A stretch of DNA of 64,000 nucleotides from Ramlibacter cellulosilyticus. GTDB taxonomy: Bacteria; Pseudomonadota; Gammaproteobacteria; Burkholderiales; Burkholderiaceae_C. The notes under the pieces are model-generated. The model did not search any database and was not told where the DNA came from. It saw only the letters and a program-made list of their open reading frames with translations. A program made the translations under genes and the position numbers. Position 1 is the stretch's first letter, and each line of letters opens with the position of its first letter. Positions 1 through 64,000 of this stretch are shown piece after piece. The stretch covers positions 992,001 to 1,056,000 of the forward strand of contig NZ_JACORT010000001.1 in NCBI RefSeq assembly GCF_014297465.1. The letters are read 5' to 3'.

Positions 1-1
1 C

Positions 2-556
2 GCGGAGGTGTTCGAGCCGTTCGCGCCGGGCCGCGGTTCGTCGTCCACCATGCCGCAGAAGCGCAATCCGATCTCCTGCCTCTACATCCATGCGAACGTT
101 TCCGTCGCGCGCCAGCATGCCGCCGCGCTGATGGACGCCATGGTGGCCGACCACGAGCGTTCCACCGGGCCGTGGGAGATCGAATGGGTGGTGCTGCCGG
201 AGATCTTCTGCCTGATGTCCGGAGCGCTGAAGCAGGCGAAGTTCGTCCTGAAGGGGCTCGAAGTGGACGCGGCGCGCATGCGCAGGAACATCGACATCAC
301 GAACGGCCTCGTGATGTCGGAGGCCGTGATGATGGGCCTGGGCCCCTATATCGGCCGCGAGTACGCCCACGACCTCGTGTACGACCTGTGCCGCCAGGCC
401 ATCGCGGAGGACCGGCCCCTGATCGACATCCTGGCGGCGCACCCGGAAATCGCGAAGCACGTCTCGCGGGCCCAGCTGGAGGTGTTCTGCGATCCGGGCA
501 GGAACCTCGGCCAGGCCGGCGTGATGGTCGACCGCGTGCTGGCTGCGCGCGGCTGA
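2..556 (+). CDS. Fumarase/aspartase-superfamily lyase, PcaB-like (5' truncated)
   Basis: This is the C-terminal part of a class-II fumarase/adenylosuccinate lyase-type enzyme; the reading frame enters from before base 2, so the N-terminus lies outside the window. The signature GSSTMPQKRNP, close to the start of what is visible, is the superfamily's substrate-binding loop, with its catalytic serine and the conserved M-x-x-K-x-N. It is followed by the long helical segment and a small C-terminal domain of about 80 residues. In this family the phrase STGPWEIEW downstream of the loop recalls 3-carboxy-cis,cis-muconate cycloisomerases (PcaB) and related lyases more than fumarase. The actual substrate cannot be told from this fragment. 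The stop is TGA at 554-556. Confidence 0.85.
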   Translation, partial: AEVFEPFAPGRGSSSTMPQKRNPISCLYIHANVSVARQHAAALMDAMVADHERSTGPWEIEWVVLPEIFCLMSGALKQAKFVLKGLEVDAARMRRNIDITNGLVMSEAVMMGLGPYIGREYAHDLVYDLCRQAIAEDRPLIDILAAHPEIAKHVSRAQLEVFCDPGRNLGQAGVMVDRVLAARG

Positions 557-569
557 CGCCGCGTCAGCT

Positions 570-989
570 TCAGCGGTACCGTGCGTCGTTCGGCGCGCGG
601 TCGTACTGGTTCGTGACGCCGTCGCCGTCCCGGTCGTAAGACGGCGCCATGGCGTAATTGCCCGAGCCGTACGGGATCAGCTGCCCGTTCTGCGCGATGT
701 ACGCCGGCTGGCGGTTCGCGTCGAGGTAGACGGTCCGGCCCCATTGGTCGCGATAGCTGCCGTATTGATCCAGGGGGAGATGCCGGCCGGCGGCATCCAC
801 CTGGTAGTGGCGGCCGTAGGCGTCCGTGTAGACGTTGACGATCGGCGCGGCGCCCGCCGGACTGGCGTCGTACGGAACGCCGAAGATGCGCGCGATGGTG
901 CTGCCCACGCTGTCGATCACGTCAGCCTGTGCGGCCCCGCCGACCGCGAATGCAGCCACTGCGACTGCGGACAAGATGGATTTTTTCAT
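570..989 (-). CDS. Small secreted protein with Ca-binding-like DxDxDG segment
   Basis: The 139-residue protein begins with a clear Sec signal peptide (MKKS, then an Ala/Val-rich core ending around AQA-D, residue 22). The mature part is rich in Tyr, Gly, Asp and Gln, and near the C-terminus carries DRDGDGVTNQYD. That resembles the calcium-binding D-x-D-x-D-G loop of thrombospondin type-3 or EF-hand-like repeats. It is probably exported to the periplasm or outside. Function is unknown; nothing catalytic is visible. The gene is convergent with the lyase, separated by 13 nt. Confidence 0.7.
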   Translation of the reverse strand: MKKSILSAVAVAAFAVGGAAQADVIDSVGSTIARIFGVPYDASPAGAAPIVNVYTDAYGRHYQVDAAGRHLPLDQYGSYRDQWGRTVYLDANRQPAYIAQNGQLIPYGSGNYAMAPSYDRDGDGVTNQYDRAPNDARYR

Positions 990-1136
990 GTGCTACTCCT
1001 GTGCGGACTTGCCGCATGGAGTCATTGCACCGGGAAGCGGGAGAAGGGAACAGCGGTGCTCCGGCCGAGCAGCTGTGCGCCGAATCGCGCGCGACTGTAG
1101 GCGCAGGCGCCTCATCCGGTGCCGCCATGAGGACGA

Positions 1137-1164
1137 AAAAAAAGACCGGCGCACCGGTCTTTTC
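1137..1164 (-). terminator. Rho-independent terminator of the RRM gene pair
   Basis: A GACCGG-CGCA-CCGGTC stem flanked by AAAA and TTTT forms a perfect 8-10 bp hairpin. On the minus strand it is followed by a run of eight U. It lies about 20 nt past the stop of the downstream RRM gene. The flanking A-run and T-run also make a weak bidirectional function possible. Confidence 0.85.
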
Positions 1165-1182
1165 TCTGCAAGGGGCCAGGCG

Positions 1183-1533
1183 TCAGGAACGTCCGCCGCC
1201 GAAGCCGTCGTTGCCGTAGCCGACGCCCGCGCGATGGCTGGCCTTGAAACCCTGCGCGCCGTATCCGCCGGAACCACGGCCTTCTTCACGCGGACGCGCG
1301 AGGTTCACGGTGATCGAGCGCCCGTCCACGGACCTTCCGTGCAGCCCCTTGATCGCAGCCTGGGCCTCTTCGGCCGACGGCATTTCGACGAAGCCGAACC
1401 CCTTGGAGCGGCCGGTTTCGCGATCCATCACGAGCTTGGCGGAGGAAACCCCGCCGAACTCGGCGAAGTTGCTTTCCAGGATGGAATCGGTGACGGAGTA
1501 GGGCAGGTTGCCCACGTAGATCTTGCTGGTCAT
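1183..1533 (-). CDS. RRM-domain RNA-binding protein (cold-shock type), second copy
   Basis: A single RNA-recognition motif fills residues 2-80: RNP2 is KIYVGNLP at the N-terminus and RNP1 is KGFGFVEM. A Gly/Arg-rich tail (EEGRGSGGYG...GFGGGRS) follows, the architecture of the small bacterial/cyanobacterial Rbp RNA chaperones that bind single-stranded RNA. I start at the ATG at 1533 rather than upstream in the frame because the RRM begins right there and an AAGGA lies about 12 nt before it. It lies 31 nt downstream of another RRM gene on the same strand and ends at a strong terminator, so the two form a probable operon. Confidence 0.9.
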   Translation of the reverse strand: MTSKIYVGNLPYSVTDSILESNFAEFGGVSSAKLVMDRETGRSKGFGFVEMPSAEEAQAAIKGLHGRSVDGRSITVNLARPREEGRGSGGYGAQGFKASHRAGVGYGNDGFGGGRS

Positions 1534-1564
1534 GCGAGAGCCTTTCCTTGATGGGATGCGCGAA

Positions 1565-1849
1565 TCAGTAGCGGTTGCCGCCCGCACGGGGAGCGCGCGG
1601 CTCCATCGGCTTGGCGACGTTCACGACCATGTCGCGGCCGCCCAGGTCCCGGCCATGCAGGGCGGTGATGGCGGCGCTGGCCTCCGCGGCGGTGGCCATC
1701 TCGACGAAGCCGAAGCCCTTGGAGCGGCCGCTGTCGCGGTCCGTGATGACCTTGGCGCTGTTGACGGACCCGAACTCGGCGAAAGCGCGCTGCATGTCGT
1801 CGTCGCTGAAGGTGTAGGGCAGGTTGCCCACGAAGAGTTTGTTTTCCAT
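1565..1849 (-). CDS. RRM-domain RNA-binding protein, first copy
   Basis: A 94-residue protein that is almost only an RRM: RNP2 KLFVGNLP near the start, RNP1 KGFGFVEM in the middle, then a short Pro/Arg-rich tail. The ATG at 1849 is preferred; GAGGA sits about 8 nt before it, and residues read further upstream in the frame do not look like protein. It is a paralogue of the next gene downstream, with the same RNP1 sequence and closely similar flanks, so the pair looks like a tandem duplication. Genes of this type are often cold-induced, which would fit a long 5' leader here, but regulation is inference. Confidence 0.9.
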   Translation of the reverse strand: MENKLFVGNLPYTFSDDDMQRAFAEFGSVNSAKVITDRDSGRSKGFGFVEMATAAEASAAITALHGRDLGGRDMVVNVAKPMEPRAPRAGGNRY

Positions 1850-2267
1850 GAATGTCCTCATGAGGAAGGTGCCGCGCGGCAACATGCCGTGCGGTGCACA
1901 ACGCCAGAGAACATCGACGGGGGATTCAGACAACGACGCGGCGGGTGCAAGTCCGCCGGAGGGAGAAAGTAAACCTTGAAGAGCGACGATCTGTTGAACG
2001 TCCAGCAGCGCGGAGGTTAACACGTTATGCACTTCCGTGCACATGGAGCGCTCATTGGCCGCCTGGCGCGCACGATGTAACGCGAGATGACAGCGTCGCT
2101 GCAGCCTGCACGATTCGCGATAGCTTGTAACGCCGCCGCGGCATGAACGTGTACTTCCGACGGGCGCGCGCTGCGGGTGAAACGCGCGACCTATATTGAT
2201 TTGGAGGAGTCACCACGTACCGGGTCCAGCGAGGCGCCCGTTCAAGCCTCGCACACAGGAGAACGAA
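1850..2267. other. Intergenic region between the divergent RRM pair and the peptide/MNIO locus
   Basis: About 420 nt with no convincing gene. It must hold the divergent promoters. The part next to the RRM gene contains a potential hairpin (around 1873-1896, CCGCGCGGC...GCCGTGCGG) that could be part of a leader. A TATATT at 2192-2197 is a possible -10 element for the peptide gene, but no good -35 box was seen. Confidence 0.4.
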
Positions 2268-2519
2268 ATGCCGGAACTCAATCCCCAGCCGCTGCCTCCG
2301 GGTGATCGCGTGCGCGTGTTCGTCAACCACGACATCGCATTCGACCTCCAGAAGATGAACAAGATCACTGCAAACGTCCTGGGCAAGCTGGGGTGCGGAG
2401 GCTGCCACTCGGGGCGCATCCTGGAGTTCGTGACGCTCCGCGACTTCGTCGTCAATCCCAGGACCCTGGACGTCCAGGAGTTTGCCGGCTCGCCTCTCGC
2501 CAGGAGCGCGCCGGAGTGA
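2268..2519 (+). CDS. Putative RiPP precursor peptide (LNPQPLPP leader, CGGCHSG core-like motif)
   Basis: An 83-residue peptide starting MPELNPQPLPP. I chose the ATG at 2268 because AGGAG lies 8 nt before it and the LNPQPLPP N-terminus reads as a conserved start. Residues 12-40 are polar and leader-like, and residues 42-49 are GCGGCHSG with two cysteines (C43, C46) and a histidine. A hydrophobic stretch ILEFVTLRDFVVNP and a short tail follow. Its stop codon overlaps the GTG start of a DUF692/MNIO gene (GTGA, 2516-2519), which implies translational coupling. MNIO enzymes usually modify Cys, Asp or Asn of a neighbouring precursor, so the Cys pair is the natural candidate site. I recall LNPQPLPP from other short bacterial peptides but cannot verify that here. 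It could alternatively be a small structural or regulatory protein. Confidence 0.6.
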   Translation: MPELNPQPLPPGDRVRVFVNHDIAFDLQKMNKITANVLGKLGCGGCHSGRILEFVTLRDFVVNPRTLDVQEFAGSPLARSAPE

Positions 2520-3916
2520 AGGCGCTCGGCGTCGGGCTGGTCTATTGGTCCGCGCTGGAGCCGCTGTTCCGGGCAGGAGACGCGGGCCTCTCCGTGCTGG
2601 AACTCGAGCCGGAGTCGCTGTGGGAGCAGGTGCGTGAAGCAGAGGCGTGGCGCTATCGCTGCAACGCCGGACTGCTGGATCGCGTGGCGCAACTGCCCCA
2701 GCACAAGCTGCTGCATGGGGTAGGGCACCCCGTCGGCGGAACGGTCCAGGATCCCGTGGATCCGTGGGACCTGCTGCACCATGCGGTCCGGGCGCTCCAA
2801 CCTGCGTGGGTCAGCGAGCACCTGAGCTTCAATCGTGTCGGGCGGGAAGAGGGGATACGGCACGCCGGTTTCCTGTTCCCGCCGGCGCAGACAGCGGCGG
2901 CCGTGCGGGTCGCCGCGAGCAACATCATCGCGTACGCGCGCCGGCTCGGTTGTCCCGCGGCGTTCGAGACCGGAGTGAACTATCTCCGCCCCCGCGCAAG
3001 CGACATGGGCGACGGCGAGTTCTTCGCCGCGGTGGCGCAGGCGTCGGGCGCAGGCATCCTTCTCGACGTGCACAACCTGTGGTGCAACGAGTGCAATGGT
3101 CGGGAATCGGTGGCCGAGGTCGTGGCCACGCTGCCGCTCGACCGCGTCTGGGAGATCCACTTTGCGGGCGGGATGGAGCACTCGGGTTTCCGGCTCGACG
3201 CGCACAGCGGGCGCGTGCCGCCGCAGGTGATCGACATCGCGGCCGCACTCATCCCCAGGCTCCCTCGCCTCGGTGCGCTGGTCTTCGAGATCCTGCCCGA
3301 GCACGTGCCCGCCATCGGGCTGGACGGCGTCATGCGCGAGCTGGCGCGCCTGCAGGAGCTCTGGGCACTGCGTTCCCCCACGAACGTGCAGGTACCGTCG
3401 TCCCCTGCGTGCACTCCGTCGCGGTCGGACTTCGATGAAGTCGCGCGGTGGGAAGGTTCGCTCTTCGATGCCGTGACGGGGAATGCGGACCCGGAGGACC
3501 GTGGGTGCGCCCTGCTGCGTGGTCTCGTGGACGACGCCCGGCGGGGGAGCCTGGCGCGCGCGTTGCGCTATACGACCACATGTCTCCTGGGCGCGCTGGG
3601 GGACCGGGGATTCGGCGAACTTTTCGCTGCGTACTGCCGCACGCATGCGCCGGAACCGTTCGCTTCCGTCGAAGCGGAACGCTTTGCAGGGTTCCTGCGG
3701 ACTCGCATCGACGGGGGCTTGTGCGTCCCCTATCTCGACGAAGTGCTCGCGTTCGAGCACGGCCTGCTGCGGGCCACGCTGCTGGGAGCCTCCTCGGAAG
3801 TCAGGTGGAGCGTGGACCCCACCATGCTGATCGAGTCGCTGGAGGCGGGTACCCTGCCGCGCGGCCTGCCGCAGGTGCGCAGCGTGATGCGCATTGCTCC
3901 GGGCGAGGCCGGTTGA
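2516..3916 (+). CDS. DUF692/MNIO multinuclear non-heme iron oxygenase with C-terminal extra domain
   Basis: 466 residues starting at GTG 2516, 4 nt inside the preceding gene. Residues 1-285 are a DUF692 TIM barrel with the expected metal-site motifs in order: HGVGHPVG (67-74), SEHLSFN (100-106), FETGVNYL (150-157), LLDVHNLWCNE (182-192), EIHFAGG (213-219), DAHSG (228-232) and FEILPEHV (258-265). Studied members (MbnB, TglH, ChrH, ApyH, BufB) bind two or three irons and oxidatively rearrange residues of a ribosomal peptide, usually with a separate partner protein. Here about 170 further residues follow. Their segment FGELFAAYCRTH...YLDEVLAFEHGLLRATL resembles the helical DUF2063-type partner, so partner and enzyme may be fused. 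That last point is inference; the family assignment is firm. Confidence 0.85.
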   Translation: MKALGVGLVYWSALEPLFRAGDAGLSVLELEPESLWEQVREAEAWRYRCNAGLLDRVAQLPQHKLLHGVGHPVGGTVQDPVDPWDLLHHAVRALQPAWVSEHLSFNRVGREEGIRHAGFLFPPAQTAAAVRVAASNIIAYARRLGCPAAFETGVNYLRPRASDMGDGEFFAAVAQASGAGILLDVHNLWCNECNGRESVAEVVATLPLDRVWEIHFAGGMEHSGFRLDAHSGRVPPQVIDIAAALIPRLPRLGALVFEILPEHVPAIGLDGVMRELARLQELWALRSPTNVQVPSSPACTPSRSDFDEVARWEGSLFDAVTGNADPEDRGCALLRGLVDDARRGSLARALRYTTTCLLGALGDRGFGELFAAYCRTHAPEPFASVEAERFAGFLRTRIDGGLCVPYLDEVLAFEHGLLRATLLGASSEVRWSVDPTMLIESLEAGTLPRGLPQVRSVMRIAPGEAG

Positions 3917-3955
3917 AGCTCCGGCCCCGCGAGCACCGCAATCACCACATGCGCC

Positions 3956-4381
3956 TCACCGCCCCTGCGCCGACAGCGGCAACCCGAACACCCGGTCGAA
4001 CGCGAGGTTGAACAGGAAGCCGTACACGAGGAAGAAGACGATCATCACCGCGTTGAGTGCCAGCGCGGCGAGCAGGCTCACGCCCAGCACCCACGCGAAC
4101 AGCGGCACCAGCATGGTCACGAGGCCCACCTCGAAGCCGATGGCGTGCACCACGCGCCGCAGGACGCTGCGCCCCTTGCGTTCCTGGCGTCTTTCCCAGG
4201 CCTCGAAGAGGATGTTGTAGACGTAGTTCCACGCCATCGCGATCGTGGACGAGGCGGCCGCCGTGATGCCGGCGGTGGTCACCGGGCTTTCGGAGAGCCA
4301 CCGCAGCAGCGTGCTGGCCAGCACGATGGCGATCAGCTCGAAGGAAACGACGTAGACGATCTTGCGTTGGAGTCCCTGCAC
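3956..4381 (-). CDS. PACE-family multidrug/biocide efflux transporter
   Basis: 141 residues with four predicted membrane helices arranged as two similar pairs, the bacterial transmembrane pair (BTP) layout of the PACE (proteobacterial antimicrobial compound efflux) family. Diagnostic phrases are visible: RKIVYVVSFELIAI in the first helix, WNYVYNILFEAWERR at the end of the second, RRVVHAIGFEVGL in the third and NLAFDRVFG in the last. The conserved acidic residue of helix 1 (FE) is present. Relatives such as AceI export chlorhexidine or polyamines in exchange for protons. The gene is divergent from the nitronate monooxygenase gene, with their 5' ends less than 80 nt apart. Confidence 0.85.
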   Translation of the reverse strand: MQGLQRKIVYVVSFELIAIVLASTLLRWLSESPVTTAGITAAASSTIAMAWNYVYNILFEAWERRQERKGRSVLRRVVHAIGFEVGLVTMLVPLFAWVLGVSLLAALALNAVMIVFFLVYGFLFNLAFDRVFGLPLSAQGR

Positions 4382-4458
4382 GCATGGATTCTAGAGGTGC
4401 AGGGATGGCCCTCGCCGGAGCAGTCTATGCTTGCGGCATTCCCTTTCCGGATGCCGCC

Positions 4459-5430
4459 ATGCCCGAACTCCAGACCCGGCTGACACGCTCCCTCGGCTTG
4501 CGCCACCCCATCGTCTCGGCGCCGATGGCGTTTGCCGCCGGTGGCGCGCTGGCCGCGGCCGTCACCCGCGCCGGCGGACTGGGGCTGATCGGCGGCGGCT
4601 ACGGCGACGGGCCGTGGATCGAGCAGCAGTTCGCCGCGGCGCAAGGAGAACGCATCGGCATCGGCTTCATCACCTGGTCGCTCGCCACGAAGCCGTCGTT
4701 GCTGACCGCCGCGCTCGCGCACCGGCCGGCGGCCGTGATGCTGTCGTTCGGTGATCCGCGGCCCTTCGTCGACGAGATCCGTGCCGCGGGCGCCAGGCTG
4801 GTCTGCCAGTGCCAGGACATGTCGCACGTGCGCGATGCGATCGCCGCGGGCGCCGACGTGGTCGTGGCGCAGGGCGCGGAGGCGGGTGGCCACGGGGCGC
4901 TGCGCGGCACCTTCAGCTTCGTCCCGGAGGTGGCGGACGAACTCGCCGCGCGCGCCCCCGGCACCTTGCTGCTCGCGGCCGGCGGCGTGGGCGACGGGCG
5001 CAGCCTCGCGGCCGCGCTGATGCTCGGTGCCGATGGCGTGCTGGTCGGCACGCGCCTGTGGGCTTCGCGCGAGGCGCTGGTGGCGCCAGGCCATCACCGC
5101 GCGATCCTCGAGACCGGCGGCGACGGCACGCTGCGCACGCGCATCCCCGACGTCGTGCGCCAGCTGCCCTGGCCGCCGGGCTTCACTGCGCGCATCCGCC
5201 GCAATGCGTTCACGGCGCGCTGGCACGGCCGCGAAGCGGAGCTGGAGAAGGCGGCGGCCGAGGAAGGACCGCGCTACGCGCAGGCCTTCGCCGCGGGCGA
5301 TGCGGAGCAGGGCGCCGTGTGGTTCGGCGAGGCGGCAGGCCTGGTCCATTCGATCGAGCCGGCCGGCGAGATCATCGAGCGGATGGTCGCGGAGGCGGCA
5401 GGCCTCCGGGCACGCGGGCAGGCCGGCTGA
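4459..5430 (+). CDS. Nitronate monooxygenase / 2-nitropropane dioxygenase family protein
   Basis: 323 residues from the ATG at 4459, where the typical family start (T.LT..LGLRHPIVSAPMA) begins; the longer in-frame start would add residues with no family likeness. FMN-binding TIM-barrel features: HPIVSAPMAF at the N-terminus, CQCQDM in the middle, then GAEAGGHGA with the conserved His, and the phosphate-binding AAGGVGDGRSLAAALMLGADGVLVGTRL. These enzymes oxidise alkyl nitronates with FMN and O2. Some homologues have other oxidoreductase roles. It stands alone between oppositely oriented genes. Confidence 0.85.
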   Translation: MPELQTRLTRSLGLRHPIVSAPMAFAAGGALAAAVTRAGGLGLIGGGYGDGPWIEQQFAAAQGERIGIGFITWSLATKPSLLTAALAHRPAAVMLSFGDPRPFVDEIRAAGARLVCQCQDMSHVRDAIAAGADVVVAQGAEAGGHGALRGTFSFVPEVADELAARAPGTLLLAAGGVGDGRSLAAALMLGADGVLVGTRLWASREALVAPGHHRAILETGGDGTLRTRIPDVVRQLPWPPGFTARIRRNAFTARWHGREAELEKAAAEEGPRYAQAFAAGDAEQGAVWFGEAAGLVHSIEPAGEIIERMVAEAAGLRARGQAG

Positions 5431-5451
5431 GCCGGGACCGTTCGACGCAGC

Positions 5452-5862
5452 TCACACCTTGGCGTCGTCTCCGATGATCGGGCCGTCGAACGCGCCGTGC
5501 AGCGTTTCGATGCGCACCGGTGCGCTGCGCCCCGGCAGCTCGACCTGCAATCCGAGAGGGCCTTGCGAGACGCGGACCCGCACGGTGTCGCTGCCGGCCT
5601 CGGGCCGGTAGTCGTACACGCCGGGTTGCCATACCTCGGCCGCCACATGCATGCGGCGCGTGCCGAGCAGGCTGCCGATCTCCTTCTGCAACCTGTTGCG
5701 TTCCACCTGCAGAGCCTGCACGCGCGCGAACAGCGCGTCCACGCCGCGGCGGTCGCCGCCCTGTTTGCTGGCGTCGAAAGCCTGCGTCAGCAGGGCGCCC
5801 TCCTGGTCGACGAGTGCCGAGACCCGGGCGCGCAAGGTGGCGATGCTGTTGTCCTCTCCCAT
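5452..5862 (-). CDS. Conserved-looking hypothetical protein with N-terminal coiled coil
   Basis: 136 residues. The first 65 are strongly helical and heptad-like (TLRARVSALVDQEGALL...VQALQVERNRLQKEIG). The rest is beta-rich, with WQPGVYDYRPEAGSD and a stretch of alternating hydrophobics. There is no signal peptide, membrane segment or known catalytic motif. I do not recognise the family. Third-position GC and length match a real gene rather than a shadow frame. Confidence 0.5.
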   Translation of the reverse strand: MGEDNSIATLRARVSALVDQEGALLTQAFDASKQGGDRRGVDALFARVQALQVERNRLQKEIGSLLGTRRMHVAAEVWQPGVYDYRPEAGSDTVRVRVSQGPLGLQVELPGRSAPVRIETLHGAFDGPIIGDDAKV

Positions 5863-6018
5863 GGGGCCTATTTTTGGGGCGCGTGACCCACTTTACAGAA
5901 GGCGCGGGCGGCGGTGCCCGTCAGTCGTCATCCGACACTGCGTTTTTGCCGCCGCACGGTCGTCACGGGACGATGAGCTTGCAGTTTCGCGTCGGCTTCT
6001 TGCAACGCTGCCTCCCGG

Positions 6019-6597
6019 TCAGCAGCACCCTTCCTCGGGGTAGGCGAGCTCGCCGTCGACGATGCATGCGGGCGACGTGTACGGGTGCGGCGTGCCGGGA
6101 CCCGTGCCGGCAATGTGGATCACCTCCACGTCCAGGAAGCGCAGCACGTCGGAGATGAGCGCACGGTGGCAGCGCCACCAGAGAAGCTCCGAGCACATGA
6201 TCGCGGTGCGCGCGCCCGACGCGACGTGCAGGAGTTCGTCGAGGCCCGACGCGAACTCCTCGGTCCACGTGTACGCCGCATAGGACCGGAACGAGGCATT
6301 GCGCCAACCGGCTTGTTCCGGTCCCGCGGGGACCCGGCGGCGTCCGCCGAGCCCCGCGAGCCACGCGTAGCCCAGGCCGCAGCCCGCGAGCGTTGCGGCG
6401 AGCGCATCGCTGCCGAACTGCGGATGGCGCCGCGAGCCGGGGAACCGTCGCACGTCCGCGACCACCTCGATGCCATGGGCGCGCAGCACGGAGACGAAAT
6501 CATCCGCGCTGCGCGTCGAGTGGCCGATGGTCCAGACCGTGCGTGGGTCAGCGGCCGTCCTTGTCCGAGTCGCCGGGGATCGCGCGCTCGGTTGCAT
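6019..6597 (-). CDS. DUF488 family protein
   Basis: 192 residues with the DUF488 hallmarks: VWTIGHSTRSADDF at the start, DVRRFPGSRRHPQF soon after, and AIMCSELLWWRCHRALI, where the conserved C-x-E...CHR motif of the family sits. The function of DUF488 is not established; the conserved Cys and acidic residues have suggested an enzyme. The only possible start is the ATG at 6597, which makes the gene overlap the preceding glycine-zipper gene by 50 nt on the same strand, so the two are probably cotranscribed. Confidence 0.8.
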   Translation of the reverse strand: MQPSARSPATRTRTAADPRTVWTIGHSTRSADDFVSVLRAHGIEVVADVRRFPGSRRHPQFGSDALAATLAGCGLGYAWLAGLGGRRRVPAGPEQAGWRNASFRSYAAYTWTEEFASGLDELLHVASGARTAIMCSELLWWRCHRALISDVLRFLDVEVIHIAGTGPGTPHPYTSPACIVDGELAYPEEGCC

Positions 6598-7045
6598 TGC
6601 TCACCCGCTCCCACGCGTCGCGCGCTGCCGGGCGGGCATGTTCCCATTCGAGCGACGAGCTGCCGCGGGCACGGCCCCAGTCGCGTCCGAGCTCGGGCTC
6701 CACCTCGTCGAACGAGCGGCCCGGGTTGCGGTTCCACGAATCCACGCCGGCGCGGTAGGCGGGCTGGTACTCGTCGAAGCCGACGTCCTTGCGCGCATAC
6801 GGACGGGTGGCGTGGTTGTCGCGCCAGTACTTGTCTTCGGCGGCCGGGTCCGCGGCCTTCTTGCCCATCACCGCGCCCGCGACGGCACCGACGGCGGCAC
6901 CGATCGCCGCGCCCACGGGGCCCGTCACGCCACCGGCCAGCGCGCCGGCGGTCGCACCACCGACCACGCCACCCGCGGCCGCGCCACCCACGGCGCCTGC
7001 GCCCGCACCGGCTGCCTTCTTGTGCTCGGGATTGTCATTGTTCAT
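6548..7045 (-). CDS. Glycine-zipper domain protein
   Basis: 165 residues. Residues 10-65 are an extended glycine zipper (repeats of GAVGGAAAGG and GAAIGAAVGAVAG) that should form one or two tightly packed membrane hairpins. The C-terminal half is hydrophilic and Arg/Asp/Trp-rich (YWRDNHATRPYARKDVGFDEY, WNRNPGRSF). Glycine-zipper proteins of this kind are usually envelope stress or osmotically inducible proteins of unknown role. The ATG at 7045 has AAAGGAC upstream. An in-frame open stretch reads further upstream but is not protein-like. Confidence 0.75.
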   Translation of the reverse strand: MNNDNPEHKKAAGAGAGAVGGAAAGGVVGGATAGALAGGVTGPVGAAIGAAVGAVAGAVMGKKAADPAAEDKYWRDNHATRPYARKDVGFDEYQPAYRAGVDSWNRNPGRSFDEVEPELGRDWGRARGSSSLEWEHARPAARDAWERVSNATERAIPGDSDKDGR

Positions 7046-7215
7046 GTCGCTGTCCTTTCGTTGCTGGAGCCGCCACCATAGGAGGACATCGGCTGGCCCA
7101 TCCTCGGAAGCAGCCCACATCTGGGCGGGGGCATGGCTGACAAGCGCGTAGTCCGATGGAGACTCAGCGGTGAAACCCGAGGGCCTTGCGCGCGGCCGTG
7201 GCGCAGAATGCGCCG

Positions 7216-7485
7216 ATGATCGAACTGCCCAGGGAGGTCCGCCAGCAGGCGGTTGCCTCCATCGAACGCTACTTCCTCGAGAACATGGAAGAGAAGATCG
7301 GCAACGTGGCGGCCGGCGGCCTCCTGGGCTTCTTCCTGGAGGAGATCGGTCCCGCGATCTACAACCAGGCCGTGCGCGACGTGCAGGAACGCCTGCGCAT
7401 GCGCGTCGAGGAAATCGACCTCGAGGTGCAGGAGGAGGAGTTCGGGTACTGGAAGAAATTCGAGAAGGGCGGCCGGCGGCGCTGA
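7216..7485 (+). CDS. DUF2164 family protein
   Basis: 89 residues from the ATG at 7216. The core matches the DUF2164 pattern: [19 protein letters not shown], then [25 protein letters not shown], followed by a charged helical tail. It is small and probably cytoplasmic; function is unknown. It lies 26 nt upstream of a DUF2200 gene in the same direction, so the two likely share a transcript. Confidence 0.85.
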
Positions 7486-7511
7486 CCGCCTGCGCAACGG
7501 AAGGAGCGACG

Positions 7512-7859
7512 ATGCCGGAACACCGGATCTTCACCACCGCATTCGCCAAGGTCTATCCGCTCTACGTCCAGAAGGCGGAACGCAAGAGCCGGACGAAGGA
7601 AGAAGTCGACCAGGTGATCTGCTGGCTCACCGGCTACGACCGGGCCGGACTGCAGCGGCAGATCGAGCAGGGCAGTGACTTCGCGACCTTCTTTGCGCAG
7701 GCGCCCGCCATGCATCCGAACAGTTCGAAGATCACCGGCGTCGTCTGCGGCGTGCGCGTGGAGGAAGTCGAAGATCCGCTGATGCGAAGGATCCGCCAGC
7801 TGGACAAGCTCGTCGACGAGCTTGCCAAGGGGAAGAAGATGGAGAGCGTCCTGCGCTAG
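7512..7859 (+). CDS. DUF2200 family protein
   Basis: 115 residues beginning [20 protein letters not shown] and continuing with VICWLTGY and [23 protein letters not shown], all strongly characteristic of DUF2200, a short protein family of unknown function found across proteobacteria. AAGGAG lies 6 nt before the ATG at 7512. Its TAG stop sits in a CTAG whose other strand is the stop codon of the convergent PepSY gene. Confidence 0.9.
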
Positions 7860-8104
7860 CGCAGCCGCCCCGTCTCCGCATCGATCACCACCAGGCGGAG
7901 CTCGCCCCCTTTGGTGAGCATCCGCACGCGCCAGACCAGCTTGCTGTCCACGTGGACGCCGTGCTCCACCGCGAGCACGCGGCCGGGCGCCGTGCGCTGG
8001 GCGAGGGAAACCGCTTCGTCGCGGCTCACGTCTGCCCATGCCGCGGGCACCAGGAATCCCAGCGAGAGCAGCAGGGCGGCGATGGTACGCATGAGGTTGG
8101 GCAT
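7856..8104 (-). CDS. PepSY domain secreted protein
   Basis: 82 residues: a signal peptide of about 24 residues ([20 protein letters not shown]...AWA), then one PepSY domain, with [21 protein letters not shown] and the closing [13 protein letters not shown]. PepSY domains are periplasmic and are thought to inhibit proteases or act as sensors. I start at the ATG at 8104, which has AAAGGA 4 nt before it; a second ATG at 8092 is possible. The 3' end overlaps the convergent DUF2200 gene by 4 nt. Confidence 0.8.
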
Positions 8105-8181
8105 GAGGTCCTTTCGAAACACGCATGCAGGATAACGGGGCGTTCGTGAACGGTCGCTGAACGCCCCGGCTGGGGTACGCG

Positions 8182-8874
8182 TCAGCGGCCGGGACCGACT
8201 TCGCCAGAGGTCATCGACAGGGACAGGCTGTACCAGCCCGCGATCGCCCCGGGCGCGGCGCCGAGCGCCTCGAGCGCGCCGGTGCCGAGCACCTCTTCTC
8301 CGAGGGCCTGGAGCACCTCGAGCTCGTAGCCGCACACGATGAAGATCCAGTCCGCGCTGCGGTCGAGGTTGCCGCGGATCTTCTGTTCCGTCGTGGTCGC
8401 GATGGCAGGTGTCTCGGTGCGCAGCAGGTGCGCCCCGCCGAGGCCGGCGCGCAGCGGCAGCTCCGCGACCAGCGATCGCAGGGCGGCCTGCAGGCGCTGC
8501 GCCTCGCCCTCGCGGGGCGAGAGCCTGAGCGTCATCGCATGCCGCGCCACGCCCGCGCCATGCGAATGCAGCACGCGCGTCTGGCTGCGCACCATGTCGC
8601 GGTGGTGCGGCATCAGCCGCGTCGACCACGGCGTGGGTGCGTTCAGGCGCGCCAGGTACTCGGGCGAGCTGAGCGCCGCGTGCTCCCGCAGCTCGTAGAG
8701 GATGAAGAAGCCTTCGCCGCCGTCCGCGGCGGACCACCGCGAGGCGCGGTTGAAGCCGGGCAGGGCCAGCCGCTCCGGAAAGTGTTCGTGCGAATGCCAG
8801 TGCTCGAACTCCGCGCGCATCTCCGGCGCCATGTTCCACCACATCGCGAGTGCGGCCTCGCCCAGGATTGCCAT
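8182..8874 (-). CDS. DUF4286-like dimeric alpha/beta-barrel protein
   Basis: 230 residues with WWNMAPEMRAEFEHWHSHEHFPERL near the start. The W-x(n)-WHxxEHxxERL-x-x-PGF pattern is typical of DUF4286/EthD-like ferredoxin-fold proteins found near catabolic genes. A second similar half may follow (residues 110-230). No catalytic residues are certain beyond the conserved histidines. It lies immediately upstream of, and on the same strand as, the IclR gene's end (19 nt), so it is probably transcribed behind the regulator. Substrate unknown. Confidence 0.55.
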   Translation of the reverse strand: MAILGEAALAMWWNMAPEMRAEFEHWHSHEHFPERLALPGFNRASRWSAADGGEGFFILYELREHAALSSPEYLARLNAPTPWSTRLMPHHRDMVRSQTRVLHSHGAGVARHAMTLRLSPREGEAQRLQAALRSLVAELPLRAGLGGAHLLRTETPAIATTTEQKIRGNLDRSADWIFIVCGYELEVLQALGEEVLGTGALEALGAAPGAIAGWYSLSLSMTSGEVGPGR

Positions 8875-8893
8875 CGTCTTTCTCCTTTTTCGT

Positions 8894-9709
8894 TCAAGCC
8901 ATGCCGGTGGCGCGCGCGCGGAACACCGGCGAGCTGGTCGCCGCGATGGCGAGCTCGCCGGCCGCGTCCACGAGCGGCCGCCCGAGTTCCCGCATCCGCG
9001 CTTCGGTCAGGCGCTGCAAGGGCCCCGCGATGGTGAGCACGCCCACCGCCTCGCGGCCGCGCCGCAGCACCGGCGCCGCCATGGCACTCATGCCCGGTGC
9101 GTACATCTCGCTCATCACGCTGAAGCCGCGGTTGCGGTCCTCCTCCAGCACCTTCATCAACGCCTTGAAGGTCGTCGGCGCCTTCGGCCCGTACTCGCGC
9201 GGCGAGCCGAGGCCCTGGCGTGCGACGAGTTCCGTCGCGCGCTCTTCGCTCAGGGTCATCAGCCAGGCATGGCCGGCGGCACTGCAGGAGAGGCGCACGT
9301 CGATGCCCATGTCGGGGTCGTAGCGCAGGCCCCCGCGCGCGCCCTGCGCCTTGGCGACGAAGGTGAGGCGGTCGCCGTCCACCAGCGCCAGGCGCACCAG
9401 TTCGCCGGAGGCTTCCGCGAGGCGGTCGATGATGGGCTGCGCGATGTCCACGATGCCGGCGCCCGCGAGGAAGCTCAGGCCGAGCGCGGGCAGGCGCATG
9501 GTGAGCGCGTAGTCGCCCATCTCGCGCAGCTGCCGCACGTACCCGCAGCGCGCCAGGTCCGCCAGCAGCCGGTGGCAGGCGCTGCGCGGCAGGTTCACTT
9601 CCTTGGACAGGTCGCCCAGCGACAGGCCCTCGGGCTGCGCGGCCAGGGCCTCCAGGATGCGCAGCGCGCGGTCGACGGTGCCGCTGGGGACCGGTGCCGA
9701 GTTCGTCAT
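8894..9709 (-). CDS. IclR-family transcriptional regulator
   Basis: 271 residues: an N-terminal winged helix-turn-helix (DRALRILEALAAQPEGLSL, LPRSACHRLLADLARCGYV) and a C-terminal GAF-like effector-binding domain (RLSCSAAGHAWL, GFSVMSEMYAPGMSAMAAPV, the family signature region). It is divergent from the TRAP receptor gene with 85 nt between the starts, and a GGAA/TTCC-type palindrome lies there. It most likely controls its own gene, the following DUF4286-like gene and the receptor. The ligand is unknown. The ATG at 9709 was chosen because the helix-turn-helix begins about 12 residues later. Confidence 0.9.
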   Translation of the reverse strand: MTNSAPVPSGTVDRALRILEALAAQPEGLSLGDLSKEVNLPRSACHRLLADLARCGYVRQLREMGDYALTMRLPALGLSFLAGAGIVDIAQPIIDRLAEASGELVRLALVDGDRLTFVAKAQGARGGLRYDPDMGIDVRLSCSAAGHAWLMTLSEERATELVARQGLGSPREYGPKAPTTFKALMKVLEEDRNRGFSVMSEMYAPGMSAMAAPVLRRGREAVGVLTIAGPLQRLTEARMRELGRPLVDAAGELAIAATSSPVFRARATGMA

Positions 9710-9710
9710 G

Positions 9711-9732
9711 TGGAAAGGGATTCCGGAATGGA
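9711..9732. promoter_or_regulatory. Candidate IclR operator
   Basis: The segment TGGAAAGGGATTCCGGAATG contains a perfect ATTCCGGAAT palindrome (9720-9729) and overlapping GGAA/TTCC half-sites, the style of IclR-family boxes. It lies just upstream of the IclR start and about 65 nt before the TRAP receptor start. Function is inferred from position and symmetry. Confidence 0.4.
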
Positions 9733-9794
9733 ACGGTGTTCTGCCCGTGTCCCTATCATGCCCCACTTGCCATGAACATCGACAGGAGACTCCC

Positions 9795-10805
9795 GTGAAC
9801 CCCATGACCCGCCGCGGCTTCGCCGCCCTGGCCTTCGTCGTCGCCGCCTCGGGCGCCGGCGCGCAGGACATCCAGGAACGCACCATCAAGTTCGGCCACC
9901 TGAACAACCCCGGCCACCCGACCAGCCTGGGCGTGCGCAAGTTCGCCGAGATCGTCACGGCGAAGACCGGCGGCAAGTTCAAGGTGCAGGAGTTCGCGTC
10001 CTCGCAGCTGGGCAACGAGCTGCAGCAGCAGGCCGCGCTGCAAGGCGGCGTGCAGGAGATGCTGGTGGCGTCCACCACCTCGCTGAACGGCATCGTGAAG
10101 GAGTTCGGGCTGCTGGACTTCCCCTTCCTGTTCGCCAACGAGCGCCAGGCCGATGCGATGGTCGACGGTCCGCTCGGCAAGGCGCTCGCCGCGAAACTGC
10201 CGGAGAAGGGCGTGGTGGTGCTGGGCTTCTTCGACCTGGGCTTCCGCAACGTCACCAACAGCAAGCGCCCGGTCACCAAGGGCGCCGACCTCGAGGGCCT
10301 GAAGCTGCGCGTGATCCCCAATCCGGTGTTCCTGGAAACCTTCAAGACCTTCAAGGCGAACCCGGTGCCCATGGCCTTCGCCGAGCTGTACGGCGCGCTC
10401 GAAAGCAAGGCCGTCGACGGCCAGGAGAATCCCTTCGCGGTGATCGCGTCGAGCAAGTTCTACGAAGTGCAGAAGTACGTGAGCGGCACGAACCACGTCT
10501 ACGCCACCAATCCCATCCAGATCAGCAAGCGTTTCTGGGACCGCCTCTCGCCGGTGGAACAGAAGATCCTGCAGGACGCCGCGATCGAGGCGCAGAACTG
10601 GCAGCGCACCGTGAGCCGCGAAGTGTCCGCCAAGGCGCTGGGCGAACTGACCGCCAAGGGCATGGTCTACAACGACATCGCCCCCGCCGAACTGGCCCGC
10701 ATGCGCGCCGAGGTGCGGCCGGTCTACGACAAGTTCTCCGCGGCCTACGACCCGGCCATCGTGACCCTGTTCCGGTCCGAGCTGGAGCGCGTCTCCAAGC
10801 TCTGA
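9795..10805 (+). CDS. TRAP transporter solute-binding protein, DctP family
   Basis: 336 residues: a Tat-like or Sec signal peptide (MNPMTRRGFAALAFVVAAS...GAQ), then a DctP domain with FGHLNNPGHPTSLGVRKFAEIV, the ligand-carboxylate Arg region LKLRVIPNPVF and AELYGALESKAVDGQENP. The protein captures an organic acid in the periplasm for TRAP uptake. The start is GTG 9795 with AGGAG 8 nt upstream; ATG 9804 is an alternative. No DctQ or DctM membrane genes are adjacent, so it is an orphan receptor here and must use a transporter encoded elsewhere. Confidence 0.9.
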   Translation: MNPMTRRGFAALAFVVAASGAGAQDIQERTIKFGHLNNPGHPTSLGVRKFAEIVTAKTGGKFKVQEFASSQLGNELQQQAALQGGVQEMLVASTTSLNGIVKEFGLLDFPFLFANERQADAMVDGPLGKALAAKLPEKGVVVLGFFDLGFRNVTNSKRPVTKGADLEGLKLRVIPNPVFLETFKTFKANPVPMAFAELYGALESKAVDGQENPFAVIASSKFYEVQKYVSGTNHVYATNPIQISKRFWDRLSPVEQKILQDAAIEAQNWQRTVSREVSAKALGELTAKGMVYNDIAPAELARMRAEVRPVYDKFSAAYDPAIVTLFRSELERVSKL

Positions 10806-10829
10806 GCAGGCTGTCGGCTAGCATGGCGC

Positions 10830-11600
10830 ATGGGCATCCCGTACGCCAGCGTCGAAGAGGCGATCGCCACCCGCGGCTTGCGGATGGTGGTCGTCGGCAA
10901 GATTCCCAGCCCCTGGTCCGAAGCGGCGAAGGGGCTGTTTCACGTCAAGCGCATCCCGTGGACCGCGGTGCGGCTCGTGTACGACGACCCGGCCCTCAAG
11001 GCGTGGGCGGGCCAGCGAAGCGCGCCGGTGGCGATCTACGAGAACGAGCCGCCGCGCTCCGGCTGGGCCGAGATCCTGGAACTGGCCGAGCGGCTCGCGC
11101 CGGAGCCGCCGCTGATGCCTTCCGACGCGGCGGACCGAGCGACGGCCTTTGCGCTCGCACACGCGATCTGCGGCGAGCAAGGCCTCGGGTGGTCGCGTCG
11201 ACTGCAACTCGTCGAAGCGGGCCTGCGTGGCCGCGGCGGCTTCCCGCCCGAGGTCGCCGCGTACATCGGCAAGAAGTACGGCCATGGCCCCGAAGCCGGA
11301 GCAGCGGCGCCCGCGCGCGTGGCGGAGCTGCTCGCGATGCTTGCTTCGCGCCTGAAGGCGCAGCATGCAGCGGGGAGCCGGTACTACGTGGGGCAGGAGC
11401 TCACGGCGGTCGACATCTACAGCGCCACCTTCCTCGCGTTGCTGCAGCCGCTGCCGCAAGACGTCTGCCCCATGGACGCCACTACCCGTTCTGCGTTCGA
11501 GTTCCGCGACCCGACCACGGACGCGGCGCTGGACGAAGTGCTCCTCGCGCACCGGCAGATGATGTACCGGGAGCACCTGGCGCTGCCGCTGTCTCTCTGA
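10830..11600 (+). CDS. Glutathione S-transferase-like protein
   Basis: 256 residues. The N-terminal thioredoxin-like half contains KIPSPWSEAAKGLFHVKRIPW, SAPVAIYENEPP and GWAEILELAERL. The C-terminal helical half has the GST capping-box-like TAVDIYSATFLA. A typical glutathione-contacting Ser/Cys motif at the N-terminus is not obvious (SPW is the best candidate), so the activity is unproven. It starts 24 nt after the TRAP receptor gene and may be cotranscribed. Confidence 0.7.
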   Translation: MGIPYASVEEAIATRGLRMVVVGKIPSPWSEAAKGLFHVKRIPWTAVRLVYDDPALKAWAGQRSAPVAIYENEPPRSGWAEILELAERLAPEPPLMPSDAADRATAFALAHAICGEQGLGWSRRLQLVEAGLRGRGGFPPEVAAYIGKKYGHGPEAGAAAPARVAELLAMLASRLKAQHAAGSRYYVGQELTAVDIYSATFLALLQPLPQDVCPMDATTRSAFEFRDPTTDAALDEVLLAHRQMMYREHLALPLSL

Positions 11601-11708
11601 GGGCGCCGCTTGGCCTCGCAGCCGGAGCCGGGGCGCAAGCGGACGCAGTAGACTGATCGCCGGACTGCGGGTGGCGACGGTCGCTCGGCCCGAACTGCAG
11701 GGACGCAC

Positions 11709-12422
11709 GTGCTCGAATCGCTCTTGATGTCGGTGACCCGTCTTTCGACGTTCCTGGGAGATCGCGCGCTGACAGCGGGGTCCGGATTCTTCTACGAGAG
11801 CGAATCACGGCTGTACCTCGTGACGAGCCGTCACGTGTTCATCGATGAAGCTGCGCAGCACCTTCCGGATCGGATCGAGTTCGTGGTCCACACGGACGCC
11901 ACGAATCTGACGCGCTGGCAGTCGGTGTCGATGCCGCTCTACGCGGGTGGAAGAGCAGCCTGGCGGCAGGCCAGAGATTCCGGAGGCGAGATCGACGTCG
12001 CCGCCATCGAGGTGAGCAGGTCCTTGCTCCCTTCCGACCTCCAGGTGAGGTGCTTCGGACCGGAGAGTCTCCCAGCCGACCTCGACATCGCCCAGGCGGG
12101 TACGCCGATCCTGCTCGTGGGTTTTCCGCTGGGCTTCTACGACACTGTCCACCACCTGCCGGTGGTTCGCCAGGCCATAGTCGCGTCGTCCTTCGGTGTC
12201 CGGTTCCAGGGACAAGGCTTTTTCCTCACGGACGCCCGCATGCATCGCGGTGCGAGCGGCGCACCAGCCGTGCTGCGGCGTGGGGACGGGGAGTTTCCGT
12301 GGGTGCTTCTTGGCGTGCACTCCTCCCGGCTGGACATGAAGAACCGGGATCTGCTGCAAGACGACTCGTTGGGTCTCAACTGCGCCTGGTACTCGGATGT
12401 GCTGAAGACCCTGGTTCCCTGA
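11709..12422 (+). CDS. Trypsin-like serine protease domain protein
   Basis: 237 residues with a complete chymotrypsin-fold triad: His42 in LVTSRHVF, Asp96 in EIDVAAIEV and Ser183 in MHRGASGAPAV. The N-terminal GSGFFYESESRLYLVTSRHV is typical of the S1 bacterial peptidase_2 group. No signal peptide or membrane anchor is visible, so it would act in the cytoplasm, unlike Deg proteases; no PDZ domain is present. The start is GTG 11709. Stand-alone cytosolic proteases of this type occur in stress or conflict loci, but the neighbours here do not show that. Confidence 0.75.
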   Translation: MLESLLMSVTRLSTFLGDRALTAGSGFFYESESRLYLVTSRHVFIDEAAQHLPDRIEFVVHTDATNLTRWQSVSMPLYAGGRAAWRQARDSGGEIDVAAIEVSRSLLPSDLQVRCFGPESLPADLDIAQAGTPILLVGFPLGFYDTVHHLPVVRQAIVASSFGVRFQGQGFFLTDARMHRGASGAPAVLRRGDGEFPWVLLGVHSSRLDMKNRDLLQDDSLGLNCAWYSDVLKTLVP

Positions 12423-12472
12423 GGAGCGCCAAGCAGGAGGCGAGCGGACATCTGGTCAAAAGTCCCCCCACT

Positions 12473-13438
12473 TCAGGTCGCCGACGCCAACGCCAGCGTC
12501 TGCGCCGGTTCGCGTGGCAACGCCGTCTGTTCCACCAGCTCTGCCTGCCTCGCGAACAGATCCACGGTCCACTCCACGAAGGCACGCACGCGCGCGCTCA
12601 GGTGGCGGTTGGGGGGATAGACCACGTGCATCGGGATCAGCGGATGCTGCCAGTCCGGCAGGATCTCCACCAGCGCGCCGGTGCCCAGGTACGGCAAGGC
12701 CTGGAAGCGCGCGACCTGGGCAATCCCGAGGCCCGCCAGAGTCGCGGCGAGGTAGGCGTTCCCTTCGTTGACGGACAGCTTGTGGCGCCCCGCGATCTCG
12801 ATGCGCTCGCCGTCGCGCTCGAACACGTTGGGGAACATGCGGCCCGTGCGCGGCGAGAAGAAGTTGATCACCGTGTGCTTGTCTTCCAGCTCCAGCGGGT
12901 GCCGGGGCGTGCCGTGCTGTGCCAGGTACGCCGGGGTCGCCACGCTCACCAGCGGCATGTTGGCGATGCGCCTGGCCACCAATGACTGCTCGGTGAGTTC
13001 GCCGCCGCGGATCACGCAATCGACGTTGTCGCTGATCAGGTCGACCGGCCGGTCGCCCACGCCCAGGTCCAGCTGGATGTCGGGGTAGCGGCGGTAGAAA
13101 TCCGGCAGCGACGGAATGATGATGTCGGACGCGATCGAGGAGCCGACGTCCACGCGCAAGCGCCCGCCCGGCTTGCCCTGCGCGAGCGTCATCGCCGCTT
13201 CCATCTCGTCGAGGTCGTTCAGCAGCCGCGACGCCCGTTCGTAATAGGCGGCGCCGTCGGGCGTGACCGTCACGCGACGGGTGGTGCGATTCAGCAGCTT
13301 CACCTTCAGCCGCGTCTCCAGCTGTTGCAGCAGCTTGGTCGCGGAGCCCTTGGGCATGTCCAGGGACTCGGCTGCCCTCGTGAAGCTGCCGGTCTCGACC
13401 ACCCTCGCAAACACCCGCATCGACTGGATCTGGTCCAT
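12473..13438 (-). CDS. LysR-family transcriptional regulator, probable regulator of the RND operon
   Basis: 321 residues from the ATG at 13438, where the LysR helix-turn-helix begins (MDQIQSMRVFARVVETGSFTRAAESL...GSATKLLQQLETRLKVKLLNRTTR). The effector domain follows, with the IVDCVIRGGEL-type strand (NVDCVIRGGEL) and a typical AGLGIAQV turn. It is transcribed away from the pseudo-hydrolase/RND operon with only 77 nt between starts, the classic arrangement for a LysR activator of an efflux operon. The inducing compound is unknown. An upstream in-frame ATG adds 12 residues without RBS support. Confidence 0.9.
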   Translation of the reverse strand: MDQIQSMRVFARVVETGSFTRAAESLDMPKGSATKLLQQLETRLKVKLLNRTTRRVTVTPDGAAYYERASRLLNDLDEMEAAMTLAQGKPGGRLRVDVGSSIASDIIIPSLPDFYRRYPDIQLDLGVGDRPVDLISDNVDCVIRGGELTEQSLVARRIANMPLVSVATPAYLAQHGTPRHPLELEDKHTVINFFSPRTGRMFPNVFERDGERIEIAGRHKLSVNEGNAYLAATLAGLGIAQVARFQALPYLGTGALVEILPDWQHPLIPMHVVYPPNRHLSARVRAFVEWTVDLFARQAELVEQTALPREPAQTLALASAT

Positions 13439-13515
13439 GTCCTTCTTCTCCTTGTGGGTGGCGGCATTGTTCACGCGGTGGAAACAGAGAACTGGCCGCC
13501 CCCCGGTTTATCCGT

Positions 13516-14361
13516 ATGAACCAAGTGCCTATAGTCCGCCGCATGCCATCCAGCATCCGTCCCTCGTCCGCCTGGCCCGACCGCCTGGAGCTGCCCGGCC
13601 AACCGCCCATGCGCCTGCGCGTGCAGGGCGACAGGCGCACCGCCATGGGGCGCGTGGTGCTGCACCTGCATGGCGGCGCCTACACCTCCGGCGGCCTGGA
13701 CAGCGGGGCATGCCTCGCCGGCCTGCTGGCCGATGCCGGTGCCATGGTGGTGTCGATCGCCTATCCGCTTGCGCCGGAGCACCGCTTCCCGGATGCGGTG
13801 GAAGCGGGCCATGCCGCGCTCGAGTGGGTCCATGCCAACCGCACGCGCATCGCGGGCGCCAAGGCCCGCGTCTTCCTGGCCGGCGAGGAAGCGGGCGGCA
13901 ACCTCGCCGCCGCCATCGCGCTGATGGCCCGCGATCGCGCTGCGCCGCCGCTGGCCGGCCTGGTCCTGGTCACGCCGATGCTCGACCCGTGCACGGCCAC
14001 GGCTTCCCAGCGCGAGGCCGCCGGCGAGCAGGTGCAGTGCCGCTTCGCCGAAGGCTGGAAGCAGTACTTGCGCAGCCCGCGCGACGCTGAACATCCGTAT
14101 GCCGTGCCCGCTTACGCGCAGCGCCTCGCGGGCCTGCCGCCCACGCTGGTGCTCGCCGGCGAGGACGACCCGATGCGCGATGAAGCCATGGCGTTTGCCG
14201 GCCGCCTGCAGCAAGCCGGCGTGTCCGTGCACACGGGATTGATTCCCGCGACCGGCTGGCCCGCGTCGCTGGAGCGCCCGCCCGAACCTTGTCCCTGCGC
14301 CGTCGCGGTGCAGGAGCAGTTCGCCCGCTTCTACGCAGCGCCGGTGCCGCAGCCTTCGTAG
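13516..14361 (+). CDS. HSL-type alpha/beta-hydrolase fold protein lacking the nucleophile (probable pseudoenzyme)
   Basis: 281 residues with the hormone-sensitive-lipase layout: oxyanion-hole motif HGGAY (52-56), AYPLAPEHRFP, then FLAGEEAGGNLAAAIAL, where active relatives have G-D-S-A-G-G. Residue 125, normally the catalytic Ser, is Glu (codon GAA), and the C-terminal HGF-type histidine is replaced by GWPAS. The acid position (EDDPMRDE) is kept. The fold is therefore likely intact but hydrolysis unlikely. The gene lies between the LysR gene and the RND pump genes in the pump's direction, 81 nt upstream of the adaptor, so a role linked to efflux, such as ligand binding, is conceivable. The start may instead be ATG 13543. 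Confidence 0.75.
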   Translation: MNQVPIVRRMPSSIRPSSAWPDRLELPGQPPMRLRVQGDRRTAMGRVVLHLHGGAYTSGGLDSGACLAGLLADAGAMVVSIAYPLAPEHRFPDAVEAGHAALEWVHANRTRIAGAKARVFLAGEEAGGNLAAAIALMARDRAAPPLAGLVLVTPMLDPCTATASQREAAGEQVQCRFAEGWKQYLRSPRDAEHPYAVPAYAQRLAGLPPTLVLAGEDDPMRDEAMAFAGRLQQAGVSVHTGLIPATGWPASLERPPEPCPCAVAVQEQFARFYAAPVPQPS

Positions 14362-14442
14362 CGCTTCGCGCCCACCCCGTTTCGCATTTCGCATCCCGGC
14401 CGCTGGACCGGGCTGGACCAACGCACCCTGGAGAAAAGAAAC

Positions 14443-15621
14443 ATGACCAACGCCAAGAACAACAAGCTGCGCATGTGGACCGCTGCCGGCGTCGCAGCCG
14501 GCATGTCCGTGCTCGCCACGGCCATCATCGCGCTGCAAGGCGATCGCGCGCAGGCCACCGCCAACAGTGCACCGCCGCCACCGCAGGTCTCCGTCGCCAC
14601 CGTGGGCGAGAGCGAGATCACCGCCTGGGACGAGTTCTCCGGCCGCCTCGAAGCGGTGGAGCGCGTCGAGGTCCGCTCGCGCGTGGCCGGCGCCGTGCAG
14701 GCCGTGCACTTCCGCGAAGGCGCGCTGGTCCGCCACGGCGACCTGCTGGTGACGATCGATCCCGCCCCCTACCAGGCCGAAGTGGAACGCGCGGAAGCAC
14801 AGGTCGGCGCGGCGCAAGCGCGACTCGCGCAGGCGCAAAGCGAACACGCGCGTGCCCAGCGGCTGTGGGAGGAAAGCGCGATCGCCCAGCGCGAACTGGA
14901 GGAAAAGGTGAACGCCGCCCGCGAAGCCGCAGCCAACCTGCGCGCCGCGCAGGCGCAGCTGCAGGGTGCCCGGCTCAACCTGGGCTACACGCAGGTGCGC
15001 GCGCCGGTGGGCGGCCGCATCGGCAAGCTGGAAGTGACGGCCGGCAACCTGGTCGCCGCGGGCCCGGGTGCACCGGTGCTGACGACGCTGGTGTCGGTGA
15101 GCCCGATCTACGCCAGCTTCGATGCCGACGAACAGGTGATCGTGCGCGCGCTGCAGGGCCTGGCCGGCGGCGCCAGCGCGCGCCAGATGATCGAACGCAT
15201 CCCCGTGCAGATGGGAACGGGCACCAGTGCCGACACGCCCTACCAGGGTCGGCTGCACCTGATCGACAACCAGGTCGACGCCAGGAGCGGAACGATCCGG
15301 CTGCGTGCCGCCTTCGACAACCGCGACGGTGCATTGATCCCGGGACAGTTCGCCCGCGTGCGCATGGGCCAGGCGCGCACCACGCGCGCCGTGCTGGTGC
15401 CCGAACGCGCCGTCGGCACCGACCAGGAGAAGAAGTACGTGCTGGTGGTCGGCGAAGGCAACAAGGCGGAGTACCGCGAGGTGACGCTCGGCGCCTCCAC
15501 CAACGGGCAGCGGGTGGTGCACAGCGGCCTCAAGGCCGGCGAGCGCATCGTCGTCAACGGCCTGCAGCGCGTGCGCCCCGGCGCCGTGGTGCAGCCGCAG
15601 CAAGTCGCGATGGCAGGTTGA
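14443..15621 (+). CDS. RND efflux periplasmic adaptor (MexE/AcrA type)
   Basis: 392 residues of a membrane-fusion protein: N-terminal signal or anchor helix (MWTAAGVAAGMSVLATAIIAL), barrel-sandwich lipoyl half-motif (EVRSRVAGAVQAVHFREGALVRHGDLLVTIDPAPY), an alpha-helical hairpin (residues 105-170), then the returning lipoyl half LGYTQVRAPVGGRIGK and the beta-barrel. It bridges the inner-membrane pump to the outer-membrane channel. GGAG lies 11 nt before the ATG. It is the first gene of the tripartite set; only 2 nt separate its stop from the pump gene. Confidence 0.95.
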   Translation: MTNAKNNKLRMWTAAGVAAGMSVLATAIIALQGDRAQATANSAPPPPQVSVATVGESEITAWDEFSGRLEAVERVEVRSRVAGAVQAVHFREGALVRHGDLLVTIDPAPYQAEVERAEAQVGAAQARLAQAQSEHARAQRLWEESAIAQRELEEKVNAAREAAANLRAAQAQLQGARLNLGYTQVRAPVGGRIGKLEVTAGNLVAAGPGAPVLTTLVSVSPIYASFDADEQVIVRALQGLAGGASARQMIERIPVQMGTGTSADTPYQGRLHLIDNQVDARSGTIRLRAAFDNRDGALIPGQFARVRMGQARTTRAVLVPERAVGTDQEKKYVLVVGEGNKAEYREVTLGASTNGQRVVHSGLKAGERIVVNGLQRVRPGAVVQPQQVAMAG

Positions 15622-15623
15622 AC

Positions 15624-18600
15624 ATGAACATCTCGCGTTTCTTCATCGACCGGCCGATCTTCGCCGGCGTGCTGTCGCTGCTGGTCTTCCTGGCCGGCGT
15701 GATCGCGTTGCGGGCGCTACCGATCTCCGAGTACCCGGAGGTCGTTCCGCCCACCGTGGTGGTGCGCGCCACCTATCCCGGCGCCAACCCGAAGGTGATC
15801 GCCGAGACGGTGGCCACGCCGCTCGAGGAAGCCATCAACGGCGTCGAAGGCATGCTCTACATGAGCAGCCAGGCCACCACCGACGGCCTGATGACGCTCA
15901 ACGTCACGTTCCGCCTGGGAACCGATCCGGACAAGGCGCAGCAGCTGGTGCAGAACCGCGTGGCGCAGGCCGAGCCGCGGCTGCCGGAGGAAGTGCGGCG
16001 CCTGGGTCTCTCCACCGTCAAGAGCTCGCCAGACATCACGATGGTGGTGCACCTGGTGTCGCCCAACGGCCGCTACGGCATGGACTACCTGCGCAACTAC
16101 GCGGTGCTGAACGTGCGCGACCGGCTGGCGCGCATTGGCGGCGTCGGCCAGGTCGGCATCTGGGGCGGCGGCGAGTACGCCATGCGCGTCTGGCTCGATC
16201 CGCAGAAGGTGGCGCAGCGCGGCCTGTCGGCCAGCGACGTGGTGCGCGCGATCCGCGAGCAGAACGTGCAGGCCGCCGCCGGCGTCGTCGGCGCCTCTCC
16301 CGGCCTGCCGGGCGTGGACCTGCAGCTGTCGATCAACGCGCAAGGCCGCCTGCAGAGCGAGGAGGAGTTCGGCGAGATCATCGTCAAGACCGGCGCGGAC
16401 GGCGCGGTCACCCGGCTGCGCGACATCGCGCGGCTGGAACTGGGCGCGGCCGACTACTCGCTGCGCTCGCTCCTGGACAACGACTCCGCGGTCGGCATCG
16501 GCGTGTTCCAGGCGCCCGGCTCCAACGCGCTGCAGATCTCCGCCGAAGTGCGCGCCACCATGGAGGAGATCCGGAAGAACATGCCCGAAGGCGTGGAGTA
16601 CCGCATCGCGTACGACCCGACGCAGTTCGTGCGCGCCTCGATCCAATCGGTGGTGACGACGCTGCTGGAAGCCATCGCGCTGGTGGTCCTGGTGGTGATC
16701 CTGTTCCTGCAGACCTGGCGCGCGTCGATCATCCCGCTGCTCGCGGTGCCCGTGTCGGTGGTCGGCACGTTCGCGGTGCTGCACCTGCTGGGGTTCTCGA
16801 TCAATGCCTTGAGCCTGTTCGGCCTGGTCCTGGCGATCGGCATCGTGGTCGACGACGCCATCGTCGTGGTGGAGAACGTCGAACGCAACATCGAGGCCGG
16901 CCTCACGCCGCGCGAGGCGACCTACCGCGCGATGCGCGAGGTTTCCGGCCCGATCGTCGCGATCGCGCTCGTCCTCGTGGCCGTGTTCGTGCCCCTGGCG
17001 TTCATCAGCGGACTGACGGGCCAGTTCTACCGCCAGTTCGCGGTGACCATCGCCATCTCGACGGTGATCTCCGCGTTCAACTCGCTGACGCTGTCGCCCG
17101 CGCTCGCGGCACTGCTGCTGAAAGGCCACGATGCACCCAGGGACGCGCTCACGCGTTTCATGGACCGCTGGCTCGGGTGGCTGTTCCGCGGCTTCAACCG
17201 CGTGTTCCAGCGCGGCTCCACCAGCTACGGCGGCGGCGTGCGCAAGGTGCTGGCGCACAAGCGCGCGATGCTCGCGATGTACGCGGTGATCGGCGTCGCG
17301 ACGATCGGCCTGTTCCAGGCGGTGCCCTCGGGCTTCGTGCCGGCGCAGGACAAGCAGTACCTGATCGGCTTCGCGCAGCTGCCCGATGGCGCCACGCTGG
17401 ACCGCACCGATGCGGTGATCCGCAAGATGGGCGAGATCGCGCAGAAGAACCCCAACGTGGAGGGCACGCTGGCGTTCCCCGGCCTCTCGATCAACGGGTT
17501 CACCAACAGCTCCAATTCCGGGATCGTGTTCGCGATGCTCAAGCCCTTCGACCAGCGCAAGGGCGCGGACCAGAGCGGCGTGGCCGTCGCCGGGCAATTG
17601 AACCAGGCCTTCGCGGGCATCCAGGACGCCTTCATCGTCATGTTCCCGCCGCCGCCGGTGCAGGGACTGGGCACCACCGGCGGCTTCAAGCTGCAGCTGG
17701 AGGACCGCGCCTCGCTCGGCTACGCCGCGATGGACGATGCCGTGAAGGCCTTCATGGCCAAGGCGTCGCAGGCGCCGGAGCTCACCGGGCTGTTCACGAG
17801 CTGGCAGGTGAACGTGCCGCAGCTGTATGCCGACATCGACCGCACCCGCGCGCGCCAGCTGGGCGTGGCCGTGACCGACGTGTTCGACACCATGTCCACT
17901 TACCTGGGCAGCGTCTACGTCAACGACTTCAACAAGTTCGGCCGCACCTACAGCGTGCGCGTGCAGGCGGATGCCGCCTACCGCGCCCGTGCCGAGGACA
18001 TCGGTGCGCTGAAGGTGCGCTCCAGCTCCGGCGAGATGATTCCGCTGTCGGCGCTAATGACCGTGCGCTCCAGTTACGGCCCGGACCGGGCGCAGCGCTA
18101 CAACGGCTACCTCACGGCGGACATCAACGGCGGACCGGCGCCGGGCTTCTCGTCGGGCCAGGCGCAGGACGCGATCACCCGCATCGCGGCAGAGACGCTG
18201 CCGGCCGGCATCTCGTTCGAGTGGACCGAGCTCACGTACCAGGAGATCCTGGCCGGCAATTCGGCGGCCTGGGTGTTCCCGCTGGCGATCCTGCTGGTGT
18301 TCCTCGTGCTGGCCGCGCAGTACGAGAGCCTGACGCTGCCGCTGTCGATCATCCTGATCGTGCCCATGGGCATCTTCGCGGCGATGGGCGGCGTCTGGCT
18401 CGGGGGCGGCGAGAACAATGTGTTCACGCAGATCGGGTTGATGGTGCTCGTCGGGCTGTCGGCGAAGAACGCGATCCTGATCGTGGAGTTCGCCCGCGAA
18501 CTGGAGTTCGCAGGACGCACGCCCGTGCAGGCCGCGATCGAGGCCAGCCGGCTGCGCCTGCGCCCGATCCTGATGACATCGCTGGCCTTCGTCATGGGCG

Positions 18601-18869
18601 TGCTGCCGCTGGTGCTGTCCACCGGCGCCGGGTCGGAGATGCGCCGCGCGATGGGCTCGGCGGTGTTCAGCGGAATGATCGGCGTCACGGCCTTCGGCCT
18701 GTTCCTCACGCCGGTGTTCTACGTCGTGTTGCGACGCCTGGCGGGCAACCGGCCGCTGCGCCAGCACGGGCAGGTGCCCCAATTCGAAGGCTTCGCCCAG
18801 GGTGCCGGCGGTGGCGGCGGCGCGGTGCGCCCGGTCCCTGCGGCGCGCGTGCGTCCCGAGGAGGTTTGA
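15624..18869 (+). CDS. HAE1-type RND multidrug efflux pump, inner-membrane subunit
   Basis: 1081 residues, the usual RND size. It begins MNISRFFIDRPIFAGVLSLLVFLAG as in AcrB/MexF. The proton-relay Asp pair is visible in transmembrane helix 4 (GLVLAIGIVVDDAIVVVENVERN), and the second half has the GLSAKNAILIVEFARE helix. Periplasmic porter domains are complete on both sides. The pump exports hydrophobic or amphiphilic drugs by proton antiport together with the adaptor and outer-membrane factor on either side. The last 40 residues are Gly/Pro-rich and variable. The frame is open far upstream in antisense-like readings, but ATG 15624 is clearly the family start. Confidence 0.97.
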   Translation: MNISRFFIDRPIFAGVLSLLVFLAGVIALRALPISEYPEVVPPTVVVRATYPGANPKVIAETVATPLEEAINGVEGMLYMSSQATTDGLMTLNVTFRLGTDPDKAQQLVQNRVAQAEPRLPEEVRRLGLSTVKSSPDITMVVHLVSPNGRYGMDYLRNYAVLNVRDRLARIGGVGQVGIWGGGEYAMRVWLDPQKVAQRGLSASDVVRAIREQNVQAAAGVVGASPGLPGVDLQLSINAQGRLQSEEEFGEIIVKTGADGAVTRLRDIARLELGAADYSLRSLLDNDSAVGIGVFQAPGSNALQISAEVRATMEEIRKNMPEGVEYRIAYDPTQFVRASIQSVVTTLLEAIALVVLVVILFLQTWRASIIPLLAVPVSVVGTFAVLHLLGFSINALSLFGLVLAIGIVVDDAIVVVENVERNIEAGLTPREATYRAMREVSGPIVAIALVLVAVFVPLAFISGLTGQFYRQFAVTIAISTVISAFNSLTLSPALAALLLKGHDAPRDALTRFMDRWLGWLFRGFNRVFQRGSTSYGGGVRKVLAHKRAMLAMYAVIGVATIGLFQAVPSGFVPAQDKQYLIGFAQLPDGATLDRTDAVIRKMGEIAQKNPNVEGTLAFPGLSINGFTNSSNSGIVFAMLKPFDQRKGADQSGVAVAGQLNQAFAGIQDAFIVMFPPPPVQGLGTTGGFKLQLEDRASLGYAAMDDAVKAFMAKASQAPELTGLFTSWQVNVPQLYADIDRTRARQLGVAVTDVFDTMSTYLGSVYVNDFNKFGRTYSVRVQADAAYRARAEDIGALKVRSSSGEMIPLSALMTVRSSYGPDRAQRYNGYLTADINGGPAPGFSSGQAQDAITRIAAETLPAGISFEWTELTYQEILAGNSAAWVFPLAILLVFLVLAAQYESLTLPLSIILIVPMGIFAAMGGVWLGGGENNVFTQIGLMVLVGLSAKNAILIVEFARELEFAGRTPVQAAIEASRLRLRPILMTSLAFVMGVLPLVLSTGAGSEMRRAMGSAVFSGMIGVTAFGLFLTPVFYVVLRRLAGNRPLRQHGQVPQFEGFAQGAGGGGGAVRPVPAARVRPEEV

Positions 18870-18870
18870 C

Positions 18871-20289
18871 ATGAAGAAGATCGCATTGCTGCCCCTGGTC
18901 GGCGCCCTGCTGCTGGCCGGCTGCGCCACCACCCTGCCTGAGCTGCCGGCCGAGCCGCCGCCGCCCGCGCAGTTCAAGCAGGACATCCGCTGGACCACCG
19001 CTGCGCCCGCCGAAGCGCAGCACCGCGGCGAATGGTGGAAGGCGTTCGCCGACCCGCAGCTCGAAACGCTCGTGCAGCGTGCCGCGGTGGCCAACACCAG
19101 CGTGCGCGAAGCCGCGGCCCGCGTGGCGCAAGCCCGCGCGCTGGTGCGTGCCGCGAATGCGGAGCGGCTGCCGCAGGTGGGCATCGGCGCTGGCGTGGAC
19201 CGCGGCACCGGCACCGACAGCGCCGGCCGCTCGGGCCCCTTCACGGTGTACAACGCCGGCGTGCAGCTCGCGTACGAGCCGGACCTCTTCGGCCGGGCGA
19301 CGGGGCGGCGAGACGCTGCGTCGCTGGATGCAAGCGCTCGCGAGGCACTGCTGCAAAGCACGCGCCTCGCGGTGCAGGCGGAGACGGCGCAGACGTACCT
19401 CGCCCTGCGTGCACTGGACGTCGAACGCGCGCTGGTGCGGGAGACCGTCGAAGCGTATTCCGGCACCTTGCGGCTGACGCAGCGCCGGCACCAGGCCGGC
19501 GACGTCGCCGAGCTCGACGTCGTGCGCGTCGAGGCGGAAGTGGCCGCGACCGAAGCGGAGGCGCTGGCGATCGACCGCCAGCGCGCGGCGCTGGAACATG
19601 CCCTTGCGGTGCTGATCGGCGAAGCGGCCTCCGACTTCAACCTGCCGGTGGCGCAGTGGACGACGGCCCTGCCGACGATTCCTGCCGGCGTGCCAGCCAC
19701 GGTGCTCGCGCGCCGGCCGGACGTGGCCGCAGCGCAAGCATCGCTGCTCGCAGCGCAGGCGCGCGTCGGCGTCGCCGAAGCAGCCTGGTTCCCGGGCATC
19801 GCGCTCACCGGCGCGGGCGGCTTCGCCTCCGCCGACCTCGGCGACCTGTTCCGCTGGTCCGCGCGCGCCTGGGGCGTGGGCGCGCTGCTCTCGCTGCCGA
19901 TCTTCGACGGGGGCCGCCGCAAGGCGGGCATCGAGGACGCGAAGGCGCAGCTCGAGGAAGCACTGGCGAGCCACCGCGGCCAGGTGCTGGTGGCGTTCCG
20001 CGAAGTGGAAGACCAGCTGGCGGCCCTGCACCTGCTGCACCAGCAGTCGCTGGCGCAAGGCCGCGCGGTCGACGCCGCGCTGCGTGCAACGCGTCTTTCG
20101 GACACGCGGTACCGCAACGGCTTGGTGAGCCAGCTCGAGCTGCTGGACGCGCGGCGCAGCGAACTGCGCAATCGCCGACAGGCGCTGCAGGTGCGCGCCG
20201 CGCAGTTCCAGGCGACGGTGTCGCTGGTGCGGGCGCTGGGCGGCGGCTGGGGCGAGCCGCCCACGCAGGTGGCAGCCGGGGGGCCGTGA
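18871..20289 (+). CDS. RND efflux outer-membrane factor, NodT/OprN family lipoprotein
   Basis: 472 residues with a lipoprotein signal peptide (MKKIALLPLVGALLLAGC; Cys18 is the lipidated residue) and the TolC-like repeated architecture. WWKAFADPQLETLVQRA opens the first helical hairpin, and LARRPDVAAAQASLLAAQARVGVAEA opens the second. It forms the trimeric outer-membrane exit duct of the pump. Its ATG overlaps nothing but follows the pump stop by 1 nt, so the three genes form a tight operon. GAGGAGG precedes the start. Confidence 0.95.
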   Translation: MKKIALLPLVGALLLAGCATTLPELPAEPPPPAQFKQDIRWTTAAPAEAQHRGEWWKAFADPQLETLVQRAAVANTSVREAAARVAQARALVRAANAERLPQVGIGAGVDRGTGTDSAGRSGPFTVYNAGVQLAYEPDLFGRATGRRDAASLDASAREALLQSTRLAVQAETAQTYLALRALDVERALVRETVEAYSGTLRLTQRRHQAGDVAELDVVRVEAEVAATEAEALAIDRQRAALEHALAVLIGEAASDFNLPVAQWTTALPTIPAGVPATVLARRPDVAAAQASLLAAQARVGVAEAAWFPGIALTGAGGFASADLGDLFRWSARAWGVGALLSLPIFDGGRRKAGIEDAKAQLEEALASHRGQVLVAFREVEDQLAALHLLHQQSLAQGRAVDAALRATRLSDTRYRNGLVSQLELLDARRSELRNRRQALQVRAAQFQATVSLVRALGGGWGEPPTQVAAGGP

Positions 20290-20954
20290 GCGGGGCGGAA
20301 GGGGGCGCGTGGTGTGCTTGGACTGGTAACCGCGCGGTGTTCCCTTGGGGATGTCTGCTTTGGGTTGGAGCGGTCTTCACGCTGCTACTGCGCCGGCAGA
20401 TCGTTTCAGGCCATGCAGCTTCGGCGATTGGCCGGTTCAGACTGGGGGCGGTCGGTCCGGTTTGGCCGTCTGATGGCGGCGGTCGCCGATAGCTGACATG
20501 GGCCTACGCACGCGGCGCAGGATCGCTGTTGGCCGGAAGTTGCCGTCGCGGTCGCCTCACCCTCTCGCACAAGCTTGCCTAACCAAAGACTAGCATCGCG
20601 GACCAGCGTGGACGTGAAGGCCGGATTTATGGGGTGTTACCCCAAGAGCTGTTAGGTCCGGCGGCGATTGTGCTCACTAACAAAAGGGGCCCCGGGTTGC
20701 GACCCGATTTGAACGGGCGAGCGACTCTGTGCGGCCGCTCATATGCACGCTCCCCTTCTCGACCTCCCGTTCGTGACCATCGTTCCTCGCTCTGAGCCCA
20801 GCATGCCGTCCCCGGGTAAGAGCCTGAGGCGCCTGCAGGAGCGGGCGCGGAGCCAGCGCACGCAAACCAGTGATCGCTACGCGATGCAAAGCCGTTCCCT
20901 TCTCCTTGGCGGTGAAACTGCCGCTCACGGGCCGTGGGGCAGTCAAGTCCCCGA
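20290..20954. other. Intergenic region at the left edge of the DRT island
   Basis: 665 nt without a convincing gene. The first half contains a degenerate repeat also seen at two other places in the window (listed separately). The second half (20546-20954) shows no gene, RNA or IS that I can recognise. Open frames here have no RBS and odd composition. Confidence 0.5.
20361..20545 (+). repeat. Degenerate intergenic repeat, left-type copy 1
   Basis: Aligned by eye with copies at about 47241-47435 and 49070-49205. Shared blocks are an acgcYgctaYtgcgccgg stretch with copy 2, cagactgRgggcgg with copy 2, and GACYGGGG-CGGTCG...GGCCG-C-GATG...TAGCTGAC with copy 3, then GATCGCKRTTGGCCGGAAG with copy 2. 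No transposase or terminal duplication is visible. Confidence 0.5.
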
Positions 20955-23900
20955 CTACCGACGGAGCCCAGCTGGCGGCGTCTTACCAATGCGCGTCATC
21001 TTTCCGGCTGCTGCCCCAGAGGTTTGGGTAGCCTCAAGCTTCGGACCGAAGTCATTGATCCGCACATCGAAGAGGGACACTGAAATCTGTTGTCCGCCGT
21101 GAGAGTGGGCAATTAGCCGCCGATGTTCCAAGTCGTACGGCGCCTGCGCAGTGGACCCACCAAATTCGCCGATGTTTGCAACCAGAACATGCTGGTACAT
21201 GTGGTACCGAAGCGCCGAGACCATGCTGTCAAACGTCTTGATGTCCTTGTTCATCGCGGAGACCACATACATGTGGCTTTGGTCCCGCAGATCGGCCGCC
21301 ATGCACAAGTCCGTCGCGTCGTAGCAGATCGAACCTGATATTCGATAGATCGGTTCGAGATCTGCGGACTGCAGCTCGATGATGACCTGGTAGGGGCGCC
21401 AGGGGACAAAGCCAAGCGTCTTCTCTTCTGGTGTGAGGTGCCACTTTCCTTGATCGACCTCGATCCACGACCGACGCCCTGAATCACGCTGCGGAATCAG
21501 CCACCGACCAATGTTGGTCGGCTTGCCCGAGGTCGGTGCCAAGGCCCCTAGGACTCCGTAGAACAGCATCGCTCCCGTGGAATCGGAGAATGCCCGCATC
21601 AAGTCCTGATCGCCTACGTGCACACTAAGCTCCGGAAACAGGACTAGGTCGACATACGGCTTAGCTTCACACTTCTCGAGGACTTGATCGCGCGTTGCAA
21701 GGTGTCGGCTCGCTAGGTGCAGTAGCGACGCGGTGTGACTTCTATGTCGCCCCCGGTAGCTTGGCGCATCGAAAGCCGAGAGTCCCGGCAAGAAGTCGTC
21801 GTGTTGTGGCATCAACCCCTGCACCACTGCAACGCGCAAGAACTCCTTGCCTGCCAGGGGCCAGATCACTGGATACCGATAGATAGGTACGCCCGAGCTT
21901 CTGCCGTAAATGGCGAGCTGAGATTGCAGTCTGTCCTTGACGATGGAGTGCAACTGCTCGAACGTTGTGAACTCACCTACAAGCCTTGGCGTCCTTTGGG
22001 CGATTCCCGGCCAGCGGAGCAGGCGAAGCAGCAACTCCGAAATCCACGGTGTAAGCGCAAATTCTGAGCCTCTCAGTGCATTGCCGGTGTTAAGCAGCCC
22101 AATACGCCGCTTTTGCCAGGTGCTGGTGATACCCTGGTACCAGCTCTCGACGCCCGCCAAGAGCCAACGCCTCGCAGTGAAGTCTGGCTCGCCCGTGGCG
22201 GCTGACCGCAGCAATCGGCCAAGTGCGTACATCCAGGCATCCTCTTCATCGCACCATGAGGGTGTGGCGTATACCGGATCCTCATCCGCCACGTCCACCC
22301 GCAGGACGACCTCCAGCTCACTCGTCCGCGGATCGTTCAGGCTTCCCCAGTCGCCACTGCGTAAGCGGATATTCACTGGCGTCAGCACGTGCGCTTTTGC
22401 CTTTCGGATGTGGCTGGAGGCTGTCAGAGCGAATGCGAGACGAAGCAGCGCGTTTTCTTGTGCGAACGGAGAGGAAGGATGAACAACAACCGCAGAGAAG
22501 GGGAGCCAAGTTCCATTGGGCAGCGGTTCGTCCACGCGCTCGGCGCGACTGCGCGCGTACTCCACCAAGTGGACAGGCATAGCGCCGGTCACGGCCAGCG
22601 GGACTCGCCGCTTACCTGCAGCGAGACTTTGGAATAAACCTGGGCTCACCTCACCGATGATTCGGAGCGCGCTTCCCACTTCGCTCCGCGCGGACCGAGC
22701 TGAAAATTGCTTGAACCACGCTAAATAGTGAGCGTCATCACCACGTAGTTGGTGCCCCACAAGTGAGACGACGATGGCCGTCTGCGGATCCGAGTCGCTG
22801 TCGTATCGTTTCCGCAGGAAGTCGTGCAGCAGGATGTGCAGCTTCAGCTCAGGGCTTGCAGGAAGATCGTGCAAGGCGTGGCCGACTGACGCCAGTAGCA
22901 GACTTGCCTGCTGCTGTACATACCAAGGAAGGTCCACCATTTGGAGGCAGGCCTGCGCCAAATCGGCGAGCGCGAGTCGGTAGCCGACGACGTCTCCAAC
23001 GCCCAGATCGGTATCGGCGTAGGCGTTCTTTCCGGTCTCTGTGGCCCCAGCCTTGAAGAGCTCTGCAAGAACATAGAAGACAACCCGGCGCTCATACTCT
23101 GTAGCTGCATCGTCCCCAAGCTTCGCCACCAGCGCATCCGACACGGGTTGTAGCAAGTCTGGGCTTGGGTAAAGGTCCAGCGCATAGCGGAGCACCTGGA
23201 CTAGCGACGGGTTCAACGCCCACGCAGAAATCAGTCGCCGAGCGGCGGCCTCGAAGTCGAACAGCAACGACTGCCTGGCCGTTGCTTGGCCCTCCGGCTC
23301 CATCAGATCCGTTAGTCCCCTGCGGAGCCGCAGAGACTTCACCAGCCTGAATGCGGAGAACCGGGTGAGAGTGTCGTCGCGAACTTCCAGCGTAGTGCGC
23401 GCAACCGCAGCAAGTTGCGGTGACCGAGTGTTGATCTCCGGCAGCATCTGCTCTTTCAAGCTCAATTCTGCGAGAGAGAGTAAGCCGCTTAGGCCCGCTT
23501 CTGTCTGTTGAAGAGTGCTGAGGTCAAACGGCCCACTGAGTTGTTGCTGCAACCCTGCCATCCGGGCCGCAGTGCTGCTCTTCTTCCCGATCGCGCTGAA
23601 CCGTTCAACCTCGGTCTTCTTTCCGTTGATGCGCAAACGCACTCGGTCATCCGCGTCGACAGAGGTGTGCGCACCCAGCCGGCGGTCTACCCATTGTGCC
23701 AACGCTTCTTGGACTCCGGCTTCGTCCTTCCCGCCGCGCACCGCAACTACTAAACGCAAGTCATCCACGTACCGGCAGTAGTCATGCAACGTGAATGTCA
23801 TGCCCTCCATTTGGACCTCCCGGCCAATGCTCCTTCCCATGGCTCGATCGAAGTCCAAGAGGTACGCGTTAGCGAAAAAACCGCTGGGGACCAAGCCCTG

Positions 23901-24761
23901 CGGCAGACCACCGGGCAATTCCTTGTTCTGAAATAGCACGCCCAACTTCCGGTCGCCACTGCTCCACTGAAACGTAAGCGCCTTCCGCGCGGCTTCCCAG
24001 AACTGATTAGTTGCCGCTTGGTATTGCGGGTACTTGCTGCTGAAAGCTCGATACTCGCTGCGCAGCACTGAAATCAGGCGGGAAAGATCAATGTTGTCGA
24101 AGAACGCAGTGATGTCCAGTTTCGCTACGTAGACGACTTCGTCAGCGTCTTCGGGGATTTGCTGGGCGATCTTGAGCGGCCGGTCGATGTAGCGCTGGTA
24201 ATCCTGAAAATAGCGGCTGTAGACATCAGAGTTTCCCCAGGCAAACTGCGCAAGTCGGCCTTGCGCAGCCCACCCGCAGAAAAGCCGGTTCCCGTAGCTG
24301 AATACTCCTCGGCCGGCAGCGTCTTCCGCGCGCGTGGCCGTGTCGCCTTGCGCGCTTTCGATGCAGTCCGCCAGACATAGCATCACAGCGGTCGCTACGG
24401 TCTGTTCCCTGATACCGAGGTGGGCGAGCGGACGGAGCACAGGTAGTTCGCCCGCTTTGGCGTTTAGGGGGGCCCAACCGCTGTTGAATTCATCAGAGAA
24501 GCCCCAAATCTCGCTTTTCGGTGCAGGCACCAGCTTGGCCTTTGCAGTCCGATACTCACCGCTCGTGATTGATCTGCTCCAAGTCTCCAGCAGTGCATCT
24601 AGGCAGACGCCAGAGTAGTCGAGCTCCAACGTATCTGCGTACCAATTGTGGCGCCGGATATAGCTATGTGCCTTCTTCCAGGCTTGCGCAAGCACCGCGG
24701 GGTCTCCCAGGTAGGTCCTTCTTGGCGCGAGACGGTCATACTTCTTCTTGACCAAGGCCAT
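20955..24761 (-). CDS. Defence-associated reverse transcriptase fused to nitrilase (DRT type 1, UG1)
   Basis: 1268 residues. Residues about 90-345 are a reverse transcriptase of the 'unknown group' kind: YVAKLDITAFFDNI (motif A, Asp216), GGLPQGLVPSGFFANAYL (motif B, about 284-301) and YCRYVDDLRLVV (catalytic YVDD, 331-334). A long helical middle region follows. Residues about 974-1240 are a nitrilase/CN-hydrolase domain with an intact triad: Glu1044 (LFPELS), Lys1106 (GKWHLTPEE) and Cys1146 (SICYDATD). This order is that of DRT type 1 (UG1) anti-phage proteins. GAAGGAGA lies 6 nt before the ATG. The gene follows a nuclease gene by 49 nt on the same strand. Base composition looks more AT-rich than the flanks, suggesting transfer. 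Confidence 0.93.
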   Translation of the reverse strand: MALVKKKYDRLAPRRTYLGDPAVLAQAWKKAHSYIRRHNWYADTLELDYSGVCLDALLETWSRSITSGEYRTAKAKLVPAPKSEIWGFSDEFNSGWAPLNAKAGELPVLRPLAHLGIREQTVATAVMLCLADCIESAQGDTATRAEDAAGRGVFSYGNRLFCGWAAQGRLAQFAWGNSDVYSRYFQDYQRYIDRPLKIAQQIPEDADEVVYVAKLDITAFFDNIDLSRLISVLRSEYRAFSSKYPQYQAATNQFWEAARKALTFQWSSGDRKLGVLFQNKELPGGLPQGLVPSGFFANAYLLDFDRAMGRSIGREVQMEGMTFTLHDYCRYVDDLRLVVAVRGGKDEAGVQEALAQWVDRRLGAHTSVDADDRVRLRINGKKTEVERFSAIGKKSSTAARMAGLQQQLSGPFDLSTLQQTEAGLSGLLSLAELSLKEQMLPEINTRSPQLAAVARTTLEVRDDTLTRFSAFRLVKSLRLRRGLTDLMEPEGQATARQSLLFDFEAAARRLISAWALNPSLVQVLRYALDLYPSPDLLQPVSDALVAKLGDDAATEYERRVVFYVLAELFKAGATETGKNAYADTDLGVGDVVGYRLALADLAQACLQMVDLPWYVQQQASLLLASVGHALHDLPASPELKLHILLHDFLRKRYDSDSDPQTAIVVSLVGHQLRGDDAHYLAWFKQFSARSARSEVGSALRIIGEVSPGLFQSLAAGKRRVPLAVTGAMPVHLVEYARSRAERVDEPLPNGTWLPFSAVVVHPSSPFAQENALLRLAFALTASSHIRKAKAHVLTPVNIRLRSGDWGSLNDPRTSELEVVLRVDVADEDPVYATPSWCDEEDAWMYALGRLLRSAATGEPDFTARRWLLAGVESWYQGITSTWQKRRIGLLNTGNALRGSEFALTPWISELLLRLLRWPGIAQRTPRLVGEFTTFEQLHSIVKDRLQSQLAIYGRSSGVPIYRYPVIWPLAGKEFLRVAVVQGLMPQHDDFLPGLSAFDAPSYRGRHRSHTASLLHLASRHLATRDQVLEKCEAKPYVDLVLFPELSVHVGDQDLMRAFSDSTGAMLFYGVLGALAPTSGKPTNIGRWLIPQRDSGRRSWIEVDQGKWHLTPEEKTLGFVPWRPYQVIIELQSADLEPIYRISGSICYDATDLCMAADLRDQSHMYVVSAMNKDIKTFDSMVSALRYHMYQHVLVANIGEFGGSTAQAPYDLEHRRLIAHSHGGQQISVSLFDVRINDFGPKLEATQTSGAAAGKMTRIGKTPPAGLRR

Positions 24762-24810
24762 CCGTATCTCCTTCGTTCTTCTTCTTCGTTACGCTTGCCG
24801 TCGCGGGCGA

Positions 24811-25797
24811 TTAAAACGGAAGATCGTCGTCAAACGGGTCCACAAACTTCTTGGCAGGAAGCGCTTCTTTCGGGAGCGGCAGGTTCGTTACGATGAAGAG
24901 GTTTAGAACGTCGTCCCTGTCCATGAACATGATCTGGGAACGTTTCGTGGCGTCCAATTTGTTGCCGATCCAGTTCCTGGCCTGCTTCGTGATCTCTCCA
25001 CCAGCGACAATGAACGCGTGGTCCACCAACACACGCCGGTTTAACTCAGGATCGAAAATCTCGTGCCCGAGCATCATGTTCACTTGATTGTGAATCTCCG
25101 CGATGTTGCTAGACCCCTCCTTGCCAACACCGGCGGAATCTAGCTTCCCCCTCTTTGCTTGGATGCCGAAGTAGAGGACGTGAAGGGTCGGAAGCGTAAA
25201 CTTCATCCATACGTCCTTGCCGTATTCCAGCGACTTATCCTTGTGACCCGCAGCTGTGATCCGGTGAAACCCCAGCTGCCGAAAAAGCGGAAGCAATACC
25301 TCTTCGATGAGCTCATCCTCAGAGCAACGTTCGAGGTAGGCAGTGAGTTGCTCCCGACGCGCCGCCTCCGCTGGAGTTAGTGGACGATGCGGATTGGCTA
25401 GCTGCGCGATGGAATTTGTGGCGATGTGCCGAAGCTGCGCCACGCCATGTTCGTCGTAGAAGGCATTCCAACCTTCCCGAGCTAAGACCGCGTTGAGGGC
25501 GGCCAGCGCCCTGCTCCTGTCTGGATCGCCGTTTTGCGCATCGCCTTTGTCCAGCGTCGCCCGAATTATTCGGATGAAGGCATCAGGGGGCATCGAAGGG
25601 CTGGAATGTGGCAGGGCCAAGACTTCCTCGAGCTTCTCCGCGACCCACGCCCAGCGCGTGGATCCGTCATGCACGTAGTCAAGGTCGCAGTCCTGGAAAA
25701 ACTCTGTGATGTAGCTGCTGGATCTGTATCGAAAATGCTCGGTGTCTCCGCAGACCATGTGCGCAAGTTCTCTAAGATTCCTGTTCTTCCACTTCAT
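24811..25797 (-). CDS. PD-(D/E)XK (Mrr-like, D-QxK) nuclease domain protein paired with DRT1
   Basis: 328 residues. Residues 160-225 carry a restriction-endonuclease-like core: EEVLLPLFRQLGFHRIT, then GKD (Asp195) and YFGIQAKRGKLD (Gln213, Lys215), the D...QxK variant used by Mrr-type nucleases. The first 130 residues are helical and polar (SSYITEFFQDCDLDYVHDGSTR) and recall the N-terminal sensor-like domains of AbiJ-type proteins, which is a weak likeness. The C-terminal 70 residues are mixed. It is the upstream gene of a probable two-gene operon with the DRT1 RT. It is not part of the minimal DRT1 system as I know it, so it may be an accessory effector or a separate defence gene sharing the promoter. 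Confidence 0.7.
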   Translation of the reverse strand: MKWKNRNLRELAHMVCGDTEHFRYRSSSYITEFFQDCDLDYVHDGSTRWAWVAEKLEEVLALPHSSPSMPPDAFIRIIRATLDKGDAQNGDPDRSRALAALNAVLAREGWNAFYDEHGVAQLRHIATNSIAQLANPHRPLTPAEAARREQLTAYLERCSEDELIEEVLLPLFRQLGFHRITAAGHKDKSLEYGKDVWMKFTLPTLHVLYFGIQAKRGKLDSAGVGKEGSSNIAEIHNQVNMMLGHEIFDPELNRRVLVDHAFIVAGGEITKQARNWIGNKLDATKRSQIMFMDRDDVLNLFIVTNLPLPKEALPAKKFVDPFDDDLPF

Positions 25798-26425
25798 TGC
25801 GTGATGGCGAAGTTTGTTGGCAGACGGTTGACGGGCTCAACGCGCCACTTCGAATGGAACTTTGGGACTACACGCGTTGGAGTACGTCTCCTTTCTACCA
25901 TCCGGGAGGGAATTTGAAGCAATCGGGTTAGCGCGGAGCCGTATCTGTCCCTCGCTAGCCGGAAGACTGCGCCCGATGGGAGCCCGTCGGCGCAGCAACG
26001 GCGTCAGTTGACTTAAACGGGCTCGTTTTGATTCCGCGTGGTGCTTCCGCCATCCGGCTGCCACTTTCGACGCGCTGCGGTGTCGCGCGTCTTCACGTCG
26101 GGGTTGCTCAATGACCGCAATGAGACTGAGAGCGTGAACTGGTCGTCCACCGGCGACTGACCGCAACCGCTGCAAAGCAGTCGTCCTCGTCGCCCGCTAG
26201 TAGCGATAGCCAGCGGCCATTGCTGCCCCAGTCGCAACCGAGCGGAAGTCAACTCCCGCCCAAAAGCAGACGACCAACCCGGTGATCACTCCCAACCGCC
26301 GCGAAGCAACTTGATGACAGTGCGGTCGCCTGCGCGCGCGCCCGTTTTGCAACGTACGGTGCTGCTGACGCAGCCTTCCGCAGGGCTCCGACGGCCAGGC
26401 CGGCCAGCCGGTGCCAAGCTGCAAC
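25798..26425. other. Intergenic region at the right edge of the DRT island
   Basis: About 630 nt. The part next to the nuclease gene must hold its promoter. An imperfect hairpin CTGCGCCCGA...TCGGCGCAG lies around 25968-25995. The middle is occupied by a degenerate repeat (listed separately). No gene is supported. Confidence 0.45.
26061..26275 (-). repeat. Degenerate intergenic repeat, right-type copy 1
   Basis: Aligned by eye with 53041-53260 at about 70-80 percent over 200 nt. Shared blocks include gcaaagcagtcNtcctcgtc, tagtagcgaYagccag, ggccNttgcYgccccag and gcaaccgagcggaagtcaac. Short open frames on the minus strand of both copies encode similar peptides, but neither has an RBS or protein-like composition. 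Confidence 0.65.
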
Positions 26426-27034
26426 ATGGCCTTTTCCCGCGTCCCGTGGCTGTTGTTGCTGGTGGTGGTGCTGCTGCATTCGACCACGGGCGAGCCCTGG
26501 CGCCGGGAGGCACCGCCCGCGCCGGCGCAGCCGAGCGCCGTGGCCGAGCCCGTCGCACCAACGCCGGAGGAACTGCTCGCGCAGCGGCGGCTTGCCGTGC
26601 CGGTGCAGGGCGTGCTGCGGACGCGGCTGAAGGACAGTTTCCACGGCCGGCGGGGCAAGGGCCGCCGGCACGAGGCGATCGACATCATGGCGCCGTGGGG
26701 GACGCCCGTCGTTGCCGCCGATGACGGCCGCATCGAGAAGATCTCGCGCAATGCGGGCGGCGGGCTGGCGCTGTACCAGGCGGACGACTCCGGCCGCTTC
26801 GTCTACTACTACGCGCACCTGGCAGGGTACGCCGACGGCCTTCGCGAAGGGCAGCAGGTGCGTCGAGGCGACGTGATCGCCTATGTCGGTGCCACGGGCA
26901 ATGCGAGCCCCACGGCGCCGCACCTGCACTTCGCGGTGATGCTGCACACGCCGCGCCTGCGCTGGCGCGACGCGCAGATGGTCAATCCCTATCCTGCGCT
27001 GGCCCACGAAGCAGACGCCGTGGCGGTGCGCTGA
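26426..27034 (+). CDS. M23-family peptidase (LytM-type murein endopeptidase)
   Basis: 202 residues with an N-terminal hydrophobic signal or anchor (WLLLLVVVLLHST), a Pro/Ala-rich linker, then a LytM domain. Zinc ligands are seen in RRHEAIDIMAPWGTPV (H-x-x-x-D) and in the HLHFAV (HxH) motif near the end; GDVIAYVGATGNASPTAPHLHF is the classic closing segment, here kept in parts. It probably cleaves peptidoglycan cross-links or acts in the periplasm. ATG 26426 is chosen over GTG 26411 because the hydrophobic segment follows directly. It stands at the boundary between the DRT island and the opgGH operon. Confidence 0.9.
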   Translation: MAFSRVPWLLLLVVVLLHSTTGEPWRREAPPAPAQPSAVAEPVAPTPEELLAQRRLAVPVQGVLRTRLKDSFHGRRGKGRRHEAIDIMAPWGTPVVAADDGRIEKISRNAGGGLALYQADDSGRFVYYYAHLAGYADGLREGQQVRRGDVIAYVGATGNASPTAPHLHFAVMLHTPRLRWRDAQMVNPYPALAHEADAVAVR

Positions 27035-27149
27035 GCCGCATAAGTCGTTACGTCCGTCGCACCGCGTCGCGCCTGTAACGCGTTGATGAGCTCGCCGCCC
27101 CTTCCCCGGCGTGCACAATCGCGGGTCCAAAAAATGCGTAGTGCACTGG

Positions 27150-28628
27150 ATGTTGCGACGAATCGCATTCTGGACGACGGCGTTCCTGGCGTTCGCCCCC
27201 GTCCATGCTCTTTCATTCGGGTTCGAGGATGTCGCAAGGGAGGCCGAGCGGGTCGCGCGGGCCCCTTACCGGGAACCGCCCGCAGCGGATCCGGCCTTGG
27301 CGGCCATCAGCTACGACGCCTATCGCCGGCAGCGGTTTCGCCCGGAGTTCTCCACCTGGCGTGGCAGCGGCACGCCGTTCGAGCTGCAGTACTTCCCCCG
27401 CGGTCGCGGCTTCACGCGCGCAGTGCGGATGTACGAGGTCGTCGGCGACGCGGTGCAGCCCCTGCAGGTGCCCGCGTCCGCATTCGAGGGCGCAGCGGCC
27501 GACGGCGTCGCCGGCTGGCGCCTGAACCGCTGGACCGGCGAGCCGCCGCGCAGTGACGAGGTGGCGGCCTTCCTGGGCGCCAGCTATTTCCGCCTGGTCG
27601 CCCCCGCCCTGCGTTACGGGGTGTCCGCACGCGGGCTCGCGGTCGACACCGTCGGCGGCAGCGGCGAGGAGTTCCCCGCCTTCACCACGTTCTGGGTGGT
27701 CCGGCCGTCGGCCGGCGACAGCGCGGTGCGCTTCTTCGCGCTGCTCGAGTCGCCGCGCGTCACGGGCGCGTACGCCTTCGTGGTGACGCCGGGCCCGGCA
27801 CGCACCACGGTGGACGTCCGGGCGAGGCTCACGCTGCGCAGCCCCGTGGCACGGCTGGGGATCGCTCCCCTGACCAGCATGTTCCTCGGTGGCGAGAACC
27901 AGGCCCTCCCGGACGACTACCGCCCCGAAGTGCACGACTCCGACGGGCTGCAGGTGGCCACCGGCGAAGGCGAGTGGTTGTGGCGCCCCTTGTCGAACCC
28001 GCGCGGCGTCTTCGTCACCAGCTTCGCCATGCCGTCGCTGGGCGGCTTCGGCCTCATGCAGCGCGATCGTGCGTTCGGCAGCTACCACGACCTCGAGGCC
28101 CGCTACGACCTGCGGCCGAGCGCGTGGGTGGAGCCCCTCGGTGACTGGGGCGCGGGGCGTGTGGAGCTGCTGCAGTTCCATACGCCGGACGAAACGCACG
28201 ACAACATCGGTGCCTGGTGGTTCCCCGAGCGCCTGCCCGCACCGGGCGAGCCCGTCGAATTCGCGTGGCGCCTGACGGTGTCGGACCGCCAGCCATTGCC
28301 GCCCAACGCCTGGGTGGTGCAGAGCCGGCGCGGGCACGGCTGGCGCGAAGGTCCGGCTCCCGCCGGCCACCTGCAGTACCACCTCGATTTCGCGGGCCCG
28401 GCGCTGGAAGGCCTGGGGGAGGGCGCGGTCGAGGCGATAACAAGCGGCAATGACAACGTGCGCGGCCTGCGCGCGACGGCGTACCCCAATCCCGCCCTGG
28501 GGGGCTGGCGCGTCACCCTGGACTTCGAGCGCCTCGACCCGCGGCAGGCGACGGAGCTCCGTGTCTTCCTGCGCAGCGGCGCGCGCGTGCTGTCCGAAAC
28601 CTGGTCCCACGCACTGGCACCCGAATGA
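27150..28628 (+). CDS. opgG: Glucan biosynthesis protein OpgG/OpgD (periplasmic)
   Basis: 492 residues with a Sec signal peptide (LRRIAFWTTAFLAFAPVHA) and the full MdoG fold: FGFEDVAREAERVARAPY, ISYDAYRRQRFRP near the N-terminus, FLGASYFRLV, FTTFWVVRP, LTSMFLGGEN and LMQRDRAFGSYHDLEARYDLRPS later. OpgG shapes the backbone branching of osmoregulated periplasmic glucans. Its stop overlaps the start of opgH by 4 nt (ATGA), so they are translationally coupled. OpgD is a close paralogue, but the coupling to opgH favours OpgG. Confidence 0.93.
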   Translation: MLRRIAFWTTAFLAFAPVHALSFGFEDVAREAERVARAPYREPPAADPALAAISYDAYRRQRFRPEFSTWRGSGTPFELQYFPRGRGFTRAVRMYEVVGDAVQPLQVPASAFEGAAADGVAGWRLNRWTGEPPRSDEVAAFLGASYFRLVAPALRYGVSARGLAVDTVGGSGEEFPAFTTFWVVRPSAGDSAVRFFALLESPRVTGAYAFVVTPGPARTTVDVRARLTLRSPVARLGIAPLTSMFLGGENQALPDDYRPEVHDSDGLQVATGEGEWLWRPLSNPRGVFVTSFAMPSLGGFGLMQRDRAFGSYHDLEARYDLRPSAWVEPLGDWGAGRVELLQFHTPDETHDNIGAWWFPERLPAPGEPVEFAWRLTVSDRQPLPPNAWVVQSRRGHGWREGPAPAGHLQYHLDFAGPALEGLGEGAVEAITSGNDNVRGLRATAYPNPALGGWRVTLDFERLDPRQATELRVFLRSGARVLSETWSHALAPE

Positions 28629-30835
28629 ACATCCCCATGAACGAAGCACCTCCTTCCGAACGCGCCCGCACCGCCCCGCCGCTGCGGCGCGGTGCCATGA
28701 CCCCGTCGCCCTGGTTCGGCTTCTGGCGCGGGCTGCTGTTCGCGCTCTGGCGTGCCCCGTCGTCGCGCACGCGCATGGTGCGCGAGGCACCGTGGCATGC
28801 CGCCGCAGGCCGCCGCCGCGCCACGCTCCTGGCCCTCGTCGCCGCGCTGGCGGCCGGGGCAGCGGCGCTGCGGGTCGCCGCCGGCCCGGAGCATCCGGAT
28901 GCGCTGTGGTGGGCGGCCACGGCGCTGATGACGCTGCTCTTTGCCTGGGTCGGCGTGGGATGCGCCACGGCTGCGATGGGTGCGTGGGCCGCCTGGCGCG
29001 GCGACCCGCTGGCGCCGGCGGTTCCCGCAGCGCGCAGGCCCATCGATGCGGCCGCGCGCACGGCGATCATCATGCCGATCTGCAACGAGGACGTCGTCAC
29101 GGTGTTCGCCGGGCTGCGTGCGACCTGCGAGTCGCTGGCGGCTACCGGCGCGCTGCCGCTGTTCGATGTGTTCGTGCTGTCCGACACCAGCGACCCGGGG
29201 CTGCGCGCCGCGGAGGAACGCGCCTGGCGACGCCTGTGCGCCATGCTGGGCGAGCCGGCCGACGGCACGGGCCGCCTGTTCTATCGCTGGCGCAAGCGGC
29301 GCGTGAAGCGCAAGTCCGGCAACGTGGCGGACTTCTGCCGCCGCTGGGGGCGCAACTATCGCTACATGGTGGTGCTCGATGCGGACAGCACCATGCGCGG
29401 CGACACGCTGGTGCAGCTGGTGCGGCTGATGGAGGCGAACCCGCGCGCGGGCATCCTGCAGACCCTGCCGCAGGTCGCGAACCCCGCGACCTTGCACGCA
29501 CGCGCGCAGCGCTTCGCGAGCCAGGTCTACGGACGGCTGTTCGCCCGCGGCATGGCGTGGTGGCAGCTGGGCGATGCGCACTACTGGGGCCACAACGCGA
29601 TCCTGCGGGTCGAGCCGTTCATGCGCCACTGCGGCCTGGCGCGGCTGCCGGGGCGGGGCGGCCTGGCCGGCGAGATCCTCTCGCACGACTTCGTCGAAGC
29701 CGCCCTCATGGGGCGCATGGGCTACGAGGTCTGGCTGGTTCCCGAGCTGGAGGGAAGCTGGGAGCAGACGCCGGCCAACCTGCTGGACGAACTGCAGCGG
29801 GACCGGCGCTGGTGCCAGGGCAACCTGCAGAACGTGCGGCTGGTCGCCGAGCCGGGCTGGCGCAGCGCGCACCGTGCGATGTTCGCGGTGGGTGCGTTCT
29901 CCTATGCGGTGGCGCCGCTCTGGCTGGCGTTCATGGTGCTGGGCCTGAGCGGTGCCGGGCAGACGGGCAGCGACACGCACCTCTGGCTGCTCACGCTGGC
30001 CCTCCTGCTGCTGCCGCGGCTGCTGGGCGTGGGCATGGTGCTCGCCCGCGGCGAAGCGGCCGCCTTCGGCGGCGTGGGGCGCCTCGCCGGCAGCGCGCTC
30101 TTCGAGCTCGTGCTGTCCACGTTGCAGGCACCGGTGCGCATGCTCGCGCATTGCGTCCACGTGCTGGGCGCGCTCACGGGCCTGAAGCTCGAGTGGCGTT
30201 CGCCTCCGCGCGCGGCCGACGTCCCGCGCTGGGGCGACGTCGCACGCCGCCTGGGCGCGCCCGTCCTGCTGCCGCTCGCAACGGGGCTGGCGGTGCTGCA
30301 ACGGTCCGCGTCGGATGCCCTGGCACCGATCTGGCTGCCGTTGTCCCTCGCCGTCCCGCTGGTGGTCTTCACCGGCCACCCGAGCGCCGGGCAGGTGGCG
30401 GCGCGGATGGGCCTGCTCCGCACGCCGGACGAGGCGGCGCGGCCGCGCCCGCTCGTGCAGGCGGCGCAACTGCGCGGCTTCCTCGATCTCGCCCCGTCGC
30501 GTGCTCCGATGGTGGGCGCTCCGGCACGGCGTCCAACAGCGCCTCGCAACTGGGCGCATGCGGGCCTGCTCGCCACCACCATGATCGTGCTGGCCATGAG
30601 CCCGCGCCCGCCGGGCGACGTTCCCGACCTGCCGCAAGCATCGCGGCATGGCTTGCACCATCTGGTCGTGGCGGACAGCGGCTCCTCCCTGCGGGCCGGG
30701 CAGGCGCTGGACAAGCCATCGGCACGCAAGCGCGTGGTACGCGAACGGCCCGCGCGCATGATCGACGACGCGGTGCGGATGCGGGCGCGGGAGGCGGTGC
30801 AGCGGGCGCTGGCGGAGGAGGAGTGGCCGGTGTGA
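28625..30835 (+). CDS. opgH: Glucans biosynthesis glucosyltransferase OpgH
   Basis: 736 residues of a processive GT2 enzyme in the inner membrane: TAIIMPICNEDV opens the glycosyltransferase domain. The Asp residues of the active site are in VVLDADSTMRG (about residue 250) and SHDFVEAAL (about 355), and the acceptor/translocation motif is RDRRWCQGN (about 393). There are two membrane helices before the catalytic domain and several after it. It polymerises UDP-glucose into the linear backbone of periplasmic glucans and passes it across the membrane. The C-terminal 130 residues are variable. Confidence 0.95.
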   Translation: MNIPMNEAPPSERARTAPPLRRGAMTPSPWFGFWRGLLFALWRAPSSRTRMVREAPWHAAAGRRRATLLALVAALAAGAAALRVAAGPEHPDALWWAATALMTLLFAWVGVGCATAAMGAWAAWRGDPLAPAVPAARRPIDAAARTAIIMPICNEDVVTVFAGLRATCESLAATGALPLFDVFVLSDTSDPGLRAAEERAWRRLCAMLGEPADGTGRLFYRWRKRRVKRKSGNVADFCRRWGRNYRYMVVLDADSTMRGDTLVQLVRLMEANPRAGILQTLPQVANPATLHARAQRFASQVYGRLFARGMAWWQLGDAHYWGHNAILRVEPFMRHCGLARLPGRGGLAGEILSHDFVEAALMGRMGYEVWLVPELEGSWEQTPANLLDELQRDRRWCQGNLQNVRLVAEPGWRSAHRAMFAVGAFSYAVAPLWLAFMVLGLSGAGQTGSDTHLWLLTLALLLLPRLLGVGMVLARGEAAAFGGVGRLAGSALFELVLSTLQAPVRMLAHCVHVLGALTGLKLEWRSPPRAADVPRWGDVARRLGAPVLLPLATGLAVLQRSASDALAPIWLPLSLAVPLVVFTGHPSAGQVAARMGLLRTPDEAARPRPLVQAAQLRGFLDLAPSRAPMVGAPARRPTAPRNWAHAGLLATTMIVLAMSPRPPGDVPDLPQASRHGLHHLVVADSGSSLRAGQALDKPSARKRVVRERPARMIDDAVRMRAREAVQRALAEEEWPV

Positions 30836-30974
30836 GGGGGTGGGTTACCCCTTCCGTGCCGGCCGCGGGTCAATGGGCGTGAAGACACCGAGTTGACGTT
30901 CCGGCGAACGGCCGCATTCAACCAGAAGCGGACGTCTCCGGTCGCTCTCCTCCGGATCCGGCCAGAAGATCTGC

Positions 30975-31781
30975 TTACTGCCGCGCCACCGCGTCCACAA
31001 AGTCCTTCGCAGGCGCACCGATCACGGCACCCAGCGCCAGCGCACGAGCATTCGCCGCGGAAATGATCCCGTCTTCGTAGGTGGACCGCCCGTTCCCGAT
31101 GCGCGCCGTGAACACGCTCACCGTCGCCGCGGCAATTCCCTTCTGCTCCAGGATCGGCAGCGAGGCCAGGCCGGCATAGTCCGCGCCGAAGCCCGCGTCG
31201 TTGAACAGCACCAGCTGCGGATTCACCTTGGCGGAGTAGCCGTCGGAGGGCGTTCCGCCATGCGAGCCGCTCAGCACGATGCCGCCGGCGTCGCCCGGCT
31301 GCGCCAGCGCGATGGAGTCCACCATCACGATGGGCCTGCGGGCCCCGGCCACCATCGCCTCGGACCGGGTCTCCAGCATGGGCGCAGGCGTCGCCGTCGC
31401 TGGCGACGCGGAGCGCAGGAGGTCCGCCGCCTCGCGGCAGGTCATGCCGGGCTCCACCTTGCAGGCGGCGGCGTACCGGTTGACCGCGCTGATCGTGCCG
31501 CGCTCGAGCATGTCGGCGCCTTCGCCGATGCGGGCGCTGCGGGCAGCGACGGCCGCCATCGCGAAGCCGAACTGCTCGGCCCATGCGAGGCCGGCGATCC
31601 CGGCCTGGTCGCGGCCGAACGAGGCATCGTGCTGGATGGCCGCGAGCGGGCGCGCCTTGAGCGTGAGGTACGTCGTGAAGATCGCCGCATGCGATCCACC
31701 GACGATGACCGCGCCTTCCGTTTCGGGACCCAGCTTGGTCACGGTAGGCACCGCCAGCACTCTTGCTTTCTCGATCGGCAT
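30975..31781 (-). CDS. Unknown protein made of two homologous halves
   Basis: 268 residues from the ATG at 31781 (GGAG 5 nt upstream). Residues numbered from a GTG two codons earlier: 25-103 and 168-246 are clearly related. Both have G-x-[IV]-[LV]-x-GSH, a DASFG.D.AG/DAGFGADYAG segment, then GIAAATVS...ARIGNG, and end with a GxISAxN motif. This points to an internal duplication forming a pseudo-symmetric domain pair. I do not recognise the family. It follows the IclR gene on the same strand by 66 nt and faces away from a Bug receptor/enoyl-CoA hydratase/CoA ligase set, so a role in that catabolic pathway is the likeliest guess. Confidence 0.65.
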   Translation of the reverse strand: MPIEKARVLAVPTVTKLGPETEGAVIVGGSHAAIFTTYLTLKARPLAAIQHDASFGRDQAGIAGLAWAEQFGFAMAAVAARSARIGEGADMLERGTISAVNRYAAACKVEPGMTCREAADLLRSASPATATPAPMLETRSEAMVAGARRPIVMVDSIALAQPGDAGGIVLSGSHGGTPSDGYSAKVNPQLVLFNDAGFGADYAGLASLPILEQKGIAAATVSVFTARIGNGRSTYEDGIISAANARALALGAVIGAPAKDFVDAVARQ

Positions 31782-31847
31782 GGACACTCCAGTCTTGCGT
31801 GGATGGGTTGGGATGGATCGAGAGCTTAATGCGATTGCCCCGGGCCA

Positions 31848-32645
31848 TCACTCCCCCGTCGCGACCTCCAGCTTCCGCACGATCCGCTCCTTCAGTTCCA
31901 GGAGAACCGGCGCGAGCTCACCCACCACCACTTCGAACGTCTCCGCCGACGACAGGCTGGCGTTCAGCGCGTAGTACGCCCCCTGGAACACCAGCGGCGT
32001 TGCCACCGCGGCCACTTCCGGCTGCCACGACGCGGCGCAGTAGCCTTTGCTCGCCACGCTCTCCATCGCGGACGCGATCTCCGCGCCCAGTCGCCGCCAC
32101 TGCCCTGCGCGGGCTTCGCGGAAGTGCGCGAGCAAGGCCTTGCGCCTGCCTTCCTCGGCGCTGGCGAGATACGCCCGCCCGAGCGACGTCAGCTCCATCG
32201 GCACGCGCTGGCCCGACACCACCGTGCGCAGGGACGGGCGCCGGTTGTAGCGGATGGATTCGAGATAGACCATCTCGTCGCGGTCCGGAGCGGCGAGGCC
32301 CACGTTGATCCTGCGCGCTTCCGCGACTTGCCGCATGAGCGGCGCCGCCGTCGCGAGCACCAGCGAGCCCGTGCGCATCGCGTGCGCGAAGCTCAGGACC
32401 GCCGGCGCGAGGCGGAACGCGCGCGAGCGGGGATCCACTTGCAGCAGGCCGCTGCCCACGAGCGTCTGCGTCAGGCGGCTGACCGTCGACCGCGACAGGC
32501 CGGTGCGTTCGGCCAGCTCCGCGTTCCCCAGCAGTTCCGATCCAGGGCGAAACGACCGCAGCAGCTCGATGCCTCGCTCCAGCGAGCGGTTCGCCGGCGA
32601 GACCCCGGGCTTCTGCTCGCGCAGCGTTTCGGCGGGCTTCTTCAT
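31848..32645 (-). CDS. IclR-family transcriptional regulator of the Bug/CoA cluster
   Basis: 265 residues: helix-turn-helix at about 20-75 (RSLERGIELLRSFRPGSELLGNAELAERTGLSRSTVSRLTQ is the recognition region, here split by the turn), then an IclR effector domain (PSLRTVVSGQRVPMELTSLGRAYLAS...SSAETFEVVVGELAPVLLELKERI). It is divergent from the Bug receptor gene, with a strong TTCCA-N5-TGGAA palindrome between them at 32663-32690. By position it regulates both its own transcript, including the duplicated-domain protein, and the receptor operon. Confidence 0.9.
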   Translation of the reverse strand: MKKPAETLREQKPGVSPANRSLERGIELLRSFRPGSELLGNAELAERTGLSRSTVSRLTQTLVGSGLLQVDPRSRAFRLAPAVLSFAHAMRTGSLVLATAAPLMRQVAEARRINVGLAAPDRDEMVYLESIRYNRRPSLRTVVSGQRVPMELTSLGRAYLASAEEGRRKALLAHFREARAGQWRRLGAEIASAMESVASKGYCAASWQPEVAAVATPLVFQGAYYALNASLSSAETFEVVVGELAPVLLELKERIVRKLEVATGE

Positions 32646-32662
32646 GGGCTGGGCGCCATTCT

Positions 32663-32690
32663 CCCCGATTCCACTCCTTGGAATTCGGGG
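32663..32690. promoter_or_regulatory. Likely IclR operator (TTCCA-N5-TGGAA)
   Basis: A 28-nt inverted repeat, CCCCGA-TTCCA-CTCCT-TGGAA-TTCGGGG. The inner arms are perfect and the outer arms differ by one inserted T. TTCCA/TGGAA half-sites are the usual IclR-type sites. It lies 18 nt upstream of the IclR start and about 80 nt upstream of the Bug receptor start. Confidence 0.65.
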
Positions 32691-32771
32691 GGTGCCAATC
32701 CGCGGCGTGTTTCCTAAGCTTCCGGGACCATGCAGCGCCTTCCTCGCTGCGCATTCCAGGAGACAGAACCG

Positions 32772-33746
32772 ATGAACTTCCGCCCCGTCCTCGTGCGCTT
32801 CGCCGCGCTTGCAGCGGCCGCCGCCTTCGCGGCGTCCACGGCGCTCGCCGCCGGCTTTCCCGACAAGCCCGTGAAGCTGGTGGTGCCCTTCGCACCGGGC
32901 GGCGGCACGGATGCCATCGCCCGCGCGCTCGGCGTCGGCATGGGCGAGGCCCTGGCGCAGCCGGTCATCGTGGACAACAAGCCGGGCGCCGGCACCATCA
33001 TCGGCAGCGACTTCGTGGCCAAGAGCGCTCCCGACGGCTACACGCTGGTCGTGGCCACCTTCGCGCATGCGGTGAACCCCAGCCTCATGCAGAAGCTCCC
33101 GTTCGACACGCAGAAGGCGTTCGCGCCCGTGATGCTGCTCGCGCGCGGCCCGAACGTGCTGGTCGTGCGCGCGGACAGCCCGTACAAGAGCGTCGCCGAC
33201 GTGGTCGCCGCCGCCCGCGCCAAGCCCGGCAAGCTGACCTACGCCTCGCAGGGCAACGGCACCTCCGCCCACCTCGCCGGCGAGATGTTCACCAACCTCG
33301 CCAAGGTGCAGATGACGCACGTGCCGTATCGCGGCGCCGGCCCGGCGATGACGGACCTGCTCGGGGGCCAGGTGGACGTGATGTTCGCCACCGCGTCGGC
33401 GGCGTCGCCCCACATCGCGGGCGGCAAGCTGCGCGCCCTGGGCGTGACCACGCCCGAGCGCGCCGCGGCGCTGAAGGACGTGCCGGCGATCGCGGAGACC
33501 GTGCCCGGCTATGCGGTGGAAAGCTGGTACGGCCTGTTCGCACCGGCCGGCACGCCGCCCGACGTGATCGCGAAGCTGCATGCCGCCGCGAAGAAGGCGA
33601 CGGAGACGCCCGCCTTCCGCAAGATGATGGAACCCGAAGGCCTCAAGGTCAGCGCCGGCGCCCCGGCGGAACTCGATGCCTACGTCCGCGGCGAAACGGC
33701 CCGCTGGGCGCGCATCGTCAAGGAAAACAACGTCAAGGCCGACTGA
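32772..33746 (+). CDS. Tripartite tricarboxylate transporter (Bug-family) substrate-binding protein
   Basis: 324 residues: a signal peptide ([21 protein letters not shown]) and the Bug domain with [66 protein letters not shown] and [22 protein letters not shown]. Bug proteins bind small carboxylates through two conserved water-mediated sites. No TctA/TctB membrane genes are nearby. The ATG at 32772 has AGGAG upstream. It heads a plus-strand run with enoyl-CoA hydratase and CoA ligase genes, so its ligand is probably an acid fed into CoA chemistry. Confidence 0.95.
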
Positions 33747-33763
33747 CCTCAGGAACACACGCC

Positions 33764-34558
33764 ATGGACTCCTCCCTGATCCACTTGCAGGTCGAGGGCG
33801 GCATCGCCACCCTCACGCTCAATCGCCCCGACAAGCGCAACGCGATGAGCGACGCGATGCGCTCCGAATTCATCGCTGCCCTGGAGCGCGTCGCCGCCGA
33901 CAAGGCGATCCGTGCCCTCGTGCTCACCGGCGCGGGCAAGGGCTTCTGCGCCGGCGGCGACATCTCCGGCATGGAGAAGCGGATGAGTGCGCCCCCGGGC
34001 GAGATCGCCTTCAACGGCTGGCACCGCCAGCAGCGCGTGCACTACACGCAGACGCTGCTGCACACCATGCCGAAGCCGGTGATCGCCGCCGTCAACGGCG
34101 CGGCGTCGGGGCTCGGTGCGGACACCGCGCTGGCCTGCGACTTCATCATCGCCAGCGAATGGGCCAGCTTCACCTGGTCGTACATCCACCGCGGGATCGT
34201 CCCCGACGGCGGCGGCATGTACTTCCTGCCGCGCCGCGTGGGCCTGCCCCGCGCGAAAGAGCTGATCTTCACCGGCCGCAAGGTGGAGATCGACGAAGCG
34301 CTCGCCCTCGGCATCGTCGACCGCAAGACCACGGCCGACCGCCTGGTGCCCGACGCGCAAGCCTGGGCGGCGGAACTGAGCAAGGGTTCGGCCACGGCGC
34401 TGGCGCTCACCAAGACCATCCTCGACCAGAGCTTCGAGCTGCCCGCGCAGCAGGTGTTCGCGCAGGGCAGCCAGGCGCAGGGGATCTGCTACACGAGCAC
34501 CGAGCACCGCGAATCCGTCATGGCCTTCCTCGCGAAGTCCGCCTCCGCCAGGCCGTAA
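33764..34558 (+). CDS. Enoyl-CoA hydratase/isomerase family protein
   Basis: 264 residues with the crotonase fold: LTLNRPDKRNAMSDAMR, the first oxyanion-hole segment GAGKGFCAGGDISGM, the second AAVNGAASGLGADTALACDFIIAS, and HRGIVPDGGGMYFLPRRVG. The position that is the catalytic Glu in true hydratases (GL.PE/DGG) is Asp. The first catalytic Glu region reads SGLGAD, so isomerase, hydratase or lyase activity cannot be chosen. It lies 17 nt after the Bug gene and 4 nt before the CoA ligase gene. Confidence 0.9.
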   Translation: MDSSLIHLQVEGGIATLTLNRPDKRNAMSDAMRSEFIAALERVAADKAIRALVLTGAGKGFCAGGDISGMEKRMSAPPGEIAFNGWHRQQRVHYTQTLLHTMPKPVIAAVNGAASGLGADTALACDFIIASEWASFTWSYIHRGIVPDGGGMYFLPRRVGLPRAKELIFTGRKVEIDEALALGIVDRKTTADRLVPDAQAWAAELSKGSATALALTKTILDQSFELPAQQVFAQGSQAQGICYTSTEHRESVMAFLAKSASARP

Positions 34559-34562
34559 GCGC

Positions 34563-36644
34563 ATGAACGCGATCACCCGCCTCCTGCAGCCGCGCAGCGT
34601 CGCCGTCATCGGCGCCTCCGCGGACCCGTCCAAGACGGCCGGCCGGCCGGTCTCCTACCTGGTGAAGCATGGCTTCTCAGGCGCGATCTATCCCGTGAAC
34701 CCGAAGGTGGGCGAGATCGGCGGGCTGAAGTGCTATCCCGACATCGCGTCGCTGCCGGACACGCCCGACGTGGGCATCGTGCTGCTGGGTGCCGAGCGTG
34801 CCCACCTCGCCGTGCGTGAGCTCGCCGCGCGCGGTTGCGCCGCCGCGATCGTGCTCGCCAGCGGCTACACCGAGACCGGGGAGCAGGGCGCCCGGCGCCA
34901 GCAGCAGCTGATGGAAGCCGCGGGCTCGATGCGCATCCTCGGCCCCAACACCATCGGCCTGGTGAACCTCACCGACAACATCGTCCTGTCCGCGAGCGGG
35001 GCGCTGGAGATGGACCACTTTCCGGCCGGCGCGATCGGCGTCGTGTCGCAAAGCGGCGGCATCCTCGGCTCGCTGCTGTCCCGGGCGGCGGCGCGCGGCA
35101 TCGGCCTGTCCAAGCTGGTCTCCACCAGCAACGAGGTGGACCTGGAGCTCGCCGATTTCATCGACGCGCTCGTGGAAGACGAAGCCACGAAGGTGATCGC
35201 GTTGTACGTCGAGGCCGTGCGGCACCCGGAGAAGTTCCGCGCCGCCGCCCTGCGTGCCGCGCGGGCGGGCAAGCCCATCGTCGCCTTCAAGATCGGCCGC
35301 TCGGAAGCGGGCGCGAAGGCCGCCGTCTCGCACACGGGTGCGATGGCAGGGGCGGACCGCATGTACGACGCGCTCTTCCGCCAGGCCGGCGTGATCCGCG
35401 CCCAGACCTTCGGCGACCTCCTGGACATCCCCGCGGCACTGGCCACCGGCCGCCAGCTGCGAGGCAACCGCGTCGCGATCCTGACCTCGACCGGTGGCGC
35501 CGGCACGCTGGTGTCCGACAGCCTCGGTGTCTCGGGCTTCGATACGCCCGCCCCGGACGCGGACACGGCCGCGGCCCTGCGCGCGCTGCAGGACGGCGAC
35601 CATGCCGCCCTGGACCGCAACCCCATCGACGTGACGCTGGCCGGCCTGCAGCCGGAGCTGCTGCGGGGCGCCATCAAGGCCTTGCTCGCCAGTCCTTCGT
35701 ACGACGCACTCGCCATCATCGTGGGGGCCTCGGCGCTGGCGATGCCGGAGCTGATGGCGAATGCGATCCGCGATTGCCTGCCCTTGTCCGACAAGCCGGT
35801 GATCGCGTACGTCAGCCCGCATGCGCCCGAGGTGCAGGCGCTGTTGACGCAGCGCGGCGTGCCGGCGTTTTCCGCGGCGGAGAGCTGCACCGCGGCACTG
35901 GCCGGCATGCTGCAGTCCAGCCGGTGGAAGGAGCCGCAACCGCAAGCGGACGCAGCCCGTATGGACGTGACCGAACTGCCCACGGGCTCCCTCGACGAAG
36001 CGCAGGCCAAGCAGCTGTTCGCCCGCTTCGGCGTGTCATGCGCGCGTGAGGTCGTGGTGACCTCGGCGGCCGAGGCGGAGCGCGCGGCGCGCGAACTCGG
36101 TGGCCGCGTCGTGTTGAAGATCCTCTCCGGCGAGATCACGCACAAGAGCGACGTGGGCGGCGTGGCCGTCAACGTGACGCCGGAGCAGGTCGCCGGGCGG
36201 CTCGCCGCGATGGCGGAGGAAGTACAGGCGAAGGCAGGCGTGCGTCCTGCGCGCTTCCTCGTGCAGGAAATGGTCGCCGGCGGGACGGAGCTGATCCTCG
36301 GCATGCACCGCGATCCGCTCGGCACCGCCATCCTCCTGGGCATGGGCGGCGTCACGGCGGAACTGTTCCAGGACACCACGATGCGCCTGCTGCCCGCGCA
36401 AGGCGGCCTGGGCCGCGAGGAGGCCCTGGCCATGGCGCAGGAGCTCAAGACCTGGCCGCTGCTCGATGGCTTCCGTGGCCGCCCGAAGGCGGACGTGGAC
36501 GCGCTGGTCGATGCGATCGTCGCGTTCTCGCGCATGGCCGCGCAACTCGGCGACCGGCTGGTGGAAGCGGAGATCAACCCGGTGTTCGTCCTGCCGCAGG
36601 GGCAGGGCGTGCGCGCCGCCGACGGGGTGGTCGTGCTGCGCTGA
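34563..36644 (+). CDS. NDP-forming acyl-CoA synthetase (acetate-CoA ligase family)
   Basis: 693 residues, both ADP-forming subunits fused: an N-terminal CoA-binding Rossmann domain (PRSVAVIGASADPSKTAGRPV), a succinyl-CoA-ligase-like domain with the phosphohistidine loop in KAAVSHTGAMAG, and a C-terminal ATP-grasp domain (GGRVVLKILSGEITHKSDVGGVAV, LVQEMVAGGTELILGMHRDP). It activates a carboxylic acid to its CoA thioester, releasing ADP. With the preceding hydratase and the Bug receptor it suggests uptake and CoA activation of one organic acid. Very long antisense frames here are compositional shadows. Confidence 0.93.
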   Translation: MNAITRLLQPRSVAVIGASADPSKTAGRPVSYLVKHGFSGAIYPVNPKVGEIGGLKCYPDIASLPDTPDVGIVLLGAERAHLAVRELAARGCAAAIVLASGYTETGEQGARRQQQLMEAAGSMRILGPNTIGLVNLTDNIVLSASGALEMDHFPAGAIGVVSQSGGILGSLLSRAAARGIGLSKLVSTSNEVDLELADFIDALVEDEATKVIALYVEAVRHPEKFRAAALRAARAGKPIVAFKIGRSEAGAKAAVSHTGAMAGADRMYDALFRQAGVIRAQTFGDLLDIPAALATGRQLRGNRVAILTSTGGAGTLVSDSLGVSGFDTPAPDADTAAALRALQDGDHAALDRNPIDVTLAGLQPELLRGAIKALLASPSYDALAIIVGASALAMPELMANAIRDCLPLSDKPVIAYVSPHAPEVQALLTQRGVPAFSAAESCTAALAGMLQSSRWKEPQPQADAARMDVTELPTGSLDEAQAKQLFARFGVSCAREVVVTSAAEAERAARELGGRVVLKILSGEITHKSDVGGVAVNVTPEQVAGRLAAMAEEVQAKAGVRPARFLVQEMVAGGTELILGMHRDPLGTAILLGMGGVTAELFQDTTMRLLPAQGGLGREEALAMAQELKTWPLLDGFRGRPKADVDALVDAIVAFSRMAAQLGDRLVEAEINPVFVLPQGQGVRAADGVVVLR

Positions 36645-36664
36645 GCGGTGTAGCCTCCGCAGCC

Positions 36665-37150
36665 ATGGACCTTCCTGCCCACCAGCTCACCATGACGGTG
36701 CTCATGACACCGGACACCGCCAACTTCGCGGGAAACGTCCATGGCGGCCATTTGCTCAAATGGCTCGACCAGGTGGCCTATGCCTGCGCCAGCCGCTACG
36801 CCGGCCGCTACGTGGTCACCGTGTCGGTCGACGAGGTCACCTTCCGCGAGCCGATCTTCGTCGGCGAGCTGGTGACTTTCCTCGCGAGCGTGAACCACAC
36901 CGGGACGACGTCGATGGAGATCGGGGTGAAAGTGCTCGCCATGGACATCCGAAGCCAGGCGCAGCGGCACGTGAACAGCTGCTTCTTCACGATGGTGGCC
37001 GTGGATGACGACCGCAAGCCCGTCGCGGTCCCGCCCCTGCGGCCGTTCACGCCCGAGGAGAAGCGGCGGAACGAGGCAGCGAAGCTGCGCAAGATGCTGC
37101 GGCGGGAGTTCAGCGAGCGGTTTGCGGCGGTGATGGAGAAGGTGGGGTAG
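36665..37150 (+). CDS. Acyl-CoA thioesterase (hotdog fold, YciA type)
   Basis: 161 residues with the hot-dog domain: MTPDTANFAGNVHGGHLLKWLDQVAY (the conserved N.hG...l..D catalytic stretch) and TVSVDEVTFREPIFVGE. A basic, Arg/Lys-rich C-terminal tail follows. It hydrolyses medium or long acyl-CoA to free acid, probably in the cytoplasm. It follows the CoA ligase gene by 20 nt and could recycle CoA in the same pathway. Confidence 0.92.
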   Translation: MDLPAHQLTMTVLMTPDTANFAGNVHGGHLLKWLDQVAYACASRYAGRYVVTVSVDEVTFREPIFVGELVTFLASVNHTGTTSMEIGVKVLAMDIRSQAQRHVNSCFFTMVAVDDDRKPVAVPPLRPFTPEEKRRNEAAKLRKMLRREFSERFAAVMEKVG

Positions 37151-37172
37151 CCGCTGCCCGCGGACCTCGTCG

Positions 37173-38492
37173 CTAGCCCGGCGCGACGCGCCAGATCACG
37201 TCCCCTACGTCGTCCGCCACCAGCAGCGACTTGCCGTCCGGCCCGATCGCCACGCCCACGGGCCGTCCATACGATTCGCTCTCGTCCGGCGCCAGGAAAC
37301 CCGAGAGGATGTCGCGCGGCGCAGCCCCGGTCGGCCGCCCGTTCGCGAACGGCACGAACACCACGCGATAGCCACTCAGCACGCTGCGGTTCCACGAGCC
37401 GTGCTGGCCGATGACCATGCCGTCCTCGTCGAAGCCGGGCAGCGTGCCGCGCGGCATCCAGCACAGGCCGAGCGAGGCGGTGTGCCCGCCGAGCGCGTAG
37501 TCCGGCGTGATCGCCTTCGCCACCAGCGCAGTGTCCTGCGGCTGCACGCGGTCGTCGACGGTGCGGCCCCAGTAGCAATACGGCCAGCCGTAGAAGCCGC
37601 CTTCGCGCACGGAGGTCAGGTAGTCGGGCGGCGTCTCGTCGCCCAGGCCGTCGCGTTCGTTCACCACCGTCCACAGCTCGCCGGTCTCGGGGTGCCACGC
37701 CATGCCCACGGGGTTGCGCAGGCCGCCGGCGAAGATGCGCTCGCGGCCGCTCGCCAGGTCCAGTTCGACGATGCAGGCGCGGCCTTCCTCGACGTCGCGG
37801 CCGAGGTCGCCGATGTTGGTGAGCGATCCGACGCCCACGAAGAGGCTCTTGCCGTCGGGGCTGGCCAGCAGGCTGCGCGTCCAGTGCCCGCCGGGCTTGA
37901 ACTTCGTGAGCGGGCGCCCGGGGGCATCTATCCTGGTCGTGCCCGGGGTGTAGGGGAACGCAACCAGGCCGTCCGTGTTGCCGACGTAGAAGGTGCCGTC
38001 GACCAGCGCCATGCCGAAGGGCTGGCGCAGGCCTTGCAGGAACGTCTCGCGTGTCTCGGCGACGCCGTCGCCGTCCGCGTCCCGCAGCAGCGTGATGCGG
38101 TTCGGGCTGGTGCCGATGGCGGCGGCGCGCTGCAGGGTCGCCACCATCGCGTGGTCGAACACGTTCTTCGGCGTCCGCAGCGGCTGCATGGCCTCCGCCA
38201 CCGTGACGTCGCCATTGGGCAGCACGTGGATCCAGCGCGGATGCTTCAGTCCCGCGGCGAAGGCGTTCACCTTCAGTCCAGCCGCTGCGACCGGAAGCTG
38301 CCCTTCGGACCAGCCGCGCGCCGTCGGCATCTTGAGTGTCGGCACCGCGCCCTGCGGCCGGCCTGGCGGGATGTGGGGAGCGCCCCCGACGGCTGCCGGC
38401 GGCATGGGCCCTTGCGTCCAGCGCCGCCACACCAGGGCGGCCCCGCCCGCCAGCGCCACGCCGCGGGCGATGAGGCTCGTACGTCCACTCAT
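37173..38492 (-). CDS. PQQ-dependent sugar (sorbosone-type) dehydrogenase, beta-propeller
   Basis: 439 residues with an N-terminal anchor-like hydrophobic segment (LIARGVALAGGAALVW). The six-bladed propeller of the glucose/sorbosone dehydrogenase family is seen as repeated GLKHPRWIHVLPNGDVTVAE, GLRQPFGMALVDGTFYVGNTDGL, LLASPDGKSLFVGVGS, GLRNPVGMAWHPETGELWTVVNERDGLGDE and VGVAIGPDGKSLLVADD. The conserved ERD and GFYGWPYCYWG phrases are present. It is probably periplasmic and oxidises a sugar or alcohol with PQQ. It lies 27 nt behind the amidohydrolase gene of the sugar operon, same strand, so it is probably the operon's last gene. Confidence 0.85.
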   Translation of the reverse strand: MSGRTSLIARGVALAGGAALVWRRWTQGPMPPAAVGGAPHIPPGRPQGAVPTLKMPTARGWSEGQLPVAAAGLKVNAFAAGLKHPRWIHVLPNGDVTVAEAMQPLRTPKNVFDHAMVATLQRAAAIGTSPNRITLLRDADGDGVAETRETFLQGLRQPFGMALVDGTFYVGNTDGLVAFPYTPGTTRIDAPGRPLTKFKPGGHWTRSLLASPDGKSLFVGVGSLTNIGDLGRDVEEGRACIVELDLASGRERIFAGGLRNPVGMAWHPETGELWTVVNERDGLGDETPPDYLTSVREGGFYGWPYCYWGRTVDDRVQPQDTALVAKAITPDYALGGHTASLGLCWMPRGTLPGFDEDGMVIGQHGSWNRSVLSGYRVVFVPFANGRPTGAAPRDILSGFLAPDESESYGRPVGVAIGPDGKSLLVADDVGDVIWRVAPG

Positions 38493-38519
38493 GGTTTCTT
38501 CCTTGTTGTTATCGGCGCG

Positions 38520-39407
38520 CTACGGTGCGATCCGGTAGATCCGTCGCGCATTCTCCACGAAGAGCTGCGCGCGCTCCTGCGCGCTGAAGCCGGCAACGTA
38601 CGAAGCGAAATTCTCGAAGATGCTCTGGTACGACGCGCACAGGCTGTCCACCGGGTAGTTGCTGCCGAACATGCAACGGTCCACCCCGAACAGCTCGATG
38701 ACCTCCAGCACCACGCGCCGGTTGGCATCGGGCCGCCACTGGTAGCCGGCTTCGCCGATGCCACTGATCTTGATCGCCACGTGGGGGTGCGCGGCCATGC
38801 CGGCCAGCGCCGTGCGCCAGGCACGCAGGCCTTCCTCGCTGCGGTCCGAAGGCACGCCGGCATGGTTGATGACGATGGGGGTGTGCGGGAACTTCGCGGC
38901 CACGCGCGCCGCCTCGTGCAGGTGCCACCAGGGCGTCTGCAGTTCGTAGTGCAGGCCCAGGGGTTCCAGCCGCGCATAGCCTTGCAGCCAGGCCGCATCG
39001 GTCATGCCGCCGGGCGGGCCGCCCGGCGCCGCGTTGGCGCGCGGCTTCTGCCGCACGCCGCGCACGAAATCGAACGCCGCCAGTTGCTCCAGCGTGCTCG
39101 GCGCGTCGGGCTGGTGCAGCCACGCCTGCCCCACCGCGACGGAGGGCAGGCCACTTTGTTCCCGCAGCGATGCGATGAAGCGCAGCTCGCCCACCGGGTC
39201 CTTCGGGTCCCACTCCGCCTCGACGTGCACGCTGCCGACGAGGTCGATGCCGGCCGTGTCGCGGAGGTAGTCCGCGGGCAGGTAGGGGCGCTTCAGCGCG
39301 GAGTGGTCGCCGTAGCGATGCGGGGGAACCCCCGCATCGTTCAACCAGGGGTAGTAGTGCGCCGCCGGGTCGTAGAAGTGGTGGTGCGTGTCGATCAGGG
39401 CCAGCAT
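38520..39407 (-). CDS. Amidohydrolase_2 family (lactonase-like) metal hydrolase
   Basis: 295 residues beginning MLALIDTHHHFYDP, the first metal-binding HxH of the amidohydrolase-2 group (2-pyrone-4,6-dicarboxylate and L-fuconolactone/L-rhamnonolactone lactonases). It continues with GSVHVEAEWDPKDPVGE, VRGVRQKP, HYELQTPWWHL, PIVINHAGVP and the terminal FGSNYPVD (Asp). Given the neighbouring sugar kinase, isomerase and transporter genes, and the sugar dehydrogenase just downstream, a sugar lactonase is the best guess. The ATG at 39407 lies 5 nt after the stop of the ABC receptor gene. Confidence 0.85.
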   Translation of the reverse strand: MLALIDTHHHFYDPAAHYYPWLNDAGVPPHRYGDHSALKRPYLPADYLRDTAGIDLVGSVHVEAEWDPKDPVGELRFIASLREQSGLPSVAVGQAWLHQPDAPSTLEQLAAFDFVRGVRQKPRANAAPGGPPGGMTDAAWLQGYARLEPLGLHYELQTPWWHLHEAARVAAKFPHTPIVINHAGVPSDRSEEGLRAWRTALAGMAAHPHVAIKISGIGEAGYQWRPDANRRVVLEVIELFGVDRCMFGSNYPVDSLCASYQSIFENFASYVAGFSAQERAQLFVENARRIYRIAP

Positions 39408-39412
39408 GGCCC

Positions 39413-40219
39413 TTACTTCGCCGCCAGCCACTTCTCCACCACGTCCTGCGGGATGTCCTGCCCGTGGTACTTCTTGAAGATCGCGCTCAGCTTGCCGTTC
39501 TTGTGGTTGGCGCGCACCCAGTCGTTGATCCAGGCCAGCAGCTTCGGGTCGTCCTTGCGCACGCCGATGCCCAGGTCGTTGACGCGCAGCACGAACTTCT
39601 GTTCCAGCTGGCGCTGCGGCGCCTTCTCCTGCATCGTCTTGAACAGCGCGCTCGACGTGCCCACCAGGTCGGCCTGGCCGGTCACCACCGCAGTGATCAC
39701 GCCGGCGTCGTCGTCGTAGCGGACGACGGTTGCGCCCTTGGCGTTGTCCGTCAGGTCCTTGTCCTGCGTGGTGCTGCGGTTGACGGCGACGCTCTTGCCG
39801 GCCAGGTCGGCAAAGCTCTTCACGTTGAGGCCCTTGACGCCGCCGACCAGCGAGATCTGCGGGGCGTAGGGGATCGAGTAGTCGACGACCTTGGCACGCT
39901 CCGGCGTCCAGGCCAGCGTGGAGATGATGATGTCCGCCTTCCCGGTCTGCAGGTTCGGGATGCGGGTGGCGCCCACGGTCGGCACCACTTCGAGCGCCAC
40001 GCCCAGGTCCTTGGCCAGCAGCACGGCCACGTCGTAGTCCGACCCCGTCGGCTTCATGTTCGCGTCCGTCATGCCCGAGGGCGGCACCGCGAGGTCGATC
40101 GACACGCGGATCTTCTTGTTGGCACGGATGGTGTCCAGCGTGTCGGCGTGGGCGGCCAGGCACGCGGTGGACAGGGTGGCCAGCAGCAGGACGCGGCGGG
40201 CCAGGTTCTTGAGGCGCAT
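39413..40219 (-). CDS. ABC transporter substrate-binding protein, PAAT family
   Basis: 268 residues: signal peptide (RRVLLLATLSTACLAAHA), then the type-3 family solute-binding fold with GSDYDVAVLLAKDLGVALEVVPT, LQTGKADIIISTLAWTPERAKVVDYSIPY and DLAGKSVAVNRSTTQDK. Relatives bind amino acids or their derivatives. The catabolic neighbours suggest a sugar-derived or polyol ligand instead, which would be unusual for the family. It follows the ATPase gene by 31 nt. Confidence 0.92.
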   Translation of the reverse strand: MRLKNLARRVLLLATLSTACLAAHADTLDTIRANKKIRVSIDLAVPPSGMTDANMKPTGSDYDVAVLLAKDLGVALEVVPTVGATRIPNLQTGKADIIISTLAWTPERAKVVDYSIPYAPQISLVGGVKGLNVKSFADLAGKSVAVNRSTTQDKDLTDNAKGATVVRYDDDAGVITAVVTGQADLVGTSSALFKTMQEKAPQRQLEQKFVLRVNDLGIGVRKDDPKLLAWINDWVRANHKNGKLSAIFKKYHGQDIPQDVVEKWLAAK

Positions 40220-40250
40220 GATGTCTCCAGTGGTTGTGGGCAAGGAACTC

Positions 40251-40976
40251 TCAGAGGCCGGAGCCGAGGAACTGTTGCAGTTCGGCGGTCTGCGGCCGGT
40301 CGAACATCTCGCGGCCGCCCTGTTCGTGGATGCGGCCCTTGTGCATGAAGAGGGTGGTGTTCGCGACGTTGCGGGCAAAGGCCATTTCGTGGGTGACCAG
40401 CACCATGGTCATGCCGCCGGCGGCCAGGTCCGCCATCACCTTGAGGACCTCGCCCGTGAGCTGCGGGTCCAGGGCCGACGTGACCTCGTCGAACAGCATC
40501 ACCTGCGGCTCCATGGCGAGCGAGCGCGCGATGGCCACGCGTTGCTGCTGCCCGCCCGAAAGCTGCTCCGGGTAGCTGCCGGCCTTGTCGGACAGGCCCA
40601 CCTGCGCCAGCACGCGTTCGGTCAGCTCCTTCGCCTCGGCGCGCGTCTTGCCCTTGCTGTGCCGCGGCGCCAGCGCGATGTTTTCCGCAGCGGTCAGGTG
40701 CGGGAAGAGGTTGTAGCTCTGGAAGACGATGCCCACGTCGCGGCGCAGCTGCCGCAGGTCCAGCTTCGGGTCGCTCACTTCGTGGCCGCACACCCGGATG
40801 CGGCCCTGGTCGATCTTCTCCAGCCGGTCGATGCAGCGAAGCGCCGTGCTCTTGCCGGAGCCGCTGCGGCCGATGATGGCGAACACCTCGCCCTTGCCGA
40901 CGCTGAAGCTCACGCCGTCGAGCACCTTCAGCGCGCCGAAGCTCTTGTGGACGTTTTCCAGCTGGATGACGCTCAT
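40251..40976 (-). CDS. ABC transporter ATP-binding protein, PAAT family
   Basis: 241 residues with all nucleotide-binding motifs: Walker A IIGRSGSGKSTALRC, Q-loop FQSYNLFPHLTA, signature LSGGQQQRVAIARSLAM, Walker B VMLFDEVTSALDP and switch His in VTHEMAFARN. It powers uptake with the two permeases encoded immediately upstream. Its ATG overlaps the stop of the second permease gene by 4 nt. Confidence 0.97.
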   Translation of the reverse strand: MSVIQLENVHKSFGALKVLDGVSFSVGKGEVFAIIGRSGSGKSTALRCIDRLEKIDQGRIRVCGHEVSDPKLDLRQLRRDVGIVFQSYNLFPHLTAAENIALAPRHSKGKTRAEAKELTERVLAQVGLSDKAGSYPEQLSGGQQQRVAIARSLAMEPQVMLFDEVTSALDPQLTGEVLKVMADLAAGGMTMVLVTHEMAFARNVANTTLFMHKGRIHEQGGREMFDRPQTAELQQFLGSGL

Positions 40977-41644
40977 GCCGCGGCCACCTCCACGCGATGC
41001 GCCACCACCAGGCGGCGTTCGAGCTGCCGGCTCCACCACGAGAGCGGGAAGCAAAGCAGGAAGTAGAGGCCGGCAACGAGCATGTAGACGAGGAAGGGTT
41101 GGAAGATGGAGTTGTTCACCACCTGGCCCGCGCGGGCCAGTTCGACGAAGCCGACCACCGAGGCCAGCGAAGTGTTCTTGACGATCTGCACCATGAAGCC
41201 CACGGTGGGCGGCGTCGCGATGCGCAGCGCCTGCGGCAGGATCACCAGGCGCATGCGCTGGGGCTTGGACAGTGCCAGGCATTCGGCGGCTTCCCACTGC
41301 GTGCGCGGCACGGCCTGGATGCAGCCGCGCCAGATCTCGCCGATGTACGCGCTGACGTAGATGGTCATGGCGAGCCCGGCCGCCACCAGGGCGGGCAGGG
41401 TCAGGCCGACGATGCTCAGGCCGAAGTAGGCCAGGAACATCAGGATCAGCAGCGGCGTGCCTTGCACCAGCTGCACGTAGCCGGTCGACAGCCAGCGCAG
41501 CGCGCGGATCGGCGAGATGCGGCAGAGGGCCACGAGGAACCCGAACAGGCCGCCGCCGACGAAGGCCATCAACGAAAGCACCAGCGTCCAGCCTGCGCCC
41601 TGCAGCAGGAAGAGGAAGTGGTTCGCGTTGAAGGCGCCGTTCAC
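40973..41644 (-). CDS. ABC transporter permease, PAAT family (second)
   Basis: 223 residues with five membrane helices. The HisM/HisQ-type EAA loop is WEAAECLALSKPQRMRLVILPQALRIATPP. The start is GTG 41644, overlapping the TGA of the first permease gene as GTGA. With the first permease it forms the membrane channel. Confidence 0.95.
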   Translation of the reverse strand: MNGAFNANHFLFLLQGAGWTLVLSLMAFVGGGLFGFLVALCRISPIRALRWLSTGYVQLVQGTPLLILMFLAYFGLSIVGLTLPALVAAGLAMTIYVSAYIGEIWRGCIQAVPRTQWEAAECLALSKPQRMRLVILPQALRIATPPTVGFMVQIVKNTSLASVVGFVELARAGQVVNNSIFQPFLVYMLVAGLYFLLCFPLSWWSRQLERRLVVAHRVEVAAA

Positions 41645-42324
41645 AGCGGCGTCCCCAGCTTGCGGCGGCGCGGGAAGAGCGCCAGGCCCGCGACCCAGAA
41701 CGCGCCGCGCATCAGGAGGGACAGCAGGAGGTAGAACACGGCCACCACCGCGTAGGTCTCGAAGGAGCGGAAGGTGTCCGACTGCACGCGGTTGGCGATC
41801 GCGGTCAGCTCCTCGGCCGAGATCTGCGAGGTGATGGACGTGGCCAGCATCAGCAGCACGAACTGGCTGGTGAGCGCGGGATACACCCGCTCCATCGCCG
41901 GGCGCAGGATCACGTGCCAGTAGATCTGCGCGCGCGACAGCGCCAGGCACTCCGCGGCCTCGACCTGGCTCCTGTGGATCGACTCGATGCCGGCCCGCAT
42001 GATCTCGGTGGTGTACGCGCCGACGTTGATCACCATCGCCAGCACCGCGGCGACGAAGGCGGGCACTTTCAGCCCGATGCTCGCAAGGCCGAAATACACC
42101 AGGAAGATCTGCACCAGCAAGGGCGTGTTGCGGATGGCCTCGACGTAGATCCCGCAGGCGCGGGCCACGAAGCGGTTGCTGCTGCCGCGGCCGATGGCGC
42201 ACAGCGTCCCGATCAGCAGCCCGAGCAGCGTGGCGGCCGCGGACAGCTTGATGGTCAGCCAGGCGCCGTGCAGGAACAGCGGCCATTGCGCCAGCACGCT
42301 GGAGAAGTCGAACTTGTAGGTCAC
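41641..42324 (-). CDS. ABC transporter permease, PAAT family (first)
   Basis: 227 residues with the same five-helix layout. The EAA loop reads VEAAECLALSRAQIYWHVILRPAMERVYPAL. The start is GTG 42324, overlapping the ribokinase stop as GTGA. Two successive GTGA overlaps mean the permeases are likely made in fixed ratio by translational coupling. Confidence 0.95.
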   Translation of the reverse strand: MTYKFDFSSVLAQWPLFLHGAWLTIKLSAAATLLGLLIGTLCAIGRGSSNRFVARACGIYVEAIRNTPLLVQIFLVYFGLASIGLKVPAFVAAVLAMVINVGAYTTEIMRAGIESIHRSQVEAAECLALSRAQIYWHVILRPAMERVYPALTSQFVLLMLATSITSQISAEELTAIANRVQSDTFRSFETYAVVAVFYLLLSLLMRGAFWVAGLALFPRRRKLGTPL

Positions 42325-43208
42325 GGCGCGGCCAGTTCGTGCAGGTAGGGGATGGATGCCTGGGCGCCGGCACGGCCGACGCACAGCGTGGCCGCCTGGA
42401 TGCCGCGCTTCACCGCGGCGTCCATGGACTGGCCCGCAACGCGTGCCGCGCACATGGCGCCGATGAAGGTGTCGCCGGCGGCCGTCGTATCGACGACCTG
42501 CGCTTCGAGCGCGGGGAAGTGGCGGCAACCGTCTGCGTCGGCGACGAGCACGCCCTGGCTGCCCAGGGTGACGATCGCCGTCGCGGGGCCGCGCCGGCGC
42601 AGCGAGGTCGCAGCCGCGGCCGCGCCGGCGGGATCGGCCACGGCCAGCCCGGACAGTTCCGAGGCTTCGATCTCGTTCATCACGAGGATGTCGACCAGGG
42701 GCCAGAGTTCGTCGGGCAGCTGGCAGACCGGTGCGGGGTTCATCACCACGGTCGCTCCCTTCGCGCGCATGGCCTGCGCGGCCCGGACGACCTCGGGCAT
42801 CGGCACTTCGCACTGCAGCAGCAGGTACTTGCCGGCGAGCGCGTCGGGCTCCGCCTTCAGCAGGTCGTTGGCGCCGGGGATGATGGTGATGCGGTTCTCG
42901 CCTGCGTCGTCGACCATCACGACGGCGACCCCGGTGCTCCCTTCGACCGCACGGATGCTGGCGGTGTCTATCCCGTCCGCGGCGAGGGCGCCGCGCAAGG
43001 CCTCGCCGAAGCCGTCCTGGCCGACGCACCCGACCATCGCCACGCGTGCTCCTTGCCGTGCGCAGGCGACCGCCTGGTTGGCGCCCTTGCCGCCGGGGTT
43101 GGTCATGAAGCTGCGACCCTGGAGCGTCTCGCCGCTGCGGGGTGCCCGGGGCACACGGACCACCAGGTCCATGTTCATGCTGCCGAAGACGACGATGTCG
43201 GGAGTCAT
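42321..43208 (-). CDS. Ribokinase-like PfkB carbohydrate kinase
   Basis: 295 residues: VVFGSMNMDLVVRVPRAPRSGETL at the N-terminus, the first PfkB signature GGKGANQAVACARQGARVAMVG, the region EIEASELSG, and the second signature DTTAAGDTFIGAMCAARVAG with the catalytic Asp. This is closest to RbsK-type ribokinase, which phosphorylates ribose or a related pentose. It precedes the transporter genes and overlaps the GntR gene by 4 nt (ATGA). Confidence 0.9.
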   Translation of the reverse strand: MTPDIVVFGSMNMDLVVRVPRAPRSGETLQGRSFMTNPGGKGANQAVACARQGARVAMVGCVGQDGFGEALRGALAADGIDTASIRAVEGSTGVAVVMVDDAGENRITIIPGANDLLKAEPDALAGKYLLLQCEVPMPEVVRAAQAMRAKGATVVMNPAPVCQLPDELWPLVDILVMNEIEASELSGLAVADPAGAAAAATSLRRRGPATAIVTLGSQGVLVADADGCRHFPALEAQVVDTTAAGDTFIGAMCAARVAGQSMDAAVKRGIQAATLCVGRAGAQASIPYLHELAAP

Positions 43209-43981
43209 GCCCTTTGGGTGCTGCGTTTGGTGCCGCGCCGTTGCGCCGCCGCGGCCGCGGTATCCGCGCGCAGGTTGGCGCCGATCTCGAAGTGCTCCGT
43301 GAGCAGCGCATCGGCTTCGGCCGGGTTCCTGCGCTGGATGGCCTGCAGCACCGCCTCGTGGTGGTCGATGAGATAGGCATCGACTTCGGGAACGCTGGCG
43401 ATCACCTTCCTGCGTGCGAGGTGCGACTCCTGCAGCAGCTTGGCAACGGCCGCATAGACGCTGGAGAGCGCCGGGGAGTGGGCTGCCTCCACGATCATCG
43501 AGTGGAAGTGGAAGTCCGCCGCGCCGCCTTGCGCCGGGTCGTCGATGGTTTCCTTGATCGCCTGCAGCGCCTGCGACAGTCGCCCCAGGTCCGGCGCAAG
43601 CGCGCGCGTGCACGCGAGGCGGATCGCCTGCCGCTCGATGGCGATGCGGGCCTGCATGACGTCGTCCACCGCGCCCGCTTGCTGGGCGAGCACCAGACTG
43701 AAGTAGTCGGCGAGGGCAGTGAAGTTCGGCTCGCGGACCACCGTGCCGTAGCCGCGCCGGATCTCGACCGCCCCCAGCGTGGAGAGCGCCGTCAGCGCCT
43801 CGCGGATCACGGGGCGGCTGACGCCGAGCGCGATGGCGAGGTCGCGTTCGGGCAGCAGCCGGTCGCCGGTCTTCAGGCGGCCGGACATGAGCTCGTCGCG
43901 CAGGAAGGACAGCACGCGGTCGTAGCCGTCCTCCTTGGCGTCGGCCGCGTGCGTGATCCTGATCGGCTTGTTCATCGTCAT
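43205..43981 (-). CDS. GntR-family regulator, FadR subfamily
   Basis: 258 residues: an N-terminal winged helix (YDRVLSFLRDELMSGRLKTGDRLLPERDLAIALGVSRPVIREALTALSTLGAVEIRRGYG) and an all-helical FCD-type effector domain with metal-site histidines (DFHFHSMIVEAAHSP, DHHEAVLQAIQRRNPAEADALL). It sits between the isomerase and kinase genes inside the operon. A TGGTCTGACCA palindrome 49 nt upstream of the operon's first gene matches the FadR-type site TGGT-N3-ACCA, so it probably represses the whole operon. Confidence 0.93.
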   Translation of the reverse strand: MTMNKPIRITHAADAKEDGYDRVLSFLRDELMSGRLKTGDRLLPERDLAIALGVSRPVIREALTALSTLGAVEIRRGYGTVVREPNFTALADYFSLVLAQQAGAVDDVMQARIAIERQAIRLACTRALAPDLGRLSQALQAIKETIDDPAQGGAADFHFHSMIVEAAHSPALSSVYAAVAKLLQESHLARRKVIASVPEVDAYLIDHHEAVLQAIQRRNPAEADALLTEHFEIGANLRADTAAAAAQRRGTKRSTQRA

Positions 43982-43994
43982 CGCGGGAACCGGC

Positions 43995-44525
43995 TCACCC
44001 CTTCTGGTTGCCCTGCAGCAGGGACCGCGCCGCTTCGCGCTCCAGCTCGCCGAGCTTCTCCACGCGGCGGCGGAAGTGTTCTTCGGTGCTGAACTCGGAG
44101 GCGAGGAAGGTCTCGATGACGTCGCGCGCCACCTGCGGCCCGATGATCCAGGCGCCGATGCACATCACGTTGACGTCGTCGTGTTCGACGGCCTGGCGGG
44201 CCACGAAGGTGTCGTGGCAGACCGCGGCGCGGATGCCGGGGATCTTGTTCGCCGCGATGCAGGCGCCCGCGCCGGTGCCGCAAACCAGGATGACGCGCCG
44301 GACCTTGCCCTCGCGAATGAGGTTGATCGCCTGGCGGGTGACATCCGGAAAGTCGACGGGCGCATCCGAGTTCGCCCCGACGTCGATGATCTGGTCGCAG
44401 TGCTGCGCGAGCACGTCCTTGACGAATCCCTTGAGGAGGAACCCGGCGTGGTCGTTCGCCAGCCCGATCGCCGGCCAGCGTGGCACCGCGATCGCGTGGG
44501 GTGAGCGTGATTCGTCTCTGGACAT
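43995..44525 (-). CDS. RpiB/LacAB-family sugar-phosphate isomerase
   Basis: 176 residues: GLANDHAGFLLKGFVKDVL at the start, DVGANSDAPVDFPD, and the catalytic-Cys/anion-hole segment ILVCGTGAGACIAANKIPGIRAAVCHD. The catalytic Cys and the GTG-x-G-x(4)-ANK motif are intact. It interconverts aldo- and keto-sugar phosphates, ribose-5-P in the classic case. It is the first gene of the operon. The first 18 residues are not conserved, so a later start is possible. Confidence 0.9.
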   Translation of the reverse strand: MSRDESRSPHAIAVPRWPAIGLANDHAGFLLKGFVKDVLAQHCDQIIDVGANSDAPVDFPDVTRQAINLIREGKVRRVILVCGTGAGACIAANKIPGIRAAVCHDTFVARQAVEHDDVNVMCIGAWIIGPQVARDVIETFLASEFSTEEHFRRRVEKLGELEREAARSLLQGNQKG

Positions 44526-44573
44526 GCAGGGGCCTCTTGACTTGCTGCAGCCTGGGGATTGGCTGCCTTACCG

Positions 44574-44584
44574 TGGTCTGACCA
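44574..44584. promoter_or_regulatory. Likely FadR/GntR operator TGGTCTGACCA
   Basis: A perfect 11-nt palindrome TGGT-CTG-ACCA located 49 nt upstream of the rpiB-like start. It matches the TGGT-N3-ACCA consensus of FadR-subfamily regulators, and the operon's second gene encodes such a regulator. Confidence 0.6.
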
Positions 44585-44639
44585 GAGGGTAGACCACCGC
44601 GTTGGCGGATGTCAACCGGGGTTCCCCGCCCGCATAATC

Positions 44640-44808
44640 CCGGCGGCTCCGGCGCTTCAAGCATTCACCGGTACCGGAAGGTCCCGGGCCGTGGGGCATC
44701 CCCACGGCATCCCTTCGAAGCTGCCATCACGTTGCGGAATGGCCGTTGCGCGCTGCGCAAGACGCATGCCGCAGCACCCGCTGGTTGGGGCGCCGGAGCC
44801 ACCTTCGC
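44640..44808 (+). ncRNA. Candidate retron non-coding RNA (msr/msd) region upstream of the RT
   Basis: The stretch between the operator and the RT start contains several hairpins: CCGGTACCGG (44668-44677), a perfect 9-bp GCCGTGGGG-CAT-CCCCACGGC (44688-44708), and TTGCGC-GCT-GCGCAA (44746-44760). Retron RTs normally have a structured RNA just upstream. I could not identify the a1/a2 inverted repeats or the branching G with confidence, so the boundaries are only the available space. Confidence 0.3.
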
Positions 44809-46158
44809 ATGACGCGCAGTTCCAGCTATCGCAATTGGATCGCCACCGCGCTCGCGCATGCCTTCCTGGCGGATGCGGCGCAGGCGGGCGGCCGGTCCGC
44901 CGAGGCTTTGCACGCGCGCGCCGTGCAGTGCATGGGCGAGGATGCGCCGTGGCTCCGGGCCCTGGCGGCCAGCATCGCGACCGAGTTCAGCCGGCGCCGG
45001 GATGCGCACACGGTGCCGACGCTGTCAGCGTGGCTCTGCGAACTGCCGCAGCTCGATGATGCGTTCGACCCGGAGCGCGAACACCCGCGCGTGCGGCGCC
45101 TGCTGCTGCGCCCGGCGCGCATGGTCCGTGCGCCCTGCGCGCTGGAAGGGTTGCGCCTGCCCCGCTGGGACACGCCGGCCGACCTGGCAGCCTGGCTGGG
45201 TGTTCCGCTGGAGCGGCTCGAGTGGCTGGTGGGACGCGCGCAGGACTTTCGCGAAACGCAAGCGGGCCGGACACGCAGCGCGCACTACCACCCGCTGCTG
45301 AAGGCCAAGCGCTCGGGCGGCCTGCGGCTGATCGAGATTCCCAAGCCGGCGTTGAAGCAGGTGCAGCAGAAACTGTTGTCCGGCCTGCTCGATGCGATCC
45401 CCACCCATGAAAGCGTCCACGGCTTCGTGCGTGGCCGCAGCGCCATCAGCCATGCGCGCGAGCATGCGGGCCGTGCCGTCGTCATCGCCTTCGACCTGCG
45501 CGACTTCTTCAACAGCATAGGCGTCGCCCGCGTCCGCGCGCTGTGGCGAACGCTGGGCTACGCGGAGGGCGTGGCCGAAGCGCTGGCGCGCCTGACCACG
45601 ACCCGCACGCCGCTGGCCGTGCGCGAGCGGCTCGTTGAAGCGGGTGGCATCGACTTCATGGCGGCCAAGCGGCTCGCTTCGCGCCACCTGCCGCAAGGCG
45701 CGCCCACGTCGCCGGCGCTGGCGAACCTCTGCGCGTTCGGGCTGGACTTGCGCCTGGACGGACTCGCCTGGCGCTTCGGCGCGCACTACAGCCGCTATGC
45801 CGACGACATCGTCTTCTCGGGACCCCGCGAGCTGGCCGCGCGCAGCCGCAACCTGCAAGCGTGGGTGGAAGCGATCGTTCGGGCCGAAGGCTTCACGCTG
45901 CATCCCGGCAAGACGCGGCGGATGCGGGCCCACCACCGGCAGCAGGTGACCGGCGTGGTGGTGAACGAGCGGCCCAACGTGGCGCGGGACGCGTATGACC
46001 GCCTTCGGGCGCGATTGCATTCCTGCGCCGCCAGTGGCTGCGATGCCGAGACCTGGATGCAGTTGCAAGGGCAGGTGGGATGGGCGTGCCAGCTCGTCGC
46101 GGCATCACGCGCGGAAAAGCTGCAGCGGATGTTGGCGGCGGTGCCGGTGCGGCGATGA
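44809..46158 (+). CDS. Retron-type reverse transcriptase with long N-terminal extension
   Basis: 449 residues from the ATG at 44809. Residues 1-150 are an extension of helices (LSAWLCELPQLDDAF, WLGVPLERLEWLVGR). The RT core follows: RLIEIPKPALKQVQQKLL (173-190), HGFVRGRSAISHAREH (204-219), the position of the retron NAxxH motif though lacking its Asn, FDLRDFF (228-234), LPQGAPTSPALANL (294-307), the catalytic YADD (330-333) and VTGVVVNERPNV (380-391), the VTG motif typical of retron RTs. Extensions of about 150 residues are known in myxobacterial retrons. It begins an apparent operon with a DUF3592 gene 10 nt downstream and a kinase gene overlapping that one. Confidence 0.85.
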   Translation: MTRSSSYRNWIATALAHAFLADAAQAGGRSAEALHARAVQCMGEDAPWLRALAASIATEFSRRRDAHTVPTLSAWLCELPQLDDAFDPEREHPRVRRLLLRPARMVRAPCALEGLRLPRWDTPADLAAWLGVPLERLEWLVGRAQDFRETQAGRTRSAHYHPLLKAKRSGGLRLIEIPKPALKQVQQKLLSGLLDAIPTHESVHGFVRGRSAISHAREHAGRAVVIAFDLRDFFNSIGVARVRALWRTLGYAEGVAEALARLTTTRTPLAVRERLVEAGGIDFMAAKRLASRHLPQGAPTSPALANLCAFGLDLRLDGLAWRFGAHYSRYADDIVFSGPRELAARSRNLQAWVEAIVRAEGFTLHPGKTRRMRAHHRQQVTGVVVNERPNVARDAYDRLRARLHSCAASGCDAETWMQLQGQVGWACQLVAASRAEKLQRMLAAVPVRR

Positions 46159-46167
46159 TCGCGGCTG

Positions 46168-46677
46168 ATGAATGAAACCATGCGGATGAACACAGCCTCG
46201 ATCCACGTTTGGGGGCAACGCTTTGCCCGGTCCTTGCCCTGGATCCAGTTGGCGACCGGCCTGGTGCTGCTGGCGCTGGGTGCGTACCTCGGCCGGGTCC
46301 CCTTCGAGTTGCTGCGCAGCGGTGAAAGCGCGATGGGGCGCGTGGTTCGCTTCGACGCGATCTCCGCGGCGTCGAGCGCGCCCTCCGGCATCCGGGCGTC
46401 GTCCACGTCGTTCTATCCCGTGGTCGCTTTCGAGGCGGATGGCCGCAGGGTGGAGTTTCGCGATCGGTTCGGCTCCGCGTCGGCTGCCGGCGTGAACGAC
46501 AGCGTGGCGGTCCTGTTCCTGCCGCGTGCGCCCGAGACCGCCATGATCCATCGACCCGTCCGGATCTGGATGCCGTGGGCGCCGACGCTGGTGGTCGGCG
46601 CCTTCCTGGTCATGGTGGGCCTCATTGGCGCGTGGCGCGGGTCCGATCCGGCGCGCTGCAAGAAGGATGCTCGATGA
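46168..46677 (+). CDS. DUF3592 two-helix membrane protein
   Basis: 169 residues: TM1 at about 24-42 (WIQLATGLVLLALGAYLG), an extracytoplasmic beta-rich DUF3592 region (FYPVVAFEADGRRVEFRDRFG, VAVLFLPRAPETAMIHRP) and TM2 at about 137-156 (WAPTLVVGAFLVMVGLIGAW). DUF3592 proteins are of unknown function. It is 10 nt downstream of the retron RT and overlaps the kinase gene as ATGA. If this is a retron system, a membrane protein here would be a natural effector candidate, which is inference. Starts at 46180 or 46186 are also possible. Confidence 0.75.
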   Translation: MNETMRMNTASIHVWGQRFARSLPWIQLATGLVLLALGAYLGRVPFELLRSGESAMGRVVRFDAISAASSAPSGIRASSTSFYPVVAFEADGRRVEFRDRFGSASAAGVNDSVAVLFLPRAPETAMIHRPVRIWMPWAPTLVVGAFLVMVGLIGAWRGSDPARCKKDAR

Positions 46678-47183
46678 ATGCTTCACCACCCACGGCAGGG
46701 CCGGCCTGCCTCCACTTGTTCTGTGGCAAGGCGGGGGCGGGCAAGAGCACATTGGCCGCGACTGTCGCTGCTTCCGCAGGCGCTGTCCTGATCTCGGAAG
46801 ACGTGTGGCTGGCCAGGCTGTACGGCGACCAGATGCATACGTTCGAGGTCTACAGGCGGTGCTCGCTGCGGCTGCGCTCCGTGGTACAGCCCCTGGCCGT
46901 GGACCTGCTGCGTGGAGGCCGCAGCGTGGTCCTGGATTTCCCCGCCAACACGCGCGCGTCCCGCGCCTGGCTGCGCGCGGTGATCGACGAGGCGGGCGCA
47001 GGCCACGTCCTGCATTTCATCGACAGTGCGGACGCGGTCTGCCTGGAAAGGATCGAGAAGCGAAACGTGGAGCGCCCGGAGGGATCGCACCACCTCACGC
47101 AGGAGCAGTTCGCGTACATCTCGTCCTTCTTCGAGCCGCCGGGGGAGGAGGAGGGGTTCGAGGTGAGGCGGTATGCGGGATAG
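46674..47183 (+). CDS. Small P-loop kinase/AAA ATPase (zeta-toxin-like)
   Basis: 169 residues with Walker A FCGKAGAGKSTLAA (16-29), ISEDVWLARL where zeta-type kinases have their substrate Asp, VVLDFPANTRASRAWLR (Walker B-like) and an Arg-rich C-terminal lid (RIEKRNVERPEG). Such proteins phosphorylate small molecules (zeta toxins, chloramphenicol phosphotransferase). The ATG at 46674 overlaps the DUF3592 stop (ATGA), so expression is coupled to it and probably to the RT. Role unknown. Confidence 0.8.
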   Translation: MNASPPTAGPACLHLFCGKAGAGKSTLAATVAASAGAVLISEDVWLARLYGDQMHTFEVYRRCSLRLRSVVQPLAVDLLRGGRSVVLDFPANTRASRAWLRAVIDEAGAGHVLHFIDSADAVCLERIEKRNVERPEGSHHLTQEQFAYISSFFEPPGEEEGFEVRRYAG

Positions 47184-47640
47184 GGTGGCTGGAGGGGCTG
47201 CGCGCTCGTCTGCGCCTTGCCCCGGACGTAGCGCAAGGTGGGTGGCTTGGGGTGGGAGCAACCGTCACGCCGCTATTGCGCCGGTAGAACCTTCAGGCCC
47301 GATGCAGGGGCGGTGAATAGCCGCGTCAGACTGAGGGCGGACGGTGGGCTGGCGCGTCCCAGTGTCGGCGGTTGCCGGTCTCCGACATTGGACGACAGGC
47401 CTGACGAGCGATCGCGATTGGCCGGAAGCAGCCCTCGTGTCCTCGACGCGCAGCACCTGCTGGCCAGCTTGGTCGAGAATTTCGAGTTGTAGCTCCGATT
47501 TCTCATGACATCGCACACCATGAAGTGCAGGTTCGTAGTCATCGACTCAGCCTCAACGCGGTCGCGATGTGTCTGATCCGGAAAGACAATCTCAGCCTAT
47601 CCGCCGTACTTGGCTGCTCAGGTTCGCAGGTGACTCTGCT
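47184..47640. other. Intergenic region between the retron operon and the secreted protein
   Basis: 457 nt, gene-free apart from a degenerate repeat (listed separately). The rest becomes noticeably more AT-rich towards 47640, where the next accessory genes begin. Confidence 0.45.
47241..47435 (+). repeat. Degenerate intergenic repeat, left-type copy 2
   Basis: Matches 20361-20545 by eye over most of its length: gcgccggYagaNcNttcagg, ccgatgca, cagactgRgggcgg, cggcggttgccg-t and cgatcgcgattggccggaag. It lies at the left edge of the 47.5-53 kb accessory block, as copy 1 does for the DRT island. Confidence 0.5.
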
Positions 47641-48600
47641 CTATCTAAGTGGAGGAAAAGCTGACGTCGTTGGAGGGATGAAAATGCAATTAAAGTCTGC
47701 TATATCCCGCACCAGTGGTTCCCTAGCCATCAACTGAGCCCGTATCAGCTCGGACTGCGCCGATCGTTCGGCGTTCAAAGCGTCGCACCATTCCGGCTCC
47801 TTATACGGGACGAAAATGTCTTGGCCGGAAAACCACTGGACCTTCACGCGATTCGCATAAATAGCGGGGATGTTGGTGGTGTTCGTTATGCAGGTTGCAA
47901 ACCCGGCCTCGAGCTTTGGCGCGAACTCCGAATGAACGCTAGCGCGCTCAGCCCCCGCCCTCCAAGCTCGGTCCATATCCGCCGACAACTCCCGAACAGG
48001 ACTTCTCGTGAGACAGCCCTGAGCGGCCGCCATGAACTCCTGGTCATATAACCCAATGAGTTCCCAAGCAAGATAATCCCAACGCACTGAGCACCGACGA
48101 GGTCCATCAAGCCAGATCCCATCCGAAGTCCACCGGTTGGGCCGTGGGGCTGGCCGGAATCCGACAAAGATATAGCTCGTTGGGCTTCTTCGCCCATTCC
48201 ATGCAACCTGGCAGCCATTGAGTGCAGGAAACATGTAGGCGAGCGGGGCAGTCTCGAGATGCTGGTAGGACTTCTTGGGCGGCTCAAGGAACTTGGCCAG
48301 CGTGTCCGCAATGCATTTGGTGTAGGTGGCGTAGTTCGCGCTATTCGTTTGCTGGCCATCAACCGTCTGCAGCGCGGAACCGATCGTACCGGCAGAAGCA
48401 CCGATGCTGCCGGCTAATACCCCCTTCCGCCAGTCCCTCAAGGCCGCCGAGATACTAGCCGAGGCGCTGTACTGCTGACCAGCCGCGCAAAGTTTGATGA
48501 TGCTATCAATCTGGCCTTCACTCGGAACAGCCTGGGCATATGCTGCCGCTTGTGAAAGCGCGCTGCCGAGGAGAACACACACGAAGCGGAGATGCTGCAT
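47641..48600 (-). CDS. Secreted hypothetical protein
   Basis: 319 residues with a Sec signal peptide (MQHLRFVCVLLGSALSQAAAYA). The mature part has several cysteines and tryptophans (KLCAAGQQYSA, KCIADTL, WDYLAWELIGLYDQEFM) and no domain I recognise. GGAG lies 6 nt before the ATG. Composition is less GC-rich than the flanks, and it stands alone between repeats, so it was probably acquired with the accessory block. Function unknown. Confidence 0.6.
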   Translation of the reverse strand: MQHLRFVCVLLGSALSQAAAYAQAVPSEGQIDSIIKLCAAGQQYSASASISAALRDWRKGVLAGSIGASAGTIGSALQTVDGQQTNSANYATYTKCIADTLAKFLEPPKKSYQHLETAPLAYMFPALNGCQVAWNGRRSPTSYIFVGFRPAPRPNRWTSDGIWLDGPRRCSVRWDYLAWELIGLYDQEFMAAAQGCLTRSPVRELSADMDRAWRAGAERASVHSEFAPKLEAGFATCITNTTNIPAIYANRVKVQWFSGQDIFVPYKEPEWCDALNAERSAQSELIRAQLMAREPLVRDIADFNCIFIPPTTSAFPPLR

Positions 48601-48713
48601 TAGATACTCCTTCGCGCCAGATCGCGTCTTTGCAATTTTAGCGGGCATCGACGGCACCCGGTAGAAAACTCATGTCTTGTGCACCTCCGCAATGCAGAAG
48701 TTTGGCATCAAGA

Positions 48714-48785
48714 ACTGCACGTTGAGATCTGGCGTGGACCCTTAGAGCAACTGCACGTCGAAATCTGGCGTGGATCGTTAGAGCA
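48714..48785. repeat. Two tandem 36-nt units
   Basis: Units at 48714-48749 and 48750-48785 both read actgcacgtYgaRatctggcgtggaYcSttagagca, differing at about five positions. Multiple copies of short repeats like this occur at IS21-type ends, but no transposase is present, so that origin is only a possibility. Confidence 0.6.
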
Positions 48786-49069
48786 TCACCGGCGGCTGCT
48801 TGCCAGCAACGACTGATTACTGGTGGATTTGGATGCAAAGAAGGCTGCAGGCCCATTGGCATCGAGCAGCGCGTAGCGACGCTGCATAGTCCTCCCAATT
48901 GAGGGCGGATGCGAGTCCCGACCGAGCAAGGAACCTATGTCATTTCTTTTGGGTACAGCAATGGTTGCTTCGACCTCTTTGGCGTAGTTCGCGGCGGCTC
49001 CACAGGTGGTGACTTAGTGACCGCAAGAGACCGGAGACTGTTCACTGGGCAACCGTAGGTGAACGACCG

Positions 49070-49205
49070 CACCGGCTGCGAGGCGGACTGTGTCCTGGGG
49101 ACCGCTTGAGACCGGGGACGGTCGTCAGGATTCGGCCGCCCGATGACAGCTGTGACCATTAGCTGACGTTCGCCAATGCGCGGCGAACGAGCGCGATTGG
49201 CAGGA
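49070..49205 (+). repeat. Degenerate intergenic repeat, left-type copy 3
   Basis: Best match to copy 1: gaccggggacggtcgtcagg...ggccgcccgatgacagc...tagctgac aligns with gactgggggcggtcgg...ggccgtctgatggcggc...tagctgac, then a gcgcgattggc block. It is shorter and more diverged than copies 1 and 2. Confidence 0.45.
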
Positions 49206-49335
49206 GCGGGGTGAGCAGATTTGCTTGACCGATGCCGCTTGGCGCGCCCGGTACCGGCCAACAGATCCCGTGGCTGGAGGACGAATCAAGCGTCGTGCTG
49301 TGAATGAGCGGCACAGGCTTGTCCAGCCGCCGTGA

Positions 49336-51162
49336 TTAAGGCGTGAAACCGCCAGCGGCCTTCTGAACTCCAGGGTAGAAGCCACGGCGACCATCCTCGT
49401 CGCCATCGCCCACAAATTCGAGTGGGTCTAGCAAAGTCTTGGAGTCGTCTTTGATCTCTTGATTCTCCAGAATCACGAGCTGACCAGGACCTCGCCACTG
49501 CGCTAGCCAGGCGTAGAAGCGGTCCGTGACGGTGGACACGGCGACGTCCCGCTGCTCTTTACTTTTGGGGTCCGCATACGACTTGAGCGGCGAATCGATG
49601 ACGACGAAACCAAGGTGCGGGTACTCCTTTGCCACGGCATGCTCCATGACGGCGATTGTTAGAGCGGCCAAGAAGATTGCGCGCTTGCCAGCGCCAAAAT
49701 CCAGGCGAGCGCGACCGTCAAGGACTAGGTCGCAAGTGTCTGTGTCAAGCAGCACCGATTCGATGCTAGTAAAGCCCCATGCGTGCAGGTAGTGTTTCGC
49801 GAGTGCGGCAACCTCGGCTGCCGCGGCACCGACGTTGCGGCTCAGTGGAATCTTTTTTTGCTTCTTGGCGTTCGTCAGCCTTGCATGCTCAGCCACGAGC
49901 TGTGCTTCCTCGTCAAATTTGGCAAGCTGTTCTGAAAGGGCGCTGCGACGGACCGCTAGCGACTTAGGATCGCCGGAGAACTCGTAGCGGGTTTCGTTGA
50001 CTCGCGCCTTCTCGGTTGCCTCAAGCTCGCTCAGTTCCGCCCGAAGACTCTCCACCATCTGCGTCATGCGAGCGGCACGATTACGTTCGCGCGCAAGTGC
50101 AAGGGCGAGCCCTTCCTGCAATACAACAATCTTGTCAAGTTCGGCCTTCAAGGCCCTTCGGTACCCATCCTGAGCGCCCGACCTCAGTTGCCTCGGGTCG
50201 ACCTGCGCCTGTGCTGAAGTACCGCACAAGGGACAGGAGACCTCCTCGAGCGCCTGGAACATGGCGACACCTTCCCATGTGGCACCAAGACGCTCGCTGT
50301 CACTCTTGTACTTAGCATCGAGCAGGTTGAACCGTTCGATCATCGACAGGCAGTGGCTTCGTTCACGCTCGGCCGCTTGCACTTCCGCGCTCTTCTTGAG
50401 AATCTCGTCGCGAACTCCTTTGAGCGCGCTGGCGCGAGCCTCGTAGTGGCTCGTCATCGCATTCAGTGCGACGTCTACACGCTCGAGAGCGTCAGCAACA
50501 GCTCCCTTGGTTGCATTCTGTGGTAGATCAGCCCGCACACGTCGCAGAACTTCCTCTACACCAAGAATTTGGCCCGCAAGCCGGTCTAACTCCTTCGAGG
50601 TCTTGACCAGTTCGACGGCGGAGTCATCGGTGCCCGTAAGAAACATGTGGAAGGCCGCGACTCGCTGGGTTGCGTTAGCGACCGGACCGGCTGTCGCGTC
50701 TTCGCTGATCATGGTCGGTTGGGACAACAAGCACCAGTGACGCAGATCGCCGCCAGTGACAAGGCCGCGCTTCGAGCGCGACCTGAGAAGCTGCTTGCCG
50801 GCAGCCCCGGCATGGCGGACGAGGAAGTCTCCGATCTCTTCTTCGAGCACCTCCGTCGTAGGCGTGCCGTCCTCACCCGAGGCTAGCTTGACTAAGGTCG
50901 AGTCCCCTCCCGAATGAGCGCGACGTACTTCGTAACTTCCGTCATCCACCTCGAGCTTCAGGGTGAGCAAGTCGTAGCCGAACGCCTCAGGAATCTTCTT
51001 AGGCAGCTTGTCGCCACCGAGCAAGTACCAGAGACAGTCACGGATGTACGACTTGCCTGTGTCACTCGGGCCGCGGACAAGCATGGCTGGATCACGGAAA
51101 TTGACCCGCGCTTCAGGCTTATCGGGGCCAGTCGCAACCAGCGAGACGAGCTTGACTGTCAT
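49336..51162 (-). CDS. ABC-3C system SMC/RecN-like ATPase (DUF3732 type)
   Basis: 608 residues: Walker A GPSDTGKS at 31-38, two long coiled-coil arms (about 185-300 and 330-435) joined by a zinc-hook-like CPLCGTS (310-316), an ABC signature-like DFGAGKRAIFLAAL (488-501) and Walker B LGFVVIDSPLKSYAD (517-531). This is the DUF3732 SMC-like ATPase of ABC-three-component (ABC-3C) conflict systems, thought to sense invading nucleic acid and drive an effector. Its ATG overlaps the middle-component stop by 4 nt. It is the last gene of the three-gene operon. Confidence 0.88.
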   Translation of the reverse strand: MTVKLVSLVATGPDKPEARVNFRDPAMLVRGPSDTGKSYIRDCLWYLLGGDKLPKKIPEAFGYDLLTLKLEVDDGSYEVRRAHSGGDSTLVKLASGEDGTPTTEVLEEEIGDFLVRHAGAAGKQLLRSRSKRGLVTGGDLRHWCLLSQPTMISEDATAGPVANATQRVAAFHMFLTGTDDSAVELVKTSKELDRLAGQILGVEEVLRRVRADLPQNATKGAVADALERVDVALNAMTSHYEARASALKGVRDEILKKSAEVQAAERERSHCLSMIERFNLLDAKYKSDSERLGATWEGVAMFQALEEVSCPLCGTSAQAQVDPRQLRSGAQDGYRRALKAELDKIVVLQEGLALALARERNRAARMTQMVESLRAELSELEATEKARVNETRYEFSGDPKSLAVRRSALSEQLAKFDEEAQLVAEHARLTNAKKQKKIPLSRNVGAAAAEVAALAKHYLHAWGFTSIESVLLDTDTCDLVLDGRARLDFGAGKRAIFLAALTIAVMEHAVAKEYPHLGFVVIDSPLKSYADPKSKEQRDVAVSTVTDRFYAWLAQWRGPGQLVILENQEIKDDSKTLLDPLEFVGDGDEDGRRGFYPGVQKAAGGFTP

Positions 51163-51653
51163 AACAGGTAGGGCTGCTTCACGGTTTCCACTTCCGCGCC
51201 CCAGAGGTGCCCACTTTCGGCAAACAGGGCGAGAAGCTCATTCGAGCTGGCCTTGCCGAAACGTTCGGCGACCCAGACGCAACGCTCCTGTAAGTCCCGC
51301 CAGTACTTAGAAGACAACGAACCAACCATGGTGAAGCTGCTCGCGCCCGCGATGTATGTCATGCCTTGATCGTCGAGGACAACATCGACTAAGCCACGCG
51401 TGCTCATGAGGTATAAGCCCTGTTCGATCCGCTCCCGTCGGCTGAACAGCTCGCCGTTCCGGTACGGAACCGGCGTATGGAGGCTGACAGGGCCGCCCAC
51501 ATCCTGCGAATAAACGATCGCATAGTCGAGCAGTACCAGCTTCTGTAGATCCGCGCCTTTTGGCCTAAGCGCGAACAGTAGGTAGACCATACGCAACCCC
51601 AGTTCGAATGGGGTGTTGAACAGCTCCGGCTGTTTTCGATTCATCGAACCCAT
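51159..51653 (-). CDS. ABC-3C middle component
   Basis: 164 residues, NRKQPELFNTPFELGLRMVYLLFALRPKGADLQKLVLLDYAIVYS at the start, then VDVVLDDQGMTYIAG and a short helical end. The NTPFE.GLR...LL opening is typical of the small middle components that link the ATPase and the effector in ABC-3C systems. No catalytic motif is seen. It overlaps the upstream gene by 13 nt and the downstream ATPase by 4 nt. Confidence 0.8.
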   Translation of the reverse strand: MGSMNRKQPELFNTPFELGLRMVYLLFALRPKGADLQKLVLLDYAIVYSQDVGGPVSLHTPVPYRNGELFSRRERIEQGLYLMSTRGLVDVVLDDQGMTYIAGASSFTMVGSLSSKYWRDLQERCVWVAERFGKASSNELLALFAESGHLWGAEVETVKQPYLL

Positions 51654-52789
51654 GTCAGCTGCTTCTCGTTGACGAGGTGATGACAGGTACCAGGGAGATC
51701 GCCGCCGCGCAGTCGAGTATGCAGAACACTATCGGTCAGAGTGAGCGCCTGTGCCGCATCGACAGCGGCGTCGTGTCGCTGAAGGCCGGACTTCAGGAGC
51801 GGGCTTTTCACTTTCAGCCTGACGCCGGTCAAGACCATATCCAGTAGCTTCTTGAACTCATCCTCGACGTAGATGTCGCGGCTGAATCTCTTGAGACCCT
51901 CGGCCGCATAGAAAGCTTCGCGAGCCGCAGCGAGATGCTCGCGATATTCCTCGTCTGCGAGCACTTGCGGCAAGGTCATGGGCACGCCCTCGGCTTCCGC
52001 GTAAGCCCGGATAAGTTCGGAGATATAGGTCATCTCATGAGCTTCGGCTTGGGCCGGAACGGACGGATCGTCGCCACGTTCCGGCTCTATCCCGAACAGC
52101 TTGCAGTAAGCATTGGCATCCTCTGCATACCAAGCCAAGAGATCCACAACCTGGCATTCCTCGAACCGCTTGAAGTCGAAGGCGTTGATGAACGCCTCCA
52201 TCTCCGACGTCAGCTTGGCGGCGTTGAGGCCATGGGTACCGGCCTTCCAGGCGGTGAGTAGGCTTGTGCGCAAGTTGTCGGGGCTGGCGAGGAGATCGTG
52301 CAACTCCGGACCCACGTTCTTCGGCGCACAGAAGTAGTACTTTCTTGGCACGGGAAAGCTCTTGGCCAGTAGGTGGCCGAAGAACTTCACGAGCTCAGGG
52401 TAGGCGTTACCCGGCGTTAGACGCTGCTCATAGTGCTTGGCCTGATAGAGGTCCCAACCATCCGCCACCAACGCGGCCTGAAGGCGAGCCTCCACGTCAC
52501 GGCCCTTGTCACCTGCGTTCCCGAGGACCTTGACCGAGACGTACTTGGCGGTGTGGATCGTTCTCTGGCGACAGGCAGCTGCGATGAACTCTTCCCATTC
52601 CTTGTCCGAAATCGTGTGCAAGAACACGGACGGGGGTACCGTGCCGCGCTTGACCACGAGCCTGTTGGTCTTGGGCTTCCTAAGCTTCGGGGGAGCGGAG
52701 GCATTTCCGCCCTTGCCACCTTGGGGAGGCGTCAGTTCGCCAGCTTGTCCTTGCGTACCCGATGTCCCCGGTGATCCGTTCTCCGCCAT
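51641..52789 (-). CDS. ABC-3C effector with N-terminal Mrr-like D-QxK nuclease
   Basis: 382 residues. After a Gly/Pro-rich lead (1-40), residues 58-140 form a restriction-endonuclease-like domain: EWEEFIAAACRQR, GDKGRDVEARL (Asp98), GWDLYQAKHYEQRLTP (Gln116, Lys118), that is the D...QxK site of Mrr-type PD-(D/E)XK enzymes. Residues 255-382 are the helical C-terminal domain that couples to the middle component (TYISELIRAYAEAEG, CHHLVNEKQLTWVR). The likely action is cutting DNA on a signal from the ATPase. It is the first gene of the operon. Its base composition is less GC-rich than the neighbourhood. Confidence 0.85.
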   Translation of the reverse strand: MAENGSPGTSGTQGQAGELTPPQGGKGGNASAPPKLRKPKTNRLVVKRGTVPPSVFLHTISDKEWEEFIAAACRQRTIHTAKYVSVKVLGNAGDKGRDVEARLQAALVADGWDLYQAKHYEQRLTPGNAYPELVKFFGHLLAKSFPVPRKYYFCAPKNVGPELHDLLASPDNLRTSLLTAWKAGTHGLNAAKLTSEMEAFINAFDFKRFEECQVVDLLAWYAEDANAYCKLFGIEPERGDDPSVPAQAEAHEMTYISELIRAYAEAEGVPMTLPQVLADEEYREHLAAAREAFYAAEGLKRFSRDIYVEDEFKKLLDMVLTGVRLKVKSPLLKSGLQRHDAAVDAAQALTLTDSVLHTRLRGGDLPGTCHHLVNEKQLTWVR

Positions 52790-53347
52790 GCGCTCGTATG
52801 CCCCCCTGAGGCAGTTGGTGGAAGAGCTTTGATTTGCGACGCATTCTTACAGAAGTCGCCGGAGTGTCCAAGGCTGCCGCTCGAACTCGGTTCGTCCCCC
52901 GCCGCAAGGCACGGTCGCAGGGTGTTCCCGTGCGGGCTGGCAAACCGCGCGAACATGCCTGGCGGCGGCTCCCGACAGGGCGTCCGCCCCACGGAGGATT
53001 CTCCATGTCGCCTGGATTGGGAAAAATGGGAGCTCACTCGCAGGGTAGCTTTCGACCCCCTGGCGTTGTTCGCGCTGCTACAGGTCAAGACGGCCGAATG
53101 TCCGCAATGGGCCACAGACCGTGAGCTGGACGTCCACCGTCGACCGACCGCCGCCGCCGCAAAGCAGTCCTCCTCGTCGGCCATTAGTAGCGACAGCCAG
53201 AGGCCGTTGCCGCCCCAGTTGCAACCGAGCGGAAGTCAACCCCCGGCCAGATGCGCCCACTCAGCTTGAGGATGCACCGGAAATCCCCAGCCGACTGCAG
53301 ATGCAAAATCCCCAGCCTGCCTGCCCCGCCCCTCGGAGACCGCATCC
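52790..53347. other. Intergenic region upstream of the ABC-3C operon
   Basis: About 560 nt carrying the ABC-3C promoter side and, nearer 53347, a degenerate repeat (listed separately). No gene is supported. Confidence 0.45.
53041..53260 (-). repeat. Degenerate intergenic repeat, right-type copy 2
   Basis: Pairs with 26061-26275: the most similar 100 nt runs from ccgcaaagcagtc to gcggaagtcaac in both. It lies between the ABC-3C promoter region and the pentapeptide-repeat gene. Confidence 0.65.
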
Positions 53348-54322
53348 ATGCCAACCGACATCCCACCGGATCTCGAAGCGCGCTTCCTGGAGCAGGAGCA
53401 CCGGATCGTCCGCGTGGTCCAGAACTTCTTCGACCGCACGAAGTGGCCCGCGGACGACCCGCGGCGCGCTGCCGCCAGGAACGCGTTGCTGTGGCGGGTG
53501 CTCGCGCCGGGGACCGCCGCCGTCGCTGCCGGCGGCATCGTGGCTGTTGCCACGCTCCTGGTGCTGGTGTGGCAGACCTCGCTGATTGCCGACCAGAACG
53601 AGTTCTTCAAGGAGCAGAACCAGAAGCTCCAGCAGCAGATCGATTTGCAGAGCGAGCAAGACGCCAGCCGCCGCCGCACGGAGATCATCGCGACGCTGTA
53701 CGAGACGCAGATGGGAAACTTCGGCAGCCTGGTACCGCGTTCGAATCCGCGCACCCGGGCCGAAGCGGTCCTGGAGTTCGTGCAACTGGAACGATCGCGC
53801 ATCGAGAAACTCAGGAAACGCGTGCCTGCATACCAGGCGGAGCTGAGCCTGACCCAAGGCAGGCTCGACGGCCTCAACCTGGACAATTCGGAGTTCCAGG
53901 GCATCGTGCTGACAGGCACGTTCCTGCAGAACACCTCGTTCAGCGGGAGCAATCTTGCGCGTGCCGATCTGCGCGCGGCGCAGTTCGACAGCACTTCGTT
54001 TCTCGGCGCTGATCTGCGCGAAGCCAACCTCGAAGGCACCAATCTCCTGCAGTCCTCGTTTGCCCGGGCGGACCTGCGCAACGCGAACCTCGGGTCCGCG
54101 AGCGTCAGGGGGTGCGAGTTCCTCGGCGCCGACCTGCGGGGCGCTCTGCTGACCGGGCTTCGCCACATCGGGCAGTCGGCTGGCTTTCGCTACGCGAACG
54201 TGGCAAAGGCGAAGGGCCTGACGGAGGCCGCCAGGAGCCAGTTGCTGGCGGCCGGCGCGGTCGAGATCGAACTGGATTCCGAATGGGCCGCATTCAAGAG
54301 CGCCAGGCTCCCGTCCAGGTAG
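53348..54322 (+). CDS. Membrane-anchored pentapeptide-repeat protein
   Basis: 324 residues: a cytoplasmic N-terminus, one membrane helix at about 55-77 (GTAAVAAGGIVAVATLLVLVW), a coiled-coil stretch (NEFFKEQNQKLQQQIDLQSEQ), then about ten A(D/N)Lxx pentapeptide units (residues 185-275: NLARADLRAAQFDSTSFLGA, DLREANLEGTNLLQ, DLRNANLG) forming a right-handed beta helix. Many such proteins are of unknown role; some mimic DNA. It is the first gene right of the accessory block. Confidence 0.85.
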   Translation: MPTDIPPDLEARFLEQEHRIVRVVQNFFDRTKWPADDPRRAAARNALLWRVLAPGTAAVAAGGIVAVATLLVLVWQTSLIADQNEFFKEQNQKLQQQIDLQSEQDASRRRTEIIATLYETQMGNFGSLVPRSNPRTRAEAVLEFVQLERSRIEKLRKRVPAYQAELSLTQGRLDGLNLDNSEFQGIVLTGTFLQNTSFSGSNLARADLRAAQFDSTSFLGADLREANLEGTNLLQSSFARADLRNANLGSASVRGCEFLGADLRGALLTGLRHIGQSAGFRYANVAKAKGLTEAARSQLLAAGAVEIELDSEWAAFKSARLPSR

Positions 54323-54475
54323 GAGCCCCCTGTCCAGGGCTGCTTCCGGCCAGGCATCGGGGATCGAGGGAAAACCCTCCACTCCCCGTGTCGATTTCCT
54401 GGGACCTCCTTCGTCGTCATGACGGGCGAGCACACCGCCCGCATGCCCATGAATGACCCCCTTGGAGAAACCCCC

Positions 54476-54955
54476 ATGCCCAGCAAGAACACCATCTGCC
54501 TCTGGTACAACCGCGACGCGCTGGAAGCCGCGCAGTTCTACGCGAAGACCTTTCCCGACAGTTCCGTCGGCGCCGTGTACCGGGCGCCGGGCGACTTCCC
54601 CTCGGGGAAGGAGGGCGACCTCCTGACGGTGGAGTTCACCGTCATGGGCGTTCCCTGCATCGGGCTCAACGGCGGGCCGGTGTTCCAGCACAACGAGGCG
54701 TTCTCGTTCCAGGTGGCGACCGACGACCAGGCGGAGACCGATCGGCTGTGGAACGCGATCGTCGGCAACGGCGGGCAGGAGAGCGCCTGCGGCTGGTGCA
54801 AGGACAAGTGGGGCGTGTCGTGGCAGATCACGCCGCGCGCACTCACGGCGGCCATCGCCGATCCCGATCGCGCCGCGGCGAAGCGTGCGTTCGAGGCCAT
54901 GATGGAGATGACCAAGATCGACATCGCCCGGATCGAGGCCGCCCGCAGGGGCTGA
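54476..54955 (+). CDS. PhnB-like VOC-superfamily protein (3-demethylubiquinone-9 methyltransferase-like)
   Basis: 159 residues: CLWYNRDALEAAQFYAKTFPDSSVG, LTVEFTVMGVPCIGLNGGP and GWCKDKWGVSWQITPRALT are the phrases of the PhnB/YjdN glyoxalase-fold family. Such proteins are often annotated as 3-demethylubiquinone-9 3-methyltransferase, but no methyltransferase domain is present. ATG 54476 has GGAG 10 nt upstream. It shares a transcript direction with the YCII gene 20 nt downstream; the pairing is common. Confidence 0.9.
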   Translation: MPSKNTICLWYNRDALEAAQFYAKTFPDSSVGAVYRAPGDFPSGKEGDLLTVEFTVMGVPCIGLNGGPVFQHNEAFSFQVATDDQAETDRLWNAIVGNGGQESACGWCKDKWGVSWQITPRALTAAIADPDRAAAKRAFEAMMEMTKIDIARIEAARRG

Positions 54956-54975
54956 GGACAGGAGGACGAACCAGG

Positions 54976-55371
54976 ATGCCGACGACTTCTTCCACCAACG
55001 AATACCTGCTGCTGTCGCGGGGGCAGTGGGACGCCGGCAAGTCGTCCGCCGAAGTGCAGGCGGCCATCGACGCCTTCTATGCGTGGCACGCGGGGCTGGT
55101 CGCGCAAGGGAAGTTCCGGCCCGGCCAGCGCCTGGCCAAGGGCGCGAAGCTCGTCACGCGCACGGGGATCATGGACGGGCCATTCACCGAAGCCAAGGAG
55201 GTGATCGGCGGGTACTGGTTCATCCTGGCGGGCAGCCTCGAAGAGGCCGCGCGGATCGCGGCGGACAATCCCTGCCTCGCCTGCGGCCTGGTCTTCGAGA
55301 TCCGCCCGATCGAGCCTGAGCAGGCGAGTGCCTGGCGCGAAGGGAACGAGACGCCGCCGACCTGGGGCTGA
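54976..55371 (+). CDS. YCII-related (DGPF) domain protein
   Basis: 131 residues with the DGPFTEAKEVIGGYWF motif that defines the YCII-like DGPF family, preceded by KLVTRTGIMDG and followed by EAARIAADNPCL. These small dimeric ferredoxin-fold proteins often neighbour PhnB-like genes or ECF sigma factors. GGAGG lies shortly before the ATG. Function unknown. Confidence 0.9.
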   Translation: MPTTSSTNEYLLLSRGQWDAGKSSAEVQAAIDAFYAWHAGLVAQGKFRPGQRLAKGAKLVTRTGIMDGPFTEAKEVIGGYWFILAGSLEEAARIAADNPCLACGLVFEIRPIEPEQASAWREGNETPPTWG

Positions 55372-55433
55372 GCGCTTCGACGCACCGCAACACGTGCGTC
55401 GAGCGGGGCGGCTGCAGCAACTACAGTACCCCG

Positions 55434-57446
55434 ATGCACCGATTTCCGGCCGCCCTCCTGCTCGCACTCTCCCTCGCCGCCCCTGCGGGCGCGCAACCGC
55501 AGGACCGGCCTCCCTTGCCGGAGCTGCTGCAGCGCGCTGGCGTCGCCCCCGGCAGCCGCGGCGCGCCCGACTTGTCCAGCCTCGACGCCTCCCCCACCCG
55601 CGACCAGCAACTCCCCTTGTTCCGCGCCGTGATGGCCGCGCCGCTCGATGCCCCGTACCGCGTCGGCATGCTTGCAGATTCCTTCCGCGGCGCGGTCGGT
55701 TCGCCGCGCGAACTGGTGGGCTGGGCGGGCGCACTCGGGGGCGTGCGCGTGGAGCGTCCGCCATTGGCCGCGATCGACGCTCGCCTGCGCGCCGCGCCCG
55801 ACCCGCTGGCGGTCGGCCTGGCGTGGATGTCTGCGACGAAGACCGGCGCCGGCTGGGTTCCCGCATTGCCCGACCACGCACAACTGCCGAATCCCCTGCG
55901 TTACGAGCTCGCGCGCGTGCTCGCCGCCATGGCGCAGTCGCACGGCTTCCTGCAACGCGCGTTCGAGCGCCTGCCTCCGGGCGTGACGCCGCAGCTGCTG
56001 CGCCGGCAGGCCCTGCAAGGCCGGTTCGCGGAGTTCGAGACGCCGGACTACCGGAAGCTGGTGCCGCTCGTCGAGCGCGAAGCCCTTCTCGCCGGCATGC
56101 TCGATCTGGCGGGCGCGGTCGACCGCCTGCAGCGCTTCGTGAAGGGCGAGCCGGCGCTGCCCCGCGTCGCATGGTCGTTGCAGACGCCGTTCGGCGCGAT
56201 CGTCGTCGACACGACCGGCCGCAACAACCGCCACCAGCTGAAGGACCCGCTGCTGGTGCTGGATGTGGGCGGCGACGACGAGTACGAATTCGAGGCGCCC
56301 AGCGACTCGCACACCATCAGCGTGCTCCTGGACCATCGCGGCAACGACAGGTATGCGACGGCCGCCTCCGGTGCGGACCCCTCGAGCACGACGCTCGGCT
56401 ACGGCATCCTCTGGGATACCGAAGGCGACGACCGCTACCAGGGGACCGAACAGGCGCAGGCATCCGCGCTCTTCGGCGCGGCCTTGCTGGTCGACGGCGG
56501 CGGCAGCAACCGATTCGTCGCCAGCAGCCATTCGCAGGCCCAGGCGATTGCCGGCTTCGCGGTGCTGGCCAGTGCCGGCGGCGGCGACGACGCGTTCACC
56601 GCGCAGACCCACTCGCAGGCGACGGGCGGGCCGCGCGGTGTCGCGGTGCTGGTCGACGCCGGGGGCAACGATCGCTACACGCTGGACAACGCGCCGCTGG
56701 TGCGGCCTTCACCGCAGCTGCGCGATCGCAACACGTCGATGGGGCAGGGCGCCGGCTGGGGCATGCGCGGAGTGTTCTTCGACGGCCGCTCCACCGCCGG
56801 AGGCATCGGCCTGTTGCTGGACCTCGCGGGGAACGACCGCTACGAAGCGCAGGTCTTCGCGCAGGGCGTCGGCTACTACGAAGGCCTCGGCATGTTGCTG
56901 GACGACGGCGGCAACGACCGCTTCGAAGCGGCCTGGTACGCGATGGGCTCCGGCGTCCACGGCGCCGCGGGCATCCTGCTCAAGCGAGGCGCCGGCAACG
57001 ACGCCTATCGCTCGACGCACGAGATGGTGCTCGGCTCCGGGAACGACCTGTCGGTCGGCGTGTTCGTGGACGAGGGCGGCGACGACGACTACACCGTCGG
57101 CCAGTTGAGCCTGGGCTCCGCGCACGGCAACAGCACCGGCCTCTTCGTCGACGGCGCGGGGAACGATCGCTACACCGTCGGGTCGCCCACATGCCGCGCG
57201 CTGGGCGTCGCGTACATGGCGGATTGGGGCAACGCGCGCGAGACCTTGCCCAGCCTCGGCCTCTTCATGGACCTGGGTGGTGGCGACATCTATCCGACGC
57301 ATTGCGCGCGCGTGGCGAACGACAGCTTCTGGGCCGGCCCGCGCACGTGGCCCCAGCTCGACCTGCGCAGCGAGGCGGCAGCCGGCGCCGACGGTGAATG
57401 GCCGCTCCCCTTCGCGCTGCGGCTGCTCACGCGCCCCCTCAAGTGA
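55434..57446 (+). CDS. Large secreted protein with about twelve GGNDRY-type repeats
   Basis: 670 residues with a signal peptide (MHRFPAALLLALSLAAPAGA). Residues 30-260 are helical and unrecognised. From about 275 to 625 a repeat of 25-45 residues recurs, each ending in a G-[GA]-[ND]-[DN]-x-[YF] turn: GGDDEY, RGNDRY, EGDDRY, GGSNRF, GGDDAF, GGNDRY, AGNDRY, GGNDRF, AGNDAY, GGDDDY, AGNDRY and GGGDIY. Between the turns sits a LLxDxGG-like strand. The pattern suggests a beta-helical or beta-roll solenoid with acidic turns that might bind calcium, as RTX repeats do, but the nonapeptide of RTX is absent. It is probably periplasmic or surface-located. Family not recognised. Confidence 0.8.
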   Translation: MHRFPAALLLALSLAAPAGAQPQDRPPLPELLQRAGVAPGSRGAPDLSSLDASPTRDQQLPLFRAVMAAPLDAPYRVGMLADSFRGAVGSPRELVGWAGALGGVRVERPPLAAIDARLRAAPDPLAVGLAWMSATKTGAGWVPALPDHAQLPNPLRYELARVLAAMAQSHGFLQRAFERLPPGVTPQLLRRQALQGRFAEFETPDYRKLVPLVEREALLAGMLDLAGAVDRLQRFVKGEPALPRVAWSLQTPFGAIVVDTTGRNNRHQLKDPLLVLDVGGDDEYEFEAPSDSHTISVLLDHRGNDRYATAASGADPSSTTLGYGILWDTEGDDRYQGTEQAQASALFGAALLVDGGGSNRFVASSHSQAQAIAGFAVLASAGGGDDAFTAQTHSQATGGPRGVAVLVDAGGNDRYTLDNAPLVRPSPQLRDRNTSMGQGAGWGMRGVFFDGRSTAGGIGLLLDLAGNDRYEAQVFAQGVGYYEGLGMLLDDGGNDRFEAAWYAMGSGVHGAAGILLKRGAGNDAYRSTHEMVLGSGNDLSVGVFVDEGGDDDYTVGQLSLGSAHGNSTGLFVDGAGNDRYTVGSPTCRALGVAYMADWGNARETLPSLGLFMDLGGGDIYPTHCARVANDSFWAGPRTWPQLDLRSEAAAGADGEWPLPFALRLLTRPLK

Positions 57447-57452
57447 GGGCGA

Positions 57453-58319
57453 TCACGCGCCGGTCTTGTCCTGCGTCTTCGTCTCGAAGTCGCTGGCCGC
57501 GTGCCGCTCGTGCAGCTGGCTCGCGGGCTCGCCCCAGGTGCGGTTGACCATGCGGCCGCGCTGCGCACCCGGCCGCTGCGCGATCTCGTCCGTCCACCGC
57601 AGCACGTGGCGGTACTCCTGCACCTGCAGGAACTCGCCGGCGCCATAGAGCTGGCCCTTGGCGAGCGCGCCGTACCAAGGCCAGATCGCCATGTCGGCGA
57701 TCGTGTATTCGTCGCCGGCGACGTACCGCGCTTCGGCCAGCCGCCGGTCCAGCACGTCCATCTGGCGCTTCACTTCCATCGCGTAGCGGTCGATCGCGTA
57801 CTCGATCTTGCTGGGCGCGTATGCATAGAAGTGCCCGAAGCCCCCGCCGAGGAAAGGCGCGCTGCCCACCTGCCAGAACAGCCACGACAGGCACTCCGCG
57901 CGCGCCGCCGCGTCGCGCGGCAGGAAGGCGCCGAACTTCTCCGCGAGGTACACGAGGATGGCGCCGGACTCGAAGATGCGCACCGGCTGCGCACCGCTGC
58001 GGTCCATCATCGCGGGGATCTTGGAGTTCGGGTTCACCTCCACGAAGCCGCTGCCGAACTGCGCGCCTTCGCTGATCGGGATGAGCCAGGCGTCGTACTC
58101 GGCGCCGGCGTGTCCCAGCGCCAGCAGTTCCTCCAGCATCACCGTCACCTTCACGCCGTTGGGCGTGCCCAGCGAATACAGCTGCAGCGGGTGCCGCCCC
58201 ACGGGCAGGTCCTTTTCGTGCGTCGGGCCGGCGACGGGACGGTTGATGCTGGCGAACTTTCCGCCGCTTTCCTTGTTCCAGGTCCAGACGGCGGGCGGGG
58301 TGTAGGCGGCTTCGGTCAT
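57453..58319 (-). CDS. yghU: Glutathione S-transferase, YghU (nu class) type
   Basis: 288 residues: YTPPAVWTWNKESGGKFASINRPVAGPTHEKDLPVGRHPLQLYSLGTPNGVKV is the long N-terminal lead found in YghU-type enzymes, here seen in parts, followed by the thioredoxin-like domain (NPNSKIPAMMDRSG, IFESGAILVYLAEKFGAFLP) and helical C-terminal domain (YTIADMAIWPWYGAL). The TPNGVKV and ESGAILVYLAEK motifs bind glutathione; YghU has disulphide-reductase activity on mixed disulphides. It is divergent from the FAD dehydrogenase gene with 33 nt between starts. Confidence 0.9.
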   Translation of the reverse strand: MTEAAYTPPAVWTWNKESGGKFASINRPVAGPTHEKDLPVGRHPLQLYSLGTPNGVKVTVMLEELLALGHAGAEYDAWLIPISEGAQFGSGFVEVNPNSKIPAMMDRSGAQPVRIFESGAILVYLAEKFGAFLPRDAAARAECLSWLFWQVGSAPFLGGGFGHFYAYAPSKIEYAIDRYAMEVKRQMDVLDRRLAEARYVAGDEYTIADMAIWPWYGALAKGQLYGAGEFLQVQEYRHVLRWTDEIAQRPGAQRGRMVNRTWGEPASQLHERHAASDFETKTQDKTGA

Positions 58320-58352
58320 GGCGGGCCAGTATAGGCACGCGATACTCGGCCC

Positions 58353-59741
58353 ATGGGTGCATCCACGAAATCATTGGCGGCCGACGTGCTGGTGCTCGGC
58401 GGCGGCATGTCGGGCCTGTGCGCTGCACTGGCGGCCGCGGAGCAGGGCGCACGCGTGCTCGTGCTGGAAAAGGGCAATCGCTTCGGCGGGTCCATGGCCT
58501 TGTCGAACGGGATCGTCTGGTCGTTCAGTCGCAGCGAGGACGTGCGCGAGCGCCTGGCCGAAGGCGATGCGGCCCTGCAGGACCTCGTGGTGGAGCAACT
58601 GCCTTCCGGCCTGGACTGGCTGGTGGCGCACGGCGTGCAGCTGCAACCCACGCAGTACTACTTCGGCTACGGCCACGGGCGGCCGGCGAGCGGCCCGCAG
58701 ATGGCCGCAGCGCTATGCGACGCGATCCGTGCGCGCGGTGGCGTGCTGGTGTCGTCGGCGGGCGTGCAGCAATTGCTCGTGCGGGATGGCGACGTCATCG
58801 GCGCACGCGCGTTCGGCGCGGAGGGCGTGATCGAGGCGACGTCGCGCTCGGTGGTGCTCGCCACCGGTGGCTTCCAGGGCAATGCCGAACTGCTGGCGCG
58901 CCACGTCAGCCCGCACGCGGAGCACATGTACCTGCGCGCCAACCCGTGGAGCACGGGCGACGGGCTGCTCGCGGCGCTGGACGCCGGCGCGGCGACCACG
59001 TCGGCGCTCGACACCTTCTACGGCCATGCCATGACGGCGCCGCCCGCACGCTTCGGCGCGGACCGGTTCCAGGAGATGAGCCACAAGTACGGGCCCATGG
59101 CGGTCGCGATCAACCTGCACGGGCGCCGCTTCGCGGACGAATCGGCCGGCACCGGCGAAGAGACGCTCAACATCGCCATCGCCCGCCAGCAGGACGCGAC
59201 GGCGGCGTACGTGTTCGATGCCGCGACGGCGGACCGGCCGTACGAGGCGGGGCCGCTCGCGCGCGTGATCGTGGAACGTGCGCGCCAGGCGGGCGGCCCC
59301 GTGGTGCAGGCCGACACCCTGGAAGCACTTGCCGCACGGATGCAGGAGTGGGGCTTCCCGCCGCGCGAGGTGCTGCGCACCTTGCGCGAGTTCAATGCCG
59401 CCATGGAAGCCGGCGAAGGCGCGCTGCTGCATCCGCCGCGCCGTGGCGAGCCTTACGCGGTGACGAAGCCGCCGTTCACCGCGGCGCTGGTGCGCGCCGC
59501 GATCACCTTCACGTGCGGCGGGCTCAGCGTGGACCTCGACATGCGCGTCCTGCGCCGCGCCGCCTCGGTCTCGATGCTCCCGCTGGTGAAGGCGCCGGCC
59601 GACGAGCTGCAGGTGTCCGCCATCCCCGGCCTCTTCGCCGCTGGTTGCGACATCGGCGGCGTCTCCGGCCGGTCCTACATGGGCGGACTCGCGCAGGCGC
59701 TCGTCACGGGCCGCGTCGCAGGGACGCAGGCCGCGCGCTGA
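58353..59741 (+). CDS. FAD-dependent fumarate-reductase/ketosteroid-dehydrogenase-type flavoprotein
   Basis: 462 residues: dinucleotide-binding ADVLVLGGGMSGLCAALAAAEQGARVLVLEKG at the N-terminus, GGSMALSNGIVW, VVLATGGFQGN, GDGLLAALDAGA and the terminal FAD loop CDIGGVSGRSYMGGLAQALVTGRVAG. The Arg pair that binds a dicarboxylate in true fumarate reductases could not be confirmed. Tricarballylate dehydrogenase and KstD-like enzymes have this size. Substrate unknown. Confidence 0.85.
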   Translation: MGASTKSLAADVLVLGGGMSGLCAALAAAEQGARVLVLEKGNRFGGSMALSNGIVWSFSRSEDVRERLAEGDAALQDLVVEQLPSGLDWLVAHGVQLQPTQYYFGYGHGRPASGPQMAAALCDAIRARGGVLVSSAGVQQLLVRDGDVIGARAFGAEGVIEATSRSVVLATGGFQGNAELLARHVSPHAEHMYLRANPWSTGDGLLAALDAGAATTSALDTFYGHAMTAPPARFGADRFQEMSHKYGPMAVAINLHGRRFADESAGTGEETLNIAIARQQDATAAYVFDAATADRPYEAGPLARVIVERARQAGGPVVQADTLEALAARMQEWGFPPREVLRTLREFNAAMEAGEGALLHPPRRGEPYAVTKPPFTAALVRAAITFTCGGLSVDLDMRVLRRAASVSMLPLVKAPADELQVSAIPGLFAAGCDIGGVSGRSYMGGLAQALVTGRVAGTQAAR

Positions 59742-59754
59742 GCGCCTCGCGGTC

Positions 59755-61911
59755 TCATACGCCCGGCGCCCGCCCCTCGTCCGGCCGGCGGTAGTCGCAC
59801 ACGCCTTCCGGGAAGATCTTCGCCAGCCAGGCCTTCTGCGCCTCGGTGAAGGCCGTCGTGCCGTAGGTGCCGTCATGCAGGGCGGCGGGCAGCGGCTTCA
59901 GCGCGCACTTGAACATGTCGCCACGAAAGGAGTCCCCGGCCACCATGCGCGGGCTGGAGAGGATGGGGTAAGCCTGCGCGCAGGCGCCTTTCGCGCCGTC
60001 GTCGAGCACGCCCGCCCAGACGTCGTCACCCGCGGCGATGCGCGCACCGCCGGCGCCGAAGCACTGGTCCACGAAGCCGATGGCGGCGCGCTGCGCGTCC
60101 GTCTTCGGTGCGTCGGAGAGGTACTTGTCGAGGACGGCGAACGCCTCGTTCACGCGCGCGGGCAGGTCCTGCGGCGTATCGGCGAACCAGACCACCTGCC
60201 GCTTCCACGCGTGGCCGCCGTTGGCCTGCAGGCGCGCCCGCACGGAGAACGACTGGCGCGAGTTGTGCATGTCGAGCTTCGCCTCGAGGTAGGGCCGCAG
60301 GTCGATCATCGGGATGTCCAGCGTCTTGCCGGTGAAGACGTGGCCCGAGCTGTACGCGGCCCGCATCGCCCCGATGTCGCCGGACCGGCGCGGCGCCGGC
60401 GCATGCATGTCGGTGCGGCAGGTGGCGCTGCGGCGCATGTTGCGCGCGTCGAAGGGATCGTTGCGCGTGTCCCATTGCACGAAGTCGGGCTGCTCCTTCC
60501 AGCTGCCGGCGCACGCGTTGATGCGCAGGAACTCGTCGGCGGCGATCGCACCGCTGCGCAGCGCCGCCAGTCCGTACTGCACGCCCACGTTGTCCCAGGG
60601 GATGGGCGCGTAGCCTTGCGCGTCCGTGCCGTAGATGTTGGCCAAGTCGTTCCAGTGCGTCCACTTCACGCTGGCGAACGCGGCCAGGTTCCACCCGTAG
60701 CCGGCGGCGACCTGGAAGAAGCGCGGGTCGGTGAACATCGGGTTCAGCACCAGCGGCGCGGCGCTGCCCCAGCCCTTGATGCATTCGGACGAGCCTGGCG
60801 TGCGCGTGAGCGGGTTGATCTCCGTGTCGCTCGTCGCCAGCCCTTCGATCAACGAGCGGCGGCTCCACGTCGTCCAGGGCGATGCGGGATTGGCGCGCAC
60901 GTCGTCCAGGAAGTACTGTTCCAGCAGGTTGCAGTCCGCGACGTAGATCGCCTGCGTGATCATGTCGGGATAGGACTGGATGGGAATGCCCGCATCGAAC
61001 AGCCCCGGGTGGTTCTGCGAGTAGACGTACTGCTGCACGGCGCCGCCCGAGCCGCCGAGCGACACCGTGTACTTCGGCGCGCCGTAGGTCTGGACGAAGT
61101 GCTCCTTGACCTTCACCGCGGTCTCGCCCCCGAGCTGCAGGTTGTAGTGCACGCCGGTCTCGTTGCCGGAGGAGGCGGCCACCGCGTAGCCCTGCGCCAG
61201 CAGCGCCGGCACGATCACCTTCTCCTCGCTCCACAGGCCGCCGGTGAACATGGCCGTGCCCTGCTGGTGGCCGATGCCCACGCCGCCGCGCATGTAGTAG
61301 ACGAGCTTGCGGTTCCAGGCCGTGTTGTCCAGGTCCTGCGGGGTCGCCGTCGTTTCCGGCTGCGGCGCGAGCATCGCGACGGCGTAGGCGAAGCGGTTGA
61401 TCGTGCCCGCCTCGACGCGGATCACGAAAGGCCTGGCGACGCCGCCGACGCTGGTCATCTTCAGGTCCGCCGGGGGCGAAGTGAATTGCGTGGCCGGGTC
61501 GAAGCGCTTGAAGTCGCTGCCGTTCCAGTAGAAGTAGGCGAGCTGCGTCTTCACGCTGCACTGGCTGCTGTAGCCGACGACGCGGCTGTTGATGTTGCCC
61601 GGGATCTCGAACACCGGCTGGCCGATGCCGTCCTGGTTGTCCACCTCGGGCTGGCCGAGGTTGGATTCGAGCGTGCGGCAGATGAAGGGCTGCTGCTGCG
61701 GGCCGCTGTACGCGGTGGGCCCCGACGGCCCTTGTTCGCCCACCCAGAACTTCAGGCCTTCCAGCGAAACCTGTGGCTGGTGGCCGCGGCCACGCGCCTC
61801 GAGGGTGCTCGGCGCGCCGCTCGCAGCCGGAGGGGACGAACCGCCGCCGCAGGCGGCGAGCAGGGCGGAAAGGGCGAGCGGCCAGGCCGTCGCAAGGGAA
61901 CGGATGCGCAT
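59755..61911 (-). CDS. DUF6351 family secreted lipoprotein (hydrolase-like)
   Basis: 718 residues from the ATG at 61911, with AGGAGGAG about 7 nt upstream. A lipoprotein signal (LALSALLAACGGGS) gives lipidation at the Cys. The body has a likely hydrolase nucleophile elbow in VSLGGSGGAVQQYVYSQNHPGLFD (G-G-S-G-G), MRGGVGIGHQQG and a C-terminal FPEGVCDYRRPD. The DUF6351 family is large, tannase-like in layout, and uncharacterised. A longer open frame upstream runs into the repeat region and is not coding. Confidence 0.8.
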   Translation of the reverse strand: MRIRSLATAWPLALSALLAACGGGSSPPAASGAPSTLEARGRGHQPQVSLEGLKFWVGEQGPSGPTAYSGPQQQPFICRTLESNLGQPEVDNQDGIGQPVFEIPGNINSRVVGYSSQCSVKTQLAYFYWNGSDFKRFDPATQFTSPPADLKMTSVGGVARPFVIRVEAGTINRFAYAVAMLAPQPETTATPQDLDNTAWNRKLVYYMRGGVGIGHQQGTAMFTGGLWSEEKVIVPALLAQGYAVAASSGNETGVHYNLQLGGETAVKVKEHFVQTYGAPKYTVSLGGSGGAVQQYVYSQNHPGLFDAGIPIQSYPDMITQAIYVADCNLLEQYFLDDVRANPASPWTTWSRRSLIEGLATSDTEINPLTRTPGSSECIKGWGSAAPLVLNPMFTDPRFFQVAAGYGWNLAAFASVKWTHWNDLANIYGTDAQGYAPIPWDNVGVQYGLAALRSGAIAADEFLRINACAGSWKEQPDFVQWDTRNDPFDARNMRRSATCRTDMHAPAPRRSGDIGAMRAAYSSGHVFTGKTLDIPMIDLRPYLEAKLDMHNSRQSFSVRARLQANGGHAWKRQVVWFADTPQDLPARVNEAFAVLDKYLSDAPKTDAQRAAIGFVDQCFGAGGARIAAGDDVWAGVLDDGAKGACAQAYPILSSPRMVAGDSFRGDMFKCALKPLPAALHDGTYGTTAFTEAQKAWLAKIFPEGVCDYRRPDEGRAPGV

Positions 61912-62359
61912 CGAAGATCTCCTCCTGCGGCCGCTAGGGGGCGGCGCTGGGGCGGGATGTTGCGGGCCGCGTGCCGCGCTCGCAAAGGTGGATACCCGTA
62001 GAGCAGGGGCTGGGGGCCATCCGCCATCCGGACGAGGGCGCTGTGGCGGGATGGATGCTGCTCGGTGGGGTTCGCTGGCGCTCACCGGCCGCGGCTTCGC
62101 CGCGCCACCCTACACGCACCGGCCGCGGCTTCGCTGCGCCACCGCACACTCACGGGCCGCGGCTGCGCCGCGCCGCCCCACACTCACGGGCCGCGGCTTC
62201 GCCGCGCCACCCTACACGCACGGGCCGCGGCTTCGCCGCGCCACCCCACACTCACGGGCCGCGGCTTCGCCGCGCCACCCTGCACACACTTGAACGGCTT
62301 TGTAGGGTGGACGGCGGAACGCCGTGCCGGTGAGCGCCAGCGAACCCCACCGGGCAGCG
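61912..62359. other. Non-coding region with tandem array inside an inverted repeat
   Basis: 448 nt between the DUF6351 gene and an unknown gene, both on the minus strand. Most of it is the repeat described separately. The DUF6351 promoter must lie to its left (61912-62060). No gene is supported although all frames are open through the array. Confidence 0.6.
62063..62352. repeat. 27-bp perfect inverted repeat enclosing six 34-bp tandem units
   Basis: The left arm 62063-62089 begins CGGTGGGGTTCGCTGGCG, and the right arm 62326-62352 is its exact reverse complement over 27 nt; with a few mismatches the match extends another 9 or so outward. Between them, 62083-62286 is six head-to-tail 34-nt units of the type cacgggccgcggcttcgccg..., each containing a CGCGGC-TTC-GCCGCG hairpin. 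Units differ by one to seven bases. No transposase is nearby. It resembles a composite REP-like or MITE-like element. Confidence 0.85.
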
Positions 62360-63421
62360 TCAACCGAGATGCAGCGCCGACAGCTTCAAGGCCGGCACCG
62401 TCACCGCCAGCCGCAACTGCGTCCCTTCCACGAACACCCGCAGCGTCACGTCGCCCGCCACCTCGCGGCACCGTCCCTTCAACGCCCCGACGCGCGCCAC
62501 CACGTTGCGCACCGACAGCCCCGCGATCTCCACGGTCAGCTCGCGCCCGACCGCCTTCGAGTGCAGCCGCACGGTGTTGCGACCCTCGCTGCTTCCTCCC
62601 ATTTCCGCCTCCACCCCGGGCAGGGTGAGGTGCCCGTCCCCCAGCTGCACGTGCCCGGACACGGACGTGCGATCGAACAGCTGGCGTGCCGGGTCGGTCA
62701 GCCCCGCGGTGCCGTGGCCGCGGCCCTGGCGCAGCAGCCCTTCGAGGAAGGGCTGCAACTGCAGCTTGCCGCGCTGCGTCACCGCCCACGGGCCGAGCAG
62801 CGCGCCGCGTCGCTCGTATTCCACGCCCGCCACCGGCGTCGATGGGAACTGGTACAGGTAGCTGCGGCCGTTGGGCGCATCGACGTACACGCCCATGCGG
62901 CTCACGCCCATGCGCGAATCCGGCCCGACGTGCTCCACGCTCGCCTCGTTGAAGTCCACGCCCCCGTGGCGGATCGGGACCTTCACGTTCGCGTCGAACA
63001 GCAGGTGCGCGTCGACGATCTCGGCGCGGAGGGTGCCTTCAGCCGCGGCGAGCGGTGCGAGCGTCCATGCACAGGGATCCGCTTGGACGGCCGCTCTGGC
63101 AGCGGCGTCCGGCAGCGGGCCATCGACCTTCACGCCGGAGAGTTCGGCGCTGGCGGCCTCCACCCGTTCGATGCGGGGCCGGCCGCCTTCCACCCGCACC
63201 AGCAGCGCGACCTGGTGCAGCGCCAGCTGGCCCACCTCCACCACGAGCGGCCCGGACGCGATGCGCAGCGACGCCGCCTCCACCTTGCGGATCGCGATGC
63301 CGAGCGCGCCATCGTCCGTGAAGCGTGACGACAGGCCCTCGAACGTGACGCGATTGGCCGCGTCCCCTCCGGCCGATCCGAGGACGAAGTTCAGGAGGGA
63401 AGCGGCGAGCGCGGCGGCCAT
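62360..63421 (-). CDS. Unknown protein, AsmA-like or LEA-like beta-rich
   Basis: 353 residues. It opens with a hydrophobic segment (MAAALAASLLNFVLGSAG) that may be a signal or anchor, followed by repeated amphipathic beta strands (VTFEGLSSRF, AASLRIASGPLVVEVGQLALHQVALLVRVEGG, VSGHVQLGDGHLTLPGVEAEM). The style recalls AsmA-type or lipid-transfer proteins but I cannot name a family. It shares the strand with the DUF6351 gene but is separated from it by the repeat region. Confidence 0.6.
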   Translation of the reverse strand: MAAALAASLLNFVLGSAGGDAANRVTFEGLSSRFTDDGALGIAIRKVEAASLRIASGPLVVEVGQLALHQVALLVRVEGGRPRIERVEAASAELSGVKVDGPLPDAAARAAVQADPCAWTLAPLAAAEGTLRAEIVDAHLLFDANVKVPIRHGGVDFNEASVEHVGPDSRMGVSRMGVYVDAPNGRSYLYQFPSTPVAGVEYERRGALLGPWAVTQRGKLQLQPFLEGLLRQGRGHGTAGLTDPARQLFDRTSVSGHVQLGDGHLTLPGVEAEMGGSSEGRNTVRLHSKAVGRELTVEIAGLSVRNVVARVGALKGRCREVAGDVTLRVFVEGTQLRLAVTVPALKLSALHLG

Positions 63422-63470
63422 GGCGTCGCGGCCAATCTACCGCACATCGCGCGCGCCGGGGGGCGCTGCT

Positions 63471-64000
63471 TCAGGCGCGCGGGCCGCCGCCGATGCCGGA
63501 CGCGCGTGTCTCGACGTGCACGCCGTGGATGGGGCCGGAGCGCATGCCCAGCGCGCGGCTCACGATGGCCGCCCGCACGCGATGCTTCAGCGAGTGCGTG
63601 CGCAAGGTGAGCGCCGCCAGCGAATCGGGCGCGGACGTGAGCGGCTGCACGCCGTCGTTCGTCACCAGGAAGGTGTCCGAGTGCCGGTAGCCGCCGACGC
63701 CCGTCTGGTACAGGCCCGGCTCGATGGAGATCACCATGTTCGCCGCGAGCACGTCCGTGCTGCCTTCCGCGATCCACGGCGGCTCGTGGTTGCCCAGGCC
63801 GAAGCCATGCCCGGTGCGGTGCAGCCGCAGCGACGGCGTCCAGCCCTTTTCCGCCAGGAAGCGGTTCACCTGCGCGTCGATGTCGTGGCAGGACGCGCCG
63901 GGGCGCGCGAGGCGCATCGCCAGCTGGCGCGCAGCCTGCATCAGTTCGAACCGTCCCTTCTCCTCCGCCGACGGCGGCGCCGTGAAGAAGGTGCGCTCGC
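63471..64000 (-). CDS. M24-family metallopeptidase (Xaa-Pro aminopeptidase-like), N-terminus outside window
   Basis: The visible part is the C-terminal half of the pita-bread catalytic domain: LHRTGHGFGLGNHEPPW with the metal-binding His and substrate His, SIEPGLY with a metal-binding Glu, and GVGGYRHSDTFLVTNDG with the last metal-site residues' surroundings. The usual final Glu of the metal site should lie in this last region, where the sequence reads R-H-S-D, a departure to note. The gene's 5' end lies beyond base 64000. The short C-terminal extension is variable. Confidence 0.85.
   Translation of the reverse strand, partial: ERTFFTAPPSAEEKGRFELMQAARQLAMRLARPGASCHDIDAQVNRFLAEKGWTPSLRLHRTGHGFGLGNHEPPWIAEGSTDVLAANMVISIEPGLYQTGVGGYRHSDTFLVTNDGVQPLTSAPDSLAALTLRTHSLKHRVRAAIVSRALGMRSGPIHGVHVETRASGIGGGPRA

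Follow-up and report, generated by a model that had tools for sequence, protein, structure and literature searches.

A small protein with an internal [C/H/M]xxC-x-SG loop and a fused-partner MNIO: a putative two-gene maturation cassette in Ramlibacter cellulosilyticus

The window, a 64,000-nucleotide stretch of the Ramlibacter cellulosilyticus genome, carries two overlapping genes on its + strand. The first (2268..2519, stop included) is an open reading frame for a small protein of 83 amino acids, a putative MNIO substrate with homologues beside the enzyme at other loci, which begins MPELNPQPLPP and later reads GCGGCHSG. A Shine-Dalgarno-like AGGAG can be read at 2257..2261 (+), 6 bases before its ATG. 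The LNPQPLPP segment is encoded at 2277..2300 (+) and the CGGCHSG loop, residues 43-49 and the presumed modification site, at 2394..2414 (+). The second gene (2516..3916, +) starts with GTG and shares four bases, GTGA, with the end of the first. Its open reading frame, Pfam match (PF05114) and structural model identify a 466-residue MNIO with a fused partner domain: the catalytic TIM barrel, placed by alignment and by motif match to TglH, occupies about residues 1-283 (2516..3364, +), and the DUF2063-like domain, placed by the model and by profile comparison, about residues 303-466 (3422..3913, +). Convergent with the MNIO gene across a gap of 39 bases is a BTP-family efflux gene (3956-4381, - strand; Pfam PF05232 'Chlorhexidine efflux transporter', E 3.5e-43), which is not conserved beside the pair elsewhere. 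On the other side, two tandem genes for single-RRM RNA-binding proteins (1183-1587 and 1565-2044, both - strand) diverge from the peptide gene. No RNA family reached its gathering score in window positions 1-20000, no sigma-70-like promoter was found in 1850-4450, and terminator-like sites in the latter interval numbered 1 against 1.2 expected.

The enzyme matched PF05114 over residues 65-255 (E 9.9e-35; 120.5 bits against a cut-off of 25), and with none of the NCBIfam MNIO equivalogs that it matched did it reach the required score. Its best NCBIfam score, 102.6 bits, was to BufB (NF050167) and missed the cut-off of 310; ApyH (66.1 of 400 bits), HvfB (63.9 of 360) and ChrH (NF050165; 38.9 of 600) followed. 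The model of the methanobactin enzyme MbnB (TIGR04159) scored 18.3 of 325 bits. Among 28 relatives, the BufB, ApyH, HvfB and ChrH models matched all 28 and MbnB five, and the best E-values ranked the models in the order BufB, ApyH, HvfB, ChrH, MbnB. The earlier note on this DNA had seen the metal-site motifs of an MNIO, and this observation stands: nine candidate iron ligands (H67, H102, E151, D184, N187, H215, D228, H230 and E258) are identical in 28 of 28 relatives. We paired these nine with TglH by motif and by sequence alignments rather than by superposing the sites. According to the available text on TglH, its iron ligands are His71, His107, Glu151, Asp184, His216 and Glu258, and a third iron is held by Asp184, Asn187, Asp229 and His231 (PMC10880893). 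The AF2 model of the enzyme is confident (pLDDT 94.3), and the nearest solved structure is TglH itself (8hi7_B; Z 28.2, rmsd 2.8 over 274 residues, 24% identity).

The earlier note made no mention of the fused domain. In the AF2 model, the stretch 303-466 is a separate domain of helices that has a terminal beta pair. DUF2063 gave a weak match in 8 of 27 family members (best E 2.5e-4); the window's own fused domain matched nothing in Pfam, DUF2063 included, and its five matches to PDB sequences at E up to 10 were not meaningful and did not include TglI or NGO1945. The fold search used the whole enzyme, and its matches were filled by the barrel. Profile comparison linked the domain to a separate gene that follows the MNIO of genome G401, at 99.0% probability over 122 columns. 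In that genome (locus L017, 1270-2972), a 67-residue peptide with CRPCLSG precedes an MNIO and a separate DUF2063-like partner, which looks like an unfused version of the cassette, the peptide being related by motif and place only. From the available text of Antoine et al. (2025; PMC12452194), DUF2063 and DUF2063-like partners are encoded mostly after the MNIO gene, and one partner class, PME-type 2, is defined by absence of the DUF2063 signature. We conclude from the profiles that the barrel is fused to a DUF2063-like partner domain, which makes up the last ~165 residues of the enzyme.

A scan of 84,980 genomes built on the enzyme alignment (A3) yielded 36 loci (L058-L093), 3 of them from genomes also met in our smaller samples; because it used two short exact protein patterns, the scan favours near relatives and is no census. 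A clearly homologous peptide lay directly upstream of the enzyme in 34 of the 36 loci, 33 recognized by script and one, L088, by eye. Since the search began from the enzyme, this pairing is not a product of the query. At L090 (cyanobacterial bin, 5228-6487), an odd peptide frame ending near CPACSSG precedes a frame-broken related MNIO, and at L093 the enzyme is 27% identical and has no upstream peptide. A possible start codon of the enzyme fell between -20 and +40 bases from the peptide stop in 34 of 35 cases, and a four-base overlap was possible in 12 of 35; for these counts the script chose the start nearest such an overlap. The peptide is more than a chance reading frame, because homologues stand directly upstream in 34 of 36 loci and because it evolves under constraint (below), and both genes are confirmed as real.

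No convincing orphan peptide appeared in 398 genomes searched with a first profile, in 299 searched with a wider one or in 60 of the window's genus, samples that overlap and a search type that can miss diverged forms. The coupling of peptide to MNIO proposed in the earlier note, and the fixed co-occurrence that it named as a check, thus hold up well. A search with the peptide alone across 249 genomes of the phylum recovered no copy but that of the window. Twelve genomes with peptide matches at E 0.005-0.084 were set aside; these matches lay inside open frames of 235-709 amino acids. Also rejected were matches antisense to a long efflux-like frame (G565), within an EAL-like protein (G581) and, by eye, in frames without resemblance (G460, G602 and G539). 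On plasmids, tblastn with the window peptide (E up to 1) and with the Lysobacter peptide (E up to 0.01) gave no match, a 26-residue query gave five weak ones (E 2-6), and the enzyme matched 312 records, none spanning more than 80% of its length. Among viral contigs, 64 pattern stretches contained no relative.

The 36 loci belong to Pseudomonadota, Actinomycetota and acidobacterial, myxobacterial, cyanobacterial and archaeal (Candidatus Nitrosothermus koennekii) bins. The locus in the archaeal bin (L081, 5702-7413) consists of a peptide gene and a fused MNIO; its contig is 293,597 bases long, has 31% GC and may be a contaminant. Nearer to the window, 117 of 250 genomes of the order held some MNIO at E 1e-5 or better, and two of the 250, from one genus, held full-length enzymes 45% identical to the window's, both preceded by a CxxCHSG peptide that lacks LNPQPLPP; the peptide occurred in 4 of 9 genomes of the taxonomic family to which these belong. 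The cassette was present in 1 of 60 genomes of the window's genus. In a tree of the 36 enzymes, whose forks deeper than the starred sets lack resolution, the window enzyme falls into one starred set of 7 with those of Rhodanobacter, beta-proteobacteria and Rhodococcus. This mixed set, together with the single positive genome among 60 of the genus, suggests that the cassette has spread horizontally.

Comparing all frames against all across 35 loci and the window, we found the peptide to be the most widely shared neighbour (29 loci). The next was a loose cluster from nine loci, in scattered places, of what seem to be GGDEF/EAL-type signalling proteins; a beta-lactamase-fold cluster came from six loci, three of them Massilia (the L067 copy is Pfam PF00144), and further sharing reflected synteny among Massilia. 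We also scanned 108 of the 113 listed flanking frames, from 28 of the 36 loci with near-duplicates excluded, against Pfam, and none of the families occurred in more than two frames. Neither a protease nor an exporter is conserved beside the 36 loci. The earlier note had stated that neither a transporter nor a protease gene adjoins the pair; across loci this is true of conserved genes, but in the window the BTP efflux gene is 39 bases away. At one locus, L058 from a Burkholderiales bin, a bufferin-like cluster (2698-4578, - strand) is divergent from the cassette and comprises a precursor, an MNIO and partner- and DoxX-like frames, named by eye; this is a single case.

The peptide itself is poorly represented in databases: it had no match in Pfam at E up to 10 or in PHROGs at E up to 1, and its one NCBIfam match (E 0.1) lay far under that model's cut-off. 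What the family shares as its core is a loop, [C/H/M]xxC-x-SG, which is internal and sits on a domain of ~60 residues. In an alignment of 30 peptides, from which L071, L083, L085, L086 and L088 were excluded, G42, C46, S48 and G49 are invariant; L38, L41, C43 and F60 are nearly so, as is a proline at position 20, where the window has Asn. The N-terminus is the least conserved part. Counting extended to 37 domain copies, from 33 loci and the window, with a pattern that demands C, H or M at residue 43 and C or W at residue 46 and is blind to other losses. Residue 43 was C in 33 copies and H in 4, residue 46 was C in 36 and W in 1, residue 47 was C in 15, H in 11, T in 8 and S, F and A in 1 each, and residues 48-49 were SG in 36 and TG in 1. 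The L088 peptide falls outside the pattern and by eye reads M43, C46 and then CSD; counting it, 37 of 38 copies have Cys46, and 5 of the 38 carry His or Met in place of Cys43. The two-Cys segment that the earlier note favoured remains the likely target.

Three loci, from Marivita and Rhodosalinus, carry two domain copies per peptide (L083, 5551-5970; L085, 5541-5975; L086, 5550-5969), and in two of the three, His replaces the first Cys of the second copy. The remaining His43 copies are those of L079 and L092. In the enzyme tree, L085 and L086 lie in a starred clade with L083, and L079 and L092 sit on unresolved forks; given this distribution, the exchange of Cys43 for His probably happened at least twice. 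Cys46 is lost once, to Trp, in L071 (Massilia frigida, 636-893).

We estimated dN/dS for close pairs. Among pairs without L071, the peptide gave 0.12-0.45 in 10 of 11, the eleventh being L072/L077 at 0.63, a pair with little divergence. Six Massilia pairs of this kind gave 0.25-0.45, and the five close pairs outside Massilia, L072/L077 excepted, gave 0.12-0.32. Judged by these ratios, the peptide is under purifying selection. In four pairs that include L071, the peptide rose to 0.60-0.91 and the enzyme was at 0.17-0.21. Because constraint on the peptide is relaxed there while the enzyme stays constrained, we infer that the peptide of L071 is in decay and not a functional variant. The earlier note had counted loss of the cysteines beside an MNIO against its reading; such loss does occur, in five copies at residue 43 and in one at residue 46, that of this relaxed lineage.

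LNPQPLPP fared worse. The earlier note named the peptide by this segment and made its strong conservation a check; we rejected it both as hallmark and as leader. Only 4 of 35 peptides have it, it also turns up in unrelated frames, and it is best regarded as an optional segment without value as a family signature. A DNA pattern for it, which also permits Phe at both Leu positions, hit 7 of 229 genomes, one of them that of the window, where a reversed control hit 0, and was also present on 15 viral contigs. The CxxC domain was absent from all 21 other contexts read among these LNPQPLPP-like loci (L112-L118 and L119-L133). Three genomes of one genus (L113-L115) carry an LNPQPLPP-like motif in one common protein.

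AF2 modelled the window peptide with low to middling confidence (mean pLDDT 70.3, pTM 0.48) and predicted a small beta-alpha-beta domain. The residues flanking the loop, in a predicted strand and helix, are conserved as in a folded domain. Foldseek returned nothing for this model at E 0.001 or better (best 0.26), and a likeness to tautomerases (best VIA Z 4.3) was too weak for use. N-terminal hydropathy was 0.57 in the window peptide versus 1.72-2.08 in three bufferin-type precursors; other family peptides reached 1.64, near the lowest of these controls. The window peptide thus appears to have no Sec-like N-terminus, as judged by inspection and the hydropathy scan in place of a predictor.

How might such a cassette work? 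We lean, by a modest degree, toward a self-contained two-gene maturation cassette in which the fused-partner MNIO oxidatively remodels Cys46 of the small protein. The first gene would supply a small protein that lacks a Sec-like N-terminus and whose ~60-residue domain presents the loop [C/H/M]43-x-x-C46-x-S48-G49. The second would supply a multi-iron, oxygen-dependent MNIO whose C-terminal, DUF2063-like domain, usually a separate protein, is fused to it; this domain may dock the small protein while the barrel remodels Cys46. The modified small protein would then stay in the cell, perhaps as a soft-metal site. Against this reading stands that modification of the peptide is only predicted here, from genes and models. 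Observed are the linkage of the pair, a conserved loop, the iron-binding residues, the fused domain and flanks that hold no conserved gene. That the small protein is the MNIO substrate is very likely, that Cys46 is the reacting residue is likely, and we believe that the product stays inside as a modified protein somewhat more readily than that it leaves. His47, which the earlier note had listed among possible targets, is an unlikely one because it is not conserved (11 of 37 domain copies). The soft-metal role is a guess, prompted by residue 43, which where it is not Cys is His or Met, both metal ligands.

The same genes could belong to an ordinary secreted RiPP, with the N-terminal part, LNPQPLPP included, as leader and the modified remainder cut off and exported by unlinked proteins. 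Most described RiPPs are indeed cut and exported, and in the window a BTP efflux gene adjoins the pair. However, the absence of a conserved protease or exporter from all 36 loci, the weak conservation of the N-terminus, with LNPQPLPP in so few peptides, and the fold-like conservation around the loop make this reading improbable. Perhaps the small protein instead assists the MNIO, as a subunit or by donating metal, and the true substrate of the enzyme is encoded elsewhere? The small protein does look folded and is tightly linked to the enzyme, a CxxC can serve metal or redox roles, and no product is known for the cassette. Yet the partner role is already taken by the fused domain, two domain copies in one peptide are more natural for a substrate, and the precursor-MNIO order and conserved Cys motif match precursors described in the available text of PMC12452194; we consider a helper quite unlikely. 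A third possibility, that CxxCH is a haem-attachment site and the small protein a c-type cytochrome, has in its favour the CxxCH of the window peptide. It is already disfavoured by the orthologues and hardly credible: His follows the second Cys in fewer than a third of copies, with Cys, Thr, Ser, Phe or Ala in the others, His can also stand in place of the first Cys, and the window peptide appears to lack a Sec-like N-terminus.

More serious, if still on the unlikely side, is a distant chryseobasin-type pathway that performs the ChrH/DybH reaction, yielding a Cys43-Cys46 thioether and a hydantoin. C-x-x-C-x-x-G is common to both substrates, with CPAC read in 7 of 35 family peptides, and both enzymes have a fused C-terminal helical domain; moreover, according to the available text of PMC12636315, DybH works without a separate partner and also takes the motif when GFP carries it. 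Against it, the ChrH model scores lower with our enzyme than BufB, ApyH or HvfB, none of 35 peptides has Gly directly after the second Cys, so that CPxCGxG is absent, the site is internal, and the ChrH helical domain is put at ~7.8 kDa in the same source versus ~165 residues in the cassette. The 5 copies of 38 that have His or Met instead of Cys43 also do not fit a compulsory Cys-Cys thioether.

Returning to the maturation cassette, we see three options for its chemistry and give them roughly equal weight. The CxxCxxG pattern suggests a ChrH/DybH-like course, which would join residue 43 to Cys46 by a thioether and form a hydantoin that involves residues 47-48. Alternatively, the product could be a 5-thiooxazole like those of the bufferin-type enzymes, to which the cassette enzyme has its highest profile scores, but the absence of Lys directly before Cys from all 35 peptides is unlike the Lys-Cys contexts of thiooxazole precursors. 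The third option is a reaction not yet seen. The most far-reaching reading, to our minds doubtful but worth stating, is that this MNIO cassette builds a cofactor or metal site inside a folded intracellular protein, not an exported natural product, by a reaction on [C/H/M]xxC-x-SG without precedent among characterised MNIOs, and that several bacterial phyla and a thaumarchaeon share it. With two overlapping genes and with enzyme and partner in one chain, it would be among the smallest conceivable MNIO pathways, and its substrate is small enough for whole-protein mass spectrometry. The cassette opens two questions to experiment: do MNIOs also act in the maturation of intracellular proteins, and does a CxxCxxG in common with ChrH substrates mean common chemistry? 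The fusion, the folded-looking internal target and the archaeal bin deserve specialist attention.

The earlier note had called the locus undescribed, which was too strong. Antoine et al. (2025; PMC12452194) list adjamnio-7, putative precursors that lack a signal peptide, contain CxxC and lie next to cluster 7 MNIOs, with WP_078758616 from Novilysobacter spongiicola as representative. That species is the same taxon as Lysobacter spongiicola DSM 21749, the source of our locus L069. Its genome has two MNIOs, one after an EGKCG precursor with a Sec-like start and one after the cassette peptide; the former being of another kind, we assign the window family to adjamnio-7 by elimination, with the accession unmatched. 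The likeness extends to the window peptide, which appears by inspection and hydropathy to lack a Sec signal, has CxxC and is encoded before the MNIO. In its main text, as available, that paper gives the name, motif and model of adjamnio-7 only, and mentions no fused partner domain, His/Met forms, SG core or archaeal bin. Our literature searches found 'adjamnio' in no other paper, LNPQPLPP in none and no characterised member of the family; as far as they reach, the family is named in print and its chemistry and role are unreported.

Among characterised systems, TglH, an enzyme of 3-thiaglutamate biosynthesis, offers the nearest solved barrel and matching iron-binding residues. In the available account (PMC10880893), however, TglI is a separate protein and the target is a Cys added to the peptide end by TglB, whereas the partner domain of the cassette is fused and its Cys is encoded and internal. 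Pearlins (TglH) are marked by a TglB-like peptide aminoacyl ligase in the cluster and a C-terminal Cys target; at the loci examined here no neighbour of the cassette is conserved. The bufferin-type systems (BufB, HvfB, FonB) share the precursor-to-MNIO order and a DUF2063-type partner (PMC12452194, PMC13097082, as available), and BufB is the best NCBIfam score of the window enzyme. They differ in that the precursor bears a Sec signal and Lys-Cys contexts and the partner is a full-length protein of its own, and their enzyme product is a 5-thiooxazole (PMC13097082). ChrH and DybH are, like the cassette enzyme, MNIOs with a fused C-terminal helical domain, acting on a two-Cys CPxCGxG in a small peptide or a larger protein (PMC10214503, PMC12636315, as available). 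In the ChrH subfamily, the sulfur of the first Cys bonds to the beta carbon of the second, whose carbonyl enters a heterocycle with the next two amides (PMC10214503); DybH is active without a partner, accepts GFP-CPACGMG and is reported to cause a mass change of -4 Da (PMC12636315). The cassette differs in its internal CxxC-x-SG, in its larger fused domain and in a ChrH score far below cut-off. Even so, and contrary to the earlier note, which held the motif to be unlike those of known MNIO substrates, the cassette motif resembles the CPxCGxG of ChrH/DybH substrates more closely than it does the bufferins.
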